This document shows, one piece after another, positions 1 to 64,000 of a DNA stretch of 64,000 nucleotides. Source of the stretch: Undaria pinnatifida (taxonomy: Eukaryota; Sar; Phaeophyceae; Laminariales; Alariaceae); the NCBI GenBank assembly GCA_012845835.1, contig JABAKD010000016.1, positions 4,887,919 through 4,951,918 of the forward strand, in the 5' to 3' direction. Both the position numbers and the translations under genes were made by a program. Under the pieces are notes generated by a model. The model ran no database searches and was not told where the DNA came from. It worked only from the letters and a program-made list of their open reading frames with translations. How positions within the stretch are numbered: the first letter of the stretch is position 1; the number at the start of each line of letters is the position of its first letter.

Positions 1-57
1 ACCATCAATTCTCTAAGGGGATAAATCTGACGGTTTTTGAACGAATGCACCAGTTTA

Positions 58-860
58 TTATGTATATCCTGCAAGTCGTACAACCAGTGAGGAGAGGGCG
101 GAGTGTTCGAGGAGTTGGGTGGGCGGGGGGGGGGGGGGGGGGGGGGCAAAAGGGTTTTTATCAGCTTTGGATCGCATAGATGGAAGGGTTTGCTGTAGGC
201 GTGGTGCTAGGTCTAGGCGATGGTGCGGGTGGTGGGGGAGGTGGGGGCGTTCGGGGGGGGGGGGGGGGGGGGGGGGAATTGGAGCAGCGGCATGGGTGGC
301 TCCAGAAAGATCATGAGGTGATTTCGATGTCAAGTGGGGCGGTTAAGCAAGAGGGAGCGGGGGGGAAAAACAAGAGGGGGGGGCGGGTGAAGTTTTTTTG
401 TTTTTTTTTTGGGGGGGAAAGGGGTTTTGAACAGGTTTAGGTCGCGTTTATGTAGGGGCTTGCTGTATGCGTGGTGCTAGGTCTAGGCGATCGTGCGGGT
501 GGTGGGGAAGGAGGGGGCGTTGGGGGGGGGGGGGGTGGATTAAAGCTACGTCATGGATGGCTAGAAAGATAATGACGTGATATCAATTGCGTAGAAGTGT
601 TTATAACTCTGGCCGATTTCGATTTCAGGTGGGTCGTTGGAACAAGAGGGAACGGGGGGGAAAAAAAAAAACGGGGGGGGGCGGGGGGGTAGGGACGGCG
701 GAAATGAATTGGAGCTACGGCATGGACGGCTAGAAAGATAATTTGGTGATATCAGCTGGCTCGTAGTGTTTACTACTCCTGGCAGATTTTGATTTTAGGC
801 GGGGCGTTTGAACAAGAGGGATCGGGGGGGGGCGGGGGGCGGGCGGGACACTTCAATATG
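58..860. repeat. Degenerate poly-G satellite, about three units
   Basis: Roughly 250-290 bp units recur here. Each has long G runs, then a segment starting near GCGTGGTGCTAGGTCTAGGC (about 199 and 469), then a segment with GGCTAGAAAGATAATG-like text (about 290, 550 and 725), then AACAAGAGGGA followed by more G. Units have drifted and differ in G-run length. The open frames here are glycine/proline artefacts. A trailing fragment may reach about 960. The stretch from 960 to 1580 shows no gene or clear repeat. Confidence 0.7.
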
Positions 861-1589
861 TGCGCGGAAACTATAAATCCTTGAAGGGGACTGACGGTTG
901 TAGCAATAATACATCCCTTTACATCACCTGCCTGGTAGTTTATTATTCTAGCAGATTTTATGTTATGTACATGATGGATCGCACGATAGAATATTTCAAT
1001 CGATAGGTACAACCATGTCAATACCATGATTTTACCGTGCCGGTGTGGGGCTCTGACATCGCTAATTATAATAAAGAGGTATACTTCGAAGTATATTGCA
1101 AAATACAACTGGCGAGGTGATGTGGTCATGCAATGTCACCACCATTGAGCACGAGGGGTAGAAGTGCAAATCGTCAGTGTTTTGAAGGGAACGCTTGGTG
1201 TACGCGCGCTCACTTACGTTACTTCGTTAGTTATACTTTGTTTGGCATAAGTTGGGAGGCGATCATGCAAACGGTAAGTACGAAATACCCAACGTAACAG
1301 GTTGGTAGTGTGGTCTACCGCAATTTTAACATATCTGCCTGTACAGCACTTCCTTTTCACATTATTGTTAGGTCATGTACGATTTTGATTTTATGCCCAT
1401 AATTTTTACCGTATATATGTAGGAGACGGAGACGTGCAATACAAAAAACATCAGTTGCTAATATCAGCTATATTATACTGACAAACTGAATACTCTGTAC
1501 CACGTATACGTGGACTCCAGATGCGAATACAAATACCTTTCATACCTTTTACACAGCAGGAGATATCAATGAATCAACTACTGAGAGCG

Positions 1590-1785
1590 CCTGGCAGCGT
1601 GAGTAGGTACAAGTCGACGCGAACCGACGAGGGAAGAAAACGCTGAGTTCTTCTCGCGATAAAAAATGAAGGCACGCACCGCGGTGGTGGGGAGGGGGGA
1701 GGAGGGCCCTACCGCTATGTGACCCCGGATCTGAGACACTACTACCTGACTACTGGGAGGGAGTGCGAGAAGAGTAGTGCGAGGG
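1590..1785 (-). repeat. Dispersed repeat R1, inverted copy
   Basis: This segment is the reverse complement, with drift, of 2420-2585, and a third copy lies at about 54275-54435. Shared landmarks are the CTCGCACTGCTCTCGCGCTC block, a C-rich core, GTGCCTTCATTTTTATCGCG, and TTTTCTTCCCTCGTCG. No coding potential is seen. The 1590 and 2420 copies face each other and could form a long hairpin. Confidence 0.65.
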
Positions 1786-2419
1786 TAATAAATGGGATGG
1801 AAAAAATAAATAAATTTGAAAAAAAATCAATGAAATGGGTTCAAGTGCTGCCTGGCAGGACGAAAAGCTTCTCGTAACCGCCGTACTCGTTTACCAGAAT
1901 AGGCATGTGCAACAAAGTAATAGAGATAAGAGAGCACACTCCACCAATGCTGCAAAGGCATGACTGATGCAAAAGAAGAGAGATGGAAATAGTGGGTTCG
2001 TTTCGTTTTGCCAACGCGCCATCGCCTTGACCAACATGGGCAACAGCATGTCAACTTTCACTATTTTCGTCTGACGAGTCTAGTGTCTTGTACCGTCCGT
2101 ACTCGTATCATACTGGTGGTGTACGTAATAACACGTCGAGTGCCCATGCATATATACCGTAGACTACGAGGACACGCGTAGCAACAGCATCGGTGCCTGG
2201 CATGATGTCTACCCTTTTTTTTCTTTTCTTTTTTTGTCTCTTCAGACCATTTTATAACCAATTTTCAAGGACGTCAGCCGTGAGTTCGACGAATTTCAGG
2301 TCAATACTCATCTTTGCAAGCTGCGTTGTTGGTACTCGTAATATACTATATGGGTGATTTTTTATTGGGAGATGTCCTATTTTTGTCCACTATAATGGTA
2401 AGTGTTGGTATTTATACTT

Positions 2420-2585
2420 TATCATCCTCGCACTGCTCTCGCGCTCCCTCCCAGTACGAGGTATCATGTCCGGGGTCACATAACGGTTGGGCCCTCCTCC
2501 CCCCGTCCCCCTCCATACGTGCCTTCATTTTTATCGCGAGTATAATACAGCATTTTCTTCCCTCGTCGACTGGCGTCGAAGTGCA
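2420..2585 (+). repeat. Dispersed repeat R1
   Basis: Plus-orientation copy of the R1 family, the inverted partner of 1590-1785. About 165 bp. It keeps the CTCGCACTGCTCTCGCGCTC start and the CCTCGTCGACTGGCGTCGAA end. Confidence 0.65.
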
Positions 2586-2699
2586 CCCTAAAGGTACACA
2601 TACAGTAAATATCTAGAGTCTCGATCGTCTCGAAAGGTAAGTAAGGAGAAAGTAGAGAGCAGGAACTACTGCTGCTGTGTTTACCTGACGTAAAACTGT

Positions 2700-3170
2700 T
2701 AGTTGCACCGGTACGTTTCCAGCGTAAGTAGTGTCCGTGCCGATGTCTCATCCTAGAGAGGGCAAGCTCTGTGGTCGCAAACCGCAGTACAGACAAACAA
2801 ACAGTCTGCCTATATAAAATATACACGTAGGCTCGTAGGTGTGCTGGCGTGCATGTGTTTTGCCCTCTTGTTCATTGCGGTTGGCATAAAATGCTCAAGT
2901 CACCTCGCTGTACATGGGATGCGTATCTCGGTCTTGCCGTAGATTTGTGACCGCAGAGCTCGTCTCTATAGATGGCGCCGGCACAGACACTGGTTGTGCC
3001 GGGTGCAGATGGGTGGAAACACATGTGTGTATTGTCCCCACATTAAACCGTTCTTTCTACTCAACGACTAGCAACGGCATCAGTACACCCACAAGCAGTC
3101 CGTGCCGATTCATCTTACGAAGAGAGATACTAGGTACAAATTATGCGGTCGCAAAACTGTGAAACATGCA
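2700..3170. repeat. Dispersed repeat R2, composite
   Basis: Contains two facing halves. One half (about 2905-3030) has ATGCGTATCTCGGTCT, GTGACCGCAGAGCTCGTC and GCAGATGGGTGGAAAC. The other (about 3040-3165) has ACATTAAACCGTTCTTTC, GTCCGTGCCGATTCATC and GTGGTCGCAAAC-like text. Related pieces lie at 6925-7065 and 10935-11055. The family looks non-coding. Confidence 0.55.
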
Positions 3171-3444
3171 TCAGCATAATGTGAAGAACACACACAAATA
3201 TATATGTAGTGTGGTATCAACCTTTGCATCACTGCGAGTTGTAAGGTGGTCACAAGTCAAGCAGCCGTGACGCCGTGAGTCATGTCAGGGGTAATACCAG
3301 CCCTGCACTATGAGTCCTTATTATGTTACCAGGTATTTAATACCGTAGCGTCGTGACAGCAGTAGTAACAGGTGATGTCCAATGCATAATTTAATAACAG
3401 GTGTCAGCTGCCAGGTACTACCATTAATATTAACACAGCAGTAA

Positions 3445-3597
3445 AGGTCCCGTATAGTGCCGGTTGCCCGCTACAGTGCCTGTGACATCGTTTGGCATAA
3501 ATGGAAACAACTTGTGTCAGTTTGCGGAGTCGTGCCAGTTGCCAGTATAGTGCCGATATATCTCGCTGACACATACCGGCACTCTAGAGGGACCACT
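3445..3597. mobile_element. MITE-like element M1, copy 1
   Basis: About 150 bp with terminal inverted repeats: it begins GGTCCCGTATAGTGCCGGTT and ends in CCGGCACTCTAGAGGGACC. The interior has an imperfect inner repeat of TAGTGCCGGTTGCC. Other copies occur at 48286-48443 and 55753-55932, with relics at 43900-44090 and 49150-49365. No transposase is present, so it would depend on another element. Target duplications were not clear by eye. Confidence 0.7.
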
Positions 3598-4224
3598 ACT
3601 GCTGTACCGAAATTGGATCTTGTCTCGTGACCACATCATACCGTACAAGGAAAGCCCCGTTGGGCGAAAAATATACCTGGTATACTTTAGTATACGCCCA
3701 GAGCGGTGTATATTGTAGTTAAATTTATTTCCTTTTTCTTTTCTTTTCTCTTCTTTTCTCTTCATTTCGTTCTTCATTTTTCTTTGTTTTTTCCAGTTTT
3801 TTCCCATTGACCAGTCTGACTTTCGTATACCTGTGCAATATAGATATAATTACATTTGTCCTCGAATTTTTTTTAAACCTTATTCACTTGGTTAATGGGA
3901 CCTGCTCCGCTCTCAGCGCTCCCACTTGGAAAACGCCTGCCTAAACCCCCCTCTCGGAGAAACTTCCCGGCATTCTTCGCGTTCCTTACTTTCTTCGCTT
4001 TCTTCGTTTCCTTTTTTCCCGTTTCTCTTTTTATTTTCTTCATTCCGTAACTTTGTCCAACGTATGATCTACGACTCTACGGCGCATCCACGGCGCAAAG
4101 TCGTGAGATGTTGAAGTTGACTGCCGGCTTTTTAGTGTTCTACGAGTAGGCACCGACTTTTAGCTCCCTACGCTGGCCACCTGTCGCCGTAGCGCTTCCC
4201 CACCACTTTACAACTCGGAGGGCG

Positions 4225-4520
4225 AGATAGTACATACCGGTACTACTACACCAGGTTTGTACGTACCATCAGATACTACGCTGTTGGATCACATGCACGC
4301 CCAGCTCAGATCAATCCGGCTATATATGGCCCAGCAGCGCAGCGTAGCGCCGTGCGGAGCCGTTCGATATACGAAACGCCAATAGTACATACCTGTACTA
4401 CTAAACCAGGTTTGTACGTACCATCAGATACTACGCTGTTGGATCACATGCACGCCGAGCTCAGATCAATCCGGCTATATATGGCCCAGCAGCGCAGCGT
4501 AGCGCCGTGCGGAGCCGTGC
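4225..4520 (+). repeat. Tandem duplication, period about 155 bp
   Basis: Two nearly identical copies in direct orientation. The shared text runs from AGTACATACC through GTTTGTACGTACCATCAGAT and CAGCGCAGCGTAGCGCCGTG. The second copy runs into further GTGCGGAGCC/GTGCGGTGCC steps to about 4560. High identity implies a recent duplication. No gene is seen in it. Confidence 0.8.
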
Positions 4521-4959
4521 GGAGCCATGCGGTGCGGTGCCGTGCCCTTCGCTGCGGTGCTGTGTCGCTGCGCTGTGTGCTTTCTTTCGAACATAGAGCA
4601 TTCCCGGGTATAATGCGTGTGTTGTTGTGTACGGAGTACTACTTTTCCTCTTTTTTCTTTTTCTATAGACTGTGTATTTGATCTTTCACGGCCCCCTGTT
4701 TTTTCCCCCACGCAAATTACCCCCGTACTGCCGATCAGAACGTAACACCGGTAACAAAAGCACACAGCACAGCTGAGCACAACAGGGCAATTTGCTCTGC
4801 ACAAGCAGCTCTTGGCATTATCAAATCGCTGTTCGCACCAAATCGTGGGCCTCTTCTTTCTGCCCCCTTTACATAGTCTATGTTTTTAGTTGCATTCTTC
4901 CCTGCCTTGCGCGAGCGTAGCGGGCGGCGTCAGCCGCCCGCGGAGCGGAGCCCTTGTAA

Positions 4960-5245
4960 TTATATACAGTACCTGGTACGTGATAGTCGTTTCTGGGTAG
5001 CAAGCGGTGTAGTGGGCTTTTCAGGCGCGAGTAGTGAGACGAATGTACCAGTATGGACCCGGCATATCGCAGGCTTACTCCTGATCAACTGTTTTATCTT
5101 CTTCTGGCGAAGGCACGAATTGCGTCAGCTACCTGGTATGATAAATGCGTCCACCGCTTTCAGTTTGTGTTTTTGTCTGGGGTATTCCTCCACTGCAGAG
5201 TGACTGGAGCCTGTCCTGTGACCACGGACTTGATTACAGCGGGCG
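4960..5245 (+). repeat. Dispersed repeat R3 (inverted copy at 15325-15615)
   Basis: This roughly 280 bp block matches the reverse complement of 15325-15615. Landmarks are CCAGTATGGACC, GAATTGCGTCAGCT, GGGGTATTCCTC and CCTGTGACCACGGACTTGAT. Part of it is open in one frame, but the open frame is not clearly preserved between copies, so I read it as a non-coding repeat. Its downstream end abuts an R4 fragment. Confidence 0.6.
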
Positions 5246-5304
5246 GTGTACCAATTTTAAGAGCACCCCGTGACACGCCAATAAACTTGGTCTTATCTCT
5301 ACTT

Positions 5305-5400
5305 TGGTCTTACCTCTCTTTAACCCCTTTGGAGCCCCCGAACCCCTCCTTGTACCAAAAAACGGGTTTCCAGTTGTAAAGGGGTTAAAACCGTTATGGC
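5305..5400 (+). repeat. Dispersed repeat R4
   Basis: Short element recognised by AACCCCTTTGGAGCCCCCGA at the left and AACGGGTTTCCAGTTGTAAA at the right. Further copies or fragments are at 23520-23600, 24745-24870, 39370-39480 (reverse), 47625-47672, 48960-49070, 50465-50600 and 55445-55512. Right ends are best conserved, and several copies are followed by AAAATCGTCGGAAT-like text. Confidence 0.65.
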
Positions 5401-5507
5401 CTTAATCCGGGATAGGACCGAAAACAAGACCGAAAACGGTCTTAAATCGGAGGGAAATGCCATGCACGCGATATAGCTTTTGTGGGCTGTCTTGAGTCAT
5501 GCGAGGA

Positions 5508-5925
5508 GGTAGACTAAAATGTTGCACAACAAATGCTACTCGAGTTATTTCCTTCTAAACTCGTTTTCCACCACATTCTCCCCCACTAAACCTGACATAA
5601 TTCCCAGCTTATGTCAGGAACCCCGATGAGGTACGCAGTATCCAATGCGACTTTTTCGGCATTGGAGTGACTTGCAATGATCCTATACATTGCTCTCATC
5701 GTTGTTTTTAAGTGGTTGAGTTTTTACAGGTTCTTGAACGCGAGAAAATCCCGTTTTTTCCCTTCTTTTTCTGGGAAAGACGGTGAGGATCGGTGAGGAT
5801 CGAACCGGCGACCTCACCGTTCACAATCTCACATACTGTACGTACGCGACGCTATTGTGATGAAGTAGACTAAAAATGTTGCACAACAAATGCTGCTCGG
5901 AGTTATTTCTTCGGTCAAGTTAGGG
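5508..5925 (+). repeat. Direct repeat pair about 355 bp apart
   Basis: A roughly 48 bp block starting GTAGACTAAAATGTTGCACA occurs at about 5510 and again at about 5864, in the same orientation. The segment between includes GGTGAGGATCG repeated twice and GATCGAACCGGCGACCTC, which superficially resembles a tRNA T-arm on the minus strand. The arms do not pair well enough for a tRNA call. The pair could be terminal repeats of a small non-coding element. Confidence 0.5.
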
Positions 5926-6333
5926 GTCTTGCATAACGTGTAAAGGCGTTATTTTCCCGACGTAAGACCGGGTTAGGGGATACGCGGAACTTTTTTTGGT
6001 CTCATCTGTTTTTGTTCGTGACAAGCCCATTTTTCTGGTCTTATCTTTAATATGGTCTAACGGGTGGTCTCAACATGGGTACACCACCGTTTGCGAGTTA
6101 ATGTGAGAACAACACAAAGCCATGCACCCCCTACACAACGTACTGTATTTTACTATTGGTATTTTATATACACCCAAACTGATCCCGGCCTCATGATGTT
6201 CGGGCTGGCGGGTAGGGCTTAGGTTTCTGGTCGAGTTGGGACCTGGCACCAGGTATATACTGTCAACAGCAGTAGTAAACCGTGCATGGCGTATTGTAGA
6301 CCGCTAGGATTGCATACAACTGCTGTATGTGAG

Positions 6334-6452
<119 letters not shown>

Positions 6453-6924
6453 TGCTGAAGTAGCAGGTGCTCGAAGTACATTTTTTCATTTTTTTGCCCG
6501 TCGGGTTCTCCAAAGCTTTTTCAAAGAGCGAACCCAGGCAAGGTATTGGGACCACTGTCGTCAGACAGCAGTGTGGGTGATAAGACCATGCGGCAATGCA
6601 CCTACTGCTCCAGCAGTAGGGTCATCCGAAACCCAACATGTTTGCTGCCTGCGATGTTGGTTGGATGGCGTCATCTGCTCTGCTCTGCCGTTGCTTCGTA
6701 ATAATGTAGTAATAGTTGCTGGCTGTCAATAATACGAGTACATATCGTAAGAGCTTTGTTTTTCATTTTGTCGCGCCGTCTTGTTTCCCTCCTTTCCAAT
6801 GTTTTTTCATGTTTTCTTGTTTCTCATCAACCTCTTTCTTTTTTCCTCTTCTACCGCAAGTAACTTGGAGTGCTGGCCTGCAAAATTTTGTTTTTTGCCC
6901 GCGTGCTCATAGAGGTTGGCATTG

Positions 6925-7065
6925 CAGGGCCTAATCACCTTACTGATGTATTCGCCATGCGTATCTCTTGTCTCGTAGTTTGTAACCATATGATTAGAGC
7001 TCGATGTCTATAAGGAACCAGCACGGACGCTGATTGGGCTGGGTGTAGATGGGTGGAAACATCAG
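6925..7065. repeat. Dispersed repeat R2, partial
   Basis: Shares ATGCGTATCTC, GTAGTTTGTAACC, AGAGCTCG, and the GTGTAGATGGGTGGAAAC end with 2905-3030. No gene is visible in the rest of 6460-7970 apart from microsatellite-like (TACC/CTGG) text and G runs near 7310. Confidence 0.55.
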
Positions 7066-7975
7066 TATAAAACACGCACAGGAGTGGTGCACCACCAGTA
7101 GTAGTGCACTCACTCCCCTGGCAGCTGGTACGTACGTATGTACCCTGGTTCGTACTATTTTACCTGGTACAAGCAGTGTATAAATAACGAGGTTCCTGGT
7201 ATCATACTACGTACTCGAGTAATTCATTCCTCTTCCCACCGTGTTTTTCTTGGTATTTTTGCGTTCTCACGAAAGCTTGAGCGTATGGAAAGGAAATGAG
7301 AGGTACGGAGGGGGGGGCGGGGGGGGGTGGCACGGCATGCGATAACTACATACTATGAATAAACCATAAACCAGTACGGTGCGGTGTAGCGCCTAGACCC
7401 TAACGCACATTCCATTCCGGCATCATCATAGAGCCACCGCCAAAACTGCTGCTATGATATGTGATATTGAACTGCTGCTGTGCATTGGAGTCGAATGAAT
7501 GAATCACTACTCCTGTACTGCAGTACCAGGTAGCTTGCTGGCACCAGGTACCAGGGAACATGCTGGTATGCAGCAGCAGCAGCTGTGTTGTGGTACAAGG
7601 CACTTGACGCTCGTTGGGGTTGGCCCCGCCCTGTTCTATACCAGGTACTTAGCACAGCAGCGGTCCACGCACGGACGCAATAGAGCATGGGTCAATTGAG
7701 ACCCTCACCGACCCGGCCAGTTCTAAAGGCGAGCTGGGCGAAGCAAAGCAAAGAACTCTCGACTCTCGACCGTTCCTATTGTCATGGCATACCTGACAGT
7801 CATTCTGGTAGTTGTAGTGCCAACGTGCTGGATACAATGACCCTACTAGTACTGACGACCTAGGTTCGCAGAAAAAGTAATAGAAAAAAGAAAACCACCA
7901 AGTGCACCAGGTACGTACATAGTTATACCAATCATACGCGTAGGAGAGGCTCTGCACGTAGTAGGACGCCCTCAC

Positions 7976-8047
7976 CTTGAGTACGAAGTACCGCTCTTTC
8001 CACAAGACGAGGCATTTCTTGTGTAGGGACCCGTACACGAACACCAT
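7976..8047 (-). CDS. Exon encoding start of a PH-domain protein
   Basis: On the minus strand a 24-codon stretch reads MVFVYGSLHKKC followed by LVLWKERYFVLK, then a GTGAGG donor directly after the last Lys (phase 0). The pattern G-x-L-x-K, then W-K-x-R-Y-F-V-L is the first two beta strands of pleckstrin-homology domains, which bind phosphoinositides or proteins at membranes. The ATG sits in GCCACCATGG, so I take it as the start, though the frame is open upstream. The remaining PH exons should lie at lower coordinates on the minus strand. I could not find them, so the gene may be long-introned or truncated. Confidence 0.55.
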
Positions 8048-9207
8048 GGTGGCAGCAGGGACCACTCAGGGGGGCAAGTGTGCCCCTTCCCCCTCCCTCC
8101 CTCTGCGAGAGGTTGCTGCTCCAAGTCCCTCAATAATGATGGTGGTCGAATCGTTCGTATTTTCGTGTATTCTCTCCTTCCCCTCCTATTTATTTCCCCT
8201 CCACGTCGAGACGGGACAACCACTATACCGCGAAGATACCCCTTCCCCGCACCGCTCCCCACCCTCTCCCTCTCCACCCACAGACGTCTCCCCCTCCAGC
8301 CTCGACGCACGCAGGGGTTGCCTGTTCGTCTGCTCAAACAGACAAGCCACCTCTCTCGTGCAGCCAGCCGTGCAGCCTAGGCAGACCGGGCGTAGGACCC
8401 CACGAGCTATGATGTCACGCGATAAAACAATCCAGGGTATATGCACACACTGGCGGCGGGCCCGCGTGGGAAGCTGTCGAGAGTTCCCTACTTCAGCCGA
8501 GCCGAGAACACCCCTTGTCCCCTCGAGGTAGCTCTCCGCTCTTACGTTTTGCCCTTCGGACCTCCTGCTTTGCTCCGGTTAATCACTTGTCAAAAACAGA
8601 GATCGCAATAAGTTTGGTTCTGCCTGCAGCATGTCCCTACACCTCATTCACAGAGCCAGCAAAGCCAGCGGCGAAACAAAAAAAATCGAAGAAAAAAAAA
8701 GGTCACAAAAAAGTCATATTCAGAAAGCCGTTTTTGTGGAAACCCTTGTAACGGCTCCTTTTGGTGGAAATCAACACGCCAACACGACGACGGAGCGCCT
8801 GTCTCGTAGCTAGCAGGGAAGCAGCAGCAGAAGCAACCCTCGCCTTCCGCACAAACCGTAACAAAACAACAATAGGATTTAAAAACTGGTGGGTGCATCG
8901 TAGCAGTTGGGTTCGTTTTTAAATCCGTTTCGATACGACAACATAGGGATATCGATATCGGATTACTATTTTTGAACGGGATCTTCTTTTTGCAGTAGTC
9001 TACGTAGGAACCTCCCTCGCCTTGCTTATACATATGAGCGCGTCGATCCACTACAGTACAGCCGCAACAACTGCATCTTCTACAACAGTAGCACTTGTGC
9101 TTCCTGCATTTTGGGCAGGCACTAGCGAGCAGGGGTTTAAGCATCGGAGCAGCAGCAACACCTCCGTAAATTAAGCAGAAAGCTCTCCTCAGTCCTCAGA
9201 GATAAAC

Positions 9208-9421
9208 ATAGTCTAGACTATATTGATAGTCTCCAAGTATCGAAGGAAGGCAGGACCATGGCGAGACGCCCAAACCCGTACGAGTCGAAGAAGAGCGAGG
9301 ACATGGAAGCGCTATCGGCCAAGCTCAAAATCGATCTTCGGAGCAGCATTCGGGCATTGGTGAGAAGCAAACATAGGGAGAAAAAATCATACCCGTGCAC
9401 GTACAATATAGTCTAGACTAT
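9208..9421. promoter_or_regulatory. Twin 14-bp palindromes 200 bp apart around an exon
   Basis: The perfect palindrome ATAGTCTAGACTAT occurs at 9208-9221 and at 9408-9421 (the second extends to 16 bp). The spacing is exactly 200 bp, and they bracket the exon at 9258-9359. Function is unknown. They could be binding sites for a dimeric factor or chance. Confidence 0.35.
9258..9359 (+). CDS. Candidate first exon of the unknown helical gene
   Basis: Thirty-four codons beginning [19 protein letters not shown] and ending LRSSIRAL, then GTGAGA. The exon joins in phase 0 to 9497. The Lys/Ser/Glu-rich start followed by an amphipathic helix looks like a protein N-terminus. The same frame is open upstream for some distance, so an internal exon with an acceptor just upstream is also possible. 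Confidence 0.5.
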
Positions 9422-12400
9422 ACATTTTGTTTTTCTTCAAACAAAAGAATAGGACCCCTCCCCCATAGCATACTACAAGAAGTAACAACAACCCAGCTTG
9501 CCGAGATGAGTATTGACCCGAAATTCGTCGAACTCACGGCTGACGCGTCTTTTTTGAAATATTTTTTTGAAATACTTGTACGTAGACGTTTTCGGGGTTC
9601 GTATGAGTACGCATTCTATGTCGTACTCTGTTGTCATGAAGATATTATTATGGATACCAGTATAGAGAGACTATAACATTAGACTACATTGTTGCTGGCA
9701 TGTGTTAAATGTGCGAGAGCTTGTTGTATGAGGATCCACGGCGTGATCAATAATAGTGAATCGACATCATAGACATCGGCATGTTGTTTGTTGGTTATTT
9801 GCCTGAAGCACGTGGTTAGCAACTCTGCACGACGACGTGCCGCACGTACCAGGAGTACTGTCACGGAAAACGACCACTATTACAACGCAAACGTACGAAG
9901 AAAAGATGATGCCATGAAAATTGAAACGTCCCTACCGACACTACGACACACTAACTACTATTAATAGTGGTGTATCATTGAAGAAAGGATCTCTCGAGAA
10001 AAGAGTCATCGACTTCCTTTACGTACATTTCAAGAAGAGCGTATCACACAAGAGTAGGTGAAAATCATCGGAATGCTACTTCGCAGGGGCGTGCTAGCTT
10101 AGAGTCGACGAATGGGTCACAAGATGATGGGGGCCCGCAGGGGCTCGCCGCTCGCTGCGAAGGAGCCACTTGGTGACTTCGCAACATACTGGCAGAAAAG
10201 AAAACCAAATCTGCCACAAAAAAAAAAGGACGAAAGAACAAAACTGCCAAAAAACTGCCGATCGATCCATGCCAAGGCAGCTCGCCTCCGGAAGACGAGA
10301 ACACCACCACCAGGAGGTACGGAAAAGGGTGCGCAAACCCAAGTTTGACACGTTCAGTCCATGGTGTCGCATTAACCTCTCCTTTGGCTTGCTGCTTTCA
10401 GACACAGACACAACATGTGGCTGTACTACTACATACAAGGTACTATTAATACTTACTGTTGTCTATGGAACAGTGTGTAGAACAAACAGTGACGAGGTGC
10501 GATGTCCTGCATGAACCATGACCGTCACTTGCATTCTCGCTCGGCCACGACGATGGGCTTTGACGTGACATACTATATAAATAATACATAGGCCATTATA
10601 CAGCTATGACTTGGTTTCGCGTCAATTATTACATGGTTTCACATCGATTGAATAGCCTACTGTGCATCCGCGTACAGCACTCTATCTAGAACATGAATGA
10701 ATGTAGCACCCGCTGCGGGGAGCGATGATGGTTAGATGCCGGTTAGTGTGTGTTGTTGTTAATTGTGTTTTTATCCTCCGGCGGATGGGGAAACATAAAA
10801 CTTAATCTCACCACACTTCCACGTTTTTTCATACATGTCGTGTGTCGATTTAACTCAATTGCATTCGCAATGCAGCGCTAGCTGGCGTGTCCTTCGGTTC
10901 CCGCAATAGCGATAGCGCGAGCTGTCCCTATCGGCGGTAGTGTGTGTCGTCTTCACATTAAACCGTTCTTTCCTCGATCAGTACACCCAGAGTCCGTGCT
11001 GATTCATCCTGAGTGAGAGAGATACAAATTATGTGGTCACAGACTGTAAAACATAGTAATTCAAACAGTCTCAATTAATCAACGTAACGCAAGTGAAGTG
11101 CTAGCGTACCGGGTACGAGAACACAACAAAACAAGCCAGACCATATGAAAAAGAAAAACAGGGGGGGGGGAAAAACAGAAAAAAAAAAAAAAAAAAAACG
11201 AACCAAACGACAGGTGTTCTGAAGAATGTGATGCGAGAATGTCGGAAAGGAAAGGAAAGGCTGCAATTGCCAGAGGAACACCGCACGCGCTAAGGAGGAA
11301 CAGATACCTGTTGCACGGACAAAACAACACGAAGAAAACAACTGCTGTTGTATTATACGGACAAAACAAGACGAAGAAGATAACTGCTGTTTTACGGAAA
11401 AAAACAACACGAAGAAGAGGAAGAAGATACCGGCACAAGGCCGGTGGGGAGGGAAATAAGGGAGCAAAAAAAAAAGAAGAGAAAAGAAAAAAAAAGGGAT
11501 GACAGCAGCAAGTCATTAGACTACAGCAGTAGTACTGTCGCTTTCGCGCTCCCCCTGTTGAACTCAACGAGAGCAAACAAAAAAGCAGAAACTGCCACTC
11601 GCTGTAGAGGGTTCAGGGCTATAATAGTAGCGCACGCTCCACTCAATAATTAATCGAACTGGTACCTTCCCACACGATCTGCCACTTCGTCTCCGCATTC
11701 ATCTACAGCTGTATGTAGTAGGATCAGTACGGCTGCTCCCCCCTCCCCCGCCCCCCCGGTTTCCCTTGGTTGCTGCTACTCTTGGCGTCCTCTGCTGTGA
11801 GGCGTTGCCAGCTCTTCTCCGCCTCGCCCCTGTGCCATCTCGTCATGAAGCCGTCCGCCGCGTCGACGATCCCCCGGTGCCAGTTTCCACTGTTCTTAGC
11901 CGCCCTAGGCCATAGCACAGTCTCTACTTCGAACAGTAAAGGGGAGCTGTTCGTGGACCCTTCGGTTGCTTCGAATACCCTGATGTCGTCTACCAGACAC
12001 TGGGCCCAGTTCTTTTCTGGTCGACCTCGTCCCGGATTCACCCCACCAGCCATCGCCCCGAACATCACGCGATGGGTCAGGCGCTCACTGCTCGTCTGTT
12101 GCACGGCTCCCGCAAAGAGGCGGCGTCGTTTGCGGATAGTCGTCTCAACTCTTCTCTCACATTGCGCCTTCTTGAGAGCGTTTGTGTACGACATGCGGCG
12201 CGTTCGGGTTAGGGTTGACAGGTATGCCAGGTAGTAATAATTGCAGTCCGTTTAGTACCAGGGCATAGAGCAACTTTTGGGGTGAACCCACCACTGGTTG
12301 ACAGCTGACACCGCCGTGTATAAGTAGTGCACTACCAGAGGACCCGTGTAGGGTATCGTATACGTGGTGCGATGATGCGGAGAAGTATCAAGATCAGCAC

Positions 12401-15400
12401 AACAAAATTGCCGTGAGAAACGCCCGCACATGAGTACCAGGTATCGTTTTTCTATTTTTTGGGTCCTTCTTCTACGAGCTACGAAAACCGACGAAGATAT
12501 ATATGAAACGCGTAGTCTAATGTGGCCTGTCGGTGTATCTCAGTGTTATGGTAGTCAGTCTAGTGGGGTATTAGTCCGTTTGACCACCTGCAAGAATGTT
12601 AACCGCAATTTTAGCTTACCCAAACGAAGCCTTATAACTCTCTCCCCCCCTGAAACGGCGGGATAGTTCAGGTCGGCCGGATATACGGGCGGACGTGTCA
12701 ACATCCAAGCGGTTTCATTTCCTGGGGATACCGAAGAGAGCATTTTTTCAAGTTCGACGTGGGGAAAGTCTGAAAAAGTTAATTTTTGTGCATGGTTGGA
12801 TTCGAACCTCCATGACCCCTAAAAAACATATCCTGTCGACAACGCCATTTGTTAAGGCATTAGTCTAGTGGGGTATGTTAAATTAAAGGTGGGGGACACA
12901 GAGTGCCCCCTGCAGGTCTGCCAATTGAGCAGGTCCTCGGAGAGTACTCACTTTCGTTCCTTCGTAGAGATGTAGCTTTATTCGTTTCCACCAGAGCCCG
13001 GGATAGCTTCCGAAATCGGAGGTGCGTGCCTCCGATCTGATTCCTAACTTCCCCGAATATAAACCGCCAACCTTATCATATGAAACCAATCCAAATGATC
13101 TCAAATTCGGATACCTACAGGCCTTCCGAGGCCGTATCTTAACAGGTATTAGACTAGTCCGTTTGACCACTTGCAAAAGGTTAACCAACAGCTTCCCCAA
13201 ACTAAGCCTTATAACATCAAGCCTTCGAATACGCCCATATAATATGTGTGATACGTATGTATGTATATTGATGCGCGGTATTATCAAGACCGATTGCTAT
13301 TTGACTACTATTAATGCTACTGGCACTACTACAGCAAGCAGGAGTATCGATAGTAGTTGTTTTTAATTTGAACCGAGCCTAAAAATACCAAAATGAGGAG
13401 CTTTTTAGAGCTGGCTGAAGCCGAGTTGACCCCTTTAGGACTGCAGTCCTAAGTTGGGGACAAATGCCTTGAAAATAGACTCAGCTATAGGTTTCTGTAC
13501 ACTGCAGTAGTACTAAACGATTCTACGACCGCCGACTGAAATCTACGATTGGATCTCCATATTACATCCTAATCATATAGATACAGCTATGAGTCGGCAC
13601 GACTTAAGTCACCAACTAGTTGCTAGTCGGACAATTAGCTAGCAGTCGTGTTACGCGGGTGCCGACTTAGTTGGGTTCCGTACTCGTATTATAGGAAAGA
13701 CTGCTTAAATCGGAGTGCGTTTTTTCCTTTTTTGGGAGGGCACTATAATGAACAGGCAATAATACCGTAACAGCACCCGTCGGCCGGGGGAGGCTGATTT
13801 GGCTCGCTTCGCTCTCCTGACTCTAGTCGGAAAGTCGGCTGACCATCAGCTGGTTGCGGCGGCCGACTTGCCGACTAAATTAACTATGTTGGCAAACGGC
13901 ACCTACCGATTAGCATTTCGTTGTGAAATCCTGCCGACTCATACTCGTAGCTCTACCAAATTCTCCAAAGAACGCACACAAGTTGACGGCAATTGCAAAA
14001 TATCCTGCTTCGCGAGTTCTATCATCATAGCGTCAGTCACTAACAAACTCCTTCATACTTTTTTGTTTTTGCCGCCTTTGATTGCGCAGGGTACGTTTCC
14101 TGTCCTCTCTGATGCGTGGTGCCACATGGCGAGCGCTCTCGGAAGGATCGCCGACATTTCAGAAGCAGAGGTGATCACACGCAAGAAGTTAGAGTGGACA
14201 GATGGGTAGACGAGCAAGCTGGTAGGTATAATCTCTACTGCCTGTAGGGGTGCTATTAATAAAGGGTCTCACGTTACTACTGTGTCATCTGTGGTCGAGC
14301 TGGTAGTTGTTATGGTATCCCCTCTCCCCCGTTGAGGCATTATGATTTGTAGCAAGTGTCCCCTCTTTTCTTGGCAGGCGTTATCGCTTACCTGAATGAG
14401 AGACCTTGCCCCCTTCTTGTCAGAAGGCACCTGTCTGACCAGGCGGGCAATAAGAAACTAAAACGAGATATACGACATCGGAAGCAAACCTCGTGTGAGT
14501 GACCAGCGCAAAGCCAGAGGCAACCGTGCGCGGCAGTATGTTATGGTATCCCCTCCCCCTCGAACACTTCATCTCTCCCTAGGACCTTACCGCCCTATAC
14601 CTTACACACAGCGGTGCGATATATCCAAACATAGCATATACTTTTGGAGTTCGATAAAACTAAATTTCGTCGGCAGTTTGATCTGCGGGGCCTGTGCCAT
14701 CACCACGGACTCTTAAGGGTGTGGTATGCGCGTGCTGGTGCGAGCGTGCTGGTACTACAGTATAGCAGCACCAGCAAGCGCCAGAAAGAGAAAATACGAC
14801 ACGCCGTCTTGTTGTGTTATCCTGTTGTGTTTTGTTGTGTACGGCCTTGAATGGATCAGTCTGCGAGCAACTTAAAACCAATTACGATCATGAAATACTG
14901 TAAGTATATCATACTAAGTATAGTATAGTGGTCAGTGGTGGTGCTTGTTATTTGGCTTCGTTTGGGTAAGCTATCTTGGTCAACTTTTTGCAAGTAGTCA
15001 AACGGACTAATACCCCACTAATTCCTTAACAAATGGCGTCGTCGACAGACCATGGGTTTTTTGGGTCGTGGATTCAAATCCCACCATCCACAATAATAAA
15101 CTGTTTCAGACTTTCCCCATGTCGAACTTGAAAAACACTCTCCCCGGTATCCCCAGGAAATGAGACCGCTTGGATATTGACACGTCCGCCCGTATATCCG
15201 GCCGACCTGAACTATACCGCCGTTTCACGGGGGGAAGAGTGTTATAAGGCTTCGTTTGGGTAAAGCTAAAATTGCGGTTAACATTTTGCAAGTGGTAAAA
15301 CGGACTAATACTCCACTAGTTGTTGTTGCTGTTTTCACATTAACTCGCATAATCAAGTCCGTGGTCACAGGACAGGCTTCAATCACTCTGGAGCTGAGGA

Positions 15401-18400
15401 ATACCCCAGGGAAAAACACACACACAACCCAAGGTGGTACACGCATATATCACAGCTGACGCAATTCATGCCTCCACCAGAAACATATAAAAGTGGAATC
15501 GGGAGTCAGTCTAGGATGTGCCAGGTCCATACTGGTGCATACGTCTCACTACTCGCGCCTGGAAAAACCGACTATACCGCTTGCCACCCAAGAAAGACTA
15601 CTACGTATATATTACACGTAGTATCTATCACTACGCATACGCACGACAGACGCAAGTCAATTGCAAAATAAAAAAAAAAAAAAAAAAAAAAGAAGGAAGG
15701 GAAAGAAAAGAGAAGAAAGCGCACAAAAAATCGAAAAAGGACAGGAAAGAAAAGAAAAGAAAAGGCAAGACAAGAAATGCAAGGACAGACAAGACAAGAA
15801 GAGGAAGCAAGAAAAGACAAAACGGGAAGATGAAGCAAGGAAAGGAAAAGAAAATGTCATACTAACAGACCCTAGCACCTGAGTAAAGATGGCATTGGGC
15901 TCATAGAGGGTATCAAGTGCATCATCAATGGCACTGTGGAGAGAACGCAACACGGCGAAGAAGTCAGGGCGGTCTTACGCTATTTTGTGACGGCAATTGG
16001 AAGGCCCACAAATTTCAAGACGATGATGACCAAACCCAGACTTCAGTCTCTTGGCCATGACGCCCCCCCCCCCCCTCCCCCTCCTTCCCCCCTTCCCCCC
16101 TCCCCACCCCCCCTCCCGCCTCCCCCCCCTTCCCCCTTCCCTCGGCCGCTTAGAGATGCCGACGGTGGATGGCGCTGCCGCAGCCTTTGCGCGTCGCTCT
16201 GCAGCTTTGCGTCTCTCCGTTTCATGCCAATTCCGCACGAACAACTAGGCTCCCTCCTCTACTCGTCGAAACCATCTGCCGGCCCTCTGAGCAGCCTTTC
16301 GCCACCCTTCGAATTTCATTCCAAAGACCGACATATCCTCCTTCAGATGATCCATCCAGTCTTTCTCTTGCCCCCTTGAGTAGCCCTTACCTCCAACAAG
16401 CTCCCCAAACATCACCCTCTGTGGCAGACGCTCTTCCCCCATACGTGCTACAAATCCCGCAACCAATACCCTCCGTTTACGCACTATCGCCTCTATGCTC
16501 TCGGAAGCTGCCTTGGCAAGCGCGTCGGCGTACGATAGGGTGTGGTCGTCGCGCTTCCGTTTCCGCCATCCAAGGCATCGAAGGAGCATGGAGTGGTGAA
16601 CCCGTCGTAGCCTGTCATAGTCAGGCTTCTTCGGGATCCACGTCATGCAACCGTGAAGAAGTGCCTCGACCACCTCAACTTCAGCAACCGCACCTTCAAC
16701 CGTAACCGCACACCCGGGCGATCATAGATTTCCATCTTGTACCGCTGGACGCACGCCCAGGCCCTCTGAAGACGCCGCGTTATTTCAATGCCAAGGTCTC
16801 TGTCCGCGGTGATAGCCCCGCCCAAGTGCACAAGCTCAATTGTTTGTTTGTATACCTGGCCGACTGCATTGATTGTGAAGGACACCTTCCCCCCGCCTTT
16901 GGTTTCCAGGCACATTATCTCTGTTTTTGCCTCGGATGCCATAAGCCCGAACGACGAGCACGCAGTCACGATCACCGTCATCTTTCTCTTCAGCCCTTCT
17001 GATGATCGCGATACGATGCCCTCATCGTCCGCGTACAGCATACCCCACAATCTCTGCACCTCATCCCCCTCGTTCCCCCTCCGCCCGTCGACTTTGCCTG
17101 TGCGTGAAGTGCCCTTCTTCTCGCCTTCCTCCTTTCGTTGGAGCTGCACCATGTTGTCCGTAATGGCTGCATCAGCGAGGAGGCGTTTCTCGGCCACACG
17201 CAGTACCGCCGTGAAAAACATGTTGAACGCCAGTGGCGCGAGCACGCATCCTTACCTGAGACCTGGCCCCACGTCGAACTTATCCGAGCACTCTCCATCA
17301 TCCAGCCGCACGCATGATTGCATACCGTCGTGGAATTGGCGAATGACGGCGAGCATTCTCGGTGGCACGCCAAAACGAGCAAGGGCATCCCACAGAAGGG
17401 TTCGGTCGACGGAGTCGTATGCTTCGTTGAGGTCGATAAAGCATAAGTACAAGGGGGTGTCCTTCTTCCGCGCCAGTTCCTGCAGTCGTCGTACTACGAA
17501 CATCATGTCAACCGTCGAGCGTTGGGATCTGAACCCACACTGTTCCTCCGGCAGAATGTTCCAGCGTTCGCAATAGTCACTCAGGCGATCCGCGATCACT
17601 TTGAGGAGTACTTTGCCGGCGTGAGCCAGGAGGGAGATGCCACGATAATTGCCACACTCAGTTCGATTTTTCTTCTTGTGAAGCACCTTAATCGTTGCAT
17701 CTTTCGATTGTTGCGGTACGCTACCTCCCCTCCGCACAGCGACGATGATATCGTGGAACTTTCCGAGGGTGTTCAATTCTCCTTCGTTGGCCAAAACTTT
17801 CAAGAGCTCGGCCGGGAGACCATCGGGCCCTACCGCCTTTCGATTCGCCAACGCACGGATCGCCCCCTCTACTTCGTACCTAGACGGGACATCATCCAGT
17901 GGTCTGCACGGGGGCCACTGCTTAAGCTTGTCCACAATGCTCGGATCAAGGGTCGGCGACTTGGTGTAAAGCAGTTTGTGAAACCGCCTAACCCACCGCT
18001 CGCGGATGAGGGCATTATCCCGCAGCAATCGACCTTCCTCGTATTTGATGTACTGCGAGTTAAACGTCCTCTTCCCTTCCACATCCATCCCCTTGAGGTG
18101 TTTGTAGAAGCCAAATTGATCACCCTCTCGGATACGCCTTTCGAGTTGGCTATCGTAATCTTCGAAGAACCTCTGAACAGCTTCCGCCCGCGTGCGTTTC
18201 AGCTGTTTGGTGGTCGTCTTCATGGCTTGCCGTAGACCACGATACCACGATTGTTTGGAGCAGAACGGACCCGTTTCCTCGCGTCTTCCCTATCCTGCCA
18301 TCGTGCGTTCAACTCCGCTTTCGTCTCGTCGGTCGCACACCAGCCCCTCGGTACTTGTTTGCGCCGAATAGGGGGCGCTATATCGGCCGCATTTCATAGC

Positions 18401-21400
18401 AGCGCCTCGGTCAGTAATGAGGCCATATCATCAACGCTTCCGGCATTAGTACCTTGGGTGTCGGAGAGGCAAGCTTGGCTGCTATCGCGTTTTACAGATT
18501 CATCCGGAGATGCGGGTCCGCCATAAGTCTTGGTAGATCAATAGCTCGCCGGTTTTTGATAACTCTCTTTGAACGATTTGGCGCGATGCGGCCCAAAAGG
18601 CGAATATTTCCGATTACGAGGTTGAGGTCCGACTCAGCGTTCTCCCGGGGTGGGGTCCGCACGGTGACATTACATAACAATCGTCTATCCACTTGCCGTG
18701 TCAGTATGTAGTCAATCAAGGCTGTACTGGGCCTTTCGTCGATTAGGGCTACGAAACGTGTACGATATACCACGAGGAGGTGTAGCATAGTACGTGTTGA
18801 GGAGAGCGAGTTTGTTATCAGTTGCGTCAGTCAAAATTCGCTCTCCGTTGTCGTTCAGCTCGTCACGTCCGTATGCACCCAATACCTTGCTGTCGGTCTA
18901 CCCGATCCCTCTTATGCCTGTACGAGCATTTGCGTCCATCAGGACAAGGAGGTGGTCCCTACTGGGTACCCCCTTGAACACCTTGTCAAGTGAACTCCAA
19001 AAGTGATCATTTTCGCTGGTGCTCTTGTCGAAAGTGGGAGCATAGCCTACAATGAAAGACACACCGTTAGATTCCCCTTTGAGTTGGATGCGAACCTTCA
19101 TCAATCTAGCACTGATGCACTCAACCGCGACGTCGCCCTTATCTATCCCTGCGGCGATAGACTCTCTAACAGCTGAGCCTACCCCGTGGTTCCCCTTCTT
19201 TTCGCACTTTTCTCCGTCTGTCTGCTCCTGAGCAAAACACAACACACCCCGCCGCCGTAAAAGCACTTTGTCCATTGCGCCTCACCTCCTGAAATCCTAT
19301 GATATCGCAACCTGCGTCCTCGCAATTCTTCAGTATCACCTCGGCGTGGCCTATGCGGTTCGTTCCCTTGAAAGCAAGTGTGCGAACGTTGTACGTACCA
19401 ACGACGAGTTCCCCTGCTCTCGACCTAGTCCTTGCATCTGAGCGAATTTTGTGAGCAGCCCTTCGAAGCCTCCTGCGTCTCCTTCTGTTCTTTCGAGCAT
19501 CCGATTTCCTCCATTCCACCCTCCGTTTTTCCCCGACAGAGTATTCCCCCTCTCCGTCTACCTTCGCCCAGCCCGGTTCTTGCCTAAGTGCCAACGTGAA
19601 GGGGGGAGCAGTTCCAACACGCCACGTCCATCTCCTTCCCGACTTCGGTGCTTACTCACGTGGGTTCGATCCTCTCTTCTCTGTTCGATAAGCGCCCCAC
19701 GCTTTCCGCGGCGGTGATGCGACACTGCGTCCGCAGGCAAGGCTGCTGCGTTAAAAAAATGCGCGAGGAACTTTTTTGCCTTGTCGCTGGCTTGTCACCG
19801 CCGGCCCGGCCATACCCGAGCGCTAGTTCAGCGCACGAGTAAGGTCGACGCCACACACACCCTCAGGGGCTCTGGCACGTTTTGGGGAAGCCTCAGACCC
19901 GAGCACCACCCCGGCCGGGGAGCAGCCAAGGGGGAAGGTGGTCTATATAGTTGCTGGGTGACTACTAGTACCTTAACATGGTGGTGTTGGTGATGGGCTC
20001 ACCCTGAATGCAGGGCGGCCCGTCCAAAAAACTTCCCGCGTGCCTGTCGTTGGTGGCTAATTCAAAGCCTTCTAACAGGTAGTGACACCACCCGCGGCGG
20101 GTCGGGTCTGGAGGTTTTCAAAATCTGGCGGGTCGAGTCGGGTTGGGTCCGGAGGTGCAGGAGATCTCACGCATCGGGTCGGGTTGGGTTAGGATGTTGA
20201 AGCAACTTTCGCGGACCGGGTGGAGCCCCGACCCGATCCGTGAGATGTGGCGCGACCCTCCCGCGAAAAATCCTGGTTGATGGCAATGTTGTACGTCGGC
20301 CCGGTCAAAGCCGACCCCAGACCTGTCTTGAGTCGCCAACTAGCTATTTGTCGGACTAATAATTGGTCGTTCCCCGGAGGTGCGACTATCCGACGCATTG
20401 GGTTTTTATACATGTAATAAGTATTGTTTAATGCTGGATCCATTTTCTCCTTTTTGGGATAGCCCGCTTGGCCGAGGGGGAGCTAATGTTGGCTCGCTCG
20501 ACGTGAGTCGTCAAATCGGCTGGCTTTTTTTTTTTTTTAATCTTCCGGCGGATGGGGAAAAAAAAATCTTACGGTCCCGTGACAATTTCAAGAGTTACTA
20601 TGACAGAGGCGTTTTCGTGATAGTAGGGGCCGTGATATTTACGCCCCCTCCCTAAGTCGGGTGTGGCTGCCCGACCCGGACACAACCAACCAATCTATCA
20701 ATCGATCAATTCCTTGGGTTCACGTTCATAAACCCTTCGGATGAGCAATCAAGTTACCATTTACACACTACTCTCTTGGGAGGCTTCACATCTTGAGCAC
20801 CTGCACAGAGTGACTTGCTCTCTTTCTCCGAGGAACGTACAAGCGCCTTCTGAACTCGGTTGTATCGGCCCTTCGGAGGTCAGTCATCATGAATATCTGA
20901 GGCGTGTTACAGACATAACCCACTCGGGAGCCCTGCGATGTTAGTAGGCTAGATATCCTCGCATGGTTCGCCTTGATAGATATACTCGTCTGTCTCGCCC
21001 TCACTCTAGACCTCACTGCACTAAGGAGCGATTCGTGACATTATATTGCTTAAGCTCACCACAAAAACCCCAAAAATCGGCTTGCCAACGGCTGCTCGAC
21101 GTGAGTCATCAAATCGGCAGGTCATCAGCTGGCTTCGCCAGCCGACTTGACGGCTAAAGTCAGCTGGTTAGACAACGGCACCACGTACCGATTAGTTATC
21201 CGTCGTGAAATGCTGCCGACTCGAAGCTCTACTGGTCCGTCCTGCAATTAGGGCGAGTTGTAGTGGTGGTGTTCATCGTCAGCATCACTTCTTATCGGTA
21301 CACTGGTGTATCTGCTCTAAGACCGCTTCTTGACAAGCCAATTTCAGGTGGTCTCATCTCTACCACGGTATTATCTGTCGCTACAGCATAAAACATCCCA

Positions 21401-24400
21401 CACTAACTTCAAGTAATGTTGCTGTTCGCGGTAAGCCAATTTATCTGGTCTTAACCTCCCGAAGAGTATTTGACCGGACGATCTTAACCTAAGAACAATA
21501 CTCGTGCTGTAATGGAGTGCCCTCCGTGGAAGGATATTTTATAGATATCGACGTGAATCCATGTCATAGTTGAGGTGAAACCACGTGATACTAGATGTCC
21601 CACTCACGTCAAGGCCATCACAGATGGGCAATAATGTAGGTGACGATGATGGGACAAGCAGGACGCCCCTCATCTCACTACCCTGCACTGCCCTGCACTA
21701 TTGTGCCCTACCCTGCCTAGCCCTGTTATGTCTGTGTTTTAGCATTTTGTTTAAGGAAATAATGCATAAGCTTTGAGCCTAGACAGCGAGCCACGGGGAG
21801 AGACCAACCGAGGACACCGGAACGCATGAGGGGCACGCTTCCCAACACCGCCAAACCACGCATCCCCCACTCGGAGTACTGTCACAGTACACCACTAAAG
21901 TCACACACGTTGTTCTTATTGTCGTTACGGATAGTAAATGCTGCTCGCTCGGCCCGACGTCGACATCTCTATGACGAATGGGTTTAGGTTGTTGTATACA
22001 CTAGCAATAGTACTCCGAGTTTATTTTAACGTTTTTGCTTTTATGCCATTGTAGTGGTGTTCAAGGTGTTTTGTGACTGTCGTGTGGTACGATCGACGGC
22101 AACGCCACACATTACCTGGTAGTATTTCCGGAAGGCAAACCTGGTACCTGGTAGCAGTAATGTAAACATTTGCGCGTTTTTTCTTTATGAATGATTGCTT
22201 GCGCGGCAGGCGGAGCTCGCGAGAGAGAGCTGCCTCAAGGGCGAAGAAAAGGAGGCGGAGACGACGCTGTGGGAGGGGGAGGTACGTATGTATGTACGTA
22301 CGATCTTTCAAATCTCGCTCTCGAGTGAAGCTGTGATCACCACCCGTCCGTCCCTGTCATTTGTTTGTCTCGCTCTATGTACCGCCCAATCCACCCGTCC
22401 ATGCTGTGTTAAGGAACTAGTAGTGGGGTATTAGTCCGTTTGACCACTTGCAAAAATGTAAACCGCAATTTTAGCTTACCCAAACGAAGCCTTGTAACAC
22501 TCTTTCCCCCGTGAAACGGCGGGATAGTTCAGGTCGGCCGGATATACGGGCGGACCTGTCAATTATCCAAGCGGTTTCATATCTTGGGGATACTGGGGAG
22601 AGTATTTTTCAAGTACGACATGGCGAATAAAAAATTCTGAAAAAGTTTATTATTGTGGATGGTGGGATTTGAACCCACGACCCAAAAAAAAATATGGTTT
22701 GTCGACGACGCCATTTGTTAAGGAATTAGGGGGGTACTAGTCCGTTGACCACTTGCAAAAGGTTAACCAATAGCTTACTCAAACTAAGCCTTATAACAGC
22801 TGCCATCGTCCACGAGTGGGTATGGTAAATACCGGCCTATCTACCGTACAAGGTTCATTCTTATCCAAACGAGCGTTGCCGAAACTTAATAAAGAAAATA
22901 AAAATAAACATAAGTTGATTTCCAAAATAGGCGCAGCAAAGAAATCGTAACTATACAGGAGAAATCTTATTTCCGTGCTTTTAGGGGGAGGGGAGGGGGG
23001 GGAGGGGGGGCACCGTCAAATCGAGGTTTTGGAAAGATACCAACGAGATTTTTTTGACGCGTTCTACGATGGTAGTAGAGGTGCACCCCGATGTTAAGAT
23101 ACGGCCTCGAAAGGTCTGTAATTATCCGAATTTGATATCATTTGGGTGGGTTTCGTATGATAAGGTTGGCGTTGTATATTCGGGATTTTCAGGAAATAGA
23201 TCGAAGGCACGTGCCTCCGATCTCAGAACGTATCCGGGGCTCTGGTGGAATCGAATAAAGCTACGTCTCTACGAAGGCAAAGAAAGTGAGTACTCTCCGA
23301 GGACCTGCTCAATTGGCAGACCTGCAGGGGGCACTATGTGTCCCCGCCCAATACCCTTACACTATGATTATAGGTATTAATAATAGCACCTTTTTTTTAT
23401 AAACTGTTGTCTAAAGCACTGGTTTGCTGTATGTACGGTATTTTCGTTCCTAGGACGCACGCTACGATGTACCTGGTAGGTGTTAAGGTATACCTTTTGG
23501 CGGAAACGTTTGCTGATGGACGGGGCGGGGCTCCTAATTTTGTACCCAAAAACGGGTTTCCAGTCGTAAAGCGTTGGCCGAAAAATTGTCGGAATTCAGT
23601 ATTAAAAAAAAACAATCAAAATTGTTGCATACCTAGGCCATGGGCTTGTTCATCGGGTATGATAACGCTTTTTTCTTCCGCCCAACCCCAAAAAGTAACT
23701 CATTGGCGCTGTCATCCATAAGCGAGAAATCAGGCAAAAGGTGCCGAAAACCGTCTTACGAGAGGTTTTTGGAAGGATGTAGTTCATTCACCCTTCACGT
23801 GACTCTCGCCGAACACCTCACGGCGCTTGGCGCTTTTTGCAAGCAAAATGCCTGCCTGGTTTGGTGAAAACCCGACGTGCCCCGCCCCGGCATAGTAGGG
23901 ATGCGAAGGTCTATGGCTATACAACGACGGCCATGTGTTAACGTATTAGTGGGGCATTAGTCCGTTTGACCACTTGCAAAAGGTTAACCAATAGCTTACC
24001 CAAACTAAGCCTTATAACGCATGCATGAATATCGAGTACACCCCCCCCCTCCCCCCCCAACCCTAAATTAATTTTTGCCTCAAAAGGCATAAGGTAGACC
24101 TCCTCAACAGGTCAAGAGTCTCAGAAAAAAAACGGCGCCCACGCCTCTACCGTTGCGTCTGCATCGTTACGGCGGTGGAGCGCGTGGGCAAGTGTTTCGA
24201 CCCACCCAAGCACCAGCTTCCAATTTTTCATTCCACTCTCAGCCGGAGAGAATTTCCAGAGATAGTCCGTGTGTATTGTTGCACAACTAACTGGTGTAAA
24301 GTTGGAGCATTTCGTTACGAGCCGGTGTGTCTGTCCCTGCCCTCGCCGTCCCCGCGGTTTGATCGCCGCTGATCTGCACTCCGCCGGTTTGATTGTCGTG

Positions 24401-27400
24401 GTTCAGATTTGCTGCTTTTTTTGGTTACCGATGTTTTGGTTGCCGCTGTTTTGGCTACGCACGTTTGATTTACCACTGCATGGTTGCCGCCGTTCGACTA
24501 CCGCTGTTTGATTACCGCTGTTTAGGTTAACTCTGTTTCGGTTACCGCTGTTTTGATTACCGATGTTTTGGCTACCGCTGTTTGGTTACCGCTTTTTTGG
24601 TTACCGCTGGTCGGTTATTGCTTCTTGGTTATTGCCGCTTCTTGGTAGTCCGTTGTGCTTCCCCTCGCAATAAGCTCGCTTCGATATTAGGCGCCTGCAA
24701 GGACAGGGACTGTTTGAGCTGGAGCTGGAATGTTTTCTGAACGGCGGCACTCCTAAAATCCCTTCAGAGCCCCCGAAATCCCTCCCCATTCTAATTCCAA
24801 GTAACATGTCCTCAAAAACGGGTTTCCAATTGCAAAGGCGTTCACCCAAAATCGTCAGAATGTCATTCTTGTTTCAAATCCAACCTAGACCGTGGGATTA
24901 TTCTTCACAATACTAAAACTTAATGTAGCACTTTCATTTTTTGTCAGAATTCGCTTTTGTGTGAGATATAGCTTATACTTCGAAGTACCATAACACTACT
25001 GTATACAGACCTCGTCAGGTCAAGTGCCTCGAACAGAAACGGGCGCACCTCTCCCGTGCCGTATCTATGCCATTCGTTGCTGATGCCATTACGGATATAC
25101 TACACCGTTAGGAGGAAGAAAACTAAAACCAATCAGCCCCTGCCTTTAGAACCGCACTCACGATCTGGGAACGAACCACTTTTGAATTAGCGTGGGGTAA
25201 CTTATTGTGCAGTGTGGATAGAGGGCTAAGGGGAGGGAGCGGAGTTTTCCAGCTTGTTTATTTACCCCTCGCTCGCGAGTACGTTCGTAACCTCTCGTGT
25301 ACACGCCACAGCAGGAGCCCACACGCGAACAGAGCCGTCGCATGGGAGAGCTTACCTGGAAAGTGAAGACGTTTTCCCTTTTTTTTGCGTGTGAGTGTTC
25401 CAGCTCGTCCTGTTAACAGCGATCTCCGTAAAAAAAGTAGTCCGTTGATAGTCCTGTTGCTGCATCGAATTTTGCGGTCAATATTACTGACGATAGTAAT
25501 CCCGTATCACTGCTGTATCGAATTTTGCTATTATAACAGAGTAATGTTTCCGGTAATAGCAGTCCCATAGCTGTTACAATGTATCGATCTTTGCTGCTGA
25601 CAGGAGCTGGCCCTGCGCTACGTCCTCGAAGACGGGAAGATCAACGTCTGCCTGAGAAACCTCATGGAGTGGAGGGAGTTTCACCTCAAAAACAGGCGGC
25701 AGAGTATGGTCGACACCTCCCCGTCGGTAAGTAGTTGTTGTGGTATGGTATGGCATTGCCGTCGGAGACTAACCAAGTATAGGATATCTAGGACACGGAA
25801 ACGGTGTAAAAGGATATCACATAGCCTTTTTGAAGGCATGTGCGTGCAGGAAATTAAGGGCATGAATTGCACCACGTTGAGCGCTTAGTTCTATCCGTGG
25901 TACCTTGCGGGGTTTCATACGAGAGCTTCTCTAATGCAAGTGAGTGACCAAACGTGGAACCTGCCCAAATGCTGTATGTATGTGGTAGAAACACAACAAG
26001 AGGGTGGCCTGTGTCTGTAAACAGACCCTTGTCTTATAATACAGTGCACTTGAATGAAGGTATCGTGTCTGCATCAAGTTATTGTATGAAGGTATACTCT
26101 TCATCAAGGTACTGTATGGTAGGAAGATACTATGTGTCAAGCTATAGCATGAAGGTACTCTGTATCAAGGTATTGTATTGTATGAAGATACTCTTGTGTC
26201 AAGGTATTGCATGAAGGTACTCTGTATCAAGGTATTGCGTGAAGGTACTCTGTATCAAGGTATTGCATGAAGGTGCTCTGTATCTCAAGGTATTACGTGA
26301 AGGTACCCTGTATCGAGGTGTATTATGTGAAGGTACCCTGCACGCAGGTCTTGTATGAAGGTACTCTGTATCAAAGCATTGCATGAAGGTACTCTGTGTC
26401 AAGGTATCATATGAAGGTACAGGTAGTATCAAGGTGTTGCATGAAGATACCCTGTAAAACAAACTACAGTATTGCATGAAGACACCCCCCGTAACAAGCA
26501 GATACTGTATTGTATGAAGGTACTCTATATCGAAGGTACTGTATTGCATGAAGGTACTCTATATCAAAGGTACTGTATTGTATGATGGTACTCTGTATCA
26601 AGCTATTGTGTGAAGGTACTCTGTCCGACGGCATATCTGCCAAAGAAACCTGATGGAGCGGAAGGGTTTCCACCCCGGAAAAAGGCAGCATGCGAAGACG
26701 GACACCACATCGGTGGTTAGAATGTTATGCCAGTTTTAAGTCAGTGTCGTATGAGGTTACAGCAACCGTATACTCCCAGGGCAATACCATAACACTAGCC
26801 CACCCTGATGAGCCGTATATACAGAAATACGAAAGATTCAGGGAAGCACCGGTTCCACGGTCTAGAACATGACTTGAAGATGCGGCTCTTGAAAACCCAC
26901 TGCCACTCCTCCACCGTGTGAGGCTACGAAGCCTTAGGAAAAACGTTAAAGCAGAACACCGAAAACGGAGAACGGAAGAAAGATGAGAAACGGGCTGCAG
27001 AAACCCCAACGGTAAAAGCGGAATCGACCGACACGAGAGCTATCGGTTTCCTCAGATTAACGCCGGGGGTGGGAAAAAAAGGAAACATGAAAAAGGAAAA
27101 CGGGAACTCAGCGGTGATGGCGTCAAAAAGCCATCGCCAGAAAAGAAGAAAACGGGAACTCAGCGGCGGTGGCGTAAAAAAAAAGGCGATCGCTTGCATC
27201 CGAGGGACGCGGGTGACTAACGAAAGAGAAGAAATAAAAATAAAAAAATGCGAGAAACGCCGGAGTTGAAGGCGAGATAAGTGAAAACCTCTCGCCGCAA
27301 AACCCTTAGCGGTCGCAAAAACATGCCAGAACACTACGCACGAAACTCTGCTCACGCGCGGAATGGACACTGTACGTAACCCTGCGCGGACGACGTCGAA

Positions 27401-30400
27401 ACCATCGAAAAATCGGAGAAGCAACGGGAAATTTAATATTCCCACCCCCTCATGAAAACTAAGTCAAAACCCAGAAAAACAAATATCCCCCGAAAGCTCC
27501 CAGGGCGATACCTACAACATCGCCATTACGCCGTAATGGAGGCGTTTGCGGTGCCACAATTGAGACCCTTGAGAAACGATTAAACAGAGGAGACAGTTTT
27601 TTTTTCTACTTTTTGGGATTGTTTTGTGAGTGATCGATGGTCAAGCTCATGCTGCATACCGTCTGCTTCGGCAACGAAAAACAATGAACGTCTCGAATTG
27701 GTGTGAAACAGTTAAATGGTCGGATGGCCAAGACTAAAACAATAGCAAGGATATATATAGTACACCAGGTACTGATATAAAAAACAAGAGGTAAAACAGT
27801 ACGGTAGTCTTGACCCCGACCTCGTGTGTTGCATATTGCGTTGTTGTTGTATTGTTTTCAGGTGCAAGAGAGCCTGGACGCCTTCGAGAGGGGCATGGGG
27901 ATTCTCCTGAGAAACGCTTGGGGTCACCTCGAGGCTCTCCAGACCACCGACGTGCCGCTGCTCGTCGAGTACATCACAGGGGTGAGAAAGAGAGAGTGCA
28001 GAACAGGACACCGGACAGGACAGGGACAGGACAGGGACAGGACAGGGACAGGACAGGGACAGGACAGGACAACTACTAACAAGAAATGGGGGAATAAGAT
28101 CGGCCGCCTGATACTTGCAGGAAAATAAGAAATTTGTGTGTCTTTTTGCTGAAGTTGGTGTTGAACGCACCTCTACTAGTTAAGTTAACAAAACCCAGCC
28201 TGGGTCAGTATTTCGGGTTCTTTCCTAGGTGTCTGGTACTATACGGGAAATTACGCGAGGGAATTGATTCAACACACATCGGACAGATCACGATCTAGAT
28301 AATACAAACCATCTAGATCATGTAGATCATAGATCATATAGATCATATAGATCACATAGATCACATAGACCATATAGATTATATAGATTATATAGATCAT
28401 ATAGATAATATAGATCATATAAATCATATAAATCGTGTAGATCATACAGATCATATAGATCATACAGATCTTATATCTATCGTTGTAATATGTTGTACAG
28501 GATCTCGGTGTAGCAGGCCACCGACTTGCCTCTGCTCGAAGAGTGCATCACAGGGGGGAAAGCTTGAGAGTAGTGTTATGGTGTCGCCAAGTCCCTGTTG
28601 CAGCGTTGTGATCTAGCGGAATTGTCCCCCACAAGTACCTGGCAGGCGTTATCGCCTGCCTGGATGAAGGGAGCGACTCGTCCCTCTTCGGTCAAAACAC
28701 ATTTGGGCAAGGTCCCACACTGCCTTTTACCTTCACAGCCGGGAAAATACCTCCTGGTAAAAAAGCAAGTCTCCACCATCTGGTATCTCCAGACGAGCAA
28801 ACAAGGAGAACAACTTGGAACATTCTGCCCAGATGGCATGGCTTGCACGAAACGCAACGCTTTTCTCGGCGAAAAAGCAACCCACACATCGTTTCACTGC
28901 CCCCTTCTCCCTCGCCTGGATGAGCCATACTCCGCGGTGTCGCTGCCCCCCTCTTCTGGATGCAGGTACTAAAAGACGCAGCTGAGAACCCGGGCATTCT
29001 TGAGGATATGTGCCTGAAGGGAGAGCTGAGGGATCGCCAGGAGGTAAGGCAGGGGCTGCAGCACGGGAGACGCCCTCGCGTGTTGGGCAAATCAACCCAT
29101 CGCCCCCCCGCCCCCCATTGTTGTTTTAGGCCATCGATATTACGTTCCAGCTCGACTCGCGGGAGGTTTTATCCTTTTCTATTATCCTTTTTGCTTTCCA
29201 GGCTGAAGTTTCGGGAGGATTCATACACCCTCAGCGGCGTTCTCGACAAAAGGCCGTTGTCACAGGTGTCTTCCCCCCCCCGCGATATTCTCTCTTCGTT
29301 TTTATCACGCACAGGGGGCATCCCTCCTACTGCCCGTCGATTTGTCGTCGAATTTCGCTGACCCGACGTTCTCGGATTTTCAGCGACTATACGAGGAAAA
29401 AAACGCACATAAGAACACGCTGTTGGTTTCCAACCCCGCCGGGCATCGGCTCTCGGTCCTTACGTATAGCACATGTAACAAGGCAAGCCTGTCCGGCTGC
29501 CGCTGCTGTCACACGCGGACACGTAGAGTAGCGTACGTACTGTGGCGAGATTTTTGGGGTAATAAAAAATTACCCAAGAAGATAATGTCTTTCGAGATAT
29601 AGATATAGATATAGATATAGATATAGATATAGATATAGATATAGATATAGATATAGATATAGATATAGATATAGATATAGATATAGATATAGATATAGAT
29701 ATAGATATAGTCTAGATATAGATAGAGATAGAGATAGAGATAGAGATAGAGATATATATAGATATATAGATATATAGATATAAATATATAGATATAGATA
29801 TAGATATATGGCCAAGGCTATGGTGGGGGTGTACCCCCAATTTTCACCGCCGGGTCTAAGGCATCATACTCGCACGAGTGGCTCTGTAGTACCTCACTGT
29901 CGATACGACTTTCTTCCTACGATATGCTTGGCGCAGCGTGGCTAACTGTTGCATCGCGGATTTCATGTCGCGAAACTGAAATAACAGCACCAAAGCTTAA
30001 GACGGCAAAGGAACAACGGGAGGAGGTGTCACTCGGTGTCACTCGCGCGGCTGTGACTCCGGGCCACTGCAAAAAAACAACAACAACAACAACAAAAAAC
30101 GGACCCCCCTATTGTAGCATTGGTCATATATACACATATACATATATAGTCTACATATATAGTCTATGTATATATAATTGCTTTTTGGGGCCGCACTCGT
30201 GACAAAGAGAGGTGTGATGCGATTGATGTGATTGATGTGATTGATGCGATTGATGTGATTGATGTGATTGATGTGATTGATGCGATTGATGTGATTGACG
30301 TGATTGATGTGATAGAGTAGCGGGCTAAGATCGGATTTGCACCACTTTTTTTTCTGAGATTCCCTCGTGTTGGGAGCTTAAGACACGTCTTAACCCCCCA

Positions 30401-33400
30401 AACAAGAACGACTCCAAGAGAGAAATGAAACTGCTACCCCGGATGCATAGTCCTTTGACGGCCTACGTTTACAACGAGAATATCATCCAAAAAAAAAACA
30501 TGGACGAAAATTCCGACGATTTTGGGTTAAGCAGCCCCGCCATTCAGAAAACGTTTTCGCCAGAAAGAGGTATACCTTAATACAAATTCCGACGATTTTG
30601 GGCCAAGCAGCCCCGCCATTCAGAAAACGTTTTCGCCAGAAAGAGGTATACCTTAATACAAATTCCGACGATTTTGGGCCAAGCAGCCCCGCCATTCAGA
30701 AAACGTTTTCGCCAGAAAGAGGTATACCTTAATACAAATTCCGACGATTTTGGGCCAAGCAGCCCCGCCATTCAGAAAACGTTTTCGCCAGAAAGAGGTA
30801 TACCTTAATACAAATTCCGACGATTTTGGGCCAAGCAGCCCCGCCATTCAGAAAACGTTTTCGCCAGAAAGAGGTATACCTTAATACAAATTCCGACGAT
30901 TTTGGGCCAAGCAGCCCCGCCATTCAGAAAACGTTTTCGCCAGAAAGAGGTATACCTTAATACAAATTCCGACGATTTTGGGTCAAGCAGCCCCGTCATT
31001 TTCATCAGAAGAATTTTCAGACCAAAACTGCTACAAGTACGTATCTCTATCGTAGCCCGCATCATGATGCGGGCAGATGCGGGTAGGTAGGTCTGGCGGA
31101 TTTTGGCTAAACGTCTCAGGGCTTCAGCGGGAAAATCGTCGAGAACAAAGCGACGGTTACAGCACAGCAGCAGCATCATAAGCCAGCCGTGCGCCCACGT
31201 TGTCGGGGACAGATGACACGAAATGACTTACAACTGTGCTGGAGTCACCCCACCGTACGCGGGTTGCAATTTTTTGTGCCAAACCGAACGTTTCTGACCT
31301 TCTGAGCTTTCGACCGGTTGAGCTCCTGAAGCGCGAAACTATTGGCTGGTGTGATAACTTTACGAGTATCTCAGCAGCTTTAGTGCAGGACTAGCGCATA
31401 AAACAGTCGGTCGGGTTGCGCCAAGGAACGCCTTCGAAGTCATGTATTATCGAGTGAGATGTTCACCTCCTCCTCCTCATGTTAGGAGCTCAGAAAATTC
31501 TTAGAATCTGCTGCACCCCTTGATATCGTGGAATGACTCCCTAGAAATGAGGATTTCAAAGAATCTTCTTCCTAATTGAGTCGCGCACGTACAGCGGTGT
31601 ACACAGGCGCACACGCAAGGAAGCGTAAGAGGGGAGGGTAAAAAACTAGAAAGAAGAAAAAGGCTCAAGTGTCTCGTTTTTGATTTGTTTTTCAACACCG
31701 AAATCCGCCTGTCTGCCTGTCCGCCTGTCGCCGGGCTAGAATGCACATTTATAATCCCTTCTGGTGATTACAATTGTTTCAAGTGGGAGTATGGAAGAGG
31801 TTTTCGCTCATGACAATTGAGTTTCCCCTTGCACTTTTTGTTGTTATATATAGGTGATGGAAGTGAGTATATTGTTGATTCGTCACTTGTCCTGTGAAGA
31901 ATCTGGGAGGGTGTTGATTTGAGGTTTTCAGTATGACAGTTACTTGTCAGTTTCGTGCCGTTTCGGGCTATTGGACTTATTATTATAGGTACCTAGTAGT
32001 ATCTGGGTGGCGTTCTTGATAGTAGGCTGCTGTGAGCTATCACGCACGAGTTCGTTCTTCTCGGGGGTCCGACGCATGATGACTTCTCTGCACCGATCGC
32101 AACGAGCAGAACAGGGAGAAGACGCTCTCGCTGGCTTCGAGCCAAGTCGTAGAGAGAGTTCGTAGAGGGAGCTCGCTTCGGCTGGGTGTTGCGTGGGATC
32201 GTTTTGGCCCAGTGCGGTAAGACGGAGAGATTTTCATCGTGCAGGGCTTACTGAAGAATCCTCGTTACTCATTTTTACTCTCCCTCTTTTGGGAGTGATG
32301 GCTTGAGGATAATTTTTGAAAGTTCTACGAACGGGTAAGCTCGTTTTTTGTTTGTTTTACGCCCGCCGTGTGCCGTCGTTACCGCCGCCCATCGAAAGTA
32401 ACAAAACCAAAATCGTCGCCCCCCTTTCATTTTGCGCAAGATGATTTTCGTCTGAGCTGCTTGCGGGGGGCTGCTGTCGCGCCTTATCGAATGCGCACAT
32501 GCGAAGAGGACTGGATGATGCCGCACATCGGGTCGAAACTCAAACTCCCTCCAACCCTTGGTCATCTTGCGTCTGATATAAGATCGTTTTGCCATACCTG
32601 CAATGCCCTCCCGTCCGTTATTTTCCGTCTAAAAAATAGATTATTTGTTTGAGCTACTTGCGGGGGCTGCTGTCGCGCCTAACCGGATGCGAGGAGGGCC
32701 GCGTGATGCCGCACATCAGGTCTAAACGGACGACGTCTCATCTGGCTTCGATGCTGCACGTCAACCACGGGCACCTCACGATGAAGGTTAATGCGATAGG
32801 AGCGGAGGCGCTGGCGTATGTGTGCGACACAGAGGATTTCGGCATGTACCGGGTGAGATATTAAGCGAGGAAGGATGTACTGCCAGGAAAGAGAGGGGTG
32901 AAGGGGGGAGGAGGGGAGAGGGAGGGAAGGGGGTGGGAGGGACGAAGAGGGAGAAGGGGAGGGGGCAGGGGGGGGGGGGGGTGGAAGCACCCAGGGAATG
33001 AGGCCAAGGTGGTGGGGGCGATGGCGCCGGCATATGTGTGCGGCACAGAGGATTTCAGCATGTATGGGGCTAAAAACGAAGGGAGGTGGGCAACGGAGGG
33101 GGAGGGGGGGGGGGAGGAGGGGGGGGGGGGGCGCTGGCTTATGTGTGCGACACAGAGACTTCGGCATGTACCGGGTGACAGAACGAGGGGGAAGGGCGGA
33201 GGGATAAAGTGGGGGGATTGGGGAAGGGGGGGGGGGATGGGGGAGTGGAGAGGCGGGGGGAGAGAAGAATCGCTGGCTTACATGTGTGACAGAGGATTTC
33301 GGCATGTACCGGGCGATAACACAAGCGAGTAAGGGGGAAGGAGTGGGGGCAGGGAGAAGGGGGAAGACGGGGAGGGAAGGGGGGAGACGGGGAGGGAAGG

Positions 33401-34646
33401 GGGGAGAGGGGGGGAAGGGGGGCAAGGAGGGGGGGAGAAGGGGAGAGAGGGGGGAGGGGGGGAGGAGGAGGTAGGAGGAGAGACGGGGCGAGGGGGGACG
33501 GGACGAGGGGGGCGGGACCGGGGGGCGACCGGAAGGGGGTAGAGGGAGGAGGGAAAGCATGTTAAACCTCCTGCCGTCGAAGACACCGTTTGTTGAGGAA
33601 TTAGTTCGCTAGGCTACTGCTAAAACATAATGGTAGAATACCCTGTTACGGTCCAGTAAAAAATAATCTTGACGCCATATTACATGATTGCATGAAACAG
33701 GCTGGTTTGTTTTTCAATTGGGCCCATATCCCACCCTCGATGTGCTAGCTACTTAGCGCCACGGCCAGCATCACCAGCCACGAGCCAATTCATCATGTCC
33801 AAGCTGTCAGCTATTAATAGTCTCAGGTTGGATCGGCTTTTTGTCGCCCCTGCCGCGAAAGGGTCGACCCCTCAAAGGAAAAACCGGCTGTAGAAGAAGT
33901 CAGAGGTGGTATGAGCTACCGTACGGCCGACTTCACGCATAGCATCAGCAAGAGTTCGGTCAGGAATTGGCTGACGGCAATGTCGGCATCAGTTGATCCT
34001 GCCGCCTTTTCTGACCCAGGAAGAGGAAAAACAGTTATGAATAATGGCGCTAGAAAAGCGGGGATACCGCGTTTTTGTCCCCGATTGAGCTCCGTCCTTC
34101 CCATTATTATGGGCGTTGAAGGAAAAATGTAGGGCTTCCCCACAGCCTGTGCAATTATCGGGCGTTCAGAAGTGGACCTCAATTGGACCACACTGTTTTT
34201 TGGCCGTTTCTGTTATCTTTGCAGCAACAAAATGCACCGCCGGTTAAATAGCGCAGTGTTTGATTTTTGGTATTTTTAGGCAAACGCGATTGACTATTTT
34301 TATGTGATTTTTTTTTACGGCATCGGATTCCATCAAGTATCTTCGGATTCATCCGAGACACCCAACAAAAACGAGCGGATCGCGTGCAAGAAGGCTTAGA
34401 ATGGACCTTCAAATTGGGCAATCTACTCCAAAACGATCACCCAAACCAAGCCTTGAAGCAACTTGAAAATGAAATGAAGAAAACGAAAACTCTTGCCCGC
34501 CTTTCACTGCCCGCTACCGCTGCTACCACTACTAACTGTTGCCAGGAGGAGTACATTGGCACGAAAGAGAGGGTGACATTTATGTGTCTAAAGGACGACT
34601 TCGTTGGCGAGTTGTGCAAGGATCCCGAACAGAGGAAAAAACTCAG
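9258..34646 (+). CDS. Multi-exon gene, unknown helical protein (exons listed separately)
   Basis: Ten exons can be read on the plus strand: 9258-9359, 9497-9577, 14090-14170, 22210-22281, 25604-25726, 27862-27981, 28966-29043, 29130-29165, 32654-32852 and 34546-34646. Almost all begin and end in phase 0, have AG acceptors and GTGAG/GTAAG/GTACG donors, and encode charged, Leu-rich, likely alpha-helical peptides. The junction into 32654 needs a two-base carry-over, so at least one exon before it is missing. The exon at 34546 ends in phase 2, so more exons must follow. I do not recognise the family. The segment at 14090 is loosely like BAR-type helices. It could be two neighbouring genes. A LINE and SINE-like repeats sit in its introns, and several introns hold decayed copies of its exons. 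Confidence 0.4.
9497..9577 (+). CDS. Second exon of the unknown helical gene
   Basis: Follows CCCAG. Twenty-seven codons reading [18 protein letters not shown] then FLKYFFEIL, then a GTACGT donor. Phase 0 at both ends. The peptide continues the preceding helix without a break. Confidence 0.5.
10100..10500. other. Stretch without a recognisable gene
   Basis: Between the exons at 9577 and 14090 I found only repeats (listed) and open frames without splice support. The frames at 10065-10514 are mutually overlapping on both strands and have no family resemblance. Confidence 0.4.
10775..10940 (+). repeat. Dispersed repeat R5
   Basis: Starts near CCTCCGGCGGATGGGGAAA, continues through CTCACCACACTTCCACGT, CGTGTGTCGATTTAACTCA, and ends near GCTGTCCCTATC. 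A second copy is at 43505-43672 and the first few tens of bases recur at about 20543. An R2 fragment follows at 10935-11055. Confidence 0.7.
11120..11520. other. Low-complexity A/G-rich stretch
   Basis: Long A and G runs with (AACACGAAGAA)-like steps. A roughly 40 bp motif containing ACTGCTGTT, ACGGACAAAACAA and CGAAGAA is repeated about three times between 11310 and 11420. No gene. Confidence 0.5.
11720..12200 (-). mobile_element. LINE 3' remnant, related to the 16-20 kb element
   Basis: The minus strand reads [44 protein letters not shown], and [15 protein letters not shown]. These match in order the segment after the reverse transcriptase in the larger LINE ([52 protein letters not shown]). 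Only the C-terminal part is present, so it is a 5'-truncated insertion of a distinct, diverged subfamily with a different downstream tail. Confidence 0.7.
12565..12875 (-). mobile_element. tRNA-related SINE-like element S1, copy A
   Basis: About 300 bp. Read on the minus strand it has a head with AACAAATGGCGTTGTCGACA, a B-box-like GGTTCGAATCC, then a body with TTCAAGTTCGA... and TATCCGGCCGACCTGAACTA, and a tail ending AACGGACTAATACCCCACTA. The same layout is found at about 15008-15320 and 22424-22735, and a headless form at 37395-37608. Head plus B box is typical of tRNA-derived SINEs. A LINE partner was not identified. Confidence 0.6.
12885..13150 (-). repeat. Dispersed repeat R6 (inverted copy at 23075-23345)
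   Basis: About 260 bp. Both copies can be read as KIRPRK.C.YPNL.SFG.VSYDKVG.-like peptide, then YPGLWW.RIKL.LYEG, but open frames differ at the end. The block includes GCTCAATTGGCAGACC, which resembles a tRNA A box. It may be another SINE-type repeat rather than a gene. A tail-only S1 fragment follows (13147-13215). Confidence 0.55.
13147..13215 (-). repeat. S1 tail-only fragment
   Basis: Contains TAGTCCGTTTGACCACTTGC and CTAAGCCTTATAACA, the complement of the S1 3' tail, without body or head. Similar isolated tails are at about 22735-22800 and 23950-24020. Confidence 0.6.
13590..13960. repeat. Dispersed repeat R7 (CGACT-rich)
   Basis: Rich in GTCGGC/GCCGAC words, with palindromic CCAACTAGTTGCTAGTCGG, GACCATCAGCTGGTTGCGG and AACGGCACCTACCGATTAG. 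Partial copies are at 20325-20525 and 21072-21235 (same GACCATCAGCTGG, CGGCACC...CCGATTAG, and GTCGTGAAATGCTGCCGACT order). Looks non-coding. Confidence 0.6.
14090..14170 (+). CDS. Exon of the unknown helical gene
   Basis: Follows a good pyrimidine tract and GCGCAG. Twenty-seven codons reading [18 protein letters not shown] then RIADISEAE, then GTGATC. Phase 0 at both ends, so it can be placed between 9577 and 22210. An alternative donor further on (after LEWTDG) would change the phase. The peptide is a likely helix, faintly like the central helices of sorting-nexin/BAR proteins (alternating Ala/Leu with ALGRIAD). This is a guess, not a call. Confidence 0.5.
14230..14950. other. No gene seen
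   Basis: Intron-like sequence with scattered TGCTGGT and TGTTGTGTT repeats. No splice-supported open frame and no clear mobile element before the S1 tail at 14950. Confidence 0.4.
14950..15320 (+). mobile_element. S1 copy B with an S1 tail directly upstream
   Basis: The full copy starts near 15015 (CCTTAACAAATGGCGTCGTC), has GTGGATTCAAATCCCACCAT as the T-arm-like hairpin and B box, and ends AACGGACTAATACTCCACTA at about 15320. Immediately upstream (14950-15014) is another S1 tail ending AACGGACTAATACCCCACTA, so the two are joined tail-to-head. Confidence 0.65.
15325..15615 (-). repeat. Dispersed repeat R3, inverted copy
   Basis: Reverse complement of 4960-5245. It directly follows the S1 copy, so the two repeats may travel together. 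Confidence 0.6.
15660..15860 (+). repeat. A/G-rich low-complexity tract
   Basis: A run of about 21 A followed by AAGAAAAG-type steps for nearly 200 bp, one strand almost entirely purine. The Lys-rich and Phe-rich frames over it are not genes. Confidence 0.85.
16040..16145 (+). repeat. C-rich tract
   Basis: Pure pyrimidine on the plus strand (CCCCTCC, CCCCTTCC steps) directly after the LINE C-terminal frame on the minus strand. It may be the LINE's 3' simple-sequence tail or an expanded microsatellite. Confidence 0.7.
17252..18223 (-). CDS. LINE reverse transcriptase, main open segment
   Basis: The longest open piece of the LINE (323 codons). It includes a linker region with [19 protein letters not shown] and [13 protein letters not shown], a motif like [20 protein letters not shown] (thumb-side region 0-1 of LINE RTs), and fingers/palm motifs up to FDVGPGLR. 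The catalytic YADD lies in the next open piece (16643-17245) in another frame, so this protein cannot be made whole as it stands. Confidence 0.8.
20090..20290. repeat. GC-rich self-complementary repeat
   Basis: Repeats of CGGGTCGGGTTGGGT and the facing CCCGACCCGATCCGTGAGAT, with ATCTCACGCATCGGGTCGGG opposite, so the two halves (20155-20190 and 20225-20250) could pair. A related GGTCGTGACCCG/TCGGGTCGGGTC block is at 40230-40330. Between it and 21500 there are R7 fragments and no gene. Confidence 0.45.
21500..21895 (+). repeat. Dispersed repeat R8 (second copy at 35365-35770)
   Basis: About 380 bp, close match between copies. Landmarks are GTTGAGGTGAAACCACGTG, CACGTCAAGGCCATCA, TAGGTGACGATGATGGGACA, CTACCCTGC steps, TAGCCCTGTTAT, GGAGAGACCAACC, and CACGCATCCCCCACTCGGAG. 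No coding frame is kept in both. Ends carry short inverted text around GAGTAC, suggesting a non-autonomous DNA element. Confidence 0.7.
22210..22281 (+). CDS. Exon of the unknown helical gene
   Basis: Follows GCGCGGCAG. Twenty-four codons reading [17 protein letters not shown] then TTLWEGE, then GTACGT. Phase 0 at both ends. The peptide is highly charged and probably helical or coiled. Confidence 0.5.
22424..22800 (-). mobile_element. S1 copy C joined to an extra S1 tail
   Basis: On the minus strand the full element has head (GGCGTCGTCGACAAACC), hairpin GTGGGTTCAAATCCCACCAT, body and tail. At its head end, 22735-22800 is another S1 tail. This is the same tail-to-head junction as at 15014. 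Confidence 0.65.
22975..23025 (+). repeat. G-rich tract
   Basis: GGGGGAGGGGAGGGGGGGGA-type run. Could form G-quadruplex on the plus strand. Confidence 0.8.
23075..23345 (+). repeat. Dispersed repeat R6
   Basis: Inverted copy of 12885-13150. Shares ACGGCCTCGAAAGGTCTG, TCCGAATTTGATATCATTTG, GTGCCTCCGATCT and ACCTGCTCAATTGGCAGACC. It is open in one frame over most of its length. Confidence 0.55.
23520..23605 (+). repeat. R4 fragment
   Basis: Right part of R4 (AAAAACGGGTTTCCAGTCGTAAA) followed by AAATTGTCGGAATTC. Confidence 0.6.
23783..23925 (-). repeat. Dispersed repeat R12, reverse copy
   Basis: Complement of the family at 41563-41720, 46680-46825 and 58280-58390: shares GGTGAAAACCCGACGTGC, CATAGTAGGGATGCGA and the CGCTTGGCGCTTTTTGC end. 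Followed by an S1 tail (23950-24020). Confidence 0.6.
24380..24640 (+). repeat. Minisatellite, about 18-bp unit
   Basis: Degenerate repeats of GGTTACCGCTGTTTTG (about a dozen units). No gene. An R4 copy follows at 24745-24870, and 24870-25600 contains no recognisable feature. Confidence 0.75.
25604..25726 (+). CDS. Exon of the unknown helical gene
   Basis: Follows GCTGACAG. Forty-one codons reading [19 protein letters not shown] then [16 protein letters not shown] and VDTSPS, then GTAAGT. Phase 0 at both ends. A clear amphipathic helix with an aromatic patch (LMEWREF). A decayed copy of this exon lies 1 kb downstream (26627-26716). Confidence 0.6.
26055..26620 (+). repeat. Minisatellite, about 26-28-bp unit
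   Basis: About 20 degenerate units of GAAGGTACTCTGTATCAAGG followed by TATTGCAT. The array ends within a few bases of the decayed exon copy at 26627, and both lie in the same intron. Confidence 0.85.
26627..26716 (+). pseudogene. Diverged extra copy of the 25604 exon
   Basis: Frame gives [20 protein letters not shown] then [10 protein letters not shown], which aligns with [20 protein letters not shown]... of the real exon. The frame is open, but the acceptor side has no AG in a usable place and the donor is weak (GGTGGT against GGTAAG). It is either a dying duplicate or a rarely used alternative exon. Confidence 0.6.
26900..27700. other. No gene supported
   Basis: Purine-rich plus strand with tandem GAAAACGGGAACTCAGCGG blocks (about 27097 and 27148). 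The long minus-strand frame is Phe/Ser-rich and has no splice or family support. Confidence 0.4.
27862..27981 (+). CDS. Exon of the unknown helical gene
   Basis: Follows TTGTTTTCAG. Forty codons reading [18 protein letters not shown] then [19 protein letters not shown] and ITG, then GTGAGA. Phase 0 at both ends. The peptide is a long helix, turn (TTDVP), helix. A partial copy of its 3' half is at 28514-28556. Confidence 0.6.
28010..28072 (+). repeat. GGACAGGGACA minisatellite
   Basis: Several units of ACAGGGACAGG just inside the intron after the 27862 exon. Confidence 0.9.
28290..28480 (+). repeat. (GATCATATA)n-like repeat
   Basis: Degenerate 9-10-bp units (TAGATCATA, TAGATTATA) over about 190 bp. 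The Ile/Tyr/Met frame on the minus strand is an artefact. Confidence 0.9.
28514..28556 (+). pseudogene. Partial extra copy of the 27862 exon
   Basis: CAGGCCACCGACTTGCCTCT and what follows match the exon's CAGACCACCGACGTGCCGCT end. The reading [13 protein letters not shown] parallels [13 protein letters not shown], but the donor GTGAGA has become GGGAAA. It is preceded by TGTAG, an acceptor-like end. Not usable as an exon in its present form. Confidence 0.65.
28966..29043 (+). CDS. Exon of the unknown helical gene
   Basis: Follows GGATGCAG. Twenty-six codons reading [18 protein letters not shown] then GELRDRQE, then GTAAGG. Phase 0 at both ends. Helical, acidic. Confidence 0.55.
29130..29165 (+). 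CDS. Possible small exon of the unknown helical gene
   Basis: Follows TTGTTTTAG. Twelve codons reading [12 protein letters not shown], then GTTTTA. Phase 0. The intron before it would be only 86 nt and the donor is weak, so this is less certain. Further open frames to about 29605 (for example [20 protein letters not shown] from 29315) may also belong here, but the introns between them would be too short. Confidence 0.3.
29595..29809 (+). repeat. (GATATA)n / GATA microsatellite
   Basis: About 20 perfect ATAGAT units, then GAGATA and ATATAGAT variants. Confidence 0.97.
30205..30320 (+). repeat. (GATTGATGT)n minisatellite
   Basis: About 12 units of 9-10 bp, TGATTGATGTGATTGATGCG style. Confidence 0.92.
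30509..30999 (-). repeat. 76-bp tandem array, six full units and a partial
   Basis: Units start at 30509, 30585, 30661, 30737, 30813, 30889 and 30965, each beginning AATTCCGACGATTTTGGG. Inner units look essentially identical. The period is not a multiple of three, yet the minus strand stays open through the array, so each unit is read in successive frames ([10 protein letters not shown], then [10 protein letters not shown]). The edge units diverge. Related single copies are near 61740 and 50285. Confidence 0.95.
31400..31540 (+). repeat. Dispersed repeat R9
   Basis: Shares ACGCCTTCGAAGTCATGTAT, GTGAGATGTT..., TTAGGAGCTCAGAAAATTC and CACCCC...GTGG with 39955-40075 and 61310-61440. A reverse fragment is at about 37803. 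From 31540 to 32450 I see no gene. Confidence 0.55.
32454..32572 (+). pseudogene. Extra copy of the 5' part of the 32654 exon
   Basis: TTGCGGGGGGCTGCTGTCGC, GATGCCGCACATCGGGTCGA and CATCTTGCGTCTG mirror the start of the exon 200 bp downstream. Frames differ from it in the middle. It lacks the 3' half and has no donor. Confidence 0.65.
32654..32852 (+). CDS. Exon of the unknown helical gene
   Basis: One carry-over base plus 66 codons, reading [19 protein letters not shown] through [19 protein letters not shown] to [16 protein letters not shown], then GTGAGA. Starts after TTTGAG and needs two bases from the preceding exon. Ends phase 0. Copies of its 5' part lie before it and copies of its 3' end lie after it. 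Function not recognised. Confidence 0.5.
32985..33325 (+). repeat. Three tandem decayed copies of the exon's 3' end
   Basis: CTGGCTTATGTGTGCGACAC / GGCATGTACCGGGTGA-type text recurs at about 33025-33075, 33131-33182 and 33271-33325, each followed by G-rich sequence, as after the real exon end at 32852. Copies have lost frame (one lacks a base in the ACAGAGGA segment) and donors vary (GGCTAAA, GGTGACA, GGCGATA). Confidence 0.75.
33330..33550 (+). repeat. G-rich purine tract
   Basis: GGGGAGGGAAGGGGGGAGAC-type text over about 220 bp, continuous with shorter G runs from 32885 onward. The long Pro-rich minus-strand frame (32679-33560) is an artefact. Confidence 0.9.
34546..34646 (+). CDS. Last exon found of the unknown helical gene
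   Basis: Follows CTGTTGCCAG. Reads [16 protein letters not shown] then [17 protein letters not shown] plus two bases, then GTATCC. It starts in phase 0, matching 32852, and ends in phase 2, so the gene continues to an exon I did not find. Confidence 0.45.
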
Positions 34647-34739
34647 GTATCCCGAACAGAGGCGGGGGCGGGGGGGGCGGGGGGGGGGGGAACCCGACGT
34701 AGCAAGAACCCTTACCGAGAAATGCCTTATCGTAGCATG

Positions 34740-34960
34740 TATGTGAGATACCAACCTTTGGCTTGGTAGGGGATGGGTAGGAAAATGTATTAAGAATGGT
34801 GTTGAAACCGTCGAACGTCGCAATCCAAGGCCAACCCAACCCACAAATAATCAGCAAAAATATGAGGTTAGAACTTTGTTTTTTCCACCATTTTTCTGTG
34901 TTTCGAACAGTTTTTTCTCGAGGGGTTGGTTGCCCTTGGGCGTATGAAGTTCGTCGGTTT
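34740..34960 (+). repeat. Dispersed repeat R10
   Basis: Shares GATACCAACCTTTGG, AACCGTCGAACGTCGCAATC, CAAGGCCAACCCAACCCAC and a TTTTTCCACCATTTTT segment with 63115-63270. Not coding in both copies. Confidence 0.6.
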
Positions 34961-35364
34961 AAGTGTTTTTTTTCGTTTTGCCAACCCACAAACAAGAGTT
35001 TGGAAGTCGCAAACACCCTGTTTGACGCCTTTGACTGCTGTTGCTGACGAATGATTATCATAGTCTCTCCGGCTGGCACTGCCGCTGGTCGTTACGACTA
35101 CCTGGTTGTCGGTTCGATCAGTGCACCCGCAGACATCGTACCGCGCAAAACGCACTGCGATCAATGTATATCAACGTATATCAATGTATCAAGGGGAAGT
35201 AGCAAATGCGGCGACGTAACCCAGCGTATCATAGTGCGTGGTACTGCTGTAGTACATACCACACGTCGTCGGTCTCTCAGGGTCGATGGATCAGTCTGTG
35301 CGCTGCGGTAGGTGTGCGCTGCGGTAGGCAACTGTGAACGTACTATCATGCCTGCTGAAGTACC

Positions 35365-35770
35365 CGGAGTATCGTGTAATGCGTGCTCTCCGTAGAAAGA
35401 TAGTTTAAAGATTCGACGTGAAACCATGTCATAGTTGAGGTGAAACCACGTGGTATTAGATGTCATACTCACGTCAAGGCCATCATAGATGGGCGATAAT
35501 GTAGGTGACGATGATGGGACAAGCAGAACGCCCCTCATCTCACTACCCTGCTCTACCCTGCTCTACCCTACGCTACCCTTCCCTACCCTGCTCAGCCCTG
35601 TTATATCTGTCTGTTAGTATTCCAAGTAGGGAAATAATGCCTGAGTTTTGAGTCTATCCAGCGAGCCATGAGGAGAGACCAACCAAAGACACCGGAACCC
35701 ATGAAGAGCACGCTTCCCAACACCGACCAACCACGCATCCCCCACTCGGAGTACCATCACGATGGTGCCT
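35365..35770 (+). repeat. Dispersed repeat R8
   Basis: Second R8 copy. It is framed by a short direct repeat, GCCTGCTGAAGTACC near 35351 and GCCTGATGAAGTACC near 35767, which may be an old insertion-site duplication. Confidence 0.7.
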
Positions 35771-35989
35771 GATGAAGTACCGAGGGTAAAAAATCGATCG
35801 ATTACCTAGCCTTAGATAAGCCCTATACCAACGCAACCCGCCGTAGTCTTTTGGGACCCAGAGGTCCATCGCGACACAACAACGGCCCGTCTTTCGAATG
35901 CCGCACGCTGGCCGTGACGCTACATGCAGTAGAGCCCATGGCAGCGAACGACGACCCGGACGAATCGTCTGAACCCTTTGCCTTGCCCC

Positions 35990-36500
35990 GCCCTCTGCAC
36001 CTCCGTTCCTCCCTCCCCCTGTCCCTCCTTCCGTCCCTCCCTCTCTTTTCCCTTTCCTCCTCCCTTCCACCCCCCCGCCCCTGCCTCCCTTCCTCCCTCC
36101 CTTGCTCGCCGCCCCCCACTCTCCCTTTCTCCCTTCCTTCCTCCATCCCTCCCTTCCTCCCTCCCTCCCCACCCTCCCTCCCTTTCTCCCTTCCTTGCTC
36201 CCTCCCTCTCTCCCTCTCTCCCTCCCTCCCTCCCTCCCTCCCTCCCTCCCTCCCTCCCTCCCTCCCTCCCTCCCTCCCTCCCTCCCTCCCTCCCTCCCTC
36301 CCTCCCTCCCTCCTTGCCTCCCTCCCTCCCTCCCTCCCTCCCTCCCTCCCTCCCTCCCTCCCTCCCTCCCTCCCTCCCTCCCTCCCTCCCTCCCTCCCTC
36401 CCTCCCTCCCTCCCTCCCTCCCTCCCTCCCTCCCTCCCTCCCTCCCTCCCTCCCTCCCTCCCTCCCTCCCTCCCTCCCTCCCTGCCCCCCCCCCCCCCGC
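35990..36500 (+). repeat. (CCCT)n tetranucleotide tract
   Basis: From about 36195 to 36483 almost pure CCTC/CCCT repeats, preceded by 200 bp of pyrimidine-rich, looser text. One strand is pure purine. The large Leu-Pro-Pro-Ser and Gly-Arg-Glu-Gly frames are artefacts. Confidence 0.97.
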
Positions 36501-36619
36501 CCCGTCCAACCTTTTTTGCCCTCTCGTCAACCACGTCATGATAGGCCACTGCTGGACACTATTTCCTACTGCGAACGCACTTTCAAGAGAAAATGAGAGG
36601 ACGGACGACATTTTCTTAT

Positions 36620-37200
36620 CTACAAGACTTCTCCACTTGTAGCTCTCGCAGAACTCGCGCCGGATGGCTACATTACACGGGGTACAACTATTTCAAATAG
36701 ATACGTCCTCGGCTAGCTGTGAAATCAACAATTTCACTGGTCGATGAGCTCAGCTTTTGCAAGATGGATATTTTGGTAACTGTTGTCTTCAACAACTGCG
36801 TGCATTGGCGGGGGAAGCAGCCTGAAAAATAAACGAAGACAATGCGCAAGCAGTAGTGGCTACTCAAACGCAACTTTTCGTTTCTTGTTTGTTGTCCCTT
36901 TTTTTGGGAGATTCCGGTAGTTGAACGAGACGAGAGGGTGCATGGAGATTCAGGCGCACGCGAGGCTGGATAGGGGATCTCCTTTTTTTGCGTCATTTGC
37001 AATTAGAAACTCGCTTCCCACAGCAAGCAAGCAATACCTATCTTATTACTTCAGATTTTCCTCTACGTACGGGATCTACTGTGTAGTTGGAGTACCGCAC
37101 TACATAGGTATCCCCCAGTAAGGCAGCGGTGTGCCATAGCAATATGACCGCCTTATAGAGGGAAGCCGCCTTATTCATTCCAGGTTATGAGTGCATTCCC
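36620..37200. other. No gene seen
   Basis: Intergenic-like sequence with no splice-supported exon or recognised repeat. Confidence 0.4.
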
Positions 37201-37209
37201 CAGTCGCGC

Positions 37210-37365
37210 CAAGCCACTTTGACCGCCTTATATGGGGATACCGCCTTATATGAGGATACCGCCTTATATGGGGATACCGCCTTATATGGAGATACCGCCT
37301 TATATGGGGGTACCGCCTTATATGGGGACACCGCCTTATATAGGGACACCGCCTTATTGGGGGAT
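37210..37365 (+). repeat. ACCGCCTTATATGGGGAT minisatellite
   Basis: About eight 18-bp units. A similar CCGCCTTAT unit is seen singly at 37149. The period is a multiple of three, so all frames stay open without meaning. Confidence 0.93.
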
Positions 37366-37394
37366 AGATTCCTACTCTTTTTTTTTCGTCCTGC

Positions 37395-37608
37395 CGAACC
37401 CCCATGTCGAACTTGAAAAATACTCTCCCCGGTATCCCCAGGAAATGAAACGGCTTGGACATTGACAGGTCCGCCCGTATATCCGGCCGACCTGCTATCC
37501 CGCCGTTTCAGGGGGGGGGGGTGTTGTAGGGCTAAGTTTGGGTAAGCTATTGGTTAACGTTTTGCAAGTGGTCAAACGGATTAATACCCCACCAATACCT
37601 TAACATGT
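37395..37608 (+). mobile_element. S1 copy D, headless
   Basis: Begins CCATGTCGAACTTGAAAAAT and ends AACGGATTAATACCCCACCA. The tRNA-like head is missing, replaced by the adjacent minisatellite. Confidence 0.6.
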
Positions 37609-38783
37609 ATCCCTAGCATATGGCTGGGTCGCTCGTGGCTGGCGCGAGGAGGAACACAGGGTCGACGATGCTTGCGCCGCCTGCAACACGCTTAGCACTT
37701 GTACCCAGACTCCTCCCACCGTAGCAGTGCAGCAGAAGCTTCTGAGCTCCTACCTAACGCGAGGGGAGGAGGCCAATCAACACCTCACACGATACTACAT
37801 TTGACTTCGAAGGCATTCGTTCGCACAACCCGACTAACATTTACTTCTATGCGCTACGTAGTCCTACAAAAGAAATACCCGTAACAAATATCAGACTCTT
37901 ATCTAATCCGATAGTACCATACCTGGTTCTTGAGAGGCCCAACCGGTCAGAGGAAATGCTTGGCCCCAAAAAGTGCAAACCTCTACCACCCGCCGTGGGA
38001 TGACTCTCCACTGTTTTTGAGGGAGGTATGTGTCGGTAGGGGATTCGCTTTTTTTTTCGCTGAGACTCTGGAGGTTGCGCTGGCTCTTTTCGCCTGCTGC
38101 TGAGGGCGTGGCGGCTTTTGATAAAAATTAACTCTCTACTATGCCTCACTCGAAAACTGATTTTTGAGAGAAAATTGAATTTTCCAACCCGACGAACAGG
38201 CCCATGGCCTATTAACAGGTGCACACGAAAAGAAAGGAAATGGCAAAACAAGAAAATGGTCGAAAATGTTTCCGACGATATGGGGTTATTAAGGTGCCCC
38301 GTGATTCGGAAAACAACAAGGCAAGCGAATAAAAAAAAACAGCCAAAAAGTGCTGCCTCTACCATCGTAGCACGCATCACTAGAGAGACGCACCCCTTGC
38401 GTTATCAAGGTCCTCATATTGTGAGGAGATCCACAGGCAATGGTGTAGCGGGGGGTCGCTTTCGGGGCCTTCAACTAGCGGCGGCTATTATTATGGATGT
38501 CGCTCTCGCGAGTGACCCCCCTGTTGCTTCGTTGTGGCCTTGAAAGCTTTCGTGTGGTTGAAAAAATCGCGATTTGAATCCGGAATGGAGTGGTGACAAA
38601 AAAAATAAACCCCCCCCCAAAATATTTTTTTTCTTCACGTCCGTGAGGTACAGAGCCACACGTGCGAGTGGCCCAAACCCGGTATTACACTAGTGAAGAT
38701 GGGATACCTCCCATATATATATATATATATCGTGGTGTTGTTCAGGAGCACTATACCTCACTCAGTGCTGTCTTTGAGACGCA

Positions 38784-38995
38784 GTGGAGGACTGCTTCTA
38801 CGATACCCCCCCCCAAAAAACAGCGTTTTTCTTCAACGAACGTTTCCTGGCTGCTCATCACGAGGAAGGACAACTGGAGCTACAAAACGAATTGCCATCG
38901 AAAGATGACGTCGGAGTGGCAAAGGGCACCGTATTGCAGGAGATACTGCCACGAACTGGTTTCAAAAGCAACGATTTCGTCAAAGAAAGGTCGGG
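38784..38995 (+). CDS. Open coding-like segment, unidentified
   Basis: One frame reads NERFLAAHHEEGQLELQNE, then LPSKDDVGVAKGTVLQEIL and PRTGFKSNDFVKER, with unbiased amino-acid use, ending at an AG/GTCGGG boundary. No convincing acceptor and no family match. Could be an exon of a plus-strand gene or a fragment of a mobile element. Confidence 0.25.
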
Positions 38996-39369
38996 GGGGG
39001 GCTACTGTAGAACGACTTGGAGGCACAACCTGATGATGACCAGTCCTGTATTACTAGGTAGGTGTATGCCGAATAATATTATGACATTCATGTGTGTACG
39101 TTGACGAACGCTTCGTTCTGTAGAAGTGCGTCATTTTTTCCTTCCAACATTGACCTTGGGTGGCTGCGTTATTAATAGGTTATTAATAGGACCTCCATAC
39201 ACCTCTCACGCCCAAAACCTGTTTTTTTTTAGCAAACCGAAAAATCTCAACCTGATTTTGAGCAGACCCATCTTGGGCTTAAGTAACATACAAAAAAAGG
39301 AAAAACATTAAAAAAAAATTATATCAACTTTCTTTTGACAATATTATTCCGACTCCGGTTCTGTGTTTT

Positions 39370-39480
39370 ATAACGCCTTTACAACTGGAAAACCGTTTTT
39401 TGGGGGGGGGACAATTTGAATTGAACTTAGTATAGGGAGGGGTGTTGGGGGCTCTAAAGGGGGTATAAGGTATAAGGAGC
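39370..39480 (-). repeat. R4 reverse copy
   Basis: TTTACAACTGGAAAACCGTT and GGGAGGGGTGTTGGGGGCTC are the complement of the R4 ends. Confidence 0.6.
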
Positions 39481-39799
39481 CCTCCTTGTTCGCAAAATGC
39501 TTTAGCCGAAAAGTGATACCTTGTACCCTACTTACTAAAGGTATACTATAGCGGGCGTCCCATGTACATGACCTGACCAATGACATCCCGGCGATGTTGG
39601 GTAGCGGTGTCCTTGGTTGAAAATCCCATCGGTCCGAATTAAGATGGCCTAAACCGGCCGTCCCTATCATGGCACGGCGTCGGAAGTGCCTTCTGAGAGT
39701 CATCCCATCGTAGAGGTTTGCTGCGCACTTTTCTGGGCACGTATGGTGTGCCTGGCCGGTCAAGCTCCTCACGTGATGAATTACCGCGGTTAGTCTTGA

Positions 39800-39968
39800 T
39801 ACCTTTGCGTTCGTTTTTCGGACCAGCGCACATAACGTGATGGTTGGATCGATACTTTTGCGTTTGTTTTTCGGAACAGCGCAAATAACGTGTTGGTCGG
39901 GAATCGATACTTTTGAGTTTGTTTTTCGGACCAGCGCACAGAACGTGATGGTCGGATTGTGCGAACGA
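39800..39968 (-). repeat. Tandem repeat, about 56-bp unit, three copies
   Basis: Units carry ACTTTTGCGTTTGTTTTTCG, then GCGCA(C/A)ATAACGTG and ATGGT(T/C)GGAT. Joined to an R9 copy (39955-40075). Confidence 0.8.
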
Positions 39969-40229
39969 ACGCCTTCCAAGTCATTTTTCGGGTGAGATAT
40001 TGAGCTAGCCCCTCATCTTAGCAGCTCAGAAAATTCCGCTCCACCCCTACCTGCCGTGGGATGAGTACATGACATCATCACTCTTACGACATGCCTGGTA
40101 CCAGGATTCAGCATGAGGCATGAACGATGCGTGCTGCAAGAGTTGCAAGCAAGAGCGAAGAACAAGTACCGATTGAGATTCTGGCCACGAAGGTAGCTAG
40201 GGATTTTAGTGTTGTCTTCAGGGGTTTTC

Positions 40230-40515
40230 GCGGGTCGTGACCCGTCCCACGGATTCGTGACCCAGTTCCACGGATCGGGCCAGAAGGTTTCCAAACTATC
40301 GTGGGGCGAGTCGGGTCGGGTCAAGGGAACCAACACCGCCAACACCACCGTCACCACCACCACAGCAAAAGGTCGAAGCAAACCAGTAAATCCCATTCCC
40401 GGAAACCTGCCGAGTGAACCGATGCTCAAATGCCCCCCCCCCCCCCGCCCGGTGCTCCGTCTCGAAAGGGATGCGTTGCCCATTATCAAATGACTAAGGC
40501 AAGCAACAAATGAGT
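40230..40515. repeat. R9/R11 fragments and GGTCGTGACCCG block
   Basis: Ends in R11: GGTGCTCCGTCTCGAAAGGG then AAATGACTAAGGCAAGCAAC and AAATGAGTACGCC. Further R11 copies are at 43395-43485 (reverse), 47255-47322, 47338-47410 and 49445-49530 (reverse). Confidence 0.6.
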
Positions 40516-40702
40516 ACGCCTCCTCCCTACCGCCCGCCGCTCCTGCCGGGTGAATCAGTACTTAAGCGCCCCCTCTTCCCCGCCGCCGCCCCCCCCCACC
40601 ACCACCAATACTACCGCCACCACCACCGCCACCACCATTACCGCCACCGCCACCATCATTACCGCCACGGCCACCGCCACAGCACAACGTCGGCACAAGT
40701 AA

Positions 40703-41308
40703 CTAAAAGCCGCTTCCGGTTCCTCTCTGCCGCTTTCCCACCGTGCCTGTACCAGCCGCTGCGGCTCCTCCGGTCCTTTCTCGCAAAGACGTATCCGCGG
40801 GACCCTCCAGCAATCCAGGGACCGCTCGGTGCAACCCCCCAGCCCCACCCTCAAGCGCAGAGACGGACCCAGCACCAACAAGAAGACCATTGCCACTTCT
40901 GCTGCTGCTGCTGCCGCTGCTACCACCACTTCGTTTGACCCCAACACCACCACCCCCGAGTCGTTCACTGCTACCGTTGGCAAGAAAGCCCCCGTTGCTG
41001 CCATTAACCGCCGCCGCTGCAGCAACAGCAGCATCGGCAGCAGCAGCAGTGGCATCAGCAGCTCCGCCAGCTACCGCCGCTACCTGCTCGTCGGAAACAC
41101 CACCAACTCCACCGTCGCCACCACTCTTACGCTTGCGATCGCTGATCTTCGCCATCGATTCCGGGGGCGGGCGAAGGGTGGTCGGTATTTTTTTTTTGGT
41201 GCGGTCGGGCTGAGTTGATAACCGCATGCGCAGGTACAGCTCTGCCTCCCAGAAAACGGGGGGGGGAAGGGCATCCACCTTAACCACGAAATAGCCCTCC
41301 TCGTTGTC
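40703..41308 (-). CDS. BET gene terminal exon: NET second half and tail
   Basis: Follows CCGTTTTCAG in phase 0. Starts DNEEGYFVVKVDALPPPVFW, completing NET, then KISDRKRKSGGDGG, a long Ala-rich stretch (repeated GCN codons), Gly/Ser-rich linkers, and ends KRQRGTGSGF before a TAG. About 201 residues. The plus-strand frames over it are shadows. Confidence 0.85.
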   Translation of the reverse strand, partial: DNEEGYFVVKVDALPPPVFWEAELYLRMRLSTQPDRTKKKIPTTLRPPPESMAKISDRKRKSGGDGGVGGVSDEQVAAVAGGAADATAAAADAAVAAAAAVNGSNGGFLANGSSERLGGGGVGVKRSGGSSGSSSSRSGNGLLVGAGSVSALEGGAGGLHRAVPGLLEGPADTSLRERTGGAAAAGTGTVGKRQRGTGSGF

Positions 41309-44300
41309 CTGAAAACGGCATGAAGCCGTCGACGAAGGAAGAAAGGCGATGAAAGAAGAAATAATAACAAAAAGAGAACAAAGAAGCCGTCGACGAAAAA
41401 AAAAACGAAGAAGAAAAACTAACACAAACAATGAGGAGTTTTCGTGAACACTACAGGAAGAAGAACAACTGAAACAACAATGACGCGTTTTCGTGAACAC
41501 TACAAAAGCTGTCAACAGAAAATATACTCCTCCCAGAAAACGGGGGGGGGGGGGGGGGGGGGGGGGTACTCGATACTCATGCGTGGCCGTAGTCGTACGA
41601 CCATAGTGATAGACCCTCGCATCCCTACAATGCCCGCGGACGGAGCATGTCCGGTTTTCACCAAACCAGGCAGGCATTGCGCGCTTGGCGCCGTCAAGTG
41701 TCCGACGAGTCGCATGAAGGGTGAGTTGCATCCTAATAAAAACCGGGGGGGGGGAGGTGGGGGGATTGATCGTAACTACAAAAAAGGCGTGTCCGTTACC
41801 CTCGATAAAGAAGCCGTCGACAAAATAACAATGACAAGAAAAAAAAAATGAGCCCTGCCTGTCCTTGAAGATGAAACCTTCAACGGAATAGTTACACGAG
41901 TTCGTGCGGACTGAGGGGTGTTCGCAAATACGAAACCATCGAAGAAAAAAATGGGAAAAGAGAGCCGTGTCCATGAACATGACCCGACGATTCCGTATTT
42001 TTAGGTATTTTTTACTATGAAAGAAAGGGCGGCATCAGCCACTGACGTGAAGTCAATATCAGTACTAACAACACTAATCCGAGGTTATTCCGCCGCTCGC
42101 TTGCAGCACTGTTTTCACGACTCACGGGGGCGGGCCCTCGAGCAAAACAAAAACTAGAAAAAGAAAAACGCGGCTAGCTGAACGACTAATCGCTCAACCC
42201 CCTTGCTGTACCATGTTTTAGACGACAATCTGTTTCAAATTCGTCGGTGAACATGCTCGAACTTTCCAGAAAGGTTAAGAAGCAGCAGCAGCAGAAGCGG
42301 TAACTCACCCTGACAACGGCGTCGGGACATCTCTGCTCCAGCAGGTCCACAACCTCCGCCAGCTGCGAGTCTTCCACGCGGTAGATATCTCTGCTAAACT
42401 TCAGACGTTCATCCACGTTCGGCTCGCGCGCATAGTTGAAGTCTGACGAGTAGGGTGGGGGAGGTGGGAGGAGATGGGGGTTGGGGGTGGGGCGTGAGGT
42501 GCGTTTAGGGGCGTGCGTGGGGGGGGGTGCGGGGGTTAGGGCGGGGTGGGGAGAGCGGGGGTAGGTGGGGGGTGGGGGGGAGTGGAGACAGTTTTTTGGG
42601 GGGAGACGGCAACAGAGACATAATGAGCGAAAAAAACAAAGCAACAAAAAGCGAGTAACCACACCCTAGATCGTCTACCTAGGCAATCGTAGTATGTAAG
42701 AGTCCAGCGAGGGGGGGGGTAGACACACAGTGCTAGCTAGCGCTGATGTGAGAATGCTTTCGCGGCTGCTCACCCTTCGGGTTGATCTTGTTGTACATCC
42801 CCTCGAACACCTTTGAAAGCGCCCGAGCGCTTTGGGCCACCACGCTTTCTGCCTGGCGAGGCCACATGCAACGGTCCCGGGAGGGAGGGAGGGAGGGAGG
42901 GGGGGAGGGAGGGAGGGAGGGAGGGAGGGAGGGAGGGGGGAGGGAGGGGGGAGGGGCGTCGGCGGTGCTTGTTGTCGTAAGATCGCTCAAGGCACGGTAT
43001 CCCCAACTGCACTCGATAGAGAAAACTGAAGAGAGAGACACGGGACAGAGAGACACAGAGAAGGAGGGACGGAGGAAGGAAAATAAAGAGGCAGGGGAAG
43101 GAAGAGACAACGAAAGCGAGAACGATAAACATATAAAGGAAAAGCGAGAAAGAAAGATACACGGAGATACCATACTTCGAAGTACAATTCACGTTTTCGT
43201 CGGTTCAGGGTGCATTTCTTTTGCGGCACCCCTGTATTACTCATTATTTATCATTAGGGACTCACCGGATTGTATAGGTGGGCGTTCGTCCACACCGTCC
43301 TTACATCCTTCGCGCAAGCCTCCAGGGAGGGGTAATGGTTCTGACGGATGTTTTCCTGGGAGAGGCGGGGGAGGGAGTACAGACCGGGATGAGTTGGGGG
43401 GGGGCGGGTACACAGTTGTTGCTTGCCTTACGAAGTCATTCGATCATTTACCACGTATCATATAGACGGAGCATCGTTTCTACTCCTAGAGGAGATTTTT
43501 TTTTCTTCATCCTCCGGCGGATGGGGAAAAATAAAGCTTTAGCTCACCACACTTCCACGTATTTTCATACGCGTCGTGTGTCGATTTAACTCAGTTGCTT
43601 TCGCAGCCCAACGCCAGCTGGCGCACCCTTCGGATCCCATTGTAGGTATAGCGTAAGCTGTCCCTATCAGTGGTCTTCGTGGAGACACCTCCACAATCGG
43701 GCGCTCAATAACATTGTATCCCATGACAATCGCATACCCACCCACTGAACCACCCGCCCACCCACCCACCCACCCACCCACCCACCCACACCCCCTACTG
43801 TCCAACTCACCCACCCACGCTACTATTAATAACTGGCAGGACACAGTGAGGGCGATGTTGCCGACTGACAACTCCACCCAAGGGTGAAGCCAGTAGAGGT
43901 CTCTCCACAGTGCCGGGTGGAAGTGCCGGGTGGGAGTGCCGGGTGCCCGCCACAGCGATACAGAGCGAAAAACGAATCACGTGTTGCACAGATTGTTATT
44001 GCAACAAATCAACAGTGGAGCAGTGCCGGTTTCCGTTAAAATGCTTGTAATTTCGACCGGCGCATACCGGCGCTGTAGGGGGACTGTTGCTACTGCTGTA
44101 CCTGGATGGTTCCGAGGTCCATGGGGTAGGGTACGATCTGGTGGTAGTCGGGGTACTCCGTAGCCGACACAGGATGGTTGAAGATAGCTGCACGAACACA
44201 GCAGCACGAGCAACGAGGTGTTGTTTTTTGGTCACATTAACTCAAGGTACCTAGTAAGCGGTAAGCTTCACGTACTGGTTACGCTGAGTGCAGCTTCTGC

Positions 44301-45198
44301 TGCTGTATCCCATACCCTAGTACTGGCGGTATCGATGGCGAAACGCGCAGTACAGCAGTTAGAACATCAGTATTAATACGGTATGATGATATTATTAGTA
44401 CTGCTGTAAACTAAGTACTGCTGTAGACTACAGCAGCAGCGTTACCGTGGGTACTTTCGAACATCACGAGGAGCGGCGAAATATAAACTGCGTAATATCA
44501 GAGCATATACCACAGGTCAAGCTAAGCTGTGGCAACATGAGCGAGGTTTCACAACAAGTGACGGCAACCGACCACAGCAGCAGCGTTACCGTGGGTACTT
44601 TCGAACATCACGAGCACGGCGAAATCTAAACTGCGTAATATCAGAGCATATACCACAGGTCAAGCTAAGCTGTGGCAACATGAGCGAGGTTCCACAACAA
44701 GTGACGGCAACCGACCAACTGCAGAAAACCTCATTTAGAGTTGACATAATACATTTCGTTCGGCTAGCTATTCCAACTGAGGTTGTGTGCTCATTAGATT
44801 CTTGCTTGCTACTTGCTCTCTGCTCGCGCGAAAGGTCTTGTTCTCTGAGGAGCGCGTGAGAATATTCTTTCGATCTAGTTTTTTTTTAGATTTGTGAATC
44901 CGTACTGCTCGCCTGCCAGATCTCTCTGAGACATCTTATGCAAGAGCTGGCCCATCATCTTCATTTCATCCACTCCCGGCTGCTCTGGTCCTCGAAGCAT
45001 CCTGCCACTGTCGAACCAGGTACGCTGTTGCGCAGGTGGGTGTCTCTGGCTCCCGCCGGGCAAATCTTCACGTACACAGCCCCCAAAACGAAACAGCCTT
45101 AATATCTTTATGGAAACCCCGGAGCTCAGGATCAGGATTGGGATCGAACACTCTCGCATCCTCGCACTTTCGCACTTGCTTCTGCCTGCCACTCGCAT
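40703..45198 (-). CDS. BET/GTE-type protein: single bromodomain plus NET domain
   Basis: Six exons on the minus strand: 44913 to about 45198, 44102-44187, 43266-43355, 42774-42852, 42309-42442 and 40703-41308. Splice phases agree at every junction. The bromodomain reads IFNHPVSATEYPDYHQIV, PYPMDLGTIQ, DVRTVWTNAHLYNP and VVAQSARALSKVFEGMY. The canonical acetyl-lysine Asn is the N of NAHLYN. The NET domain follows (DERLKFSRDIYRVEDSQLAE ... NEEGYFVVKVDAL ... LYLRMRL), then a Lys/Arg-rich KISDRKRK (likely nuclear signal) and an Ala/Gly/Ser-rich tail to the stop at 40703. BET proteins read acetylated histones and recruit transcription regulators. One bromodomain plus NET is the plant GTE layout, against two in animals. 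The N-terminus (about 96 codons from an ATG at 45198) and the first intron are tentative. Confidence 0.85.
41563..41725 (+). repeat. Dispersed repeat R12 in BET upstream intron
   Basis: TACTCATGCGTGGCCGTAGT, ATAGACCCTCGCATCCC and GGAGCATGTCCGGTTTTCAC. Lies between a long G run and another G run (41741), within the intron 41309-42308. Confidence 0.6.
42309..42442 (-). CDS. BET gene exon: NET domain, first half
   Basis: Two bases plus 44 codons, (D)FNYAREPNVDERLKFSRDI then YRVEDSQLAEVVDLLEQRC and PDAVVR, then GTGAGT. Resembles the E-E-K-x-x-L-S-x-x-I and VV-x-I-I segments of NET domains. Confidence 0.85.
42774..42852 (-). CDS. BET gene exon: bromodomain helix C
   Basis: Follows CTCGCCAG. Twenty-six codons plus one base, AESVVAQSARALSKVFEGM then YNKINPK, then GTGAGC. 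The preceding intron contains a (GGGA)n tract and an R11 piece. Confidence 0.85.
42870..42960 (+). repeat. (GGGA)n microsatellite
   Basis: About 85 bp of GGGAGGGAGGGA text inside a BET intron. The opposite strand is the transcript strand, so the RNA carries CCCU repeats. Confidence 0.95.
43266..43355 (-). CDS. BET gene exon: bromodomain helices A-B
   Basis: Thirty codons in phase 0, ENIRQNHYPSLEACAKDV then RTVWTNAHLYNP, then GTGAGT. Contains the acetyl-lysine-binding Asn before LYN. Confidence 0.9.
43505..43672 (+). repeat. Dispersed repeat R5, second copy
   Basis: CCTCCGGCGGATGGGGAAAA to AAGCTGTCCCTATCA, matching 10775-10940 in the same orientation, in the BET intron 43356-44101. Confidence 0.7.
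43740..43795 (+). repeat. (CCCA)n microsatellite
   Basis: About 12 CACC/CCCA units. Confidence 0.92.
43900..44092. mobile_element. Diverged M1 relic
   Basis: Has CACAGTGCCGGGTGG steps at the left and TACCGGCGCTGTAGGGGGAC at the right, plus an internal GCAGTGCCGGTTTCCG. It ends about 10 bp before the BET exon at 44102, inside its intron. Confidence 0.45.
44102..44187 (-). CDS. BET gene exon: bromodomain ZA loop
   Basis: Follows TGTTCGTGCAG on the minus strand. Two carry-over bases and 28 codons, IFNHPVSATEYPDYHQIV then PYPMDLGTIQ, then GTACAG. The P-M-D-L motif and the DYHQI segment are diagnostic for bromodomains. Confidence 0.9.
44430..44728 (+). repeat. Tandem duplication, 144-bp period
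   Basis: Two near-identical direct copies starting CAGCAGCAGCGTTACCGTGG (44433 and 44577). In the first BET intron. Recent by its identity. Confidence 0.9.
44913..45198 (-). CDS. BET gene, putative first exon (bromodomain helix Z)
   Basis: The reading MKMMGQLLHKMSQRDLA fits the first bromodomain helix just before IFNHPV. Joining in phase requires a GC donor (GCAG|GCGAGC) rather than GT. With it the split codon becomes Ala. The frame is open back to an ATG at 45198. The poly-basic N-terminal part is not conserved, so the true start may lie at a later Met. Confidence 0.5.
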
Positions 45199-45254
45199 CG
45201 CCCTGACGGACCACCTTACCCACTAGCTCTCCTTGCCACCACGGCACGGGCGCC

Positions 45255-45496
45255 ATGAACGCCTCTCTACTGGCTGCGCTTGCTTCGCCGACAGGCAAGA
45301 CACCTGCCAAAAAGACAACCAGCAAACCCAAGAGGGCCGAATCTGCTGTTGTTGCTGGCAAGAGCAATAAGGAGAACCTCCGTCTGCTAGCAGTGTCGGC
45401 AGCAGCAAAGGGTGGTGATGCCGAGGGTTGTAGCCTCGCTCCTGCCTTCACCGTGCCCGAGGCCTCGAGCGCCCCGGGTAGGATGGAGAATCTTAG
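45255..45496 (+). CDS. Kid-tail-like gene, first exon found
   Basis: MNASLLAALASPTGKTPAKK through KSNKENLRLLAVSAAAKGG to GRMENL plus AG, then GTGAGG. An in-frame stop lies about 50 bases upstream of the ATG. A splice acceptor (CCCACTAG) at 45226 would also fit, so the exon could be internal. Confidence 0.6.
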
Positions 45497-48400
45497 GTGA
45501 GGACTATTTTGTTTGCCATTGGTGCTTGTTTGTTGTCGTGCGCTGTTGCCAAAAATAACGCGGTTTGATTGACCGGCCGTTGCTACTTTAATACCGCTGA
45601 AGTATGATTCCTGTGAGAGAATGAACCGAAAAGTGGACATGGCGCCTGCTGTAGACTACTTGTATGTAGATTCAGTCAGCACCAGCTGTGTCATGACGAT
45701 GATCGCCTGCCGTCTCACAAAGCGCAGAATGCAAGAAAGAGTACAACGTATGCGCTGGCTATCATACGATACAGCACAGCAGCAGTAGCATTAGTCTACC
45801 CCAGAAACACACAGCCGAAGGCTGTGAAAACGTGCTCTTTTAATGTGAACACAAACGAAACAGTACCTTTACTTCTGTACTAAAAATCAGTAAAAGTTCC
45901 AGAGGTGAGAAATACCTGGCAGAATTAGAGGTCGCCCTAGCGGCAACCGGCTTACCAGGTTACAGTACCACACCGGGGACAAGACGAGGCACTCACGAGT
46001 CACCAACATCTCCCAGCATTGGCCTCCAGGCGGCTTCGTCCCCCACACACTCTTGCCGACGTGACGGAGATTGTTGCGTATCGCCGACAACGCAAACTCG
46101 TGGGCAACGAAGGCTTCCTAGCCCATGTTCATGTTCTCCGTCTGCGCTGTTAATAGTCGGTCACACGAGCAACACACACAGTCAGATGACTTGGCTCGGT
46201 AGCTGAATACCCCTGCTGCTGTGGGCGCAAGACAGCCCCTGTTCCACTACCAACAATGAGCGCGTGGGGACTCGGGGCTCGATGATCCGACGAAATCCGC
46301 GCCTTTGCCGTCATTGCCGGTATGTATAATCTGATTTAGGGTCCTGATCGAGGAAGGGAAGAAGGCGGCGGCGGAGGGACGACTGGCCGCGGCATTACGC
46401 AAATACGAAACTGCCATGGTCACGCTGCCGGAGGTGAGGAGAATGCTTTACCGCTTATTCGAGGAAATGGTTGGCATGCACACTGACTCGGCATTATGTC
46501 TCACCCTAACCTTAACCCTAACCTTAACCCTAATCGTGACCAAACCAATGTGGGGTTAATAACCCCGTTCGTCTCCTACACAGCAGTGTGCCTCGAACTT
46601 TTTTCTCGAATTTTTGTGGTAAACTCTGGTGAAGGTGAGACGCCGTTTTTCAGTGTTGCACCGCATGTGATGTGGGACGGGGGCGCGGAGGTACTCATTA
46701 CATTCGTGGGCGTAACCTTATGGCCATAGATCGTCGCATCCCTACTATGCCGGCACGGAGCGCGTCGGGTTTTCGCCGACCACGCAGACATCGCGTGCAC
46801 CTGGCGCGAAGCACCGTGAGGTGATGAGGGGGGGCGGGTTTACGCTTGCAGCGTTCACGAGAGTAAAAAAACAGCCGCATCCGTACATCCGTCATTGTCG
46901 GCACGCCTGCTGTGGCAGCGGCGCCTGTGGCAGGGCGCTTTTGTTTTCTGCTTTGTTTCATTGTTCTGTTTTGTCCCCCCCCCCCCCCCCGACGCATAGC
47001 AGGAGAATGTGAAATATACAAGGAGGAACGGCATGCGTTAGAGAAGGAGATGAGGAAATTAGACGGATGTGACATGGAAGAGTTTGGTAGACTATTAATA
47101 GAGAGTAGCGAGGAAACGATTGCTATCCTGGGAGATAGATGGTGGCCACAAACGGCGAAACAGGACGGGGATAGGATAAACGAACTGTTTTATGTAATAT
47201 ATGGAAAAGGCGTAATGAGCGCCCAAACGTTGGAGGTGACTCTATTATGAGTAGGAACGGTGCCCCGCCTCGAAAGGGATGCGTGGTCATGGGTCAAATG
47301 ACTAAGGCAAGCAACAAATGAGTACCCCATGCACACACGGTGCTCCGTCTGGAAAGAGATGCGTGGTCAATGGTCAAATGACTAAGGCAAGCAACAAATG
47401 AGTACGCCCCCCCCCCCCCCCACCCACACACACACACACACGCGCGCGCGCGGCTTGTCCCAAGCCTTCACAATCGCTATCGACCTCAGCGTCTGTGCTT
47501 CGTTGTCGTGTTTGTTGTCCGGTTTCCGAAGAGACGGATGTTGCGCTCGTACGAGTAGCTCGTAGACGGCTTGATCCTTTTCACTACATGCGAAAATTAC
47601 CGCACAGTAACTCGAAGCTCGAAGCAGCTTGTCGCCCAAAAACGAAAAACGGGGTTCAGACTTGAAGGGGTTAAATGAAATGGCCGTGGACCATGGACCC
47701 GTTCTCGAACAGTTGATACGCACCTAGTACACGTTATGTGTTTACTCCGGTGACTTGCATGTTGCGACACTTGTATATATGTATCGGTTCCGGGATCATT
47801 TCCCGCTCGCGTGCAGCCCCTAGTCCCTACGTAGTCCCCTTGGTGTTTTTGGCGTTGTTTCCGTTGCTCGGGTGCAGCTCCCGTCCCACGGAAAATCGTG
47901 AAACGACACAGCTTGGGATGAAACGGCACCAATTGGGATGGAACGGCACGCAACGGGACGAGCCGGTATGAATGGGATGAAATGGCACGAAATGGGATGC
48001 AGCGACTCGAAGATGGACGAAACGGCGCGGAATATAACCTGTCTCCGCGGGTGTTGCCGCCATGAGCACGCCCTTCCGGGGTGAGCATCTGACTCCTCGA
48101 CGATTCACCCCCCCCCCCCCCCCCCCCTCCCGCCCCCGCCCCCCTCTCTCCACCTTCCTCCATGCCGTCCTTGGGCATGCGTGGTTTTGCCGCTTCCCAG
48201 GCGTACAAGCCTAGACTGCGAAACAAGATTGCCAAGTTGGAGGCGCGCTTGGACGAGGAAGAGGACCGGTGAGGATCGCAGTGTAGTAGAGGTCCCTCTA
48301 TAGTGCCGGTCGCCCGCGGTAGTGTCGGTGAAATCGCTAGGCATAGATGGGAACAATCAGTAGCGGCAGTATGCGGAGTAGTGCAGGTTGCCGTTATAAT

Positions 48401-51400
48401 GCCGAGTATTTATGGCTGGCACATACCGGCACTGCTGTGGACCATTACTGTGTTAGGGTTAGGATTTATCGTACACGGGTTGCCTCGTGACGTATGCTAC
48501 GATAGGCCTAGCTCTTTTGAAGCTAAAATACATGTTACTGACGGGACCTCTGAAGTGAGAAGCCACCAATATGATAGGAAAACCGTCGGAATTTTTACAG
48601 TATTTTTCGTTGCATACCTAGCCAGGGCGGCACGCGGATGGGAGTCCCCCAGACGCCACATACATTCCTAAAAAGGCCAACATGAACAACAAATCGGACC
48701 GTTGGGATTTCTGTACGAATCGAGAAAATGACGAGGGGTTTCCCAGCATTTGTTTTGCTTAGTTTTAGTTAACCCCCCTCCCCTGTCTGGGCTCTCGAAA
48801 AGAGAAGTGCGGCGTTTTGGAAAAGAAAAAAAAAAGTGCCCCTCTGACTTATCTGTGTTGCCCATAAGATTTGTCGTCGGCTTTTTGCACTTTCGTTTTC
48901 TCTGAGAATCAGCTTTTCGATGAGGCATGTTTGATACCAGATACCAGTCATGGAGTGAAGTTTTAGTAGTTAGCCCCTTGAGAACCCCAAACCCCCTCCC
49001 TATACCATTCCCAAGTAATTCGTCCCCAAAAACGACTTTTCAGTCATGGAGGCGTTAATGAAGTCACGAGTGTCAGAAAGTTTAGGTGTTATCCCTTTGG
49101 TACTATTGGTGTCATGTGTCTCTGTGCTGAGCTATTACGGGCGCTACCTGAGGTCAGATATGTGACTGCTGTAGGACAGCGGGGGGCTCCCAATAGTGCT
49201 GGTATGTGCCAACCTAATACACCGGCACTATTCATGGCACCTGCACTATCATATTGGGAATACAGGTACTATAGAGGGTTCCAGTCGCGCCAGGTGATTT
49301 CCCTCGTATTATAGAGGGCGGTGGCATTATTCAACCGGCACTGTTGGAAGGCCCCCACTGTAGTAGTTACAGTTGCGGTTGGTGCGGTGGGAGTTCGGTG
49401 GCGTTCAGCGCGGACGGCACGGGAAGGCACAGGGAAGGGGATGGGGGGGGGCGGGCGTACTCATTTGTTGCTTGTGTTAGTCATTTGACCGTTGACCACG
49501 CGTCTGTTTCGAGACGGAGTACCGTTCCTACTCCTAATAGAGACATCTCCAACATTTAGACGCTCAGTACGCTTCTTCCATATATTATATCAATAAAAAT
49601 TGCTTGTCTAGTCTGTTTTGTGTTTTTGGGAGAGAAAAGGAGGGGTACCCTGGCAAACATCCGAGATATTCAAGATACAGAGAGATGTAAAAGGTACAGA
49701 GCGAAAGTCTTGCCCTCGCAGGAAGAAAGGACCCGAGACGCTTCCGCCGTGGCGTTTGTACGCGTAGCTCAGCCTGATTAGCGTAGGTATCTTCTTTTCC
49801 GCTCGCTCATGCCCAACACTAAACGTATCTGCTTCTCTCTCCCTTCCCTTTTCTTTGCGTATTTTTTTCCTTTTTCGTTATTTTTCCTCCTTCGCTCCCT
49901 CCCCTTTTCCCCCATTTTTTCTCCCCCATGGTTTTACTTTTTTTTACGTGTTCTGGTTTTTCTCCTTTGTTGTTTTTGTTGCTTTGTTCTTGGATTTTGT
50001 CAAAGGTCTCCCGGGACGCCGTCGTGCAGCTCTAAATCGGCTTTCCCAGACGGCGCCGACGGCGAAAAGGACCCGGGGATTCTAGATCTCCTACACATCG
50101 CCGTCCAAGACGTTGCCGCTGCAAACGATGCTTCCGGCCGCGACACGGGCGCGTTGTCCACGTTCAGGTATAACTGTTATTATGCTATAATACCTGGTGT
50201 TGCATATGATTTCTGACGCGTGGTACAACAATAGAGGTAGCGCTTATGGCCCGAAATGCTATCTGAATGAGGGGCCACCTTAGCCCAAAATCGTCGGGAT
50301 TTTTCCTCTTTTGTGTGGGGAAATGTGCCCAAAATCGTCGGATTTTTTTTGTTATTTTTTTTTTTGGAAATGTACGTTCGTGGTATACCTAGGGCATGAG
50401 AGGGATTCCTCATCAGGGGTGGTTGCTTTTTTTTTTGTCGAAGTCAGTTTTTGGGTGAGGTGCAGAGCTCCTTAACCCCTTTAGGGCCCCCGAACCCCTC
50501 CCTATACTAACTTCAAATAACTTGTCCCCCAAAAGGGTTTCCAGTTATTAAAGCATTGAATCACCACCCTCAGAAGGCAAAAAAGGGCCAGTGCACCCCT
50601 AGCGTAGCATGCGTCGCCTATATTAATAGTGTATGTACAGCTGTTGACCTCTTCGGAAAATTTGACTGGAAATGCTTCGGAAAAAAGTGACGATTAAGGC
50701 CAGTCAGTCCAAACGAGGAAAATATACCTGAAAAAACTGTACCAGATAGCTGAAAAAGCAATCCAAGAGAACTAAGGAGCAACTGGGTCTCATTGGTAAG
50801 ATGTTGTAGCAGAAACTAGCAGTAGAAATCCCGATGCCTTCGTTTTTTTTATTTTTTTTTCTCTTCAAGTGACAACAAATTAAAACGAAATCGAAAAGGG
50901 GTGTGAATTTATCGAAATATGGGACTGCAGGGCGAAGAGGAATATACGATGGCAGGTTCTCAAGCGCATGGTGGGTGGGGTAGTGCGTGAGGATGCCATG
51001 GAGCTTGTCCGCCATCGAAGCCAGCATACGAAGCACTAGTGTATGGGTAAGCTATAGCCAAGGGATGGCTGTGCAATAATCCACAGGGCCAGGACGTGTC
51101 GGTGGCGATATACTTTTTCATGAGGGTGCCACTCAGTAGTCCAAGACTGTCGACGATCAGCGATGGCCAAAACACAACTTCTAAAGCACTCTCCGGGAGC
51201 GGGTTGGACCAGAAGCATTACGTTTTATTAGGGATGCCTGGGGTGTGCGAGTTGGGTGTATCCAGCCGCGTCGTTGGGGGCATTCGCTGCGAGCCGATAT
51301 ACTGTGGCGGTTGAATCATTGCACCGCTAGTTTTAGCGTGGAAGACCGCTCATTTTCGTTTTTTAACAAAGATAATCGGGTCGCCCTTTGGAATGAACCT

Positions 51401-54400
51401 TACCTTATTATCGAAGAACCAGCTTTTCCTTTTTTCAGGTACTCTTCTCGTTGAATTGTTCTCTCGATTGGACTGGCCCTTGCAGCATCGATTGCACGAA
51501 AAAGTCCAGGCCGCTGGAATAAGAGATGATGCTTGCTTGCTCGCGTACTTGACATCTTGCTCGCTTGATAGCTTGATCGGTTGTTTGCTCCATTGATCGT
51601 TTGCTCTGTGGCTTGATCGTTTACATATTTGCCGGCTTGCTCTCTGTCTTGCCTGCTTGTCTACTTGTCCGCTTGGTTGATTGATCGTTTGCTCGGTTGC
51701 TTCATCGCTCGCTTACTTGCCGGCTCGCACGCTTAGAGTACCTTTCCACTTATTTGAGAAAGTGGTTGACATTGACGTTGAATCGTGTATAATCGTCTCT
51801 AACCCTAGGCTTTGCCCTATTCCTAACCTTATCCCACTCACGCCATGCTATAATGCTATAAGCCGATATTTATGGGGATAACCCCCTTCGTCTCCTACAC
51901 AGCAGTGTGCCTCGACCCTTGTCTCAAAGAAGCGGTAAACTCTACCGCGCGCGCGATCGCTCGCTCACTTGCCCGCTTGGCTTTGCCCTGGAGCCCTTGT
52001 CGTGTGTCCCTGCCCTGTGCCCTCGTCGTGTGTACTGGTCGTGCCTCTTTGTCGTGTGTCCTTGACGTGCATCCTTGTCGTGTGTCCTTGACGTGTGTCC
52101 TTGACGTGTGTCCTTGTCGTGTGTCCTCGTCGTGTGTCCTTGACGTGTGTCCTTGACGTGTGTCCTTGTCGTGTGTTCTTAGCCCTCGGCGGTCGTCCCC
52201 TCTGGCCCGTGGGCTTGGCGGCTACGGCCGAGTGATTTCGTCCTCATCTGACGCGGGACAGCTTTCCACGCCGACGCTTCGTGAGGTATATTAACCCCTT
52301 TAACGTTGCACCCTCGCTTTTCGGGGTACACTACTTGAAATTATTGTGGGGTTGTTTTTGCAGCATTAGTACTACAAGGGCAACTCCGTAAGCTTGATTT
52401 TGCCCCATCCCAAAAAAAAAGAAGAAGGTAACCCCTTTCGAACTGCACCCATGTTTAGGGCAAAAAACTAGTTGGAATAGTGTGCGGTTGTTTTTGCGCG
52501 CGAAGTGATTCCGTATACCGTGGACAAAGCGCGACAAATCTCTCACTATATCATACATACATCCTGCGTTTAGCAGTATCAGTAATGGGTATTTTTTCAC
52601 TGGTGATTTTGGCGTCTTTTGCGATCAACCCCTTATCTGAGGATCCTCACCTATATTAGGTCCTCATTGAACGCTTCGGGTCCATACATAGGGCTAAGGG
52701 TCCTTATTTAAGGCTGAGGGTCGTTATCTAAGGCTAAGGGTCCTTTAAGGCTAAGGATCCTTATCTAGGGCCAAGGGTAGTTATCTCAGGCTGAAGGTCC
52801 TTATCTAAGGATAAAGGTCCGTATCTAGGGATAAGGGTCCTTATATGAGGCTAAGGGTTTTTATCTTGGGCTGAGGGTCCCTATCTGAGGCTACGAGTAC
52901 GAGAGGGCCCTTACCTAAGGCTAATGGTCCTTATCTAACGGTAAGGGTCCTTATCTAGGGATCAGGGTCCTTATCTAGGGATCAGGGTCCTTATCTAGGG
53001 ATCAGGGTCCTTATCTAAGGGTTCCATTTTACTGACGCCTGTATAGAATGCGGTAGGAATCAGCATCAAATCAATCATGGCGCGAAGATGGTATAGAATG
53101 CGGTAGGAATCAGCATCAAATCAACCATGGTGCGAGGATGGGGGGGGGGGGGGGGGGGGGTCCCAGAGGGAGCGGGGGGGGGGGCGGCAAGATTTATCGC
53201 CGAGGGGGGCATTTCGGAGGGGCTGCGCGACCGGCGGTTGTTTTGTCCCGTAATGGGCACCCGAGGAGCCATCATAGGAGCGTTCGGGACCCTAAAAAGC
53301 GGTCAAATCGGCGTATGCCGCCCATTCTAAAAGCTACCAGGTGTGTATTGCCGACTACAGATGAGAGCAACATGCAGAGCAATACTTCCAAGTATGCAGT
53401 CAAGACCGCTTGAATTGACCTGTCACGGGGCGCTCTCAAATCGGAGTATAGCCACTTTATCGTATCGGGGTATAGCCACTTTAGTTATCATAATGCTCGA
53501 TTGTCGGGTTGTGCGAGTGACCGTGTGCCGCGGACATCCTTGTCGTTTGATTGATGAGCGGTGTTGGTGTTGGGACCGTAAAGCGCCACATATCACATAT
53601 CACGCTGTTAGGATAGTGCGCTCGCGCTCATTGCCCCTCCCCCCCTCTCCTCTCCCTTGCTGGGTGATACCCACGCTCCCCCCCCGCCGCTCATGCTAGG
53701 CGATATCCGCGCGGGAGCAGGGAGGAGAGGAAGAGGAGGACGGGCAACAGCAGCAGCAGGCGCAGGATGATGCTAACGAAGGCGGTGTCACAGGGCTTGA
53801 AAACGGGCTGGCGTCGCGTTTGATCATGTCCCTCGCGAGGGCGGCGACGGAAGAGCGCCAAGGCTCGTCAACTCCGCGAAGAGGGGCGAGGAGCTTTGCA
53901 TTGCGACGGTTCGAAGCAGAAGGGGCAAGTTTTTCTAACGAGGAGGAGGCCAGCCGGCACGCGGGGGAAGGAGGAGATGACGAGCCGTTCGGTTTGGGTG
54001 CGGCGGTGGGCGGTGCGTGCGACGGTGACGAGGAAGCGGAGGGCACGGACAAGCAGGTTCGAGTTTCGGCGCCATATGGCTTCTCGCCCAAAATGTGCCC
54101 GAGTGGTGTACCCAGCGGTGTTTGCTGATCGTTTTCCTGGTGGCAGTACAGTCATGGTCCCTCATCAGTGCTGCGGTTGGCAAATGTATCGGTTGACGGC
54201 ATTCTTAACTTTTGACGGACAACCGTCAAGTCAAGGGCCGCTTTATGCTTCGGTTTTTTTCATTCATCCCAGTTATTATCCTCGCACTGCTCTCGCGCTC
54301 CCTCTCAATAGTAACTCAGATCCGGGGTGAAATAGCGGGCCCTCCTCCCCCCTCCCCCCTCCATACGTGCCTTCATTTTTATCGCGAGAATAATTTGGCA

Positions 54401-57130
54401 TTTTCTTCCCTCGTCGTCTCGCGTCGAATTGTGCCTACCCACGCTGCTAAGTGCTCTCAACCACCGCTGTATACTAAAACTAGTACATTGCGTCTAACGA
54501 GGCTTTGGCGCGACAAAACTATATTATACACCGTCAAACCACATATTTATTTGGCGGTAGGTGTGCCTTGCTAAACGAGAGCACCGGCATTGAAGTAGAA
54601 CCCGGGATAATGCTATACTTCGTACGAGGTCGTGACGATCTTTTTCATCTCACTGCAACTGGAGGCCCGCACTGATCGGAGCCGCGGTAACGAGGGACCA
54701 CGACCAGTAGCGTCTCCTGGTTGCTTAGTGGTGCCGTCGAAATGCTTTTTTTGAGTATGTCATCGACTACAGGAGTGTCGCGGGGTCAGCTTTTTTTTTC
54801 TTTGGACGGGTTTTTGTGGATTGTGGATTGTGTGTGTGTAACGTGTTGGTGCGTGCGTAACGCGTTTTCATCTTTTTTGTCGTGTTTTTTTTAATATTTT
54901 TTGTTAGCTGTTGACGGTGACGGGCGGCGTCAATTTTTCTTTTCGGCAGCAGTGCGGTCGGCGCTGTATGGGGTGCCCGTTGTGGTAGAAGCTTTGGGTC
55001 GCAGACAGGCAGCTGCGAGGAGGGGGGCTACCCTCCCTTTCTAGCTTTAGATATGTGCATTTGCTTTGTTTTTTACCTTGGTCCGCTTTTATGACTTTTG
55101 TCGTATCGATGAGTCAATTTTTTTGTTTTGATTTGTTTTGTTTGCTTGCTGCTTTTCGCCTTTGTTTTCTTCTGCGCGCTGCTTGCGACGCTGCAGGAAC
55201 GTATGCGTGCGATCAACCGGGGTTTGAGCCACAAGCTGGAGAGGCAGGTGGTCACTATAATGAACGAGGTGAAGTGTGAAGCCATCAAAGGGTCGGCATT
55301 TGTCACGTAACCCTTTATAACTGCGGTACTATTACTATTACTATTACTATCGTAATCAAAACCCACGATAGACACAAAAAGTCTATACGAGTATCTTCGC
55401 CTATTTTGACCAACCGTATTTGGTTTGTAACACTGCTGCTGTATGTCCCCCCTCCCCCCTTTAGAAGTAAGATTTTTCCCAAAAGCGGGTTTCCAGCTGT
55501 AAAGGGGTTTCTATTGCTGCCGTCCCGTTATGGGGACAAAGCACTTGGAATTATACTAGGAAAATAAACCTGCTGCGATACCGTTGTGGGGACAAATATC
55601 ACCTTGGAGTTCCACTATTACCAGGTAATAGTTACACTGCTGTTAATAGGATAACGTAAGGAGTTGGAAAAGTGTACTGGGAAGCCTAACGGAGAACCGG
55701 CGCGTAACGACGGACTCGGATAATGCATTTCGGCGTGTGACAGCAATACAGTAATGGTCCCTCTATAGTGTCGGTTTCTCTCTATAGTGCCGGTTGCCTG
55801 CTTTTGTGCCTGTGAAATCGCTTGGCGCAGATGGGAAACACAGGTAGTGGCAGTATGCGGAGTAGTGCCGGTTGCCGCTATAGTGCCGGCGTTTCCGGCT
55901 ACAAATAGTACACACCGGCACTATAGAGGGACCACTTATAATACTACTACTGTACTACTGTTGTGCTATTTGTGTGTTTGGCCCCTCAGACGGCGTCTAC
56001 TGACGAACGGCGATAGCGCCCATCAGCAACATGCTGCCGCCGGTGCTTGTCCTATGATATCCTACGTCTCTAGTCGCGACGTGTGCTGCTGCCATGCGAA
56101 GCCAGCGTTGATCAATACCTTATTAGCCGCGAGTCGGTTCGTTGTGGGAACGGGGGAGCTCTATGCTGTAGTTGAGGGGATACCCGCGGTCATATGCTTT
56201 GTTTAGTTTGCACACTGATTTAATTTCGCTTGTGCGCGTTCTTCATCTCGTGTGTTGTAAGTGGGAAATCGTACTGTTTCCCGGCCGAATTTTGATTTCG
56301 TTATTGATTTTCGGATCTTCCTATTAATAGGGCTCCAGCACCTATGTGGGACCATGGACTCTAGATTTTTTACGAGTTAGTGTGAGAACAACAACTACAA
56401 CAACAACAATACCTCAGCCCCCCCCCTTCCTGCACACCGGGTGATCGTTTTTTTTTTTTTCGAAGCAGGCGAGCAGCCAGGATCTGACCGAGCTCCACGG
56501 GATCGGGTTGCGGCGAGCGCAGCTCATTGTCCAGACGAGGTCGGTGCATGAAGCATCGCGTGTCACTTACAGTTTTAGGGAACGCACTATACTTAACCTA
56601 TCTTAATGTTCATTTTCCGGTGTATTATACGTAGCGAAAAGGTCAAGAGGCGCATGTCGAGCAGTTCGGTTGCTTTCTCTAGCGAATCACGGCCGACGAG
56701 CTGACTATGATCTGACTGTTTGATGTGACGGCAAACACCGGAGTAGGCCGGGCGTCGGGTGCAGGACTTAAAACGTGTGTAGCGATGTCCCGAGTTGACG
56801 GACAAATCGACGATTTTGGCGAAACAGCTGGAGACATACGGTATTACATTATAACCACATGTAGAAGATGGCCCATACTCACACGACTGCGTTTTTGCGA
56901 CGCTCCACTTGGGTACGCATTCCCTTTTAACCCCCACCCTTTCCTCCAAACCATTCTTGTTTTTTGTTTCTTGTTTTTGTTTTATGCTTTGAAGGGCCGC
57001 TGCTCCGTTCGAGACCTTGGCTGACCTGTCTCGCATCGGAATGTACCCCAAGCAGATAGAGAAGATGGGCAGGCACAACATGCTGGAATGCCTCGATGTC
57101 TACCCTGCCAAGATGGGAAGCCCGTCGTAG
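45255..57130 (+). CDS. KIF22/Kid-tail-like helix-hairpin-helix protein, no motor visible
   Basis: Nine exons: 45255-45496, 46340-46433, 48201-48268, 50006-50167, 50931-50970, 53700-54056, 55197-55268, 56469-56539 and 56995-57130. All phases agree, giving about 413 residues. Order: Lys-rich basic start (KTPAKKTTSKPKR), a TPR-like helix pair (LIEEGKKAAAEGRLAAALRK / YETAMVTLPE), a coiled segment (RNKIAKLEARLDEEED), an acidic Gln/Glu-rich exon, then SHKLERQVVTIMNEASSQDL, the HhH motif LHGIGLRRAQLIVQTR, and a second hairpin (FETLADLSRIGMYPKQIEKM). The last two exons match the C-terminus of kinesin-10 KIF22/Kid, which binds DNA and moves chromosomes on spindles. No P-loop, SSRSH or DLAGSE exon was found upstream, where the BET gene lies on the other strand. 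Either this is a stand-alone tail protein or the motor exons are hidden. Confidence 0.75.
46340..46433 (+). CDS. Kid-tail-like gene exon: TPR-like helices
   Basis: After GATTTAG. One base plus VLIEEGKKAAAEGRLAAAL RKYETAMVTLPE in 31 codons, then GTGAGG. Alternating Gly and Ala spacing (EG..L.AAL.KYE.A) is the TPR-like hairpin found before the tail of several kinesins. Confidence 0.75.
46500..46540 (+). repeat. Interstitial telomere-like repeat
   Basis: ACCCTAACCTTAACCCTAAC and continuation, about five units, within a repeat also present near 51800-51945 (shared CGTCTCCTACACAGCAGTGT). CCCTAA is the common telomere unit. Here it is part of a dispersed element. Confidence 0.75.
46680..46830 (+). 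repeat. Dispersed repeat R12
   Basis: GTGGGCGTAACCTTATGGCC, GCATCCCTACTATGCC, CGTCGGGTTTTCGCCGA and CGCGTGCACCTGGCGCGAAG. In a Kid-tail-like intron. Confidence 0.65.
46998..47250 (+). mobile_element. LINE/non-LTR C-terminal remnant, AT-rich
   Basis: Open frame reading GECEIYKEERHALEKEMRK, then DGCDMEEFGRLLIESSEE, ILGDRWWPQTAKQDGDRI and FYVIYGKG, to a stop at 47248. The C-x-x-Y-x-x-E-R start, then a spaced acidic helix, is the usual C-terminal tail of non-LTR reverse-transcriptase proteins (zinc-finger end). Composition is clearly AT-richer than nearby exons. Only the last about 80 codons remain, after a C run. Confidence 0.6.
47255..47410 (+). repeat. R11, two tandem copies, then CA/CG microsatellite
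   Basis: Two R11 copies (period about 80) followed by a C run, (CA)n and (CG)n to about 47453. Confidence 0.75.
48201..48268 (+). CDS. Kid-tail-like gene exon: coiled coil
   Basis: After CGCTTCCCAG. AYKPRLRNKIAKLEARLDEE then ED plus CG, then GTGAGG. An M1 MITE begins only about 18 bp after the donor. Confidence 0.75.
48286..48443. mobile_element. M1 MITE copy 2
   Basis: GGTCCCTCTATAGTGCCGGT at the left, CACATACCGGCACTGCTGTGGACC at the right in degenerate form. Same internal order as copy 1 (GGCATAGATGGGAACAA, GCGGAGTAGTGCAGGTTGCC). Starts just after a Kid-tail-like splice donor. Confidence 0.75.
48960..49365. repeat. R4 copy and M1 fragments
   Basis: R4 at 48960-49070 (AGCCCCTTGAGAACCCCAAA). 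M1-type words (CACCGGCACTATTC, ACTATAGAGGGTTCCAG, TTATAGAGGGCGGTGGC, CAACCGGCACTG) scattered from 49150 to 49365, out of order, as if several insertions decayed into each other. Confidence 0.5.
50006..50167 (+). CDS. Kid-tail-like gene exon
   Basis: After TTGTCAAAG. (R)SPGTPSCSSKSAFPDGADG, then EKDPGILDLLHIAVQDVAAA and NDASGRDTGALSTF plus AG, then GTATAA. Ser/Pro-rich start, then a helix. Confidence 0.7.
50465..50600 (+). repeat. R4 copy
   Basis: AACCCCTTTAGGGCCCCCGA to GGGTTTCCAGTTATTAAAGC. The best-preserved left end in the window. Confidence 0.65.
50931..50970 (+). CDS. Kid-tail-like gene small exon
   Basis: After GGGACTGCAG. (R)AKRNIRWQVLKRM then GTGGGT. An alternative donor at 50956 (GTTCTC) gives a shorter exon in the same phase. 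Required to bridge phase 2 to phase 0. Confidence 0.5.
51530..51740 (+). repeat. GCTTG/TTGCTCG degenerate repeat
   Basis: Loose repeats of GCTTGATCGTTTGCTCGG-type words, in a Kid-tail-like intron. No gene. Confidence 0.6.
52000..52180 (+). repeat. GTGTGTCCTTGAC minisatellite
   Basis: About a dozen units of 13-15 bp (CGTGTGTCCTTGTCGTGTGT). Confidence 0.9.
52640..53035 (+). repeat. GGTCCTTATCTAAGGCTAAG minisatellite
   Basis: About 20 units of 18-20 bp, the last four the most regular (CTAGGGATCAGGGTCCTTAT). Confidence 0.93.
53038..53145 (+). repeat. Tandem duplication, about 52-bp period, then G run
   Basis: GTATAGAATGCGGTAGGAAT through TCAAATCAA.CATGG.GCGA occurs twice in a row, followed by a long G run (53140-53160). 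Confidence 0.9.
53700..54056 (+). CDS. Kid-tail-like gene exon: acidic, Gln-rich
   Basis: After a C-rich tract and CATGCTAG. AISAREQGGEEEEDGQQQQQ, then LENGLASRLIMSLARAATEE, RRGARSFALRRFEAEG and an acidic end (GDEEAEGTDKQ), then GTTCGA. Probably disordered with one helix. The donor is weak. Confidence 0.65.
54275..54440 (+). repeat. Dispersed repeat R1, third copy
   Basis: CCTCGCACTGCTCTCGCGCT to TTCCCTCGTCGTCTCGCGTC, same orientation as 2420-2585. In a Kid-tail-like intron. Confidence 0.7.
55197..55268 (+). CDS. Kid-tail-like gene exon before the HhH
   Basis: After GCGACGCTGCAG. ERMRAINRGLSHKLERQV then VTIMNE, then GTGAAG. Parallels the KIF22 segment ILDLLNEG just before the HhH. Confidence 0.75.
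55753..55932. mobile_element. M1 MITE copy 3, best-preserved ends
   Basis: GGTCCCTCTATAGTGTCGGT left, CACCGGCACTATAGAGGGACC right, near-perfect inverted repeats. A short internal duplication of CTCTCTATAGTGCCGGTTGC follows the left end. Confidence 0.8.
56469..56539 (+). CDS. Kid-tail-like gene exon: helix-hairpin-helix
   Basis: After TTCGAAGCAG. ASSQDLTELHGIGLRRAQ then LIVQT plus AG, then GTCGGT. G-I-G flanked by helices is the sequence-independent DNA-binding hairpin. KIF22 has LQRIGPKKAQLIVGWR in the same place. Confidence 0.85.
56995..57130 (+). CDS. Kid-tail-like gene terminal exon
   Basis: After GCTTTGAAG. (R)AAAPFETLADLSRIGMYP, then KQIEKMGRHNMLECLDVYP and AKMGSPS, TAG at 57128. Parallels the second KIF22 hairpin ([20 protein letters not shown]). 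Confidence 0.8.
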
Positions 57131-57149
57131 ACCGGCCGGTGTCGTTGGT

Positions 57150-57360
57150 TGGTTGGTCGATTTGAATGAAGAGGTTGTGCTTGGTTGGTTGGTTGAAATT
57201 GATTGGTTGGTTGGTTGATCGGTCGGTCGGTTGGTGAATTGATTGCGTGGAGAGGTTTGGTTGGCTGATCGGTTGGTTGGTTAAATGGTTGGTTGGTTGG
57301 TTGGTTGGTCGATCGATTGGATGGTCGGTTGGTTGGATGGATGGTTGGATGGTAGGTTGA
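57150..57360 (+). repeat. GGTTGGTT low-complexity tract
   Basis: About 200 bp of GGTTGGTTGGTTGA-type words just downstream of the Kid-tail-like stop codon. It may lie in the 3' UTR. Confidence 0.85.
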
Positions 57361-59400
57361 TTCGGAGCATCATGAAGTTGGAATCGTTCGATGGCGGGCT
57401 TTGTCGCTCGATTGACCCTGTAAGGTCGCATTGAGTATCATGCGGCGAAGCTGTCACGTTTTCAGAGAGTTGTATTGCGCTTTGAGACGGGGAGTGGAGT
57501 CAGGGGGTGGGGGCGGGTGGTACGTGTGATGGCTCTCTTCAAGCGTGAAGCTAGAAGTGTGTTTGATTATACGAGGTGCCGCCCACGATGCCAGGAAGAA
57601 TCGCAACATGTGGCCGCGAAAGGAGGGGGACATCGTACAAATGTGCAAACATATCATTTTCGATAGTCTTCCTTGCCAGCGATAGGTTTTGCTGTCGGCT
57701 CTAGGACGAGCAACATGTATTGTATAGACTGCTGTCTGGGCGGGTATTGGACTAGTAATATTAAAAAGGTATAACCGACTAGTGATAGTATGTACCGCCG
57801 GTGCAGTCGTGATGATGGTAGCTGAAACGGCGCTAAAAATAAATGTAATTTGTCAGTATATTGGACCTTTTAACATGCTTGCCACAAGCATGCCATGCTC
57901 ATGATCAATTTACTGAAGGGAGCCAAAGAGGGAGGGAGCGCGACGGATGAAGAAAGCCACCCCGACCAACAGTCAGGACAGACAGACGCGCAAACAGCTG
58001 CAACAAGTTGATGGATAATTTAAGAATGACATAATCCAGAATATGTAGAATATCTTGACTGGCTCTTGCCGACTGAATCGAGCTCTCCTACTGGCACGGA
58101 CCGAGCCCCCCGCTTTTTCTTTTTAAAGCGCCCCTCGAGGTGGGCAGAATCGGGCCTATTTGTTTCTTGAGGTGTTGTTGATGGGGGAGACTTGGGGTAG
58201 TGGTGGTAGATGGTGGAGGTATGGGGGGATTCGAATGCAGCAGCCGCAGCTAGCCATCTGGGGAGGGCAGGGGAGGTGTACTAGTTGTCATGCATGGCCG
58301 TAGTGTTCATGATATGATGTGATAGACCCTTGCATTCCTACAAAGCTGGAACGGAGCACGTCGGGTTTTCGCCGAACACGCAAGGGGGGAGGAGGGGTTC
58401 AGTGTAGTACATGGTGCAATATGTCATGTCTTTCTTGGTGCCTTTCTGTTTTCTTTCGTCTATATGTGTTAAGCTTCTTCCAGCTGGATTGTGCATTATC
58501 TTGTGTTGTGATTTGGAAGGCGGTAAACAATTGGTGTCGACAAGTAATTATACACGGTTTCACGTCACGGGTTACTTACACATGTATACCGGTGTATGTA
58601 GCTTCTTCTGCCACATGCTATTATTAATAATAGTACTAATAGTAGTAATAGTACGCTAGAGAGGTGCACTTTGTTTTTTCCCCTGAGGCTCCTCCCTCGC
58701 ATGAAAAACTCTACACCCCACCTAAAGCCTGACTTCGAGAAAAATGGAAGTGCTTTTTTTGTGATGTCATCCCCCTTCCTTCCTTTCCTCCTCTCGCCCC
58801 CCCCCCCCACCCCCCCCTGTTTAGCCCTCCTGGTCGTGAAACAATCGGGTGGGTGGGTGGGTGGGTGGGAGATTGCGATTGGTGTACCCCCTTGCGGCCT
58901 CTCTACCCCTTATGCTCATGCCGTCGATCTTCACCATACTGCTACTACTGCTGCTTTTGTCTCTGCAGCGTGGGCACTTCTTCCTTTTACCTGTACCGGT
59001 TGTCGTGTCCGATACTCGCTGCTGCTGTGCTGCTGCTGTACTATGCTGATGCTGCTGAGACTCTCCTATGTTTCCATGAAATTCTTTCCCCCGGAACCAC
59101 CCCCCCCTTACTGCCCGGTTATCTGATATTTCCTTTCCGTTCCGTCAAACTCCAGACTGTTCCGACATTATTACATTTTGGTCTCTCTTGACGAAAAAAT
59201 GCGTGTTCATTGATATCATGGCGTTCTCCACGGGGGAGGGGGGGTGGAAACTGGCGGCTCTCCCTCGTCCCGTTTCCCCTGCCCCCGCCCCCTCCCCCGT
59301 TCCCTATCCCGGCTATTGTACGCGGCTGACCTGCCCTCTACTCCCGACAGATAACCTCAACAACCGGAAGCCCATTCAAAAGCCGCGTTCCATGCCTGCA
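57360..59400. other. No gene supported; repeat pieces
   Basis: An R12 copy at about 58280-58390 (GGCCGTAGTGTTCATGA, CGTCGGGTTTTCGCCGAA). G/C runs near 58795 and a (GGGT)n at 58848-58868. No splice-supported exon found. Confidence 0.4.
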
Positions 59401-61070
59401 CCTACCATTACTCTACCTGTCCCTACCCCATCTCGTCCTGTGCTCCGGTTGTCTACTGGGCGCTCCTTTCCTTCCTACTAGAACCCTGGACACCCAGAGG
59501 GGATATTCCATGGTATACCTCACGTGCCCCCTAAATTCTTGTGACACCCTCTGCCCTTTTCTCTGGATCGTCCATGGCTGTGCTCCCATCTCCGCTGGCC
59601 TTGTCACTCCCCTTATCCTTCTGGAGTGCGGCGTGCATTCCTCCGGAACCAGTTCCCCGACCCCCCCCCTCCCATCCCCCCTCGATTTCCTCTCCACTCT
59701 CTCTAGTCCGCTCCTTAAGCGAAACGTCTCTTTTCCTCTCATACCCTCCGTCTTCCCCCGCTCCTGTACGCCATTTGCGGGGTGTTCTACCTCCCCGGAA
59801 CTGTCCTCCCATAGTACTCGATCAGTTCCACCATTGAATCCACTACGTTCCTTTTCCGCCCCGCCCCCCGCCCCCCGCCCCCCGCTCGGGTCCTGTTGTT
59901 CTCACGGCTACCGCCCCTTTTCTCTCCTGGACCCCTTTCCCCTTTTAAGTATATTTTCATCGTATCTGCTGCCTTCCTCTTTCCGGGCCCCCAACTGCAA
60001 CCCTTTCTCGAAGAAGGCCACATCTCCCCTCCTCAAGCAGCAAACCCTCGTGCAGCTTCCTCCCTTCCTCCGCGAACAGCTCCGTGGCCCTCAACAACAA
60101 CTGATTCGTCCAGGGCTGTCCGATCCACTCGATCCTCTCCCTATCCCCCACTCACCAATGCTCTCCTCCATCACTCTGATCGTCTCCCACGTCAGCGGCC
60201 TCCTCACCCGCGCATGGTTTTCCCCTTCCATAAGCGCGCTCTTTCGAATCGTTTCTCCACGTCCTCGATCCTAAATTAATTCTGCGGCAGTGACAGCCCC
60301 CCTTCAATGCTCGTGGTAAAAGTTTACCGCCATCAACTTCCCCACCTTGGTTGCCTCCTATTTCTTCCTTCACGCGCAGCAGTGAGCCACGGTCTCTGCC
60401 AGCTCATCCGCCAACTCCCACTCGTTCATCTCATTCCCCAACCAGTTTCCATCCCTTCTCCTGATCCTCCAGCTCACCCACATTCACCAACCTTGCGCTT
60501 AAGTCCCTCGAGTCGATTTCGCAACTCGCCCCAAGTGCGTCGCTGTGCGCAATCTCCGAACACATCCTCGCTCCTTCCACTACAAGTTCCCCCTCGTCTC
60601 CAGGCCCGACCCTCCTACCGCCTCAAATAAAGCGTCCGAACCATGTCCTTCTGTGGGGCTGTTTCACGAACCAGAAGAACGGCGCCGCCAACTCTTCTCC
60701 TCTCCCCACCAAGCCTTCCGTCAGGCACCATCTCTACCACTCCACGTCTGCCATGAACCCCTCCGTAAGATCCCGCACTCTGCTTGCTTCTGCCTTCTTC
60801 CTACCCCCCCCCCCCCCCCCCCGCCCCCGCGCCCCGCGCCTTTTCCTGCCCATTCAGATGCAGCTTGCTCCGCTGCAGAAGCTGCCGCATCCTTCCCATC
60901 GCCTACTCCACCTTCCCCTAGCCCCCTCCTTATTTAGCAGCATCTCTCCCGTCAATTCTGCCTTTGTGGTCTGCCGCTGTGCCTCCGAGATCGCGCAACA
61001 ACCCATCCCATGGCCTAGTCTAAAGGTATACCAAAAAAAGATCATGTTGCTCAAAAGCAAAACGACATCC
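59400..61070 (-). pseudogene. Eroded protein-coding remnant of unknown origin
   Basis: The minus strand carries several short open pieces with natural amino-acid composition, for example GHGMGCCAISEAQRQTTKAE, ELTGEM, ELIEYYGRTVPGR and RATELFAEEGRKLHEGLL. The plus strand is Ser/Pro-rich throughout, as expected for a mirror of real coding sequence. Reading is broken many times, so it looks old. It could be a decayed mobile-element ORF or a dead host gene. I make no family assignment. Confidence 0.4.
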
Positions 61071-61179
61071 GATATTCCGATTAAACTGGGTTACTTGGAC
61101 TATAGGTTGAGGAGTCCCATCAATAGTTGATTCAGAAAATACGTTTGCCCTAAACCAAGTCCTACACGAAAAACTAGTC

Positions 61180-61445
61180 ATCCCACGGTAGGGGTTGCAG
61201 TTGTATGATTGCGCCAAAAAGTCCCTGGGCGATTGAGTTCCCCATGTGAGGAACTGCAGGTAAATGAAGTAATTTCACGAGAGTACATATTGTGGTAGGA
61301 CTAAGGCATATAAGCTTGGTCGGGTCGTGCGAACGAATGCCTTCCAAGTCGTGTTTCGGGTGACATATTGAGTTCCTACTGTGAGGACCTCAGGGACTCA
61401 TGCTGCAACCCTGCCGTGGGCTGACTCCACTATCGCATCTTGTTA
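61180..61445 (+). repeat. R9 copies
   Basis: GTGCGAACGAATGCCTTCCAA, then GAGGACCTCAGG and CTGCCGTGGGCTGACTCC, plus a related weaker block at 61185-61260. Followed by a GTTGGTTACTG degenerate repeat (61500-61570). Confidence 0.55.
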
Positions 61446-61734
61446 CAAGGTACAACTATTGTCACGCGCTTGCCTGCTTTTTGATTGGATAAAAACACGG
61501 TTGGTTACTGTTGGTTCCTGTTGGCTACTGCGCTGTTGGTTACTGTTGGTTGCTGTTGTTGGTTACTGGATGCATGCTATGGGTAGAGGTGTCCCCTTTT
61601 TTTTCTGAGGCTGTGCTCATTTGAGGAGCTATAGACTAGTCTATAAACATACTACATACACCTCTTCCCAACAACCGATTTAGGGGAAAAGAAAGGCGCT
61701 ACGTACACGACGAAAAATCCAACGGCCTAGGTAT

Positions 61735-61800
61735 CCAACAAAAAAAATGAAATTCCGAGGATTTGGGGTCAAGGAGCCCCGTCATCCACAAAAAAAACGT
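61735..61800 (+). repeat. Single diverged 76-bp-family unit
   Basis: AAATTCCGAGGATTTGGGGT then AAGGAGCCCCGTCAT matches the edge of the array at 30965. It shows that the array unit derives from a dispersed repeat. Confidence 0.6.
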
Positions 61801-61899
61801 AGTAGCCAGAGAAAAATTATGCTTGTATCGTGCCTTTATCGTCCACAATAGCATGCATGCGTGACTGCTGCTCAACAACCAGAAACGATTTTTAACTTT

Positions 61900-63100
61900 T
61901 GCATCCATCAGAGTAGTAATGTCAGCATGCTTTGGAAGGCATGGAGATCTCTCCGTTTCATCTGTGCTCGACTCGTCTTGGCCCAGTGATGTTTGGCAGC
62001 AGCGGTGCGCTGCGTTTTTCTTACGGCATTGCTAATACTTCGAAGTAATAATCAACGATGGTGGTCTGATCTTCACACATTACGATATCTTTCGTACAGC
62101 GCTTTTGACTTTGCGCGATAATATTGCTGCCTCTGATTAAGGCCATGTTATGTACGTACGTAAGTGTGGTGTGTCGTCCATTCAGTAATCGATTTGTGAC
62201 CTGGTCGCCGAGCGCATCACGTTCGTTAGCTTTACTCTGCGTAGGGGTCAGTGCTACCACGCCTCCCAAAAAAAAGCACCAAAAGCGTTATCGCTACTCA
62301 ACGTGTACGTTGTATCATAATGGCATGCCTGTATGCGCACGTGTAGACGAGAGCATGCTTGTATCCTTTGTGAAAATTTGGCGACGTGATCAGCGAAGAT
62401 GTCAGGAGGAATGCTTGAAGCGAGGGGAAATGGGCACTGCCAAGGGTGGAGGGGCGTGTTCCACACTAAAATACCAAAACCAGTAGTAGTAGCTGAAGTC
62501 GTGCCAGCCAAGGGAAATTAAGGAAACTTTGTTAGTCTGCCAAGGAGTGGGTAAAAGCAGAGTCTTGTCTTCTGACATCTGTTTTACCAGGTAGATTAAG
62601 CGGTAACGTGCGCATTTATGTACACTGCCTCGCCCCGCCAGAAGGTTACGATTCGTATAACGAATGATAGACGGATTATGATCCGCGCATAGTGGAAGGT
62701 TACGGCGGCGTAAGTAATGACAAGAGTCGACCGTGCTATCCATTTTGCATAGGTGTGACAACACAAAAGCAAACAGCCGGAAGGCAACGGGGACAGACAA
62801 GCCTTGGGGGCTCCGCGTGTTTTTTTTGGTAAGGAAATCTCTGTTTTACCAGGTTGACACCAACACACATCCACCTTGTACACAAGGAGAGAGCGTGGCT
62901 AAAGACAGCAACACTAGAGTTTACATTATGCACGAGAAAAAAGGGCGAACGCAGCAACAGACAAAACATGTGAAAGGGCGAACCGCACTGACCTAGCGGT
63001 CTTGACATGTTATATTTTGATGGGAGCCCTGTCCACGCCGCGCTACTTGTTGATCAGAAACTTGTGTCCACAAGGTCACCACGCCACCCTTTGATCGGAG
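61900..63100. other. No gene supported
   Basis: An isolated splice-like segment near 62408 (CAG, then EECLKRGEMGTAK) is the only coding-like text. No partners in phase found. Confidence 0.35.
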
Positions 63101-63114
63101 AGCATTGTTTGCGA

Positions 63115-63270
63115 TATACCAACTTGGGTCGAGTAAGGGGTGGGTACGAAAATTTATAAATAAATGCTAATATTACAACCGTCGAACGTCACAATCCAAG
63201 GCGAACCCCACCCACAGTGCGTTTTCCTACCATTTTTACTTCAATTATTTCGTGGGTCGGTTGGCCTTAG
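63115..63270 (+). repeat. Dispersed repeat R10
   Basis: GATATACCAACTTGGGT, AACCGTCGAACGTCACAATC and CCAAGGCGAACCCCACCCAC match 34740-34960. Nothing identifiable from 63600 to the end. Confidence 0.6.
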
Positions 63271-64000
63271 TAATATGATGGCCATCAGTTTCAATACTGC
63301 TGTAGTGTTACATTTGTCCAACTCAGGAACAAAGGTTATTAGCAATCGCAATCATTTCATCAGTACTGCCCGCAAGGAAGGTCACGTCAAGTGGTCTCGG
63401 TGTGTTCCGAACGACTGTTTGCAATGGGGTCGCCAAGCAACAAACGCGATTTCACAACCTGGCGGTAGCCAAGCTGTCTGTCCTCGCTTTTCGTGCTTCG
63501 ACGGGCGTGTGCATAATATAGCACGGCGTGTATTATACGAATATAACACCGGACAACGGATTATCTATAAAACCTTTTCATGCGTCATGATATTCAATTA
63601 GAAATTGCAAGTTGACAATATGTTTATTATATCATGTTTTAAAAATATTCATAAATCTTCATTCTCGAGAGTATTAATAGTAGAACCAGCCCCACACACA
63701 AGAAAAACAGCTCGGCTTTAGCGGGCCGCATCACACGCATTAATGACGGTGTTCCTCCTGTGGCCGGTCCGATCGCACGAAGACAACAGAAAACACGAAT
63801 GTTTCGTGTACGTGTGTTACCCAGAAAAACAACAACAAGTGTTTACTACGAGCTCCATCCACGGAAGCCAAAAACGTAGATCCTACAGCTGCAGCGGCGC
63901 CACAAACGGTCCGCCGGTCTATCTGCACCAAAAGAAAACCAAAGATTCGTACATTGAACCGTCTTCGTTCAGCAGACACAACACCAAGCACCGCCATTAT

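Follow-up and report, generated by a model that had tools for sequence, protein, structure and literature searches.

Why should the introns of a gene contain decayed copies of that gene's own exons? The question is raised by a gene of Undaria pinnatifida located within a stretch of 64,000 nucleotides (contig JABAKD010000016.1; "the window"). An earlier note on this DNA had reported that exons at 25604, 27862 and 32654 are duplicated nearby, the last with three further copies of its 3' end. Self-BLAST and alignment confirmed that all named pairs are real, the copies starting within about 25 bases of the positions given there. The spliced 260-residue peptide of the gene had no match in Pfam or PDB, exon E7 alone had none in Pfam, and a viral-contig scan returned no match.

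Exon E2 (25604-25726, plus strand) is an open frame from a CAG acceptor to a GTAAGT donor; its copied part comprises 25647-25726. A decayed copy of its 3' end plus donor is present at 26636-26772 on the same strand, as assessed by self-BLAST, alignment and shuffling. In the alignment of 25647-25781 with 26636-26772, the exon part is ungapped with 55 of 81 positions identical, and its score of 29 compares with a maximum of 15 in 300 exon and 300 flank shuffles. The copy has retained an open frame and the GT, while the acceptor was not inherited. Between E2 and its copy lie a dispersed repeat, designated "A" (25742-26043, plus strand; detected by searching the genome itself), which is inserted about 15 bases past the E2 donor, and a 28-base minisatellite (26050-26624; Tandem Repeats Finder and self alignment). 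When a 447-base query covering the repeat "A" region was used, 42 matches in the own genome were listed (best 40 of 724 candidates scored). Apart from the window's own place, all of them fell within about 25739-26050, and the exon part of E2 was matched only at its own place among the matches listed. A reversed piece of the repeat "A" family (26771-27106, minus strand) directly adjoins the E2 copy, with a further match at 27343-27403. The first bases of the dispersed repeat may be part of the tail of the E2 copy (a score reached by 25 of 2000 shuffles); if so, E2 would have been duplicated later than the repeat was inserted.

Exon E3 (27862-27981, plus strand) was copied with its 3' end and 16 intron bases (27940-27997), the decayed copy being located at 28514-28571 on the plus strand (self-BLAST, alignment, shuffles). 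Identity in the exon part is 36 of 42 positions, and the exon score of 30 exceeds the maximum of 16 obtained with 300 exon and 300 flank shuffles. Here, the frame is retained, the donor GT is gone and the acceptor was not inherited. The E3 part was found in the own genome only as itself and as the local copy among 64 matches listed (best 40 of 1383 scored).

In the case of exon E7 (32653-32852, plus strand), both the acceptor side and the donor side were copied. The decayed acceptor-side copy (32439-32539, plus strand) aligns with 32638-32727; 64 of 84 columns of the exon part are identical and 9 columns are gaps, with an exon score of 40 versus a maximum of 15 in 300 exon and 300 flank shuffles. 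It retains the AG, carries indels and stops mid-exon without a donor. Three decayed copies of the 3' end follow on the plus strand. The copy at 33001-33086 includes the donor region (54/69 identical in the exon part) and has kept the frame but lost the GT; it scored 42 versus a maximum of 17 in a set of 30 shuffles. The copy at 33122-33195 (49/55) has a broken frame and a retained GT, and as the best of the three it scored 41 versus a maximum of 17 in 300 plus 300 shuffles. In the copy at 33262-33331 (44/54), the frame is broken and GT is changed to GC; this copy is based on a self-BLAST match (5.6e-22) that includes the purine-rich spacer. The G-rich composition of the E7 3' region raises shuffle scores somewhat, which could favor similarity by chance or shared base composition. 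However, none of 300 exon and none of 300 flank shuffles reached the score of any of the four tested pairs, and we regard this explanation as scarcely credible.

The alignments cross splice sites and thus include intron sequence, which rules out spliced RNA as the origin of the copies. The intron portions are weak when taken singly (10 of 16 columns matching for E3, 13 of 17 for the E7 acceptor), separate shuffling of intron portions having covered part of that of E2. Descent from a mobile family was likewise rejected, as the E2 and E3 parts match only locally among the matches listed.

The same kind of copy was found in a second gene. In a bromodomain (BET-type) gene on the opposite strand, identified by Pfam, the acceptor side of one exon (source 41253-41362) has a decayed copy at 41740-41849 (minus strand). 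The alignment runs about 50 intron bases past the splice site, more clearly than for E3 or E7, and there is a weak hint of continuing homology at this pair (10 of 300 shuffles). At exon E8 (34.6 kb), a further copy was noticed in addition to the pairs already reported: 34622-34635 recurs as an exact 14-base match at 34649-34662 (plus strand, period 27), just after the donor. In the 1.2-kb test it is marginal against shuffles (7/300 and 2/300), yet the two pieces are only 27 bases apart.

Could the copies serve the gene as exons? They were said to have lost donors or frame, which holds for some of them, but the 26636 copy keeps both frame and GT, those at 28514 and 33001 keep the frame, and that at 33122 keeps the GT. 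Such retention would be expected of alternative or regulated exons under selection, and the earlier note had raised the possibility that alternative exons are created in this way. However, no copy inherited both acceptor and donor, as each starts or ends mid-exon, and none combines acceptor, donor and open frame. Exon-part identity ranges from 68 to 89%, and the 71 mismatches are spread evenly over the codon positions (18/24/29, p 0.28) without third-position bias. Reading past the normal donor of E7 runs into a stop codon within four codons, so that splicing at a later GT would terminate the protein. Because no copy has both sites and the mismatches are even, a role as spare or alternative exons appears unlikely judging from sequence, and selection for regulated exons would be very improbable.

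How, then, did the copies arise? To address orientation and side, 28 splice edges, which had been located by eye, were searched for copies over 1.2 kb in either direction (112 tests). Seven matches were obtained, all of them direct. Two were dropped, one located in a GGGA array and one in G-rich sequence as judged by eye. The five kept matches, one of which belongs to the bromodomain gene, are all direct and all on the side predicted for tandem duplication across the edge, for which the chance is 1/32 for direction and 1/1024 for direction plus side, assuming independence; with the two dropped matches restored, 7/7 are direct and 6/7 on the predicted side. Hence, direct orientation and close linkage, as expected of tandem duplication, were observed within 1.2 kb on each side. 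Copies at splice edges were not significantly enriched over the genome background (5/28 edges versus 132/1221 segments, p 0.19), leaving a special enrichment at exons unsupported. The edges of the E2/E3/E7/E8 gene alone gave 4/16 (p 0.09). The same contrast within the window yielded p 0.02 versus 31/564 segments, the 31 having been counted by eye and the gene having been chosen for its copies, and the 12 edges of other genes alone gave p 0.50 in the within-window contrast.

The background was determined in 18 other 10-kb regions, leaving out L025, which lies inside the window, and L032, which consists of a 402-base satellite; segment and pair counts exclude pairs with at least 30% in short-period arrays. 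A direct local copy was present for 132 of 1221 segments and an inverted one for 30 of 1221, corresponding to 33 direct versus 8 inverted events. Thus, with short-period arrays set aside, a direct copy can be recognised no more than 1.2 kb away for about one in nine 100-base segments, and local direct duplication is present in most of the sampled regions. Among 62 direct pairs, source and copy are adjacent in 9 of 13 pairs with at least 85% identity and in 11 of 49 below (p 0.0025), and in all five pairs with at least 90%; 38 of the 49 pairs below 85% are non-adjacent. Over all 62 pairs, identity and gap show no rank correlation (-0.03, p 0.81), and the tendency of similar pairs to be adjacent may in part arise because weak pairs align over just a portion of the unit.

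These data bear on the two routes that had been suggested previously, i.e. repair-templated insertion and slippage next to minisatellites. In the former, a break in an intron would be repaired by copying a nearby exon edge, as in polymerase-theta type joining. The copies are indeed short, they lie at a distance from their sources (gaps of 98, 516 and 854 bases for the E7-acceptor, E3 and E2 pairs), and no homology was found past the detected ends of these three pairs. This absence of continuing homology counts against tandem duplication, because a simple tandem unit would be expected to occupy all of the interval. Moreover, 4 of the 13 local pairs with at least 85% identity are non-adjacent. 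From templated insertion we would expect inverted and direct copies in similar numbers, on either side of the source. Neither mixture was seen at the splice edges, albeit in a small number of matches, direct events prevail in the background, and the pairs most alike tend to be adjacent. Since the kept matches share orientation and side as well, we consider templated insertion less likely than tandem duplication, and overall doubtful. Slippage driven by neighboring minisatellites could be suspected from the minisatellites that separate E2 and E3 from their copies and from the purine-rich arrays around the E7 3' copies. However, a short-period array lies within or near 16 of the 62 direct pairs versus 20.3 expected, and 460 of 500 random placements reached 16; this test omits pairs lying mostly in arrays, and hence also the E7 3' array. 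Outside arrays, the proposed link was not seen, and we regard slippage of this kind as improbable.

Taken together, the copies are probably old, decayed tandem duplications of short DNA segments across splice sites. Duplication across a donor would leave the working exon intact and place an extra 3' end in the following intron, while duplication across an acceptor would add a second 5' end to the intron before it. Events of this kind would be tolerable and could persist, the extra copy then decaying. Source and copy would drift apart while the remainder of the unit diverges and dispersed repeats and minisatellites expand between them; exon-derived copies would remain readily recognised because the parent exon stays conserved. 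We infer that the copies began adjacent to their sources and are neutral, and the molecular step was presumably replication slippage or the repair of a break. The earlier claim that exon parts were duplicated locally is supported, whereas an "ongoing" process is not evident from copies of 68-89% identity; younger duplications do occur elsewhere in the window, with self-BLAST pairs of 95-99% at 4227, 30508 and 44426.

A decayed tandem duplication across splice sites is an already known kind of event. The Exonize survey describes exon parts that match introns of the same gene, as they do here, and interprets them as exons that have degenerated or are missing from the annotation; partial, inter-boundary and intronic events were reported in significantly more genes than full-exon events (PMC12343006). 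That survey relied on annotated genes and protein-level matches, whereas here exon edges were aligned as DNA in a gene without annotation. In a potato RdRp gene, a tandem duplication likewise spans an intron-exon boundary, but a new spliced intron arose there, while the extra copy here would lie within an existing intron (PMC4974935). Work on tandem exon duplications likewise covers homologous exon copies within one gene, unannotated copies in introns among them, and sought possibly expressed copies by RNA-seq (PMC9013439), in contrast to the partial and decayed copies described here from DNA.

For a gene of striking appearance, a general background process can thus suffice as explanation: its exon-edge copies resemble the ordinary local duplication that occurs at many sites in the genome and seem to call for no special process. 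A first estimate of this background is herewith provided for a genome whose introns are large. Gene finders could mistake exon-edge copies for exons. The same copies could date intron growth, since selection holds one member of each pair. We tentatively raise the possibility that local direct duplication is common enough to be a main source of intron growth, in which case introns would form a fossil record with exon-edge copies as its clock.

The 511-Mb genome holding the window carries here a predicted plus-strand gene of eight exon-like segments (E1–E8, 22.2–34.6 kb), the boundaries of which were set by eye. G+C contents at the three codon positions, taken over 280 codons of this gene, were 0.58, 0.38 and 0.76 as compared with 0.47 in one intron stretch, which agrees with genuine coding sequence. 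Neither Pfam nor PDB returned a match for the spliced peptide, nor Pfam for E7 alone. E6 and E7 as placed share no common reading frame and the gene model is incomplete; a GC donor is predicted 3' of E6 at 29482/29483.

Self-comparison of the window confirmed as genuine all exon-copy pairs named in the earlier note, which had described the introns of this gene as filled with decayed copies of its own exons. The introns following E2 (25604–25726), E3 (27862–27981) and E7 (32653–32852) have received the 3' parts of these exons plus the donor region, at 26636–26772 for E2, at 28514–28571 for E3 and three times, at 33001, 33122 and 33262, for E7. The intron preceding E7 has received its 5' part plus the acceptor region (32439–32539). 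When dinucleotide shuffling was applied to the exon or to the flank (300 shuffles each), the observed score was attained in 0/300 cases for E2, E3 and both the 5' and the 3' half of E7. No copy was found within 1.2 kb of E1, E4, E5 or E6. For E8, whose end lies at 34622–34635, an exact 14-base copy is present 27 bases further on, immediately past the donor. It was marginal in the 1.2-kb shuffle test (7 and 2 of 300), and the entire window contains 47 such 14-base repeats spaced by 15–59 bases, including that of E8, nearly all of them inside arrays.

Birth of the copies as adjacent tandem duplicates, followed by piecemeal loss of likeness, would make a prediction on their placement: a duplication over a donor must leave the extra copy downstream, beginning mid-exon, while one over an acceptor must leave it upstream, finishing mid-exon. 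We searched both sides and both strands of 28 splice edges, belonging to the E1–E8 gene, a bromodomain gene and one further exon (112 tests). Seven matches were obtained, all of them direct. We removed one match within a GGGA array, which was on the expected side, and one in G-rich sequence, which was not. The five retained matches concern the E2 donor, the E3 donor, both edges of E7 and one acceptor of the bromodomain gene, each with its copy on the side predicted. The last of these belongs to a BET-type gene on the minus strand (40700–44190; Pfam Bromodomain, 2e-21, and extra-terminal domain BET, 3.7e-6), in which the acceptor side of one exon (41253–41362) has a decayed copy nearby at 41740–41849. 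Exon-edge copying is thus not confined to one gene.

Identity in the exon part amounts to 55/81 for the E2 copy, 36/42 for E3, 64/84 with gaps for the E7 acceptor copy, and 54/69, 49/55 and 44/54 for the E7 3' copies at 33001, 33122 and 33262. The alignments extend a little past the splice site, where identity (36/58, 10/16, 13/17, 10/17, 14/21 and 10/18 in the same order) is below that of the exon part in five of the six comparisons, as expected when the exon is kept constant and the intron is not. Mismatches were distributed over the codon positions as 18/24/29 (71 in total over the six comparisons, p 0.28). Since each copy starts or stops within the exon, none has inherited both an acceptor and a donor. 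Their use as alternative exons, as had been suggested, is therefore unlikely; as far as sequence can tell, the E2, E3 and E7 copies are decayed and not spare exons. The E7 3' array comprises four consecutive units, each consisting of the exon end and a purine-rich spacer. One base is common to copies 33122 and 33262 and absent from the E7 exon and copy 33001, a slight hint that the array may have grown stepwise.

Background frequencies were determined in 18 other 10-kb regions, four adjoining the window and the others at round positions on seven contigs, using segments free of short-period arrays and seeking copies within 1.2 kb. A nineteenth region, L032 on another contig, was excluded for its 402-base satellite (1301–7002), adjacent copies of which are mostly 94–100% identical. 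Direct local copies were found for 132 and inverted ones for 30 of the 1221 segments, reflecting 33 and 8 separate events, respectively, and 16/18 regions had at least one direct copy. The same count inside the window gave 32/548 direct and 4/548 inverted. Neither the splice edges (5/28, p 0.19) nor the E1–E8 gene edges alone (4/16, p 0.09) showed a significant excess over background, and local copying does not look special to exons. Young tandem duplications, 95–99% identical, are present in the window at 4227–4521, 30508–31000 and 44426–44724, the respective periods being close to 155, 76 and 143 bases.

Slippage next to minisatellites had been proposed as a source of the copies. Among 62 local direct pairs outside arrays, a set to which the E7 3' copies do not belong, minisatellites showed no excess over random placement (16 observed, 20.3 expected). 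Fill-in at breaks with 3' overhangs is described as one route to short tandem duplications (PMC8355091). Among the 62 local direct pairs, adjacency was seen in 9/13 at 85% identity or more vs 11/49 below (p 0.0025), and in 5/5 at 90% or more. Rank correlation across all 62 was nil (p 0.81), and was -0.27 (p 0.054) after removal of strongly overlapping pairs, i.e. arrays. The adjacency pattern fits adjacent tandem birth with later piecemeal loss of likeness, although weak pairs also align over part-units only. On the other side, homology could not be traced further than the detected E2, E3 and E7-acceptor pairs, so we only infer that these copies were adjacent to their source at birth. E2 and its copy are now separated by a 28-base minisatellite and a dispersed repeat present in about 40 other places among the matches listed. 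Parts of this family lie in opposite directions at 25742–26043 and 26771–27403, both within the E2–E3 intron, and the E2 copy is directly followed by the reversed piece. Fetched copies of the family mostly consist of one part alone, with the second part directly before it at three loci. A dispersed repeat whose copies, 84–89% identical, lie in both directions in the window occurs at 12543–12864, 14946–15324, 22406–22798 and 37400–37605, and a retroelement reverse transcriptase is encoded on the minus strand at 17252–18289 (Pfam RVT_1, 7e-17). The segment 28570–28667, beginning at the end of the E3 copy, is 71% similar to 14303–14399.

Ectocarpus is reported to have large introns with many transposable elements (PMC12477816); a limited full-text literature search returned no report of exon-edge duplication in brown algae. 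Elsewhere, Exonize catalogued partial, boundary-crossing and intronic exon-derived matches in 20 genomes (PMC12343006), a duplication spanning an intron-exon boundary is reported for a potato gene (PMC4974935), and coding sequence of Drosophila genes is described as having undergone regional tandem duplication (PMC2891723). Tandemly duplicated exons occur in about 10% of animal genes according to a 2002 study quoted in PMC9013439. The exon-edge copies of U. pinnatifida described here belong to an already known kind of duplication.
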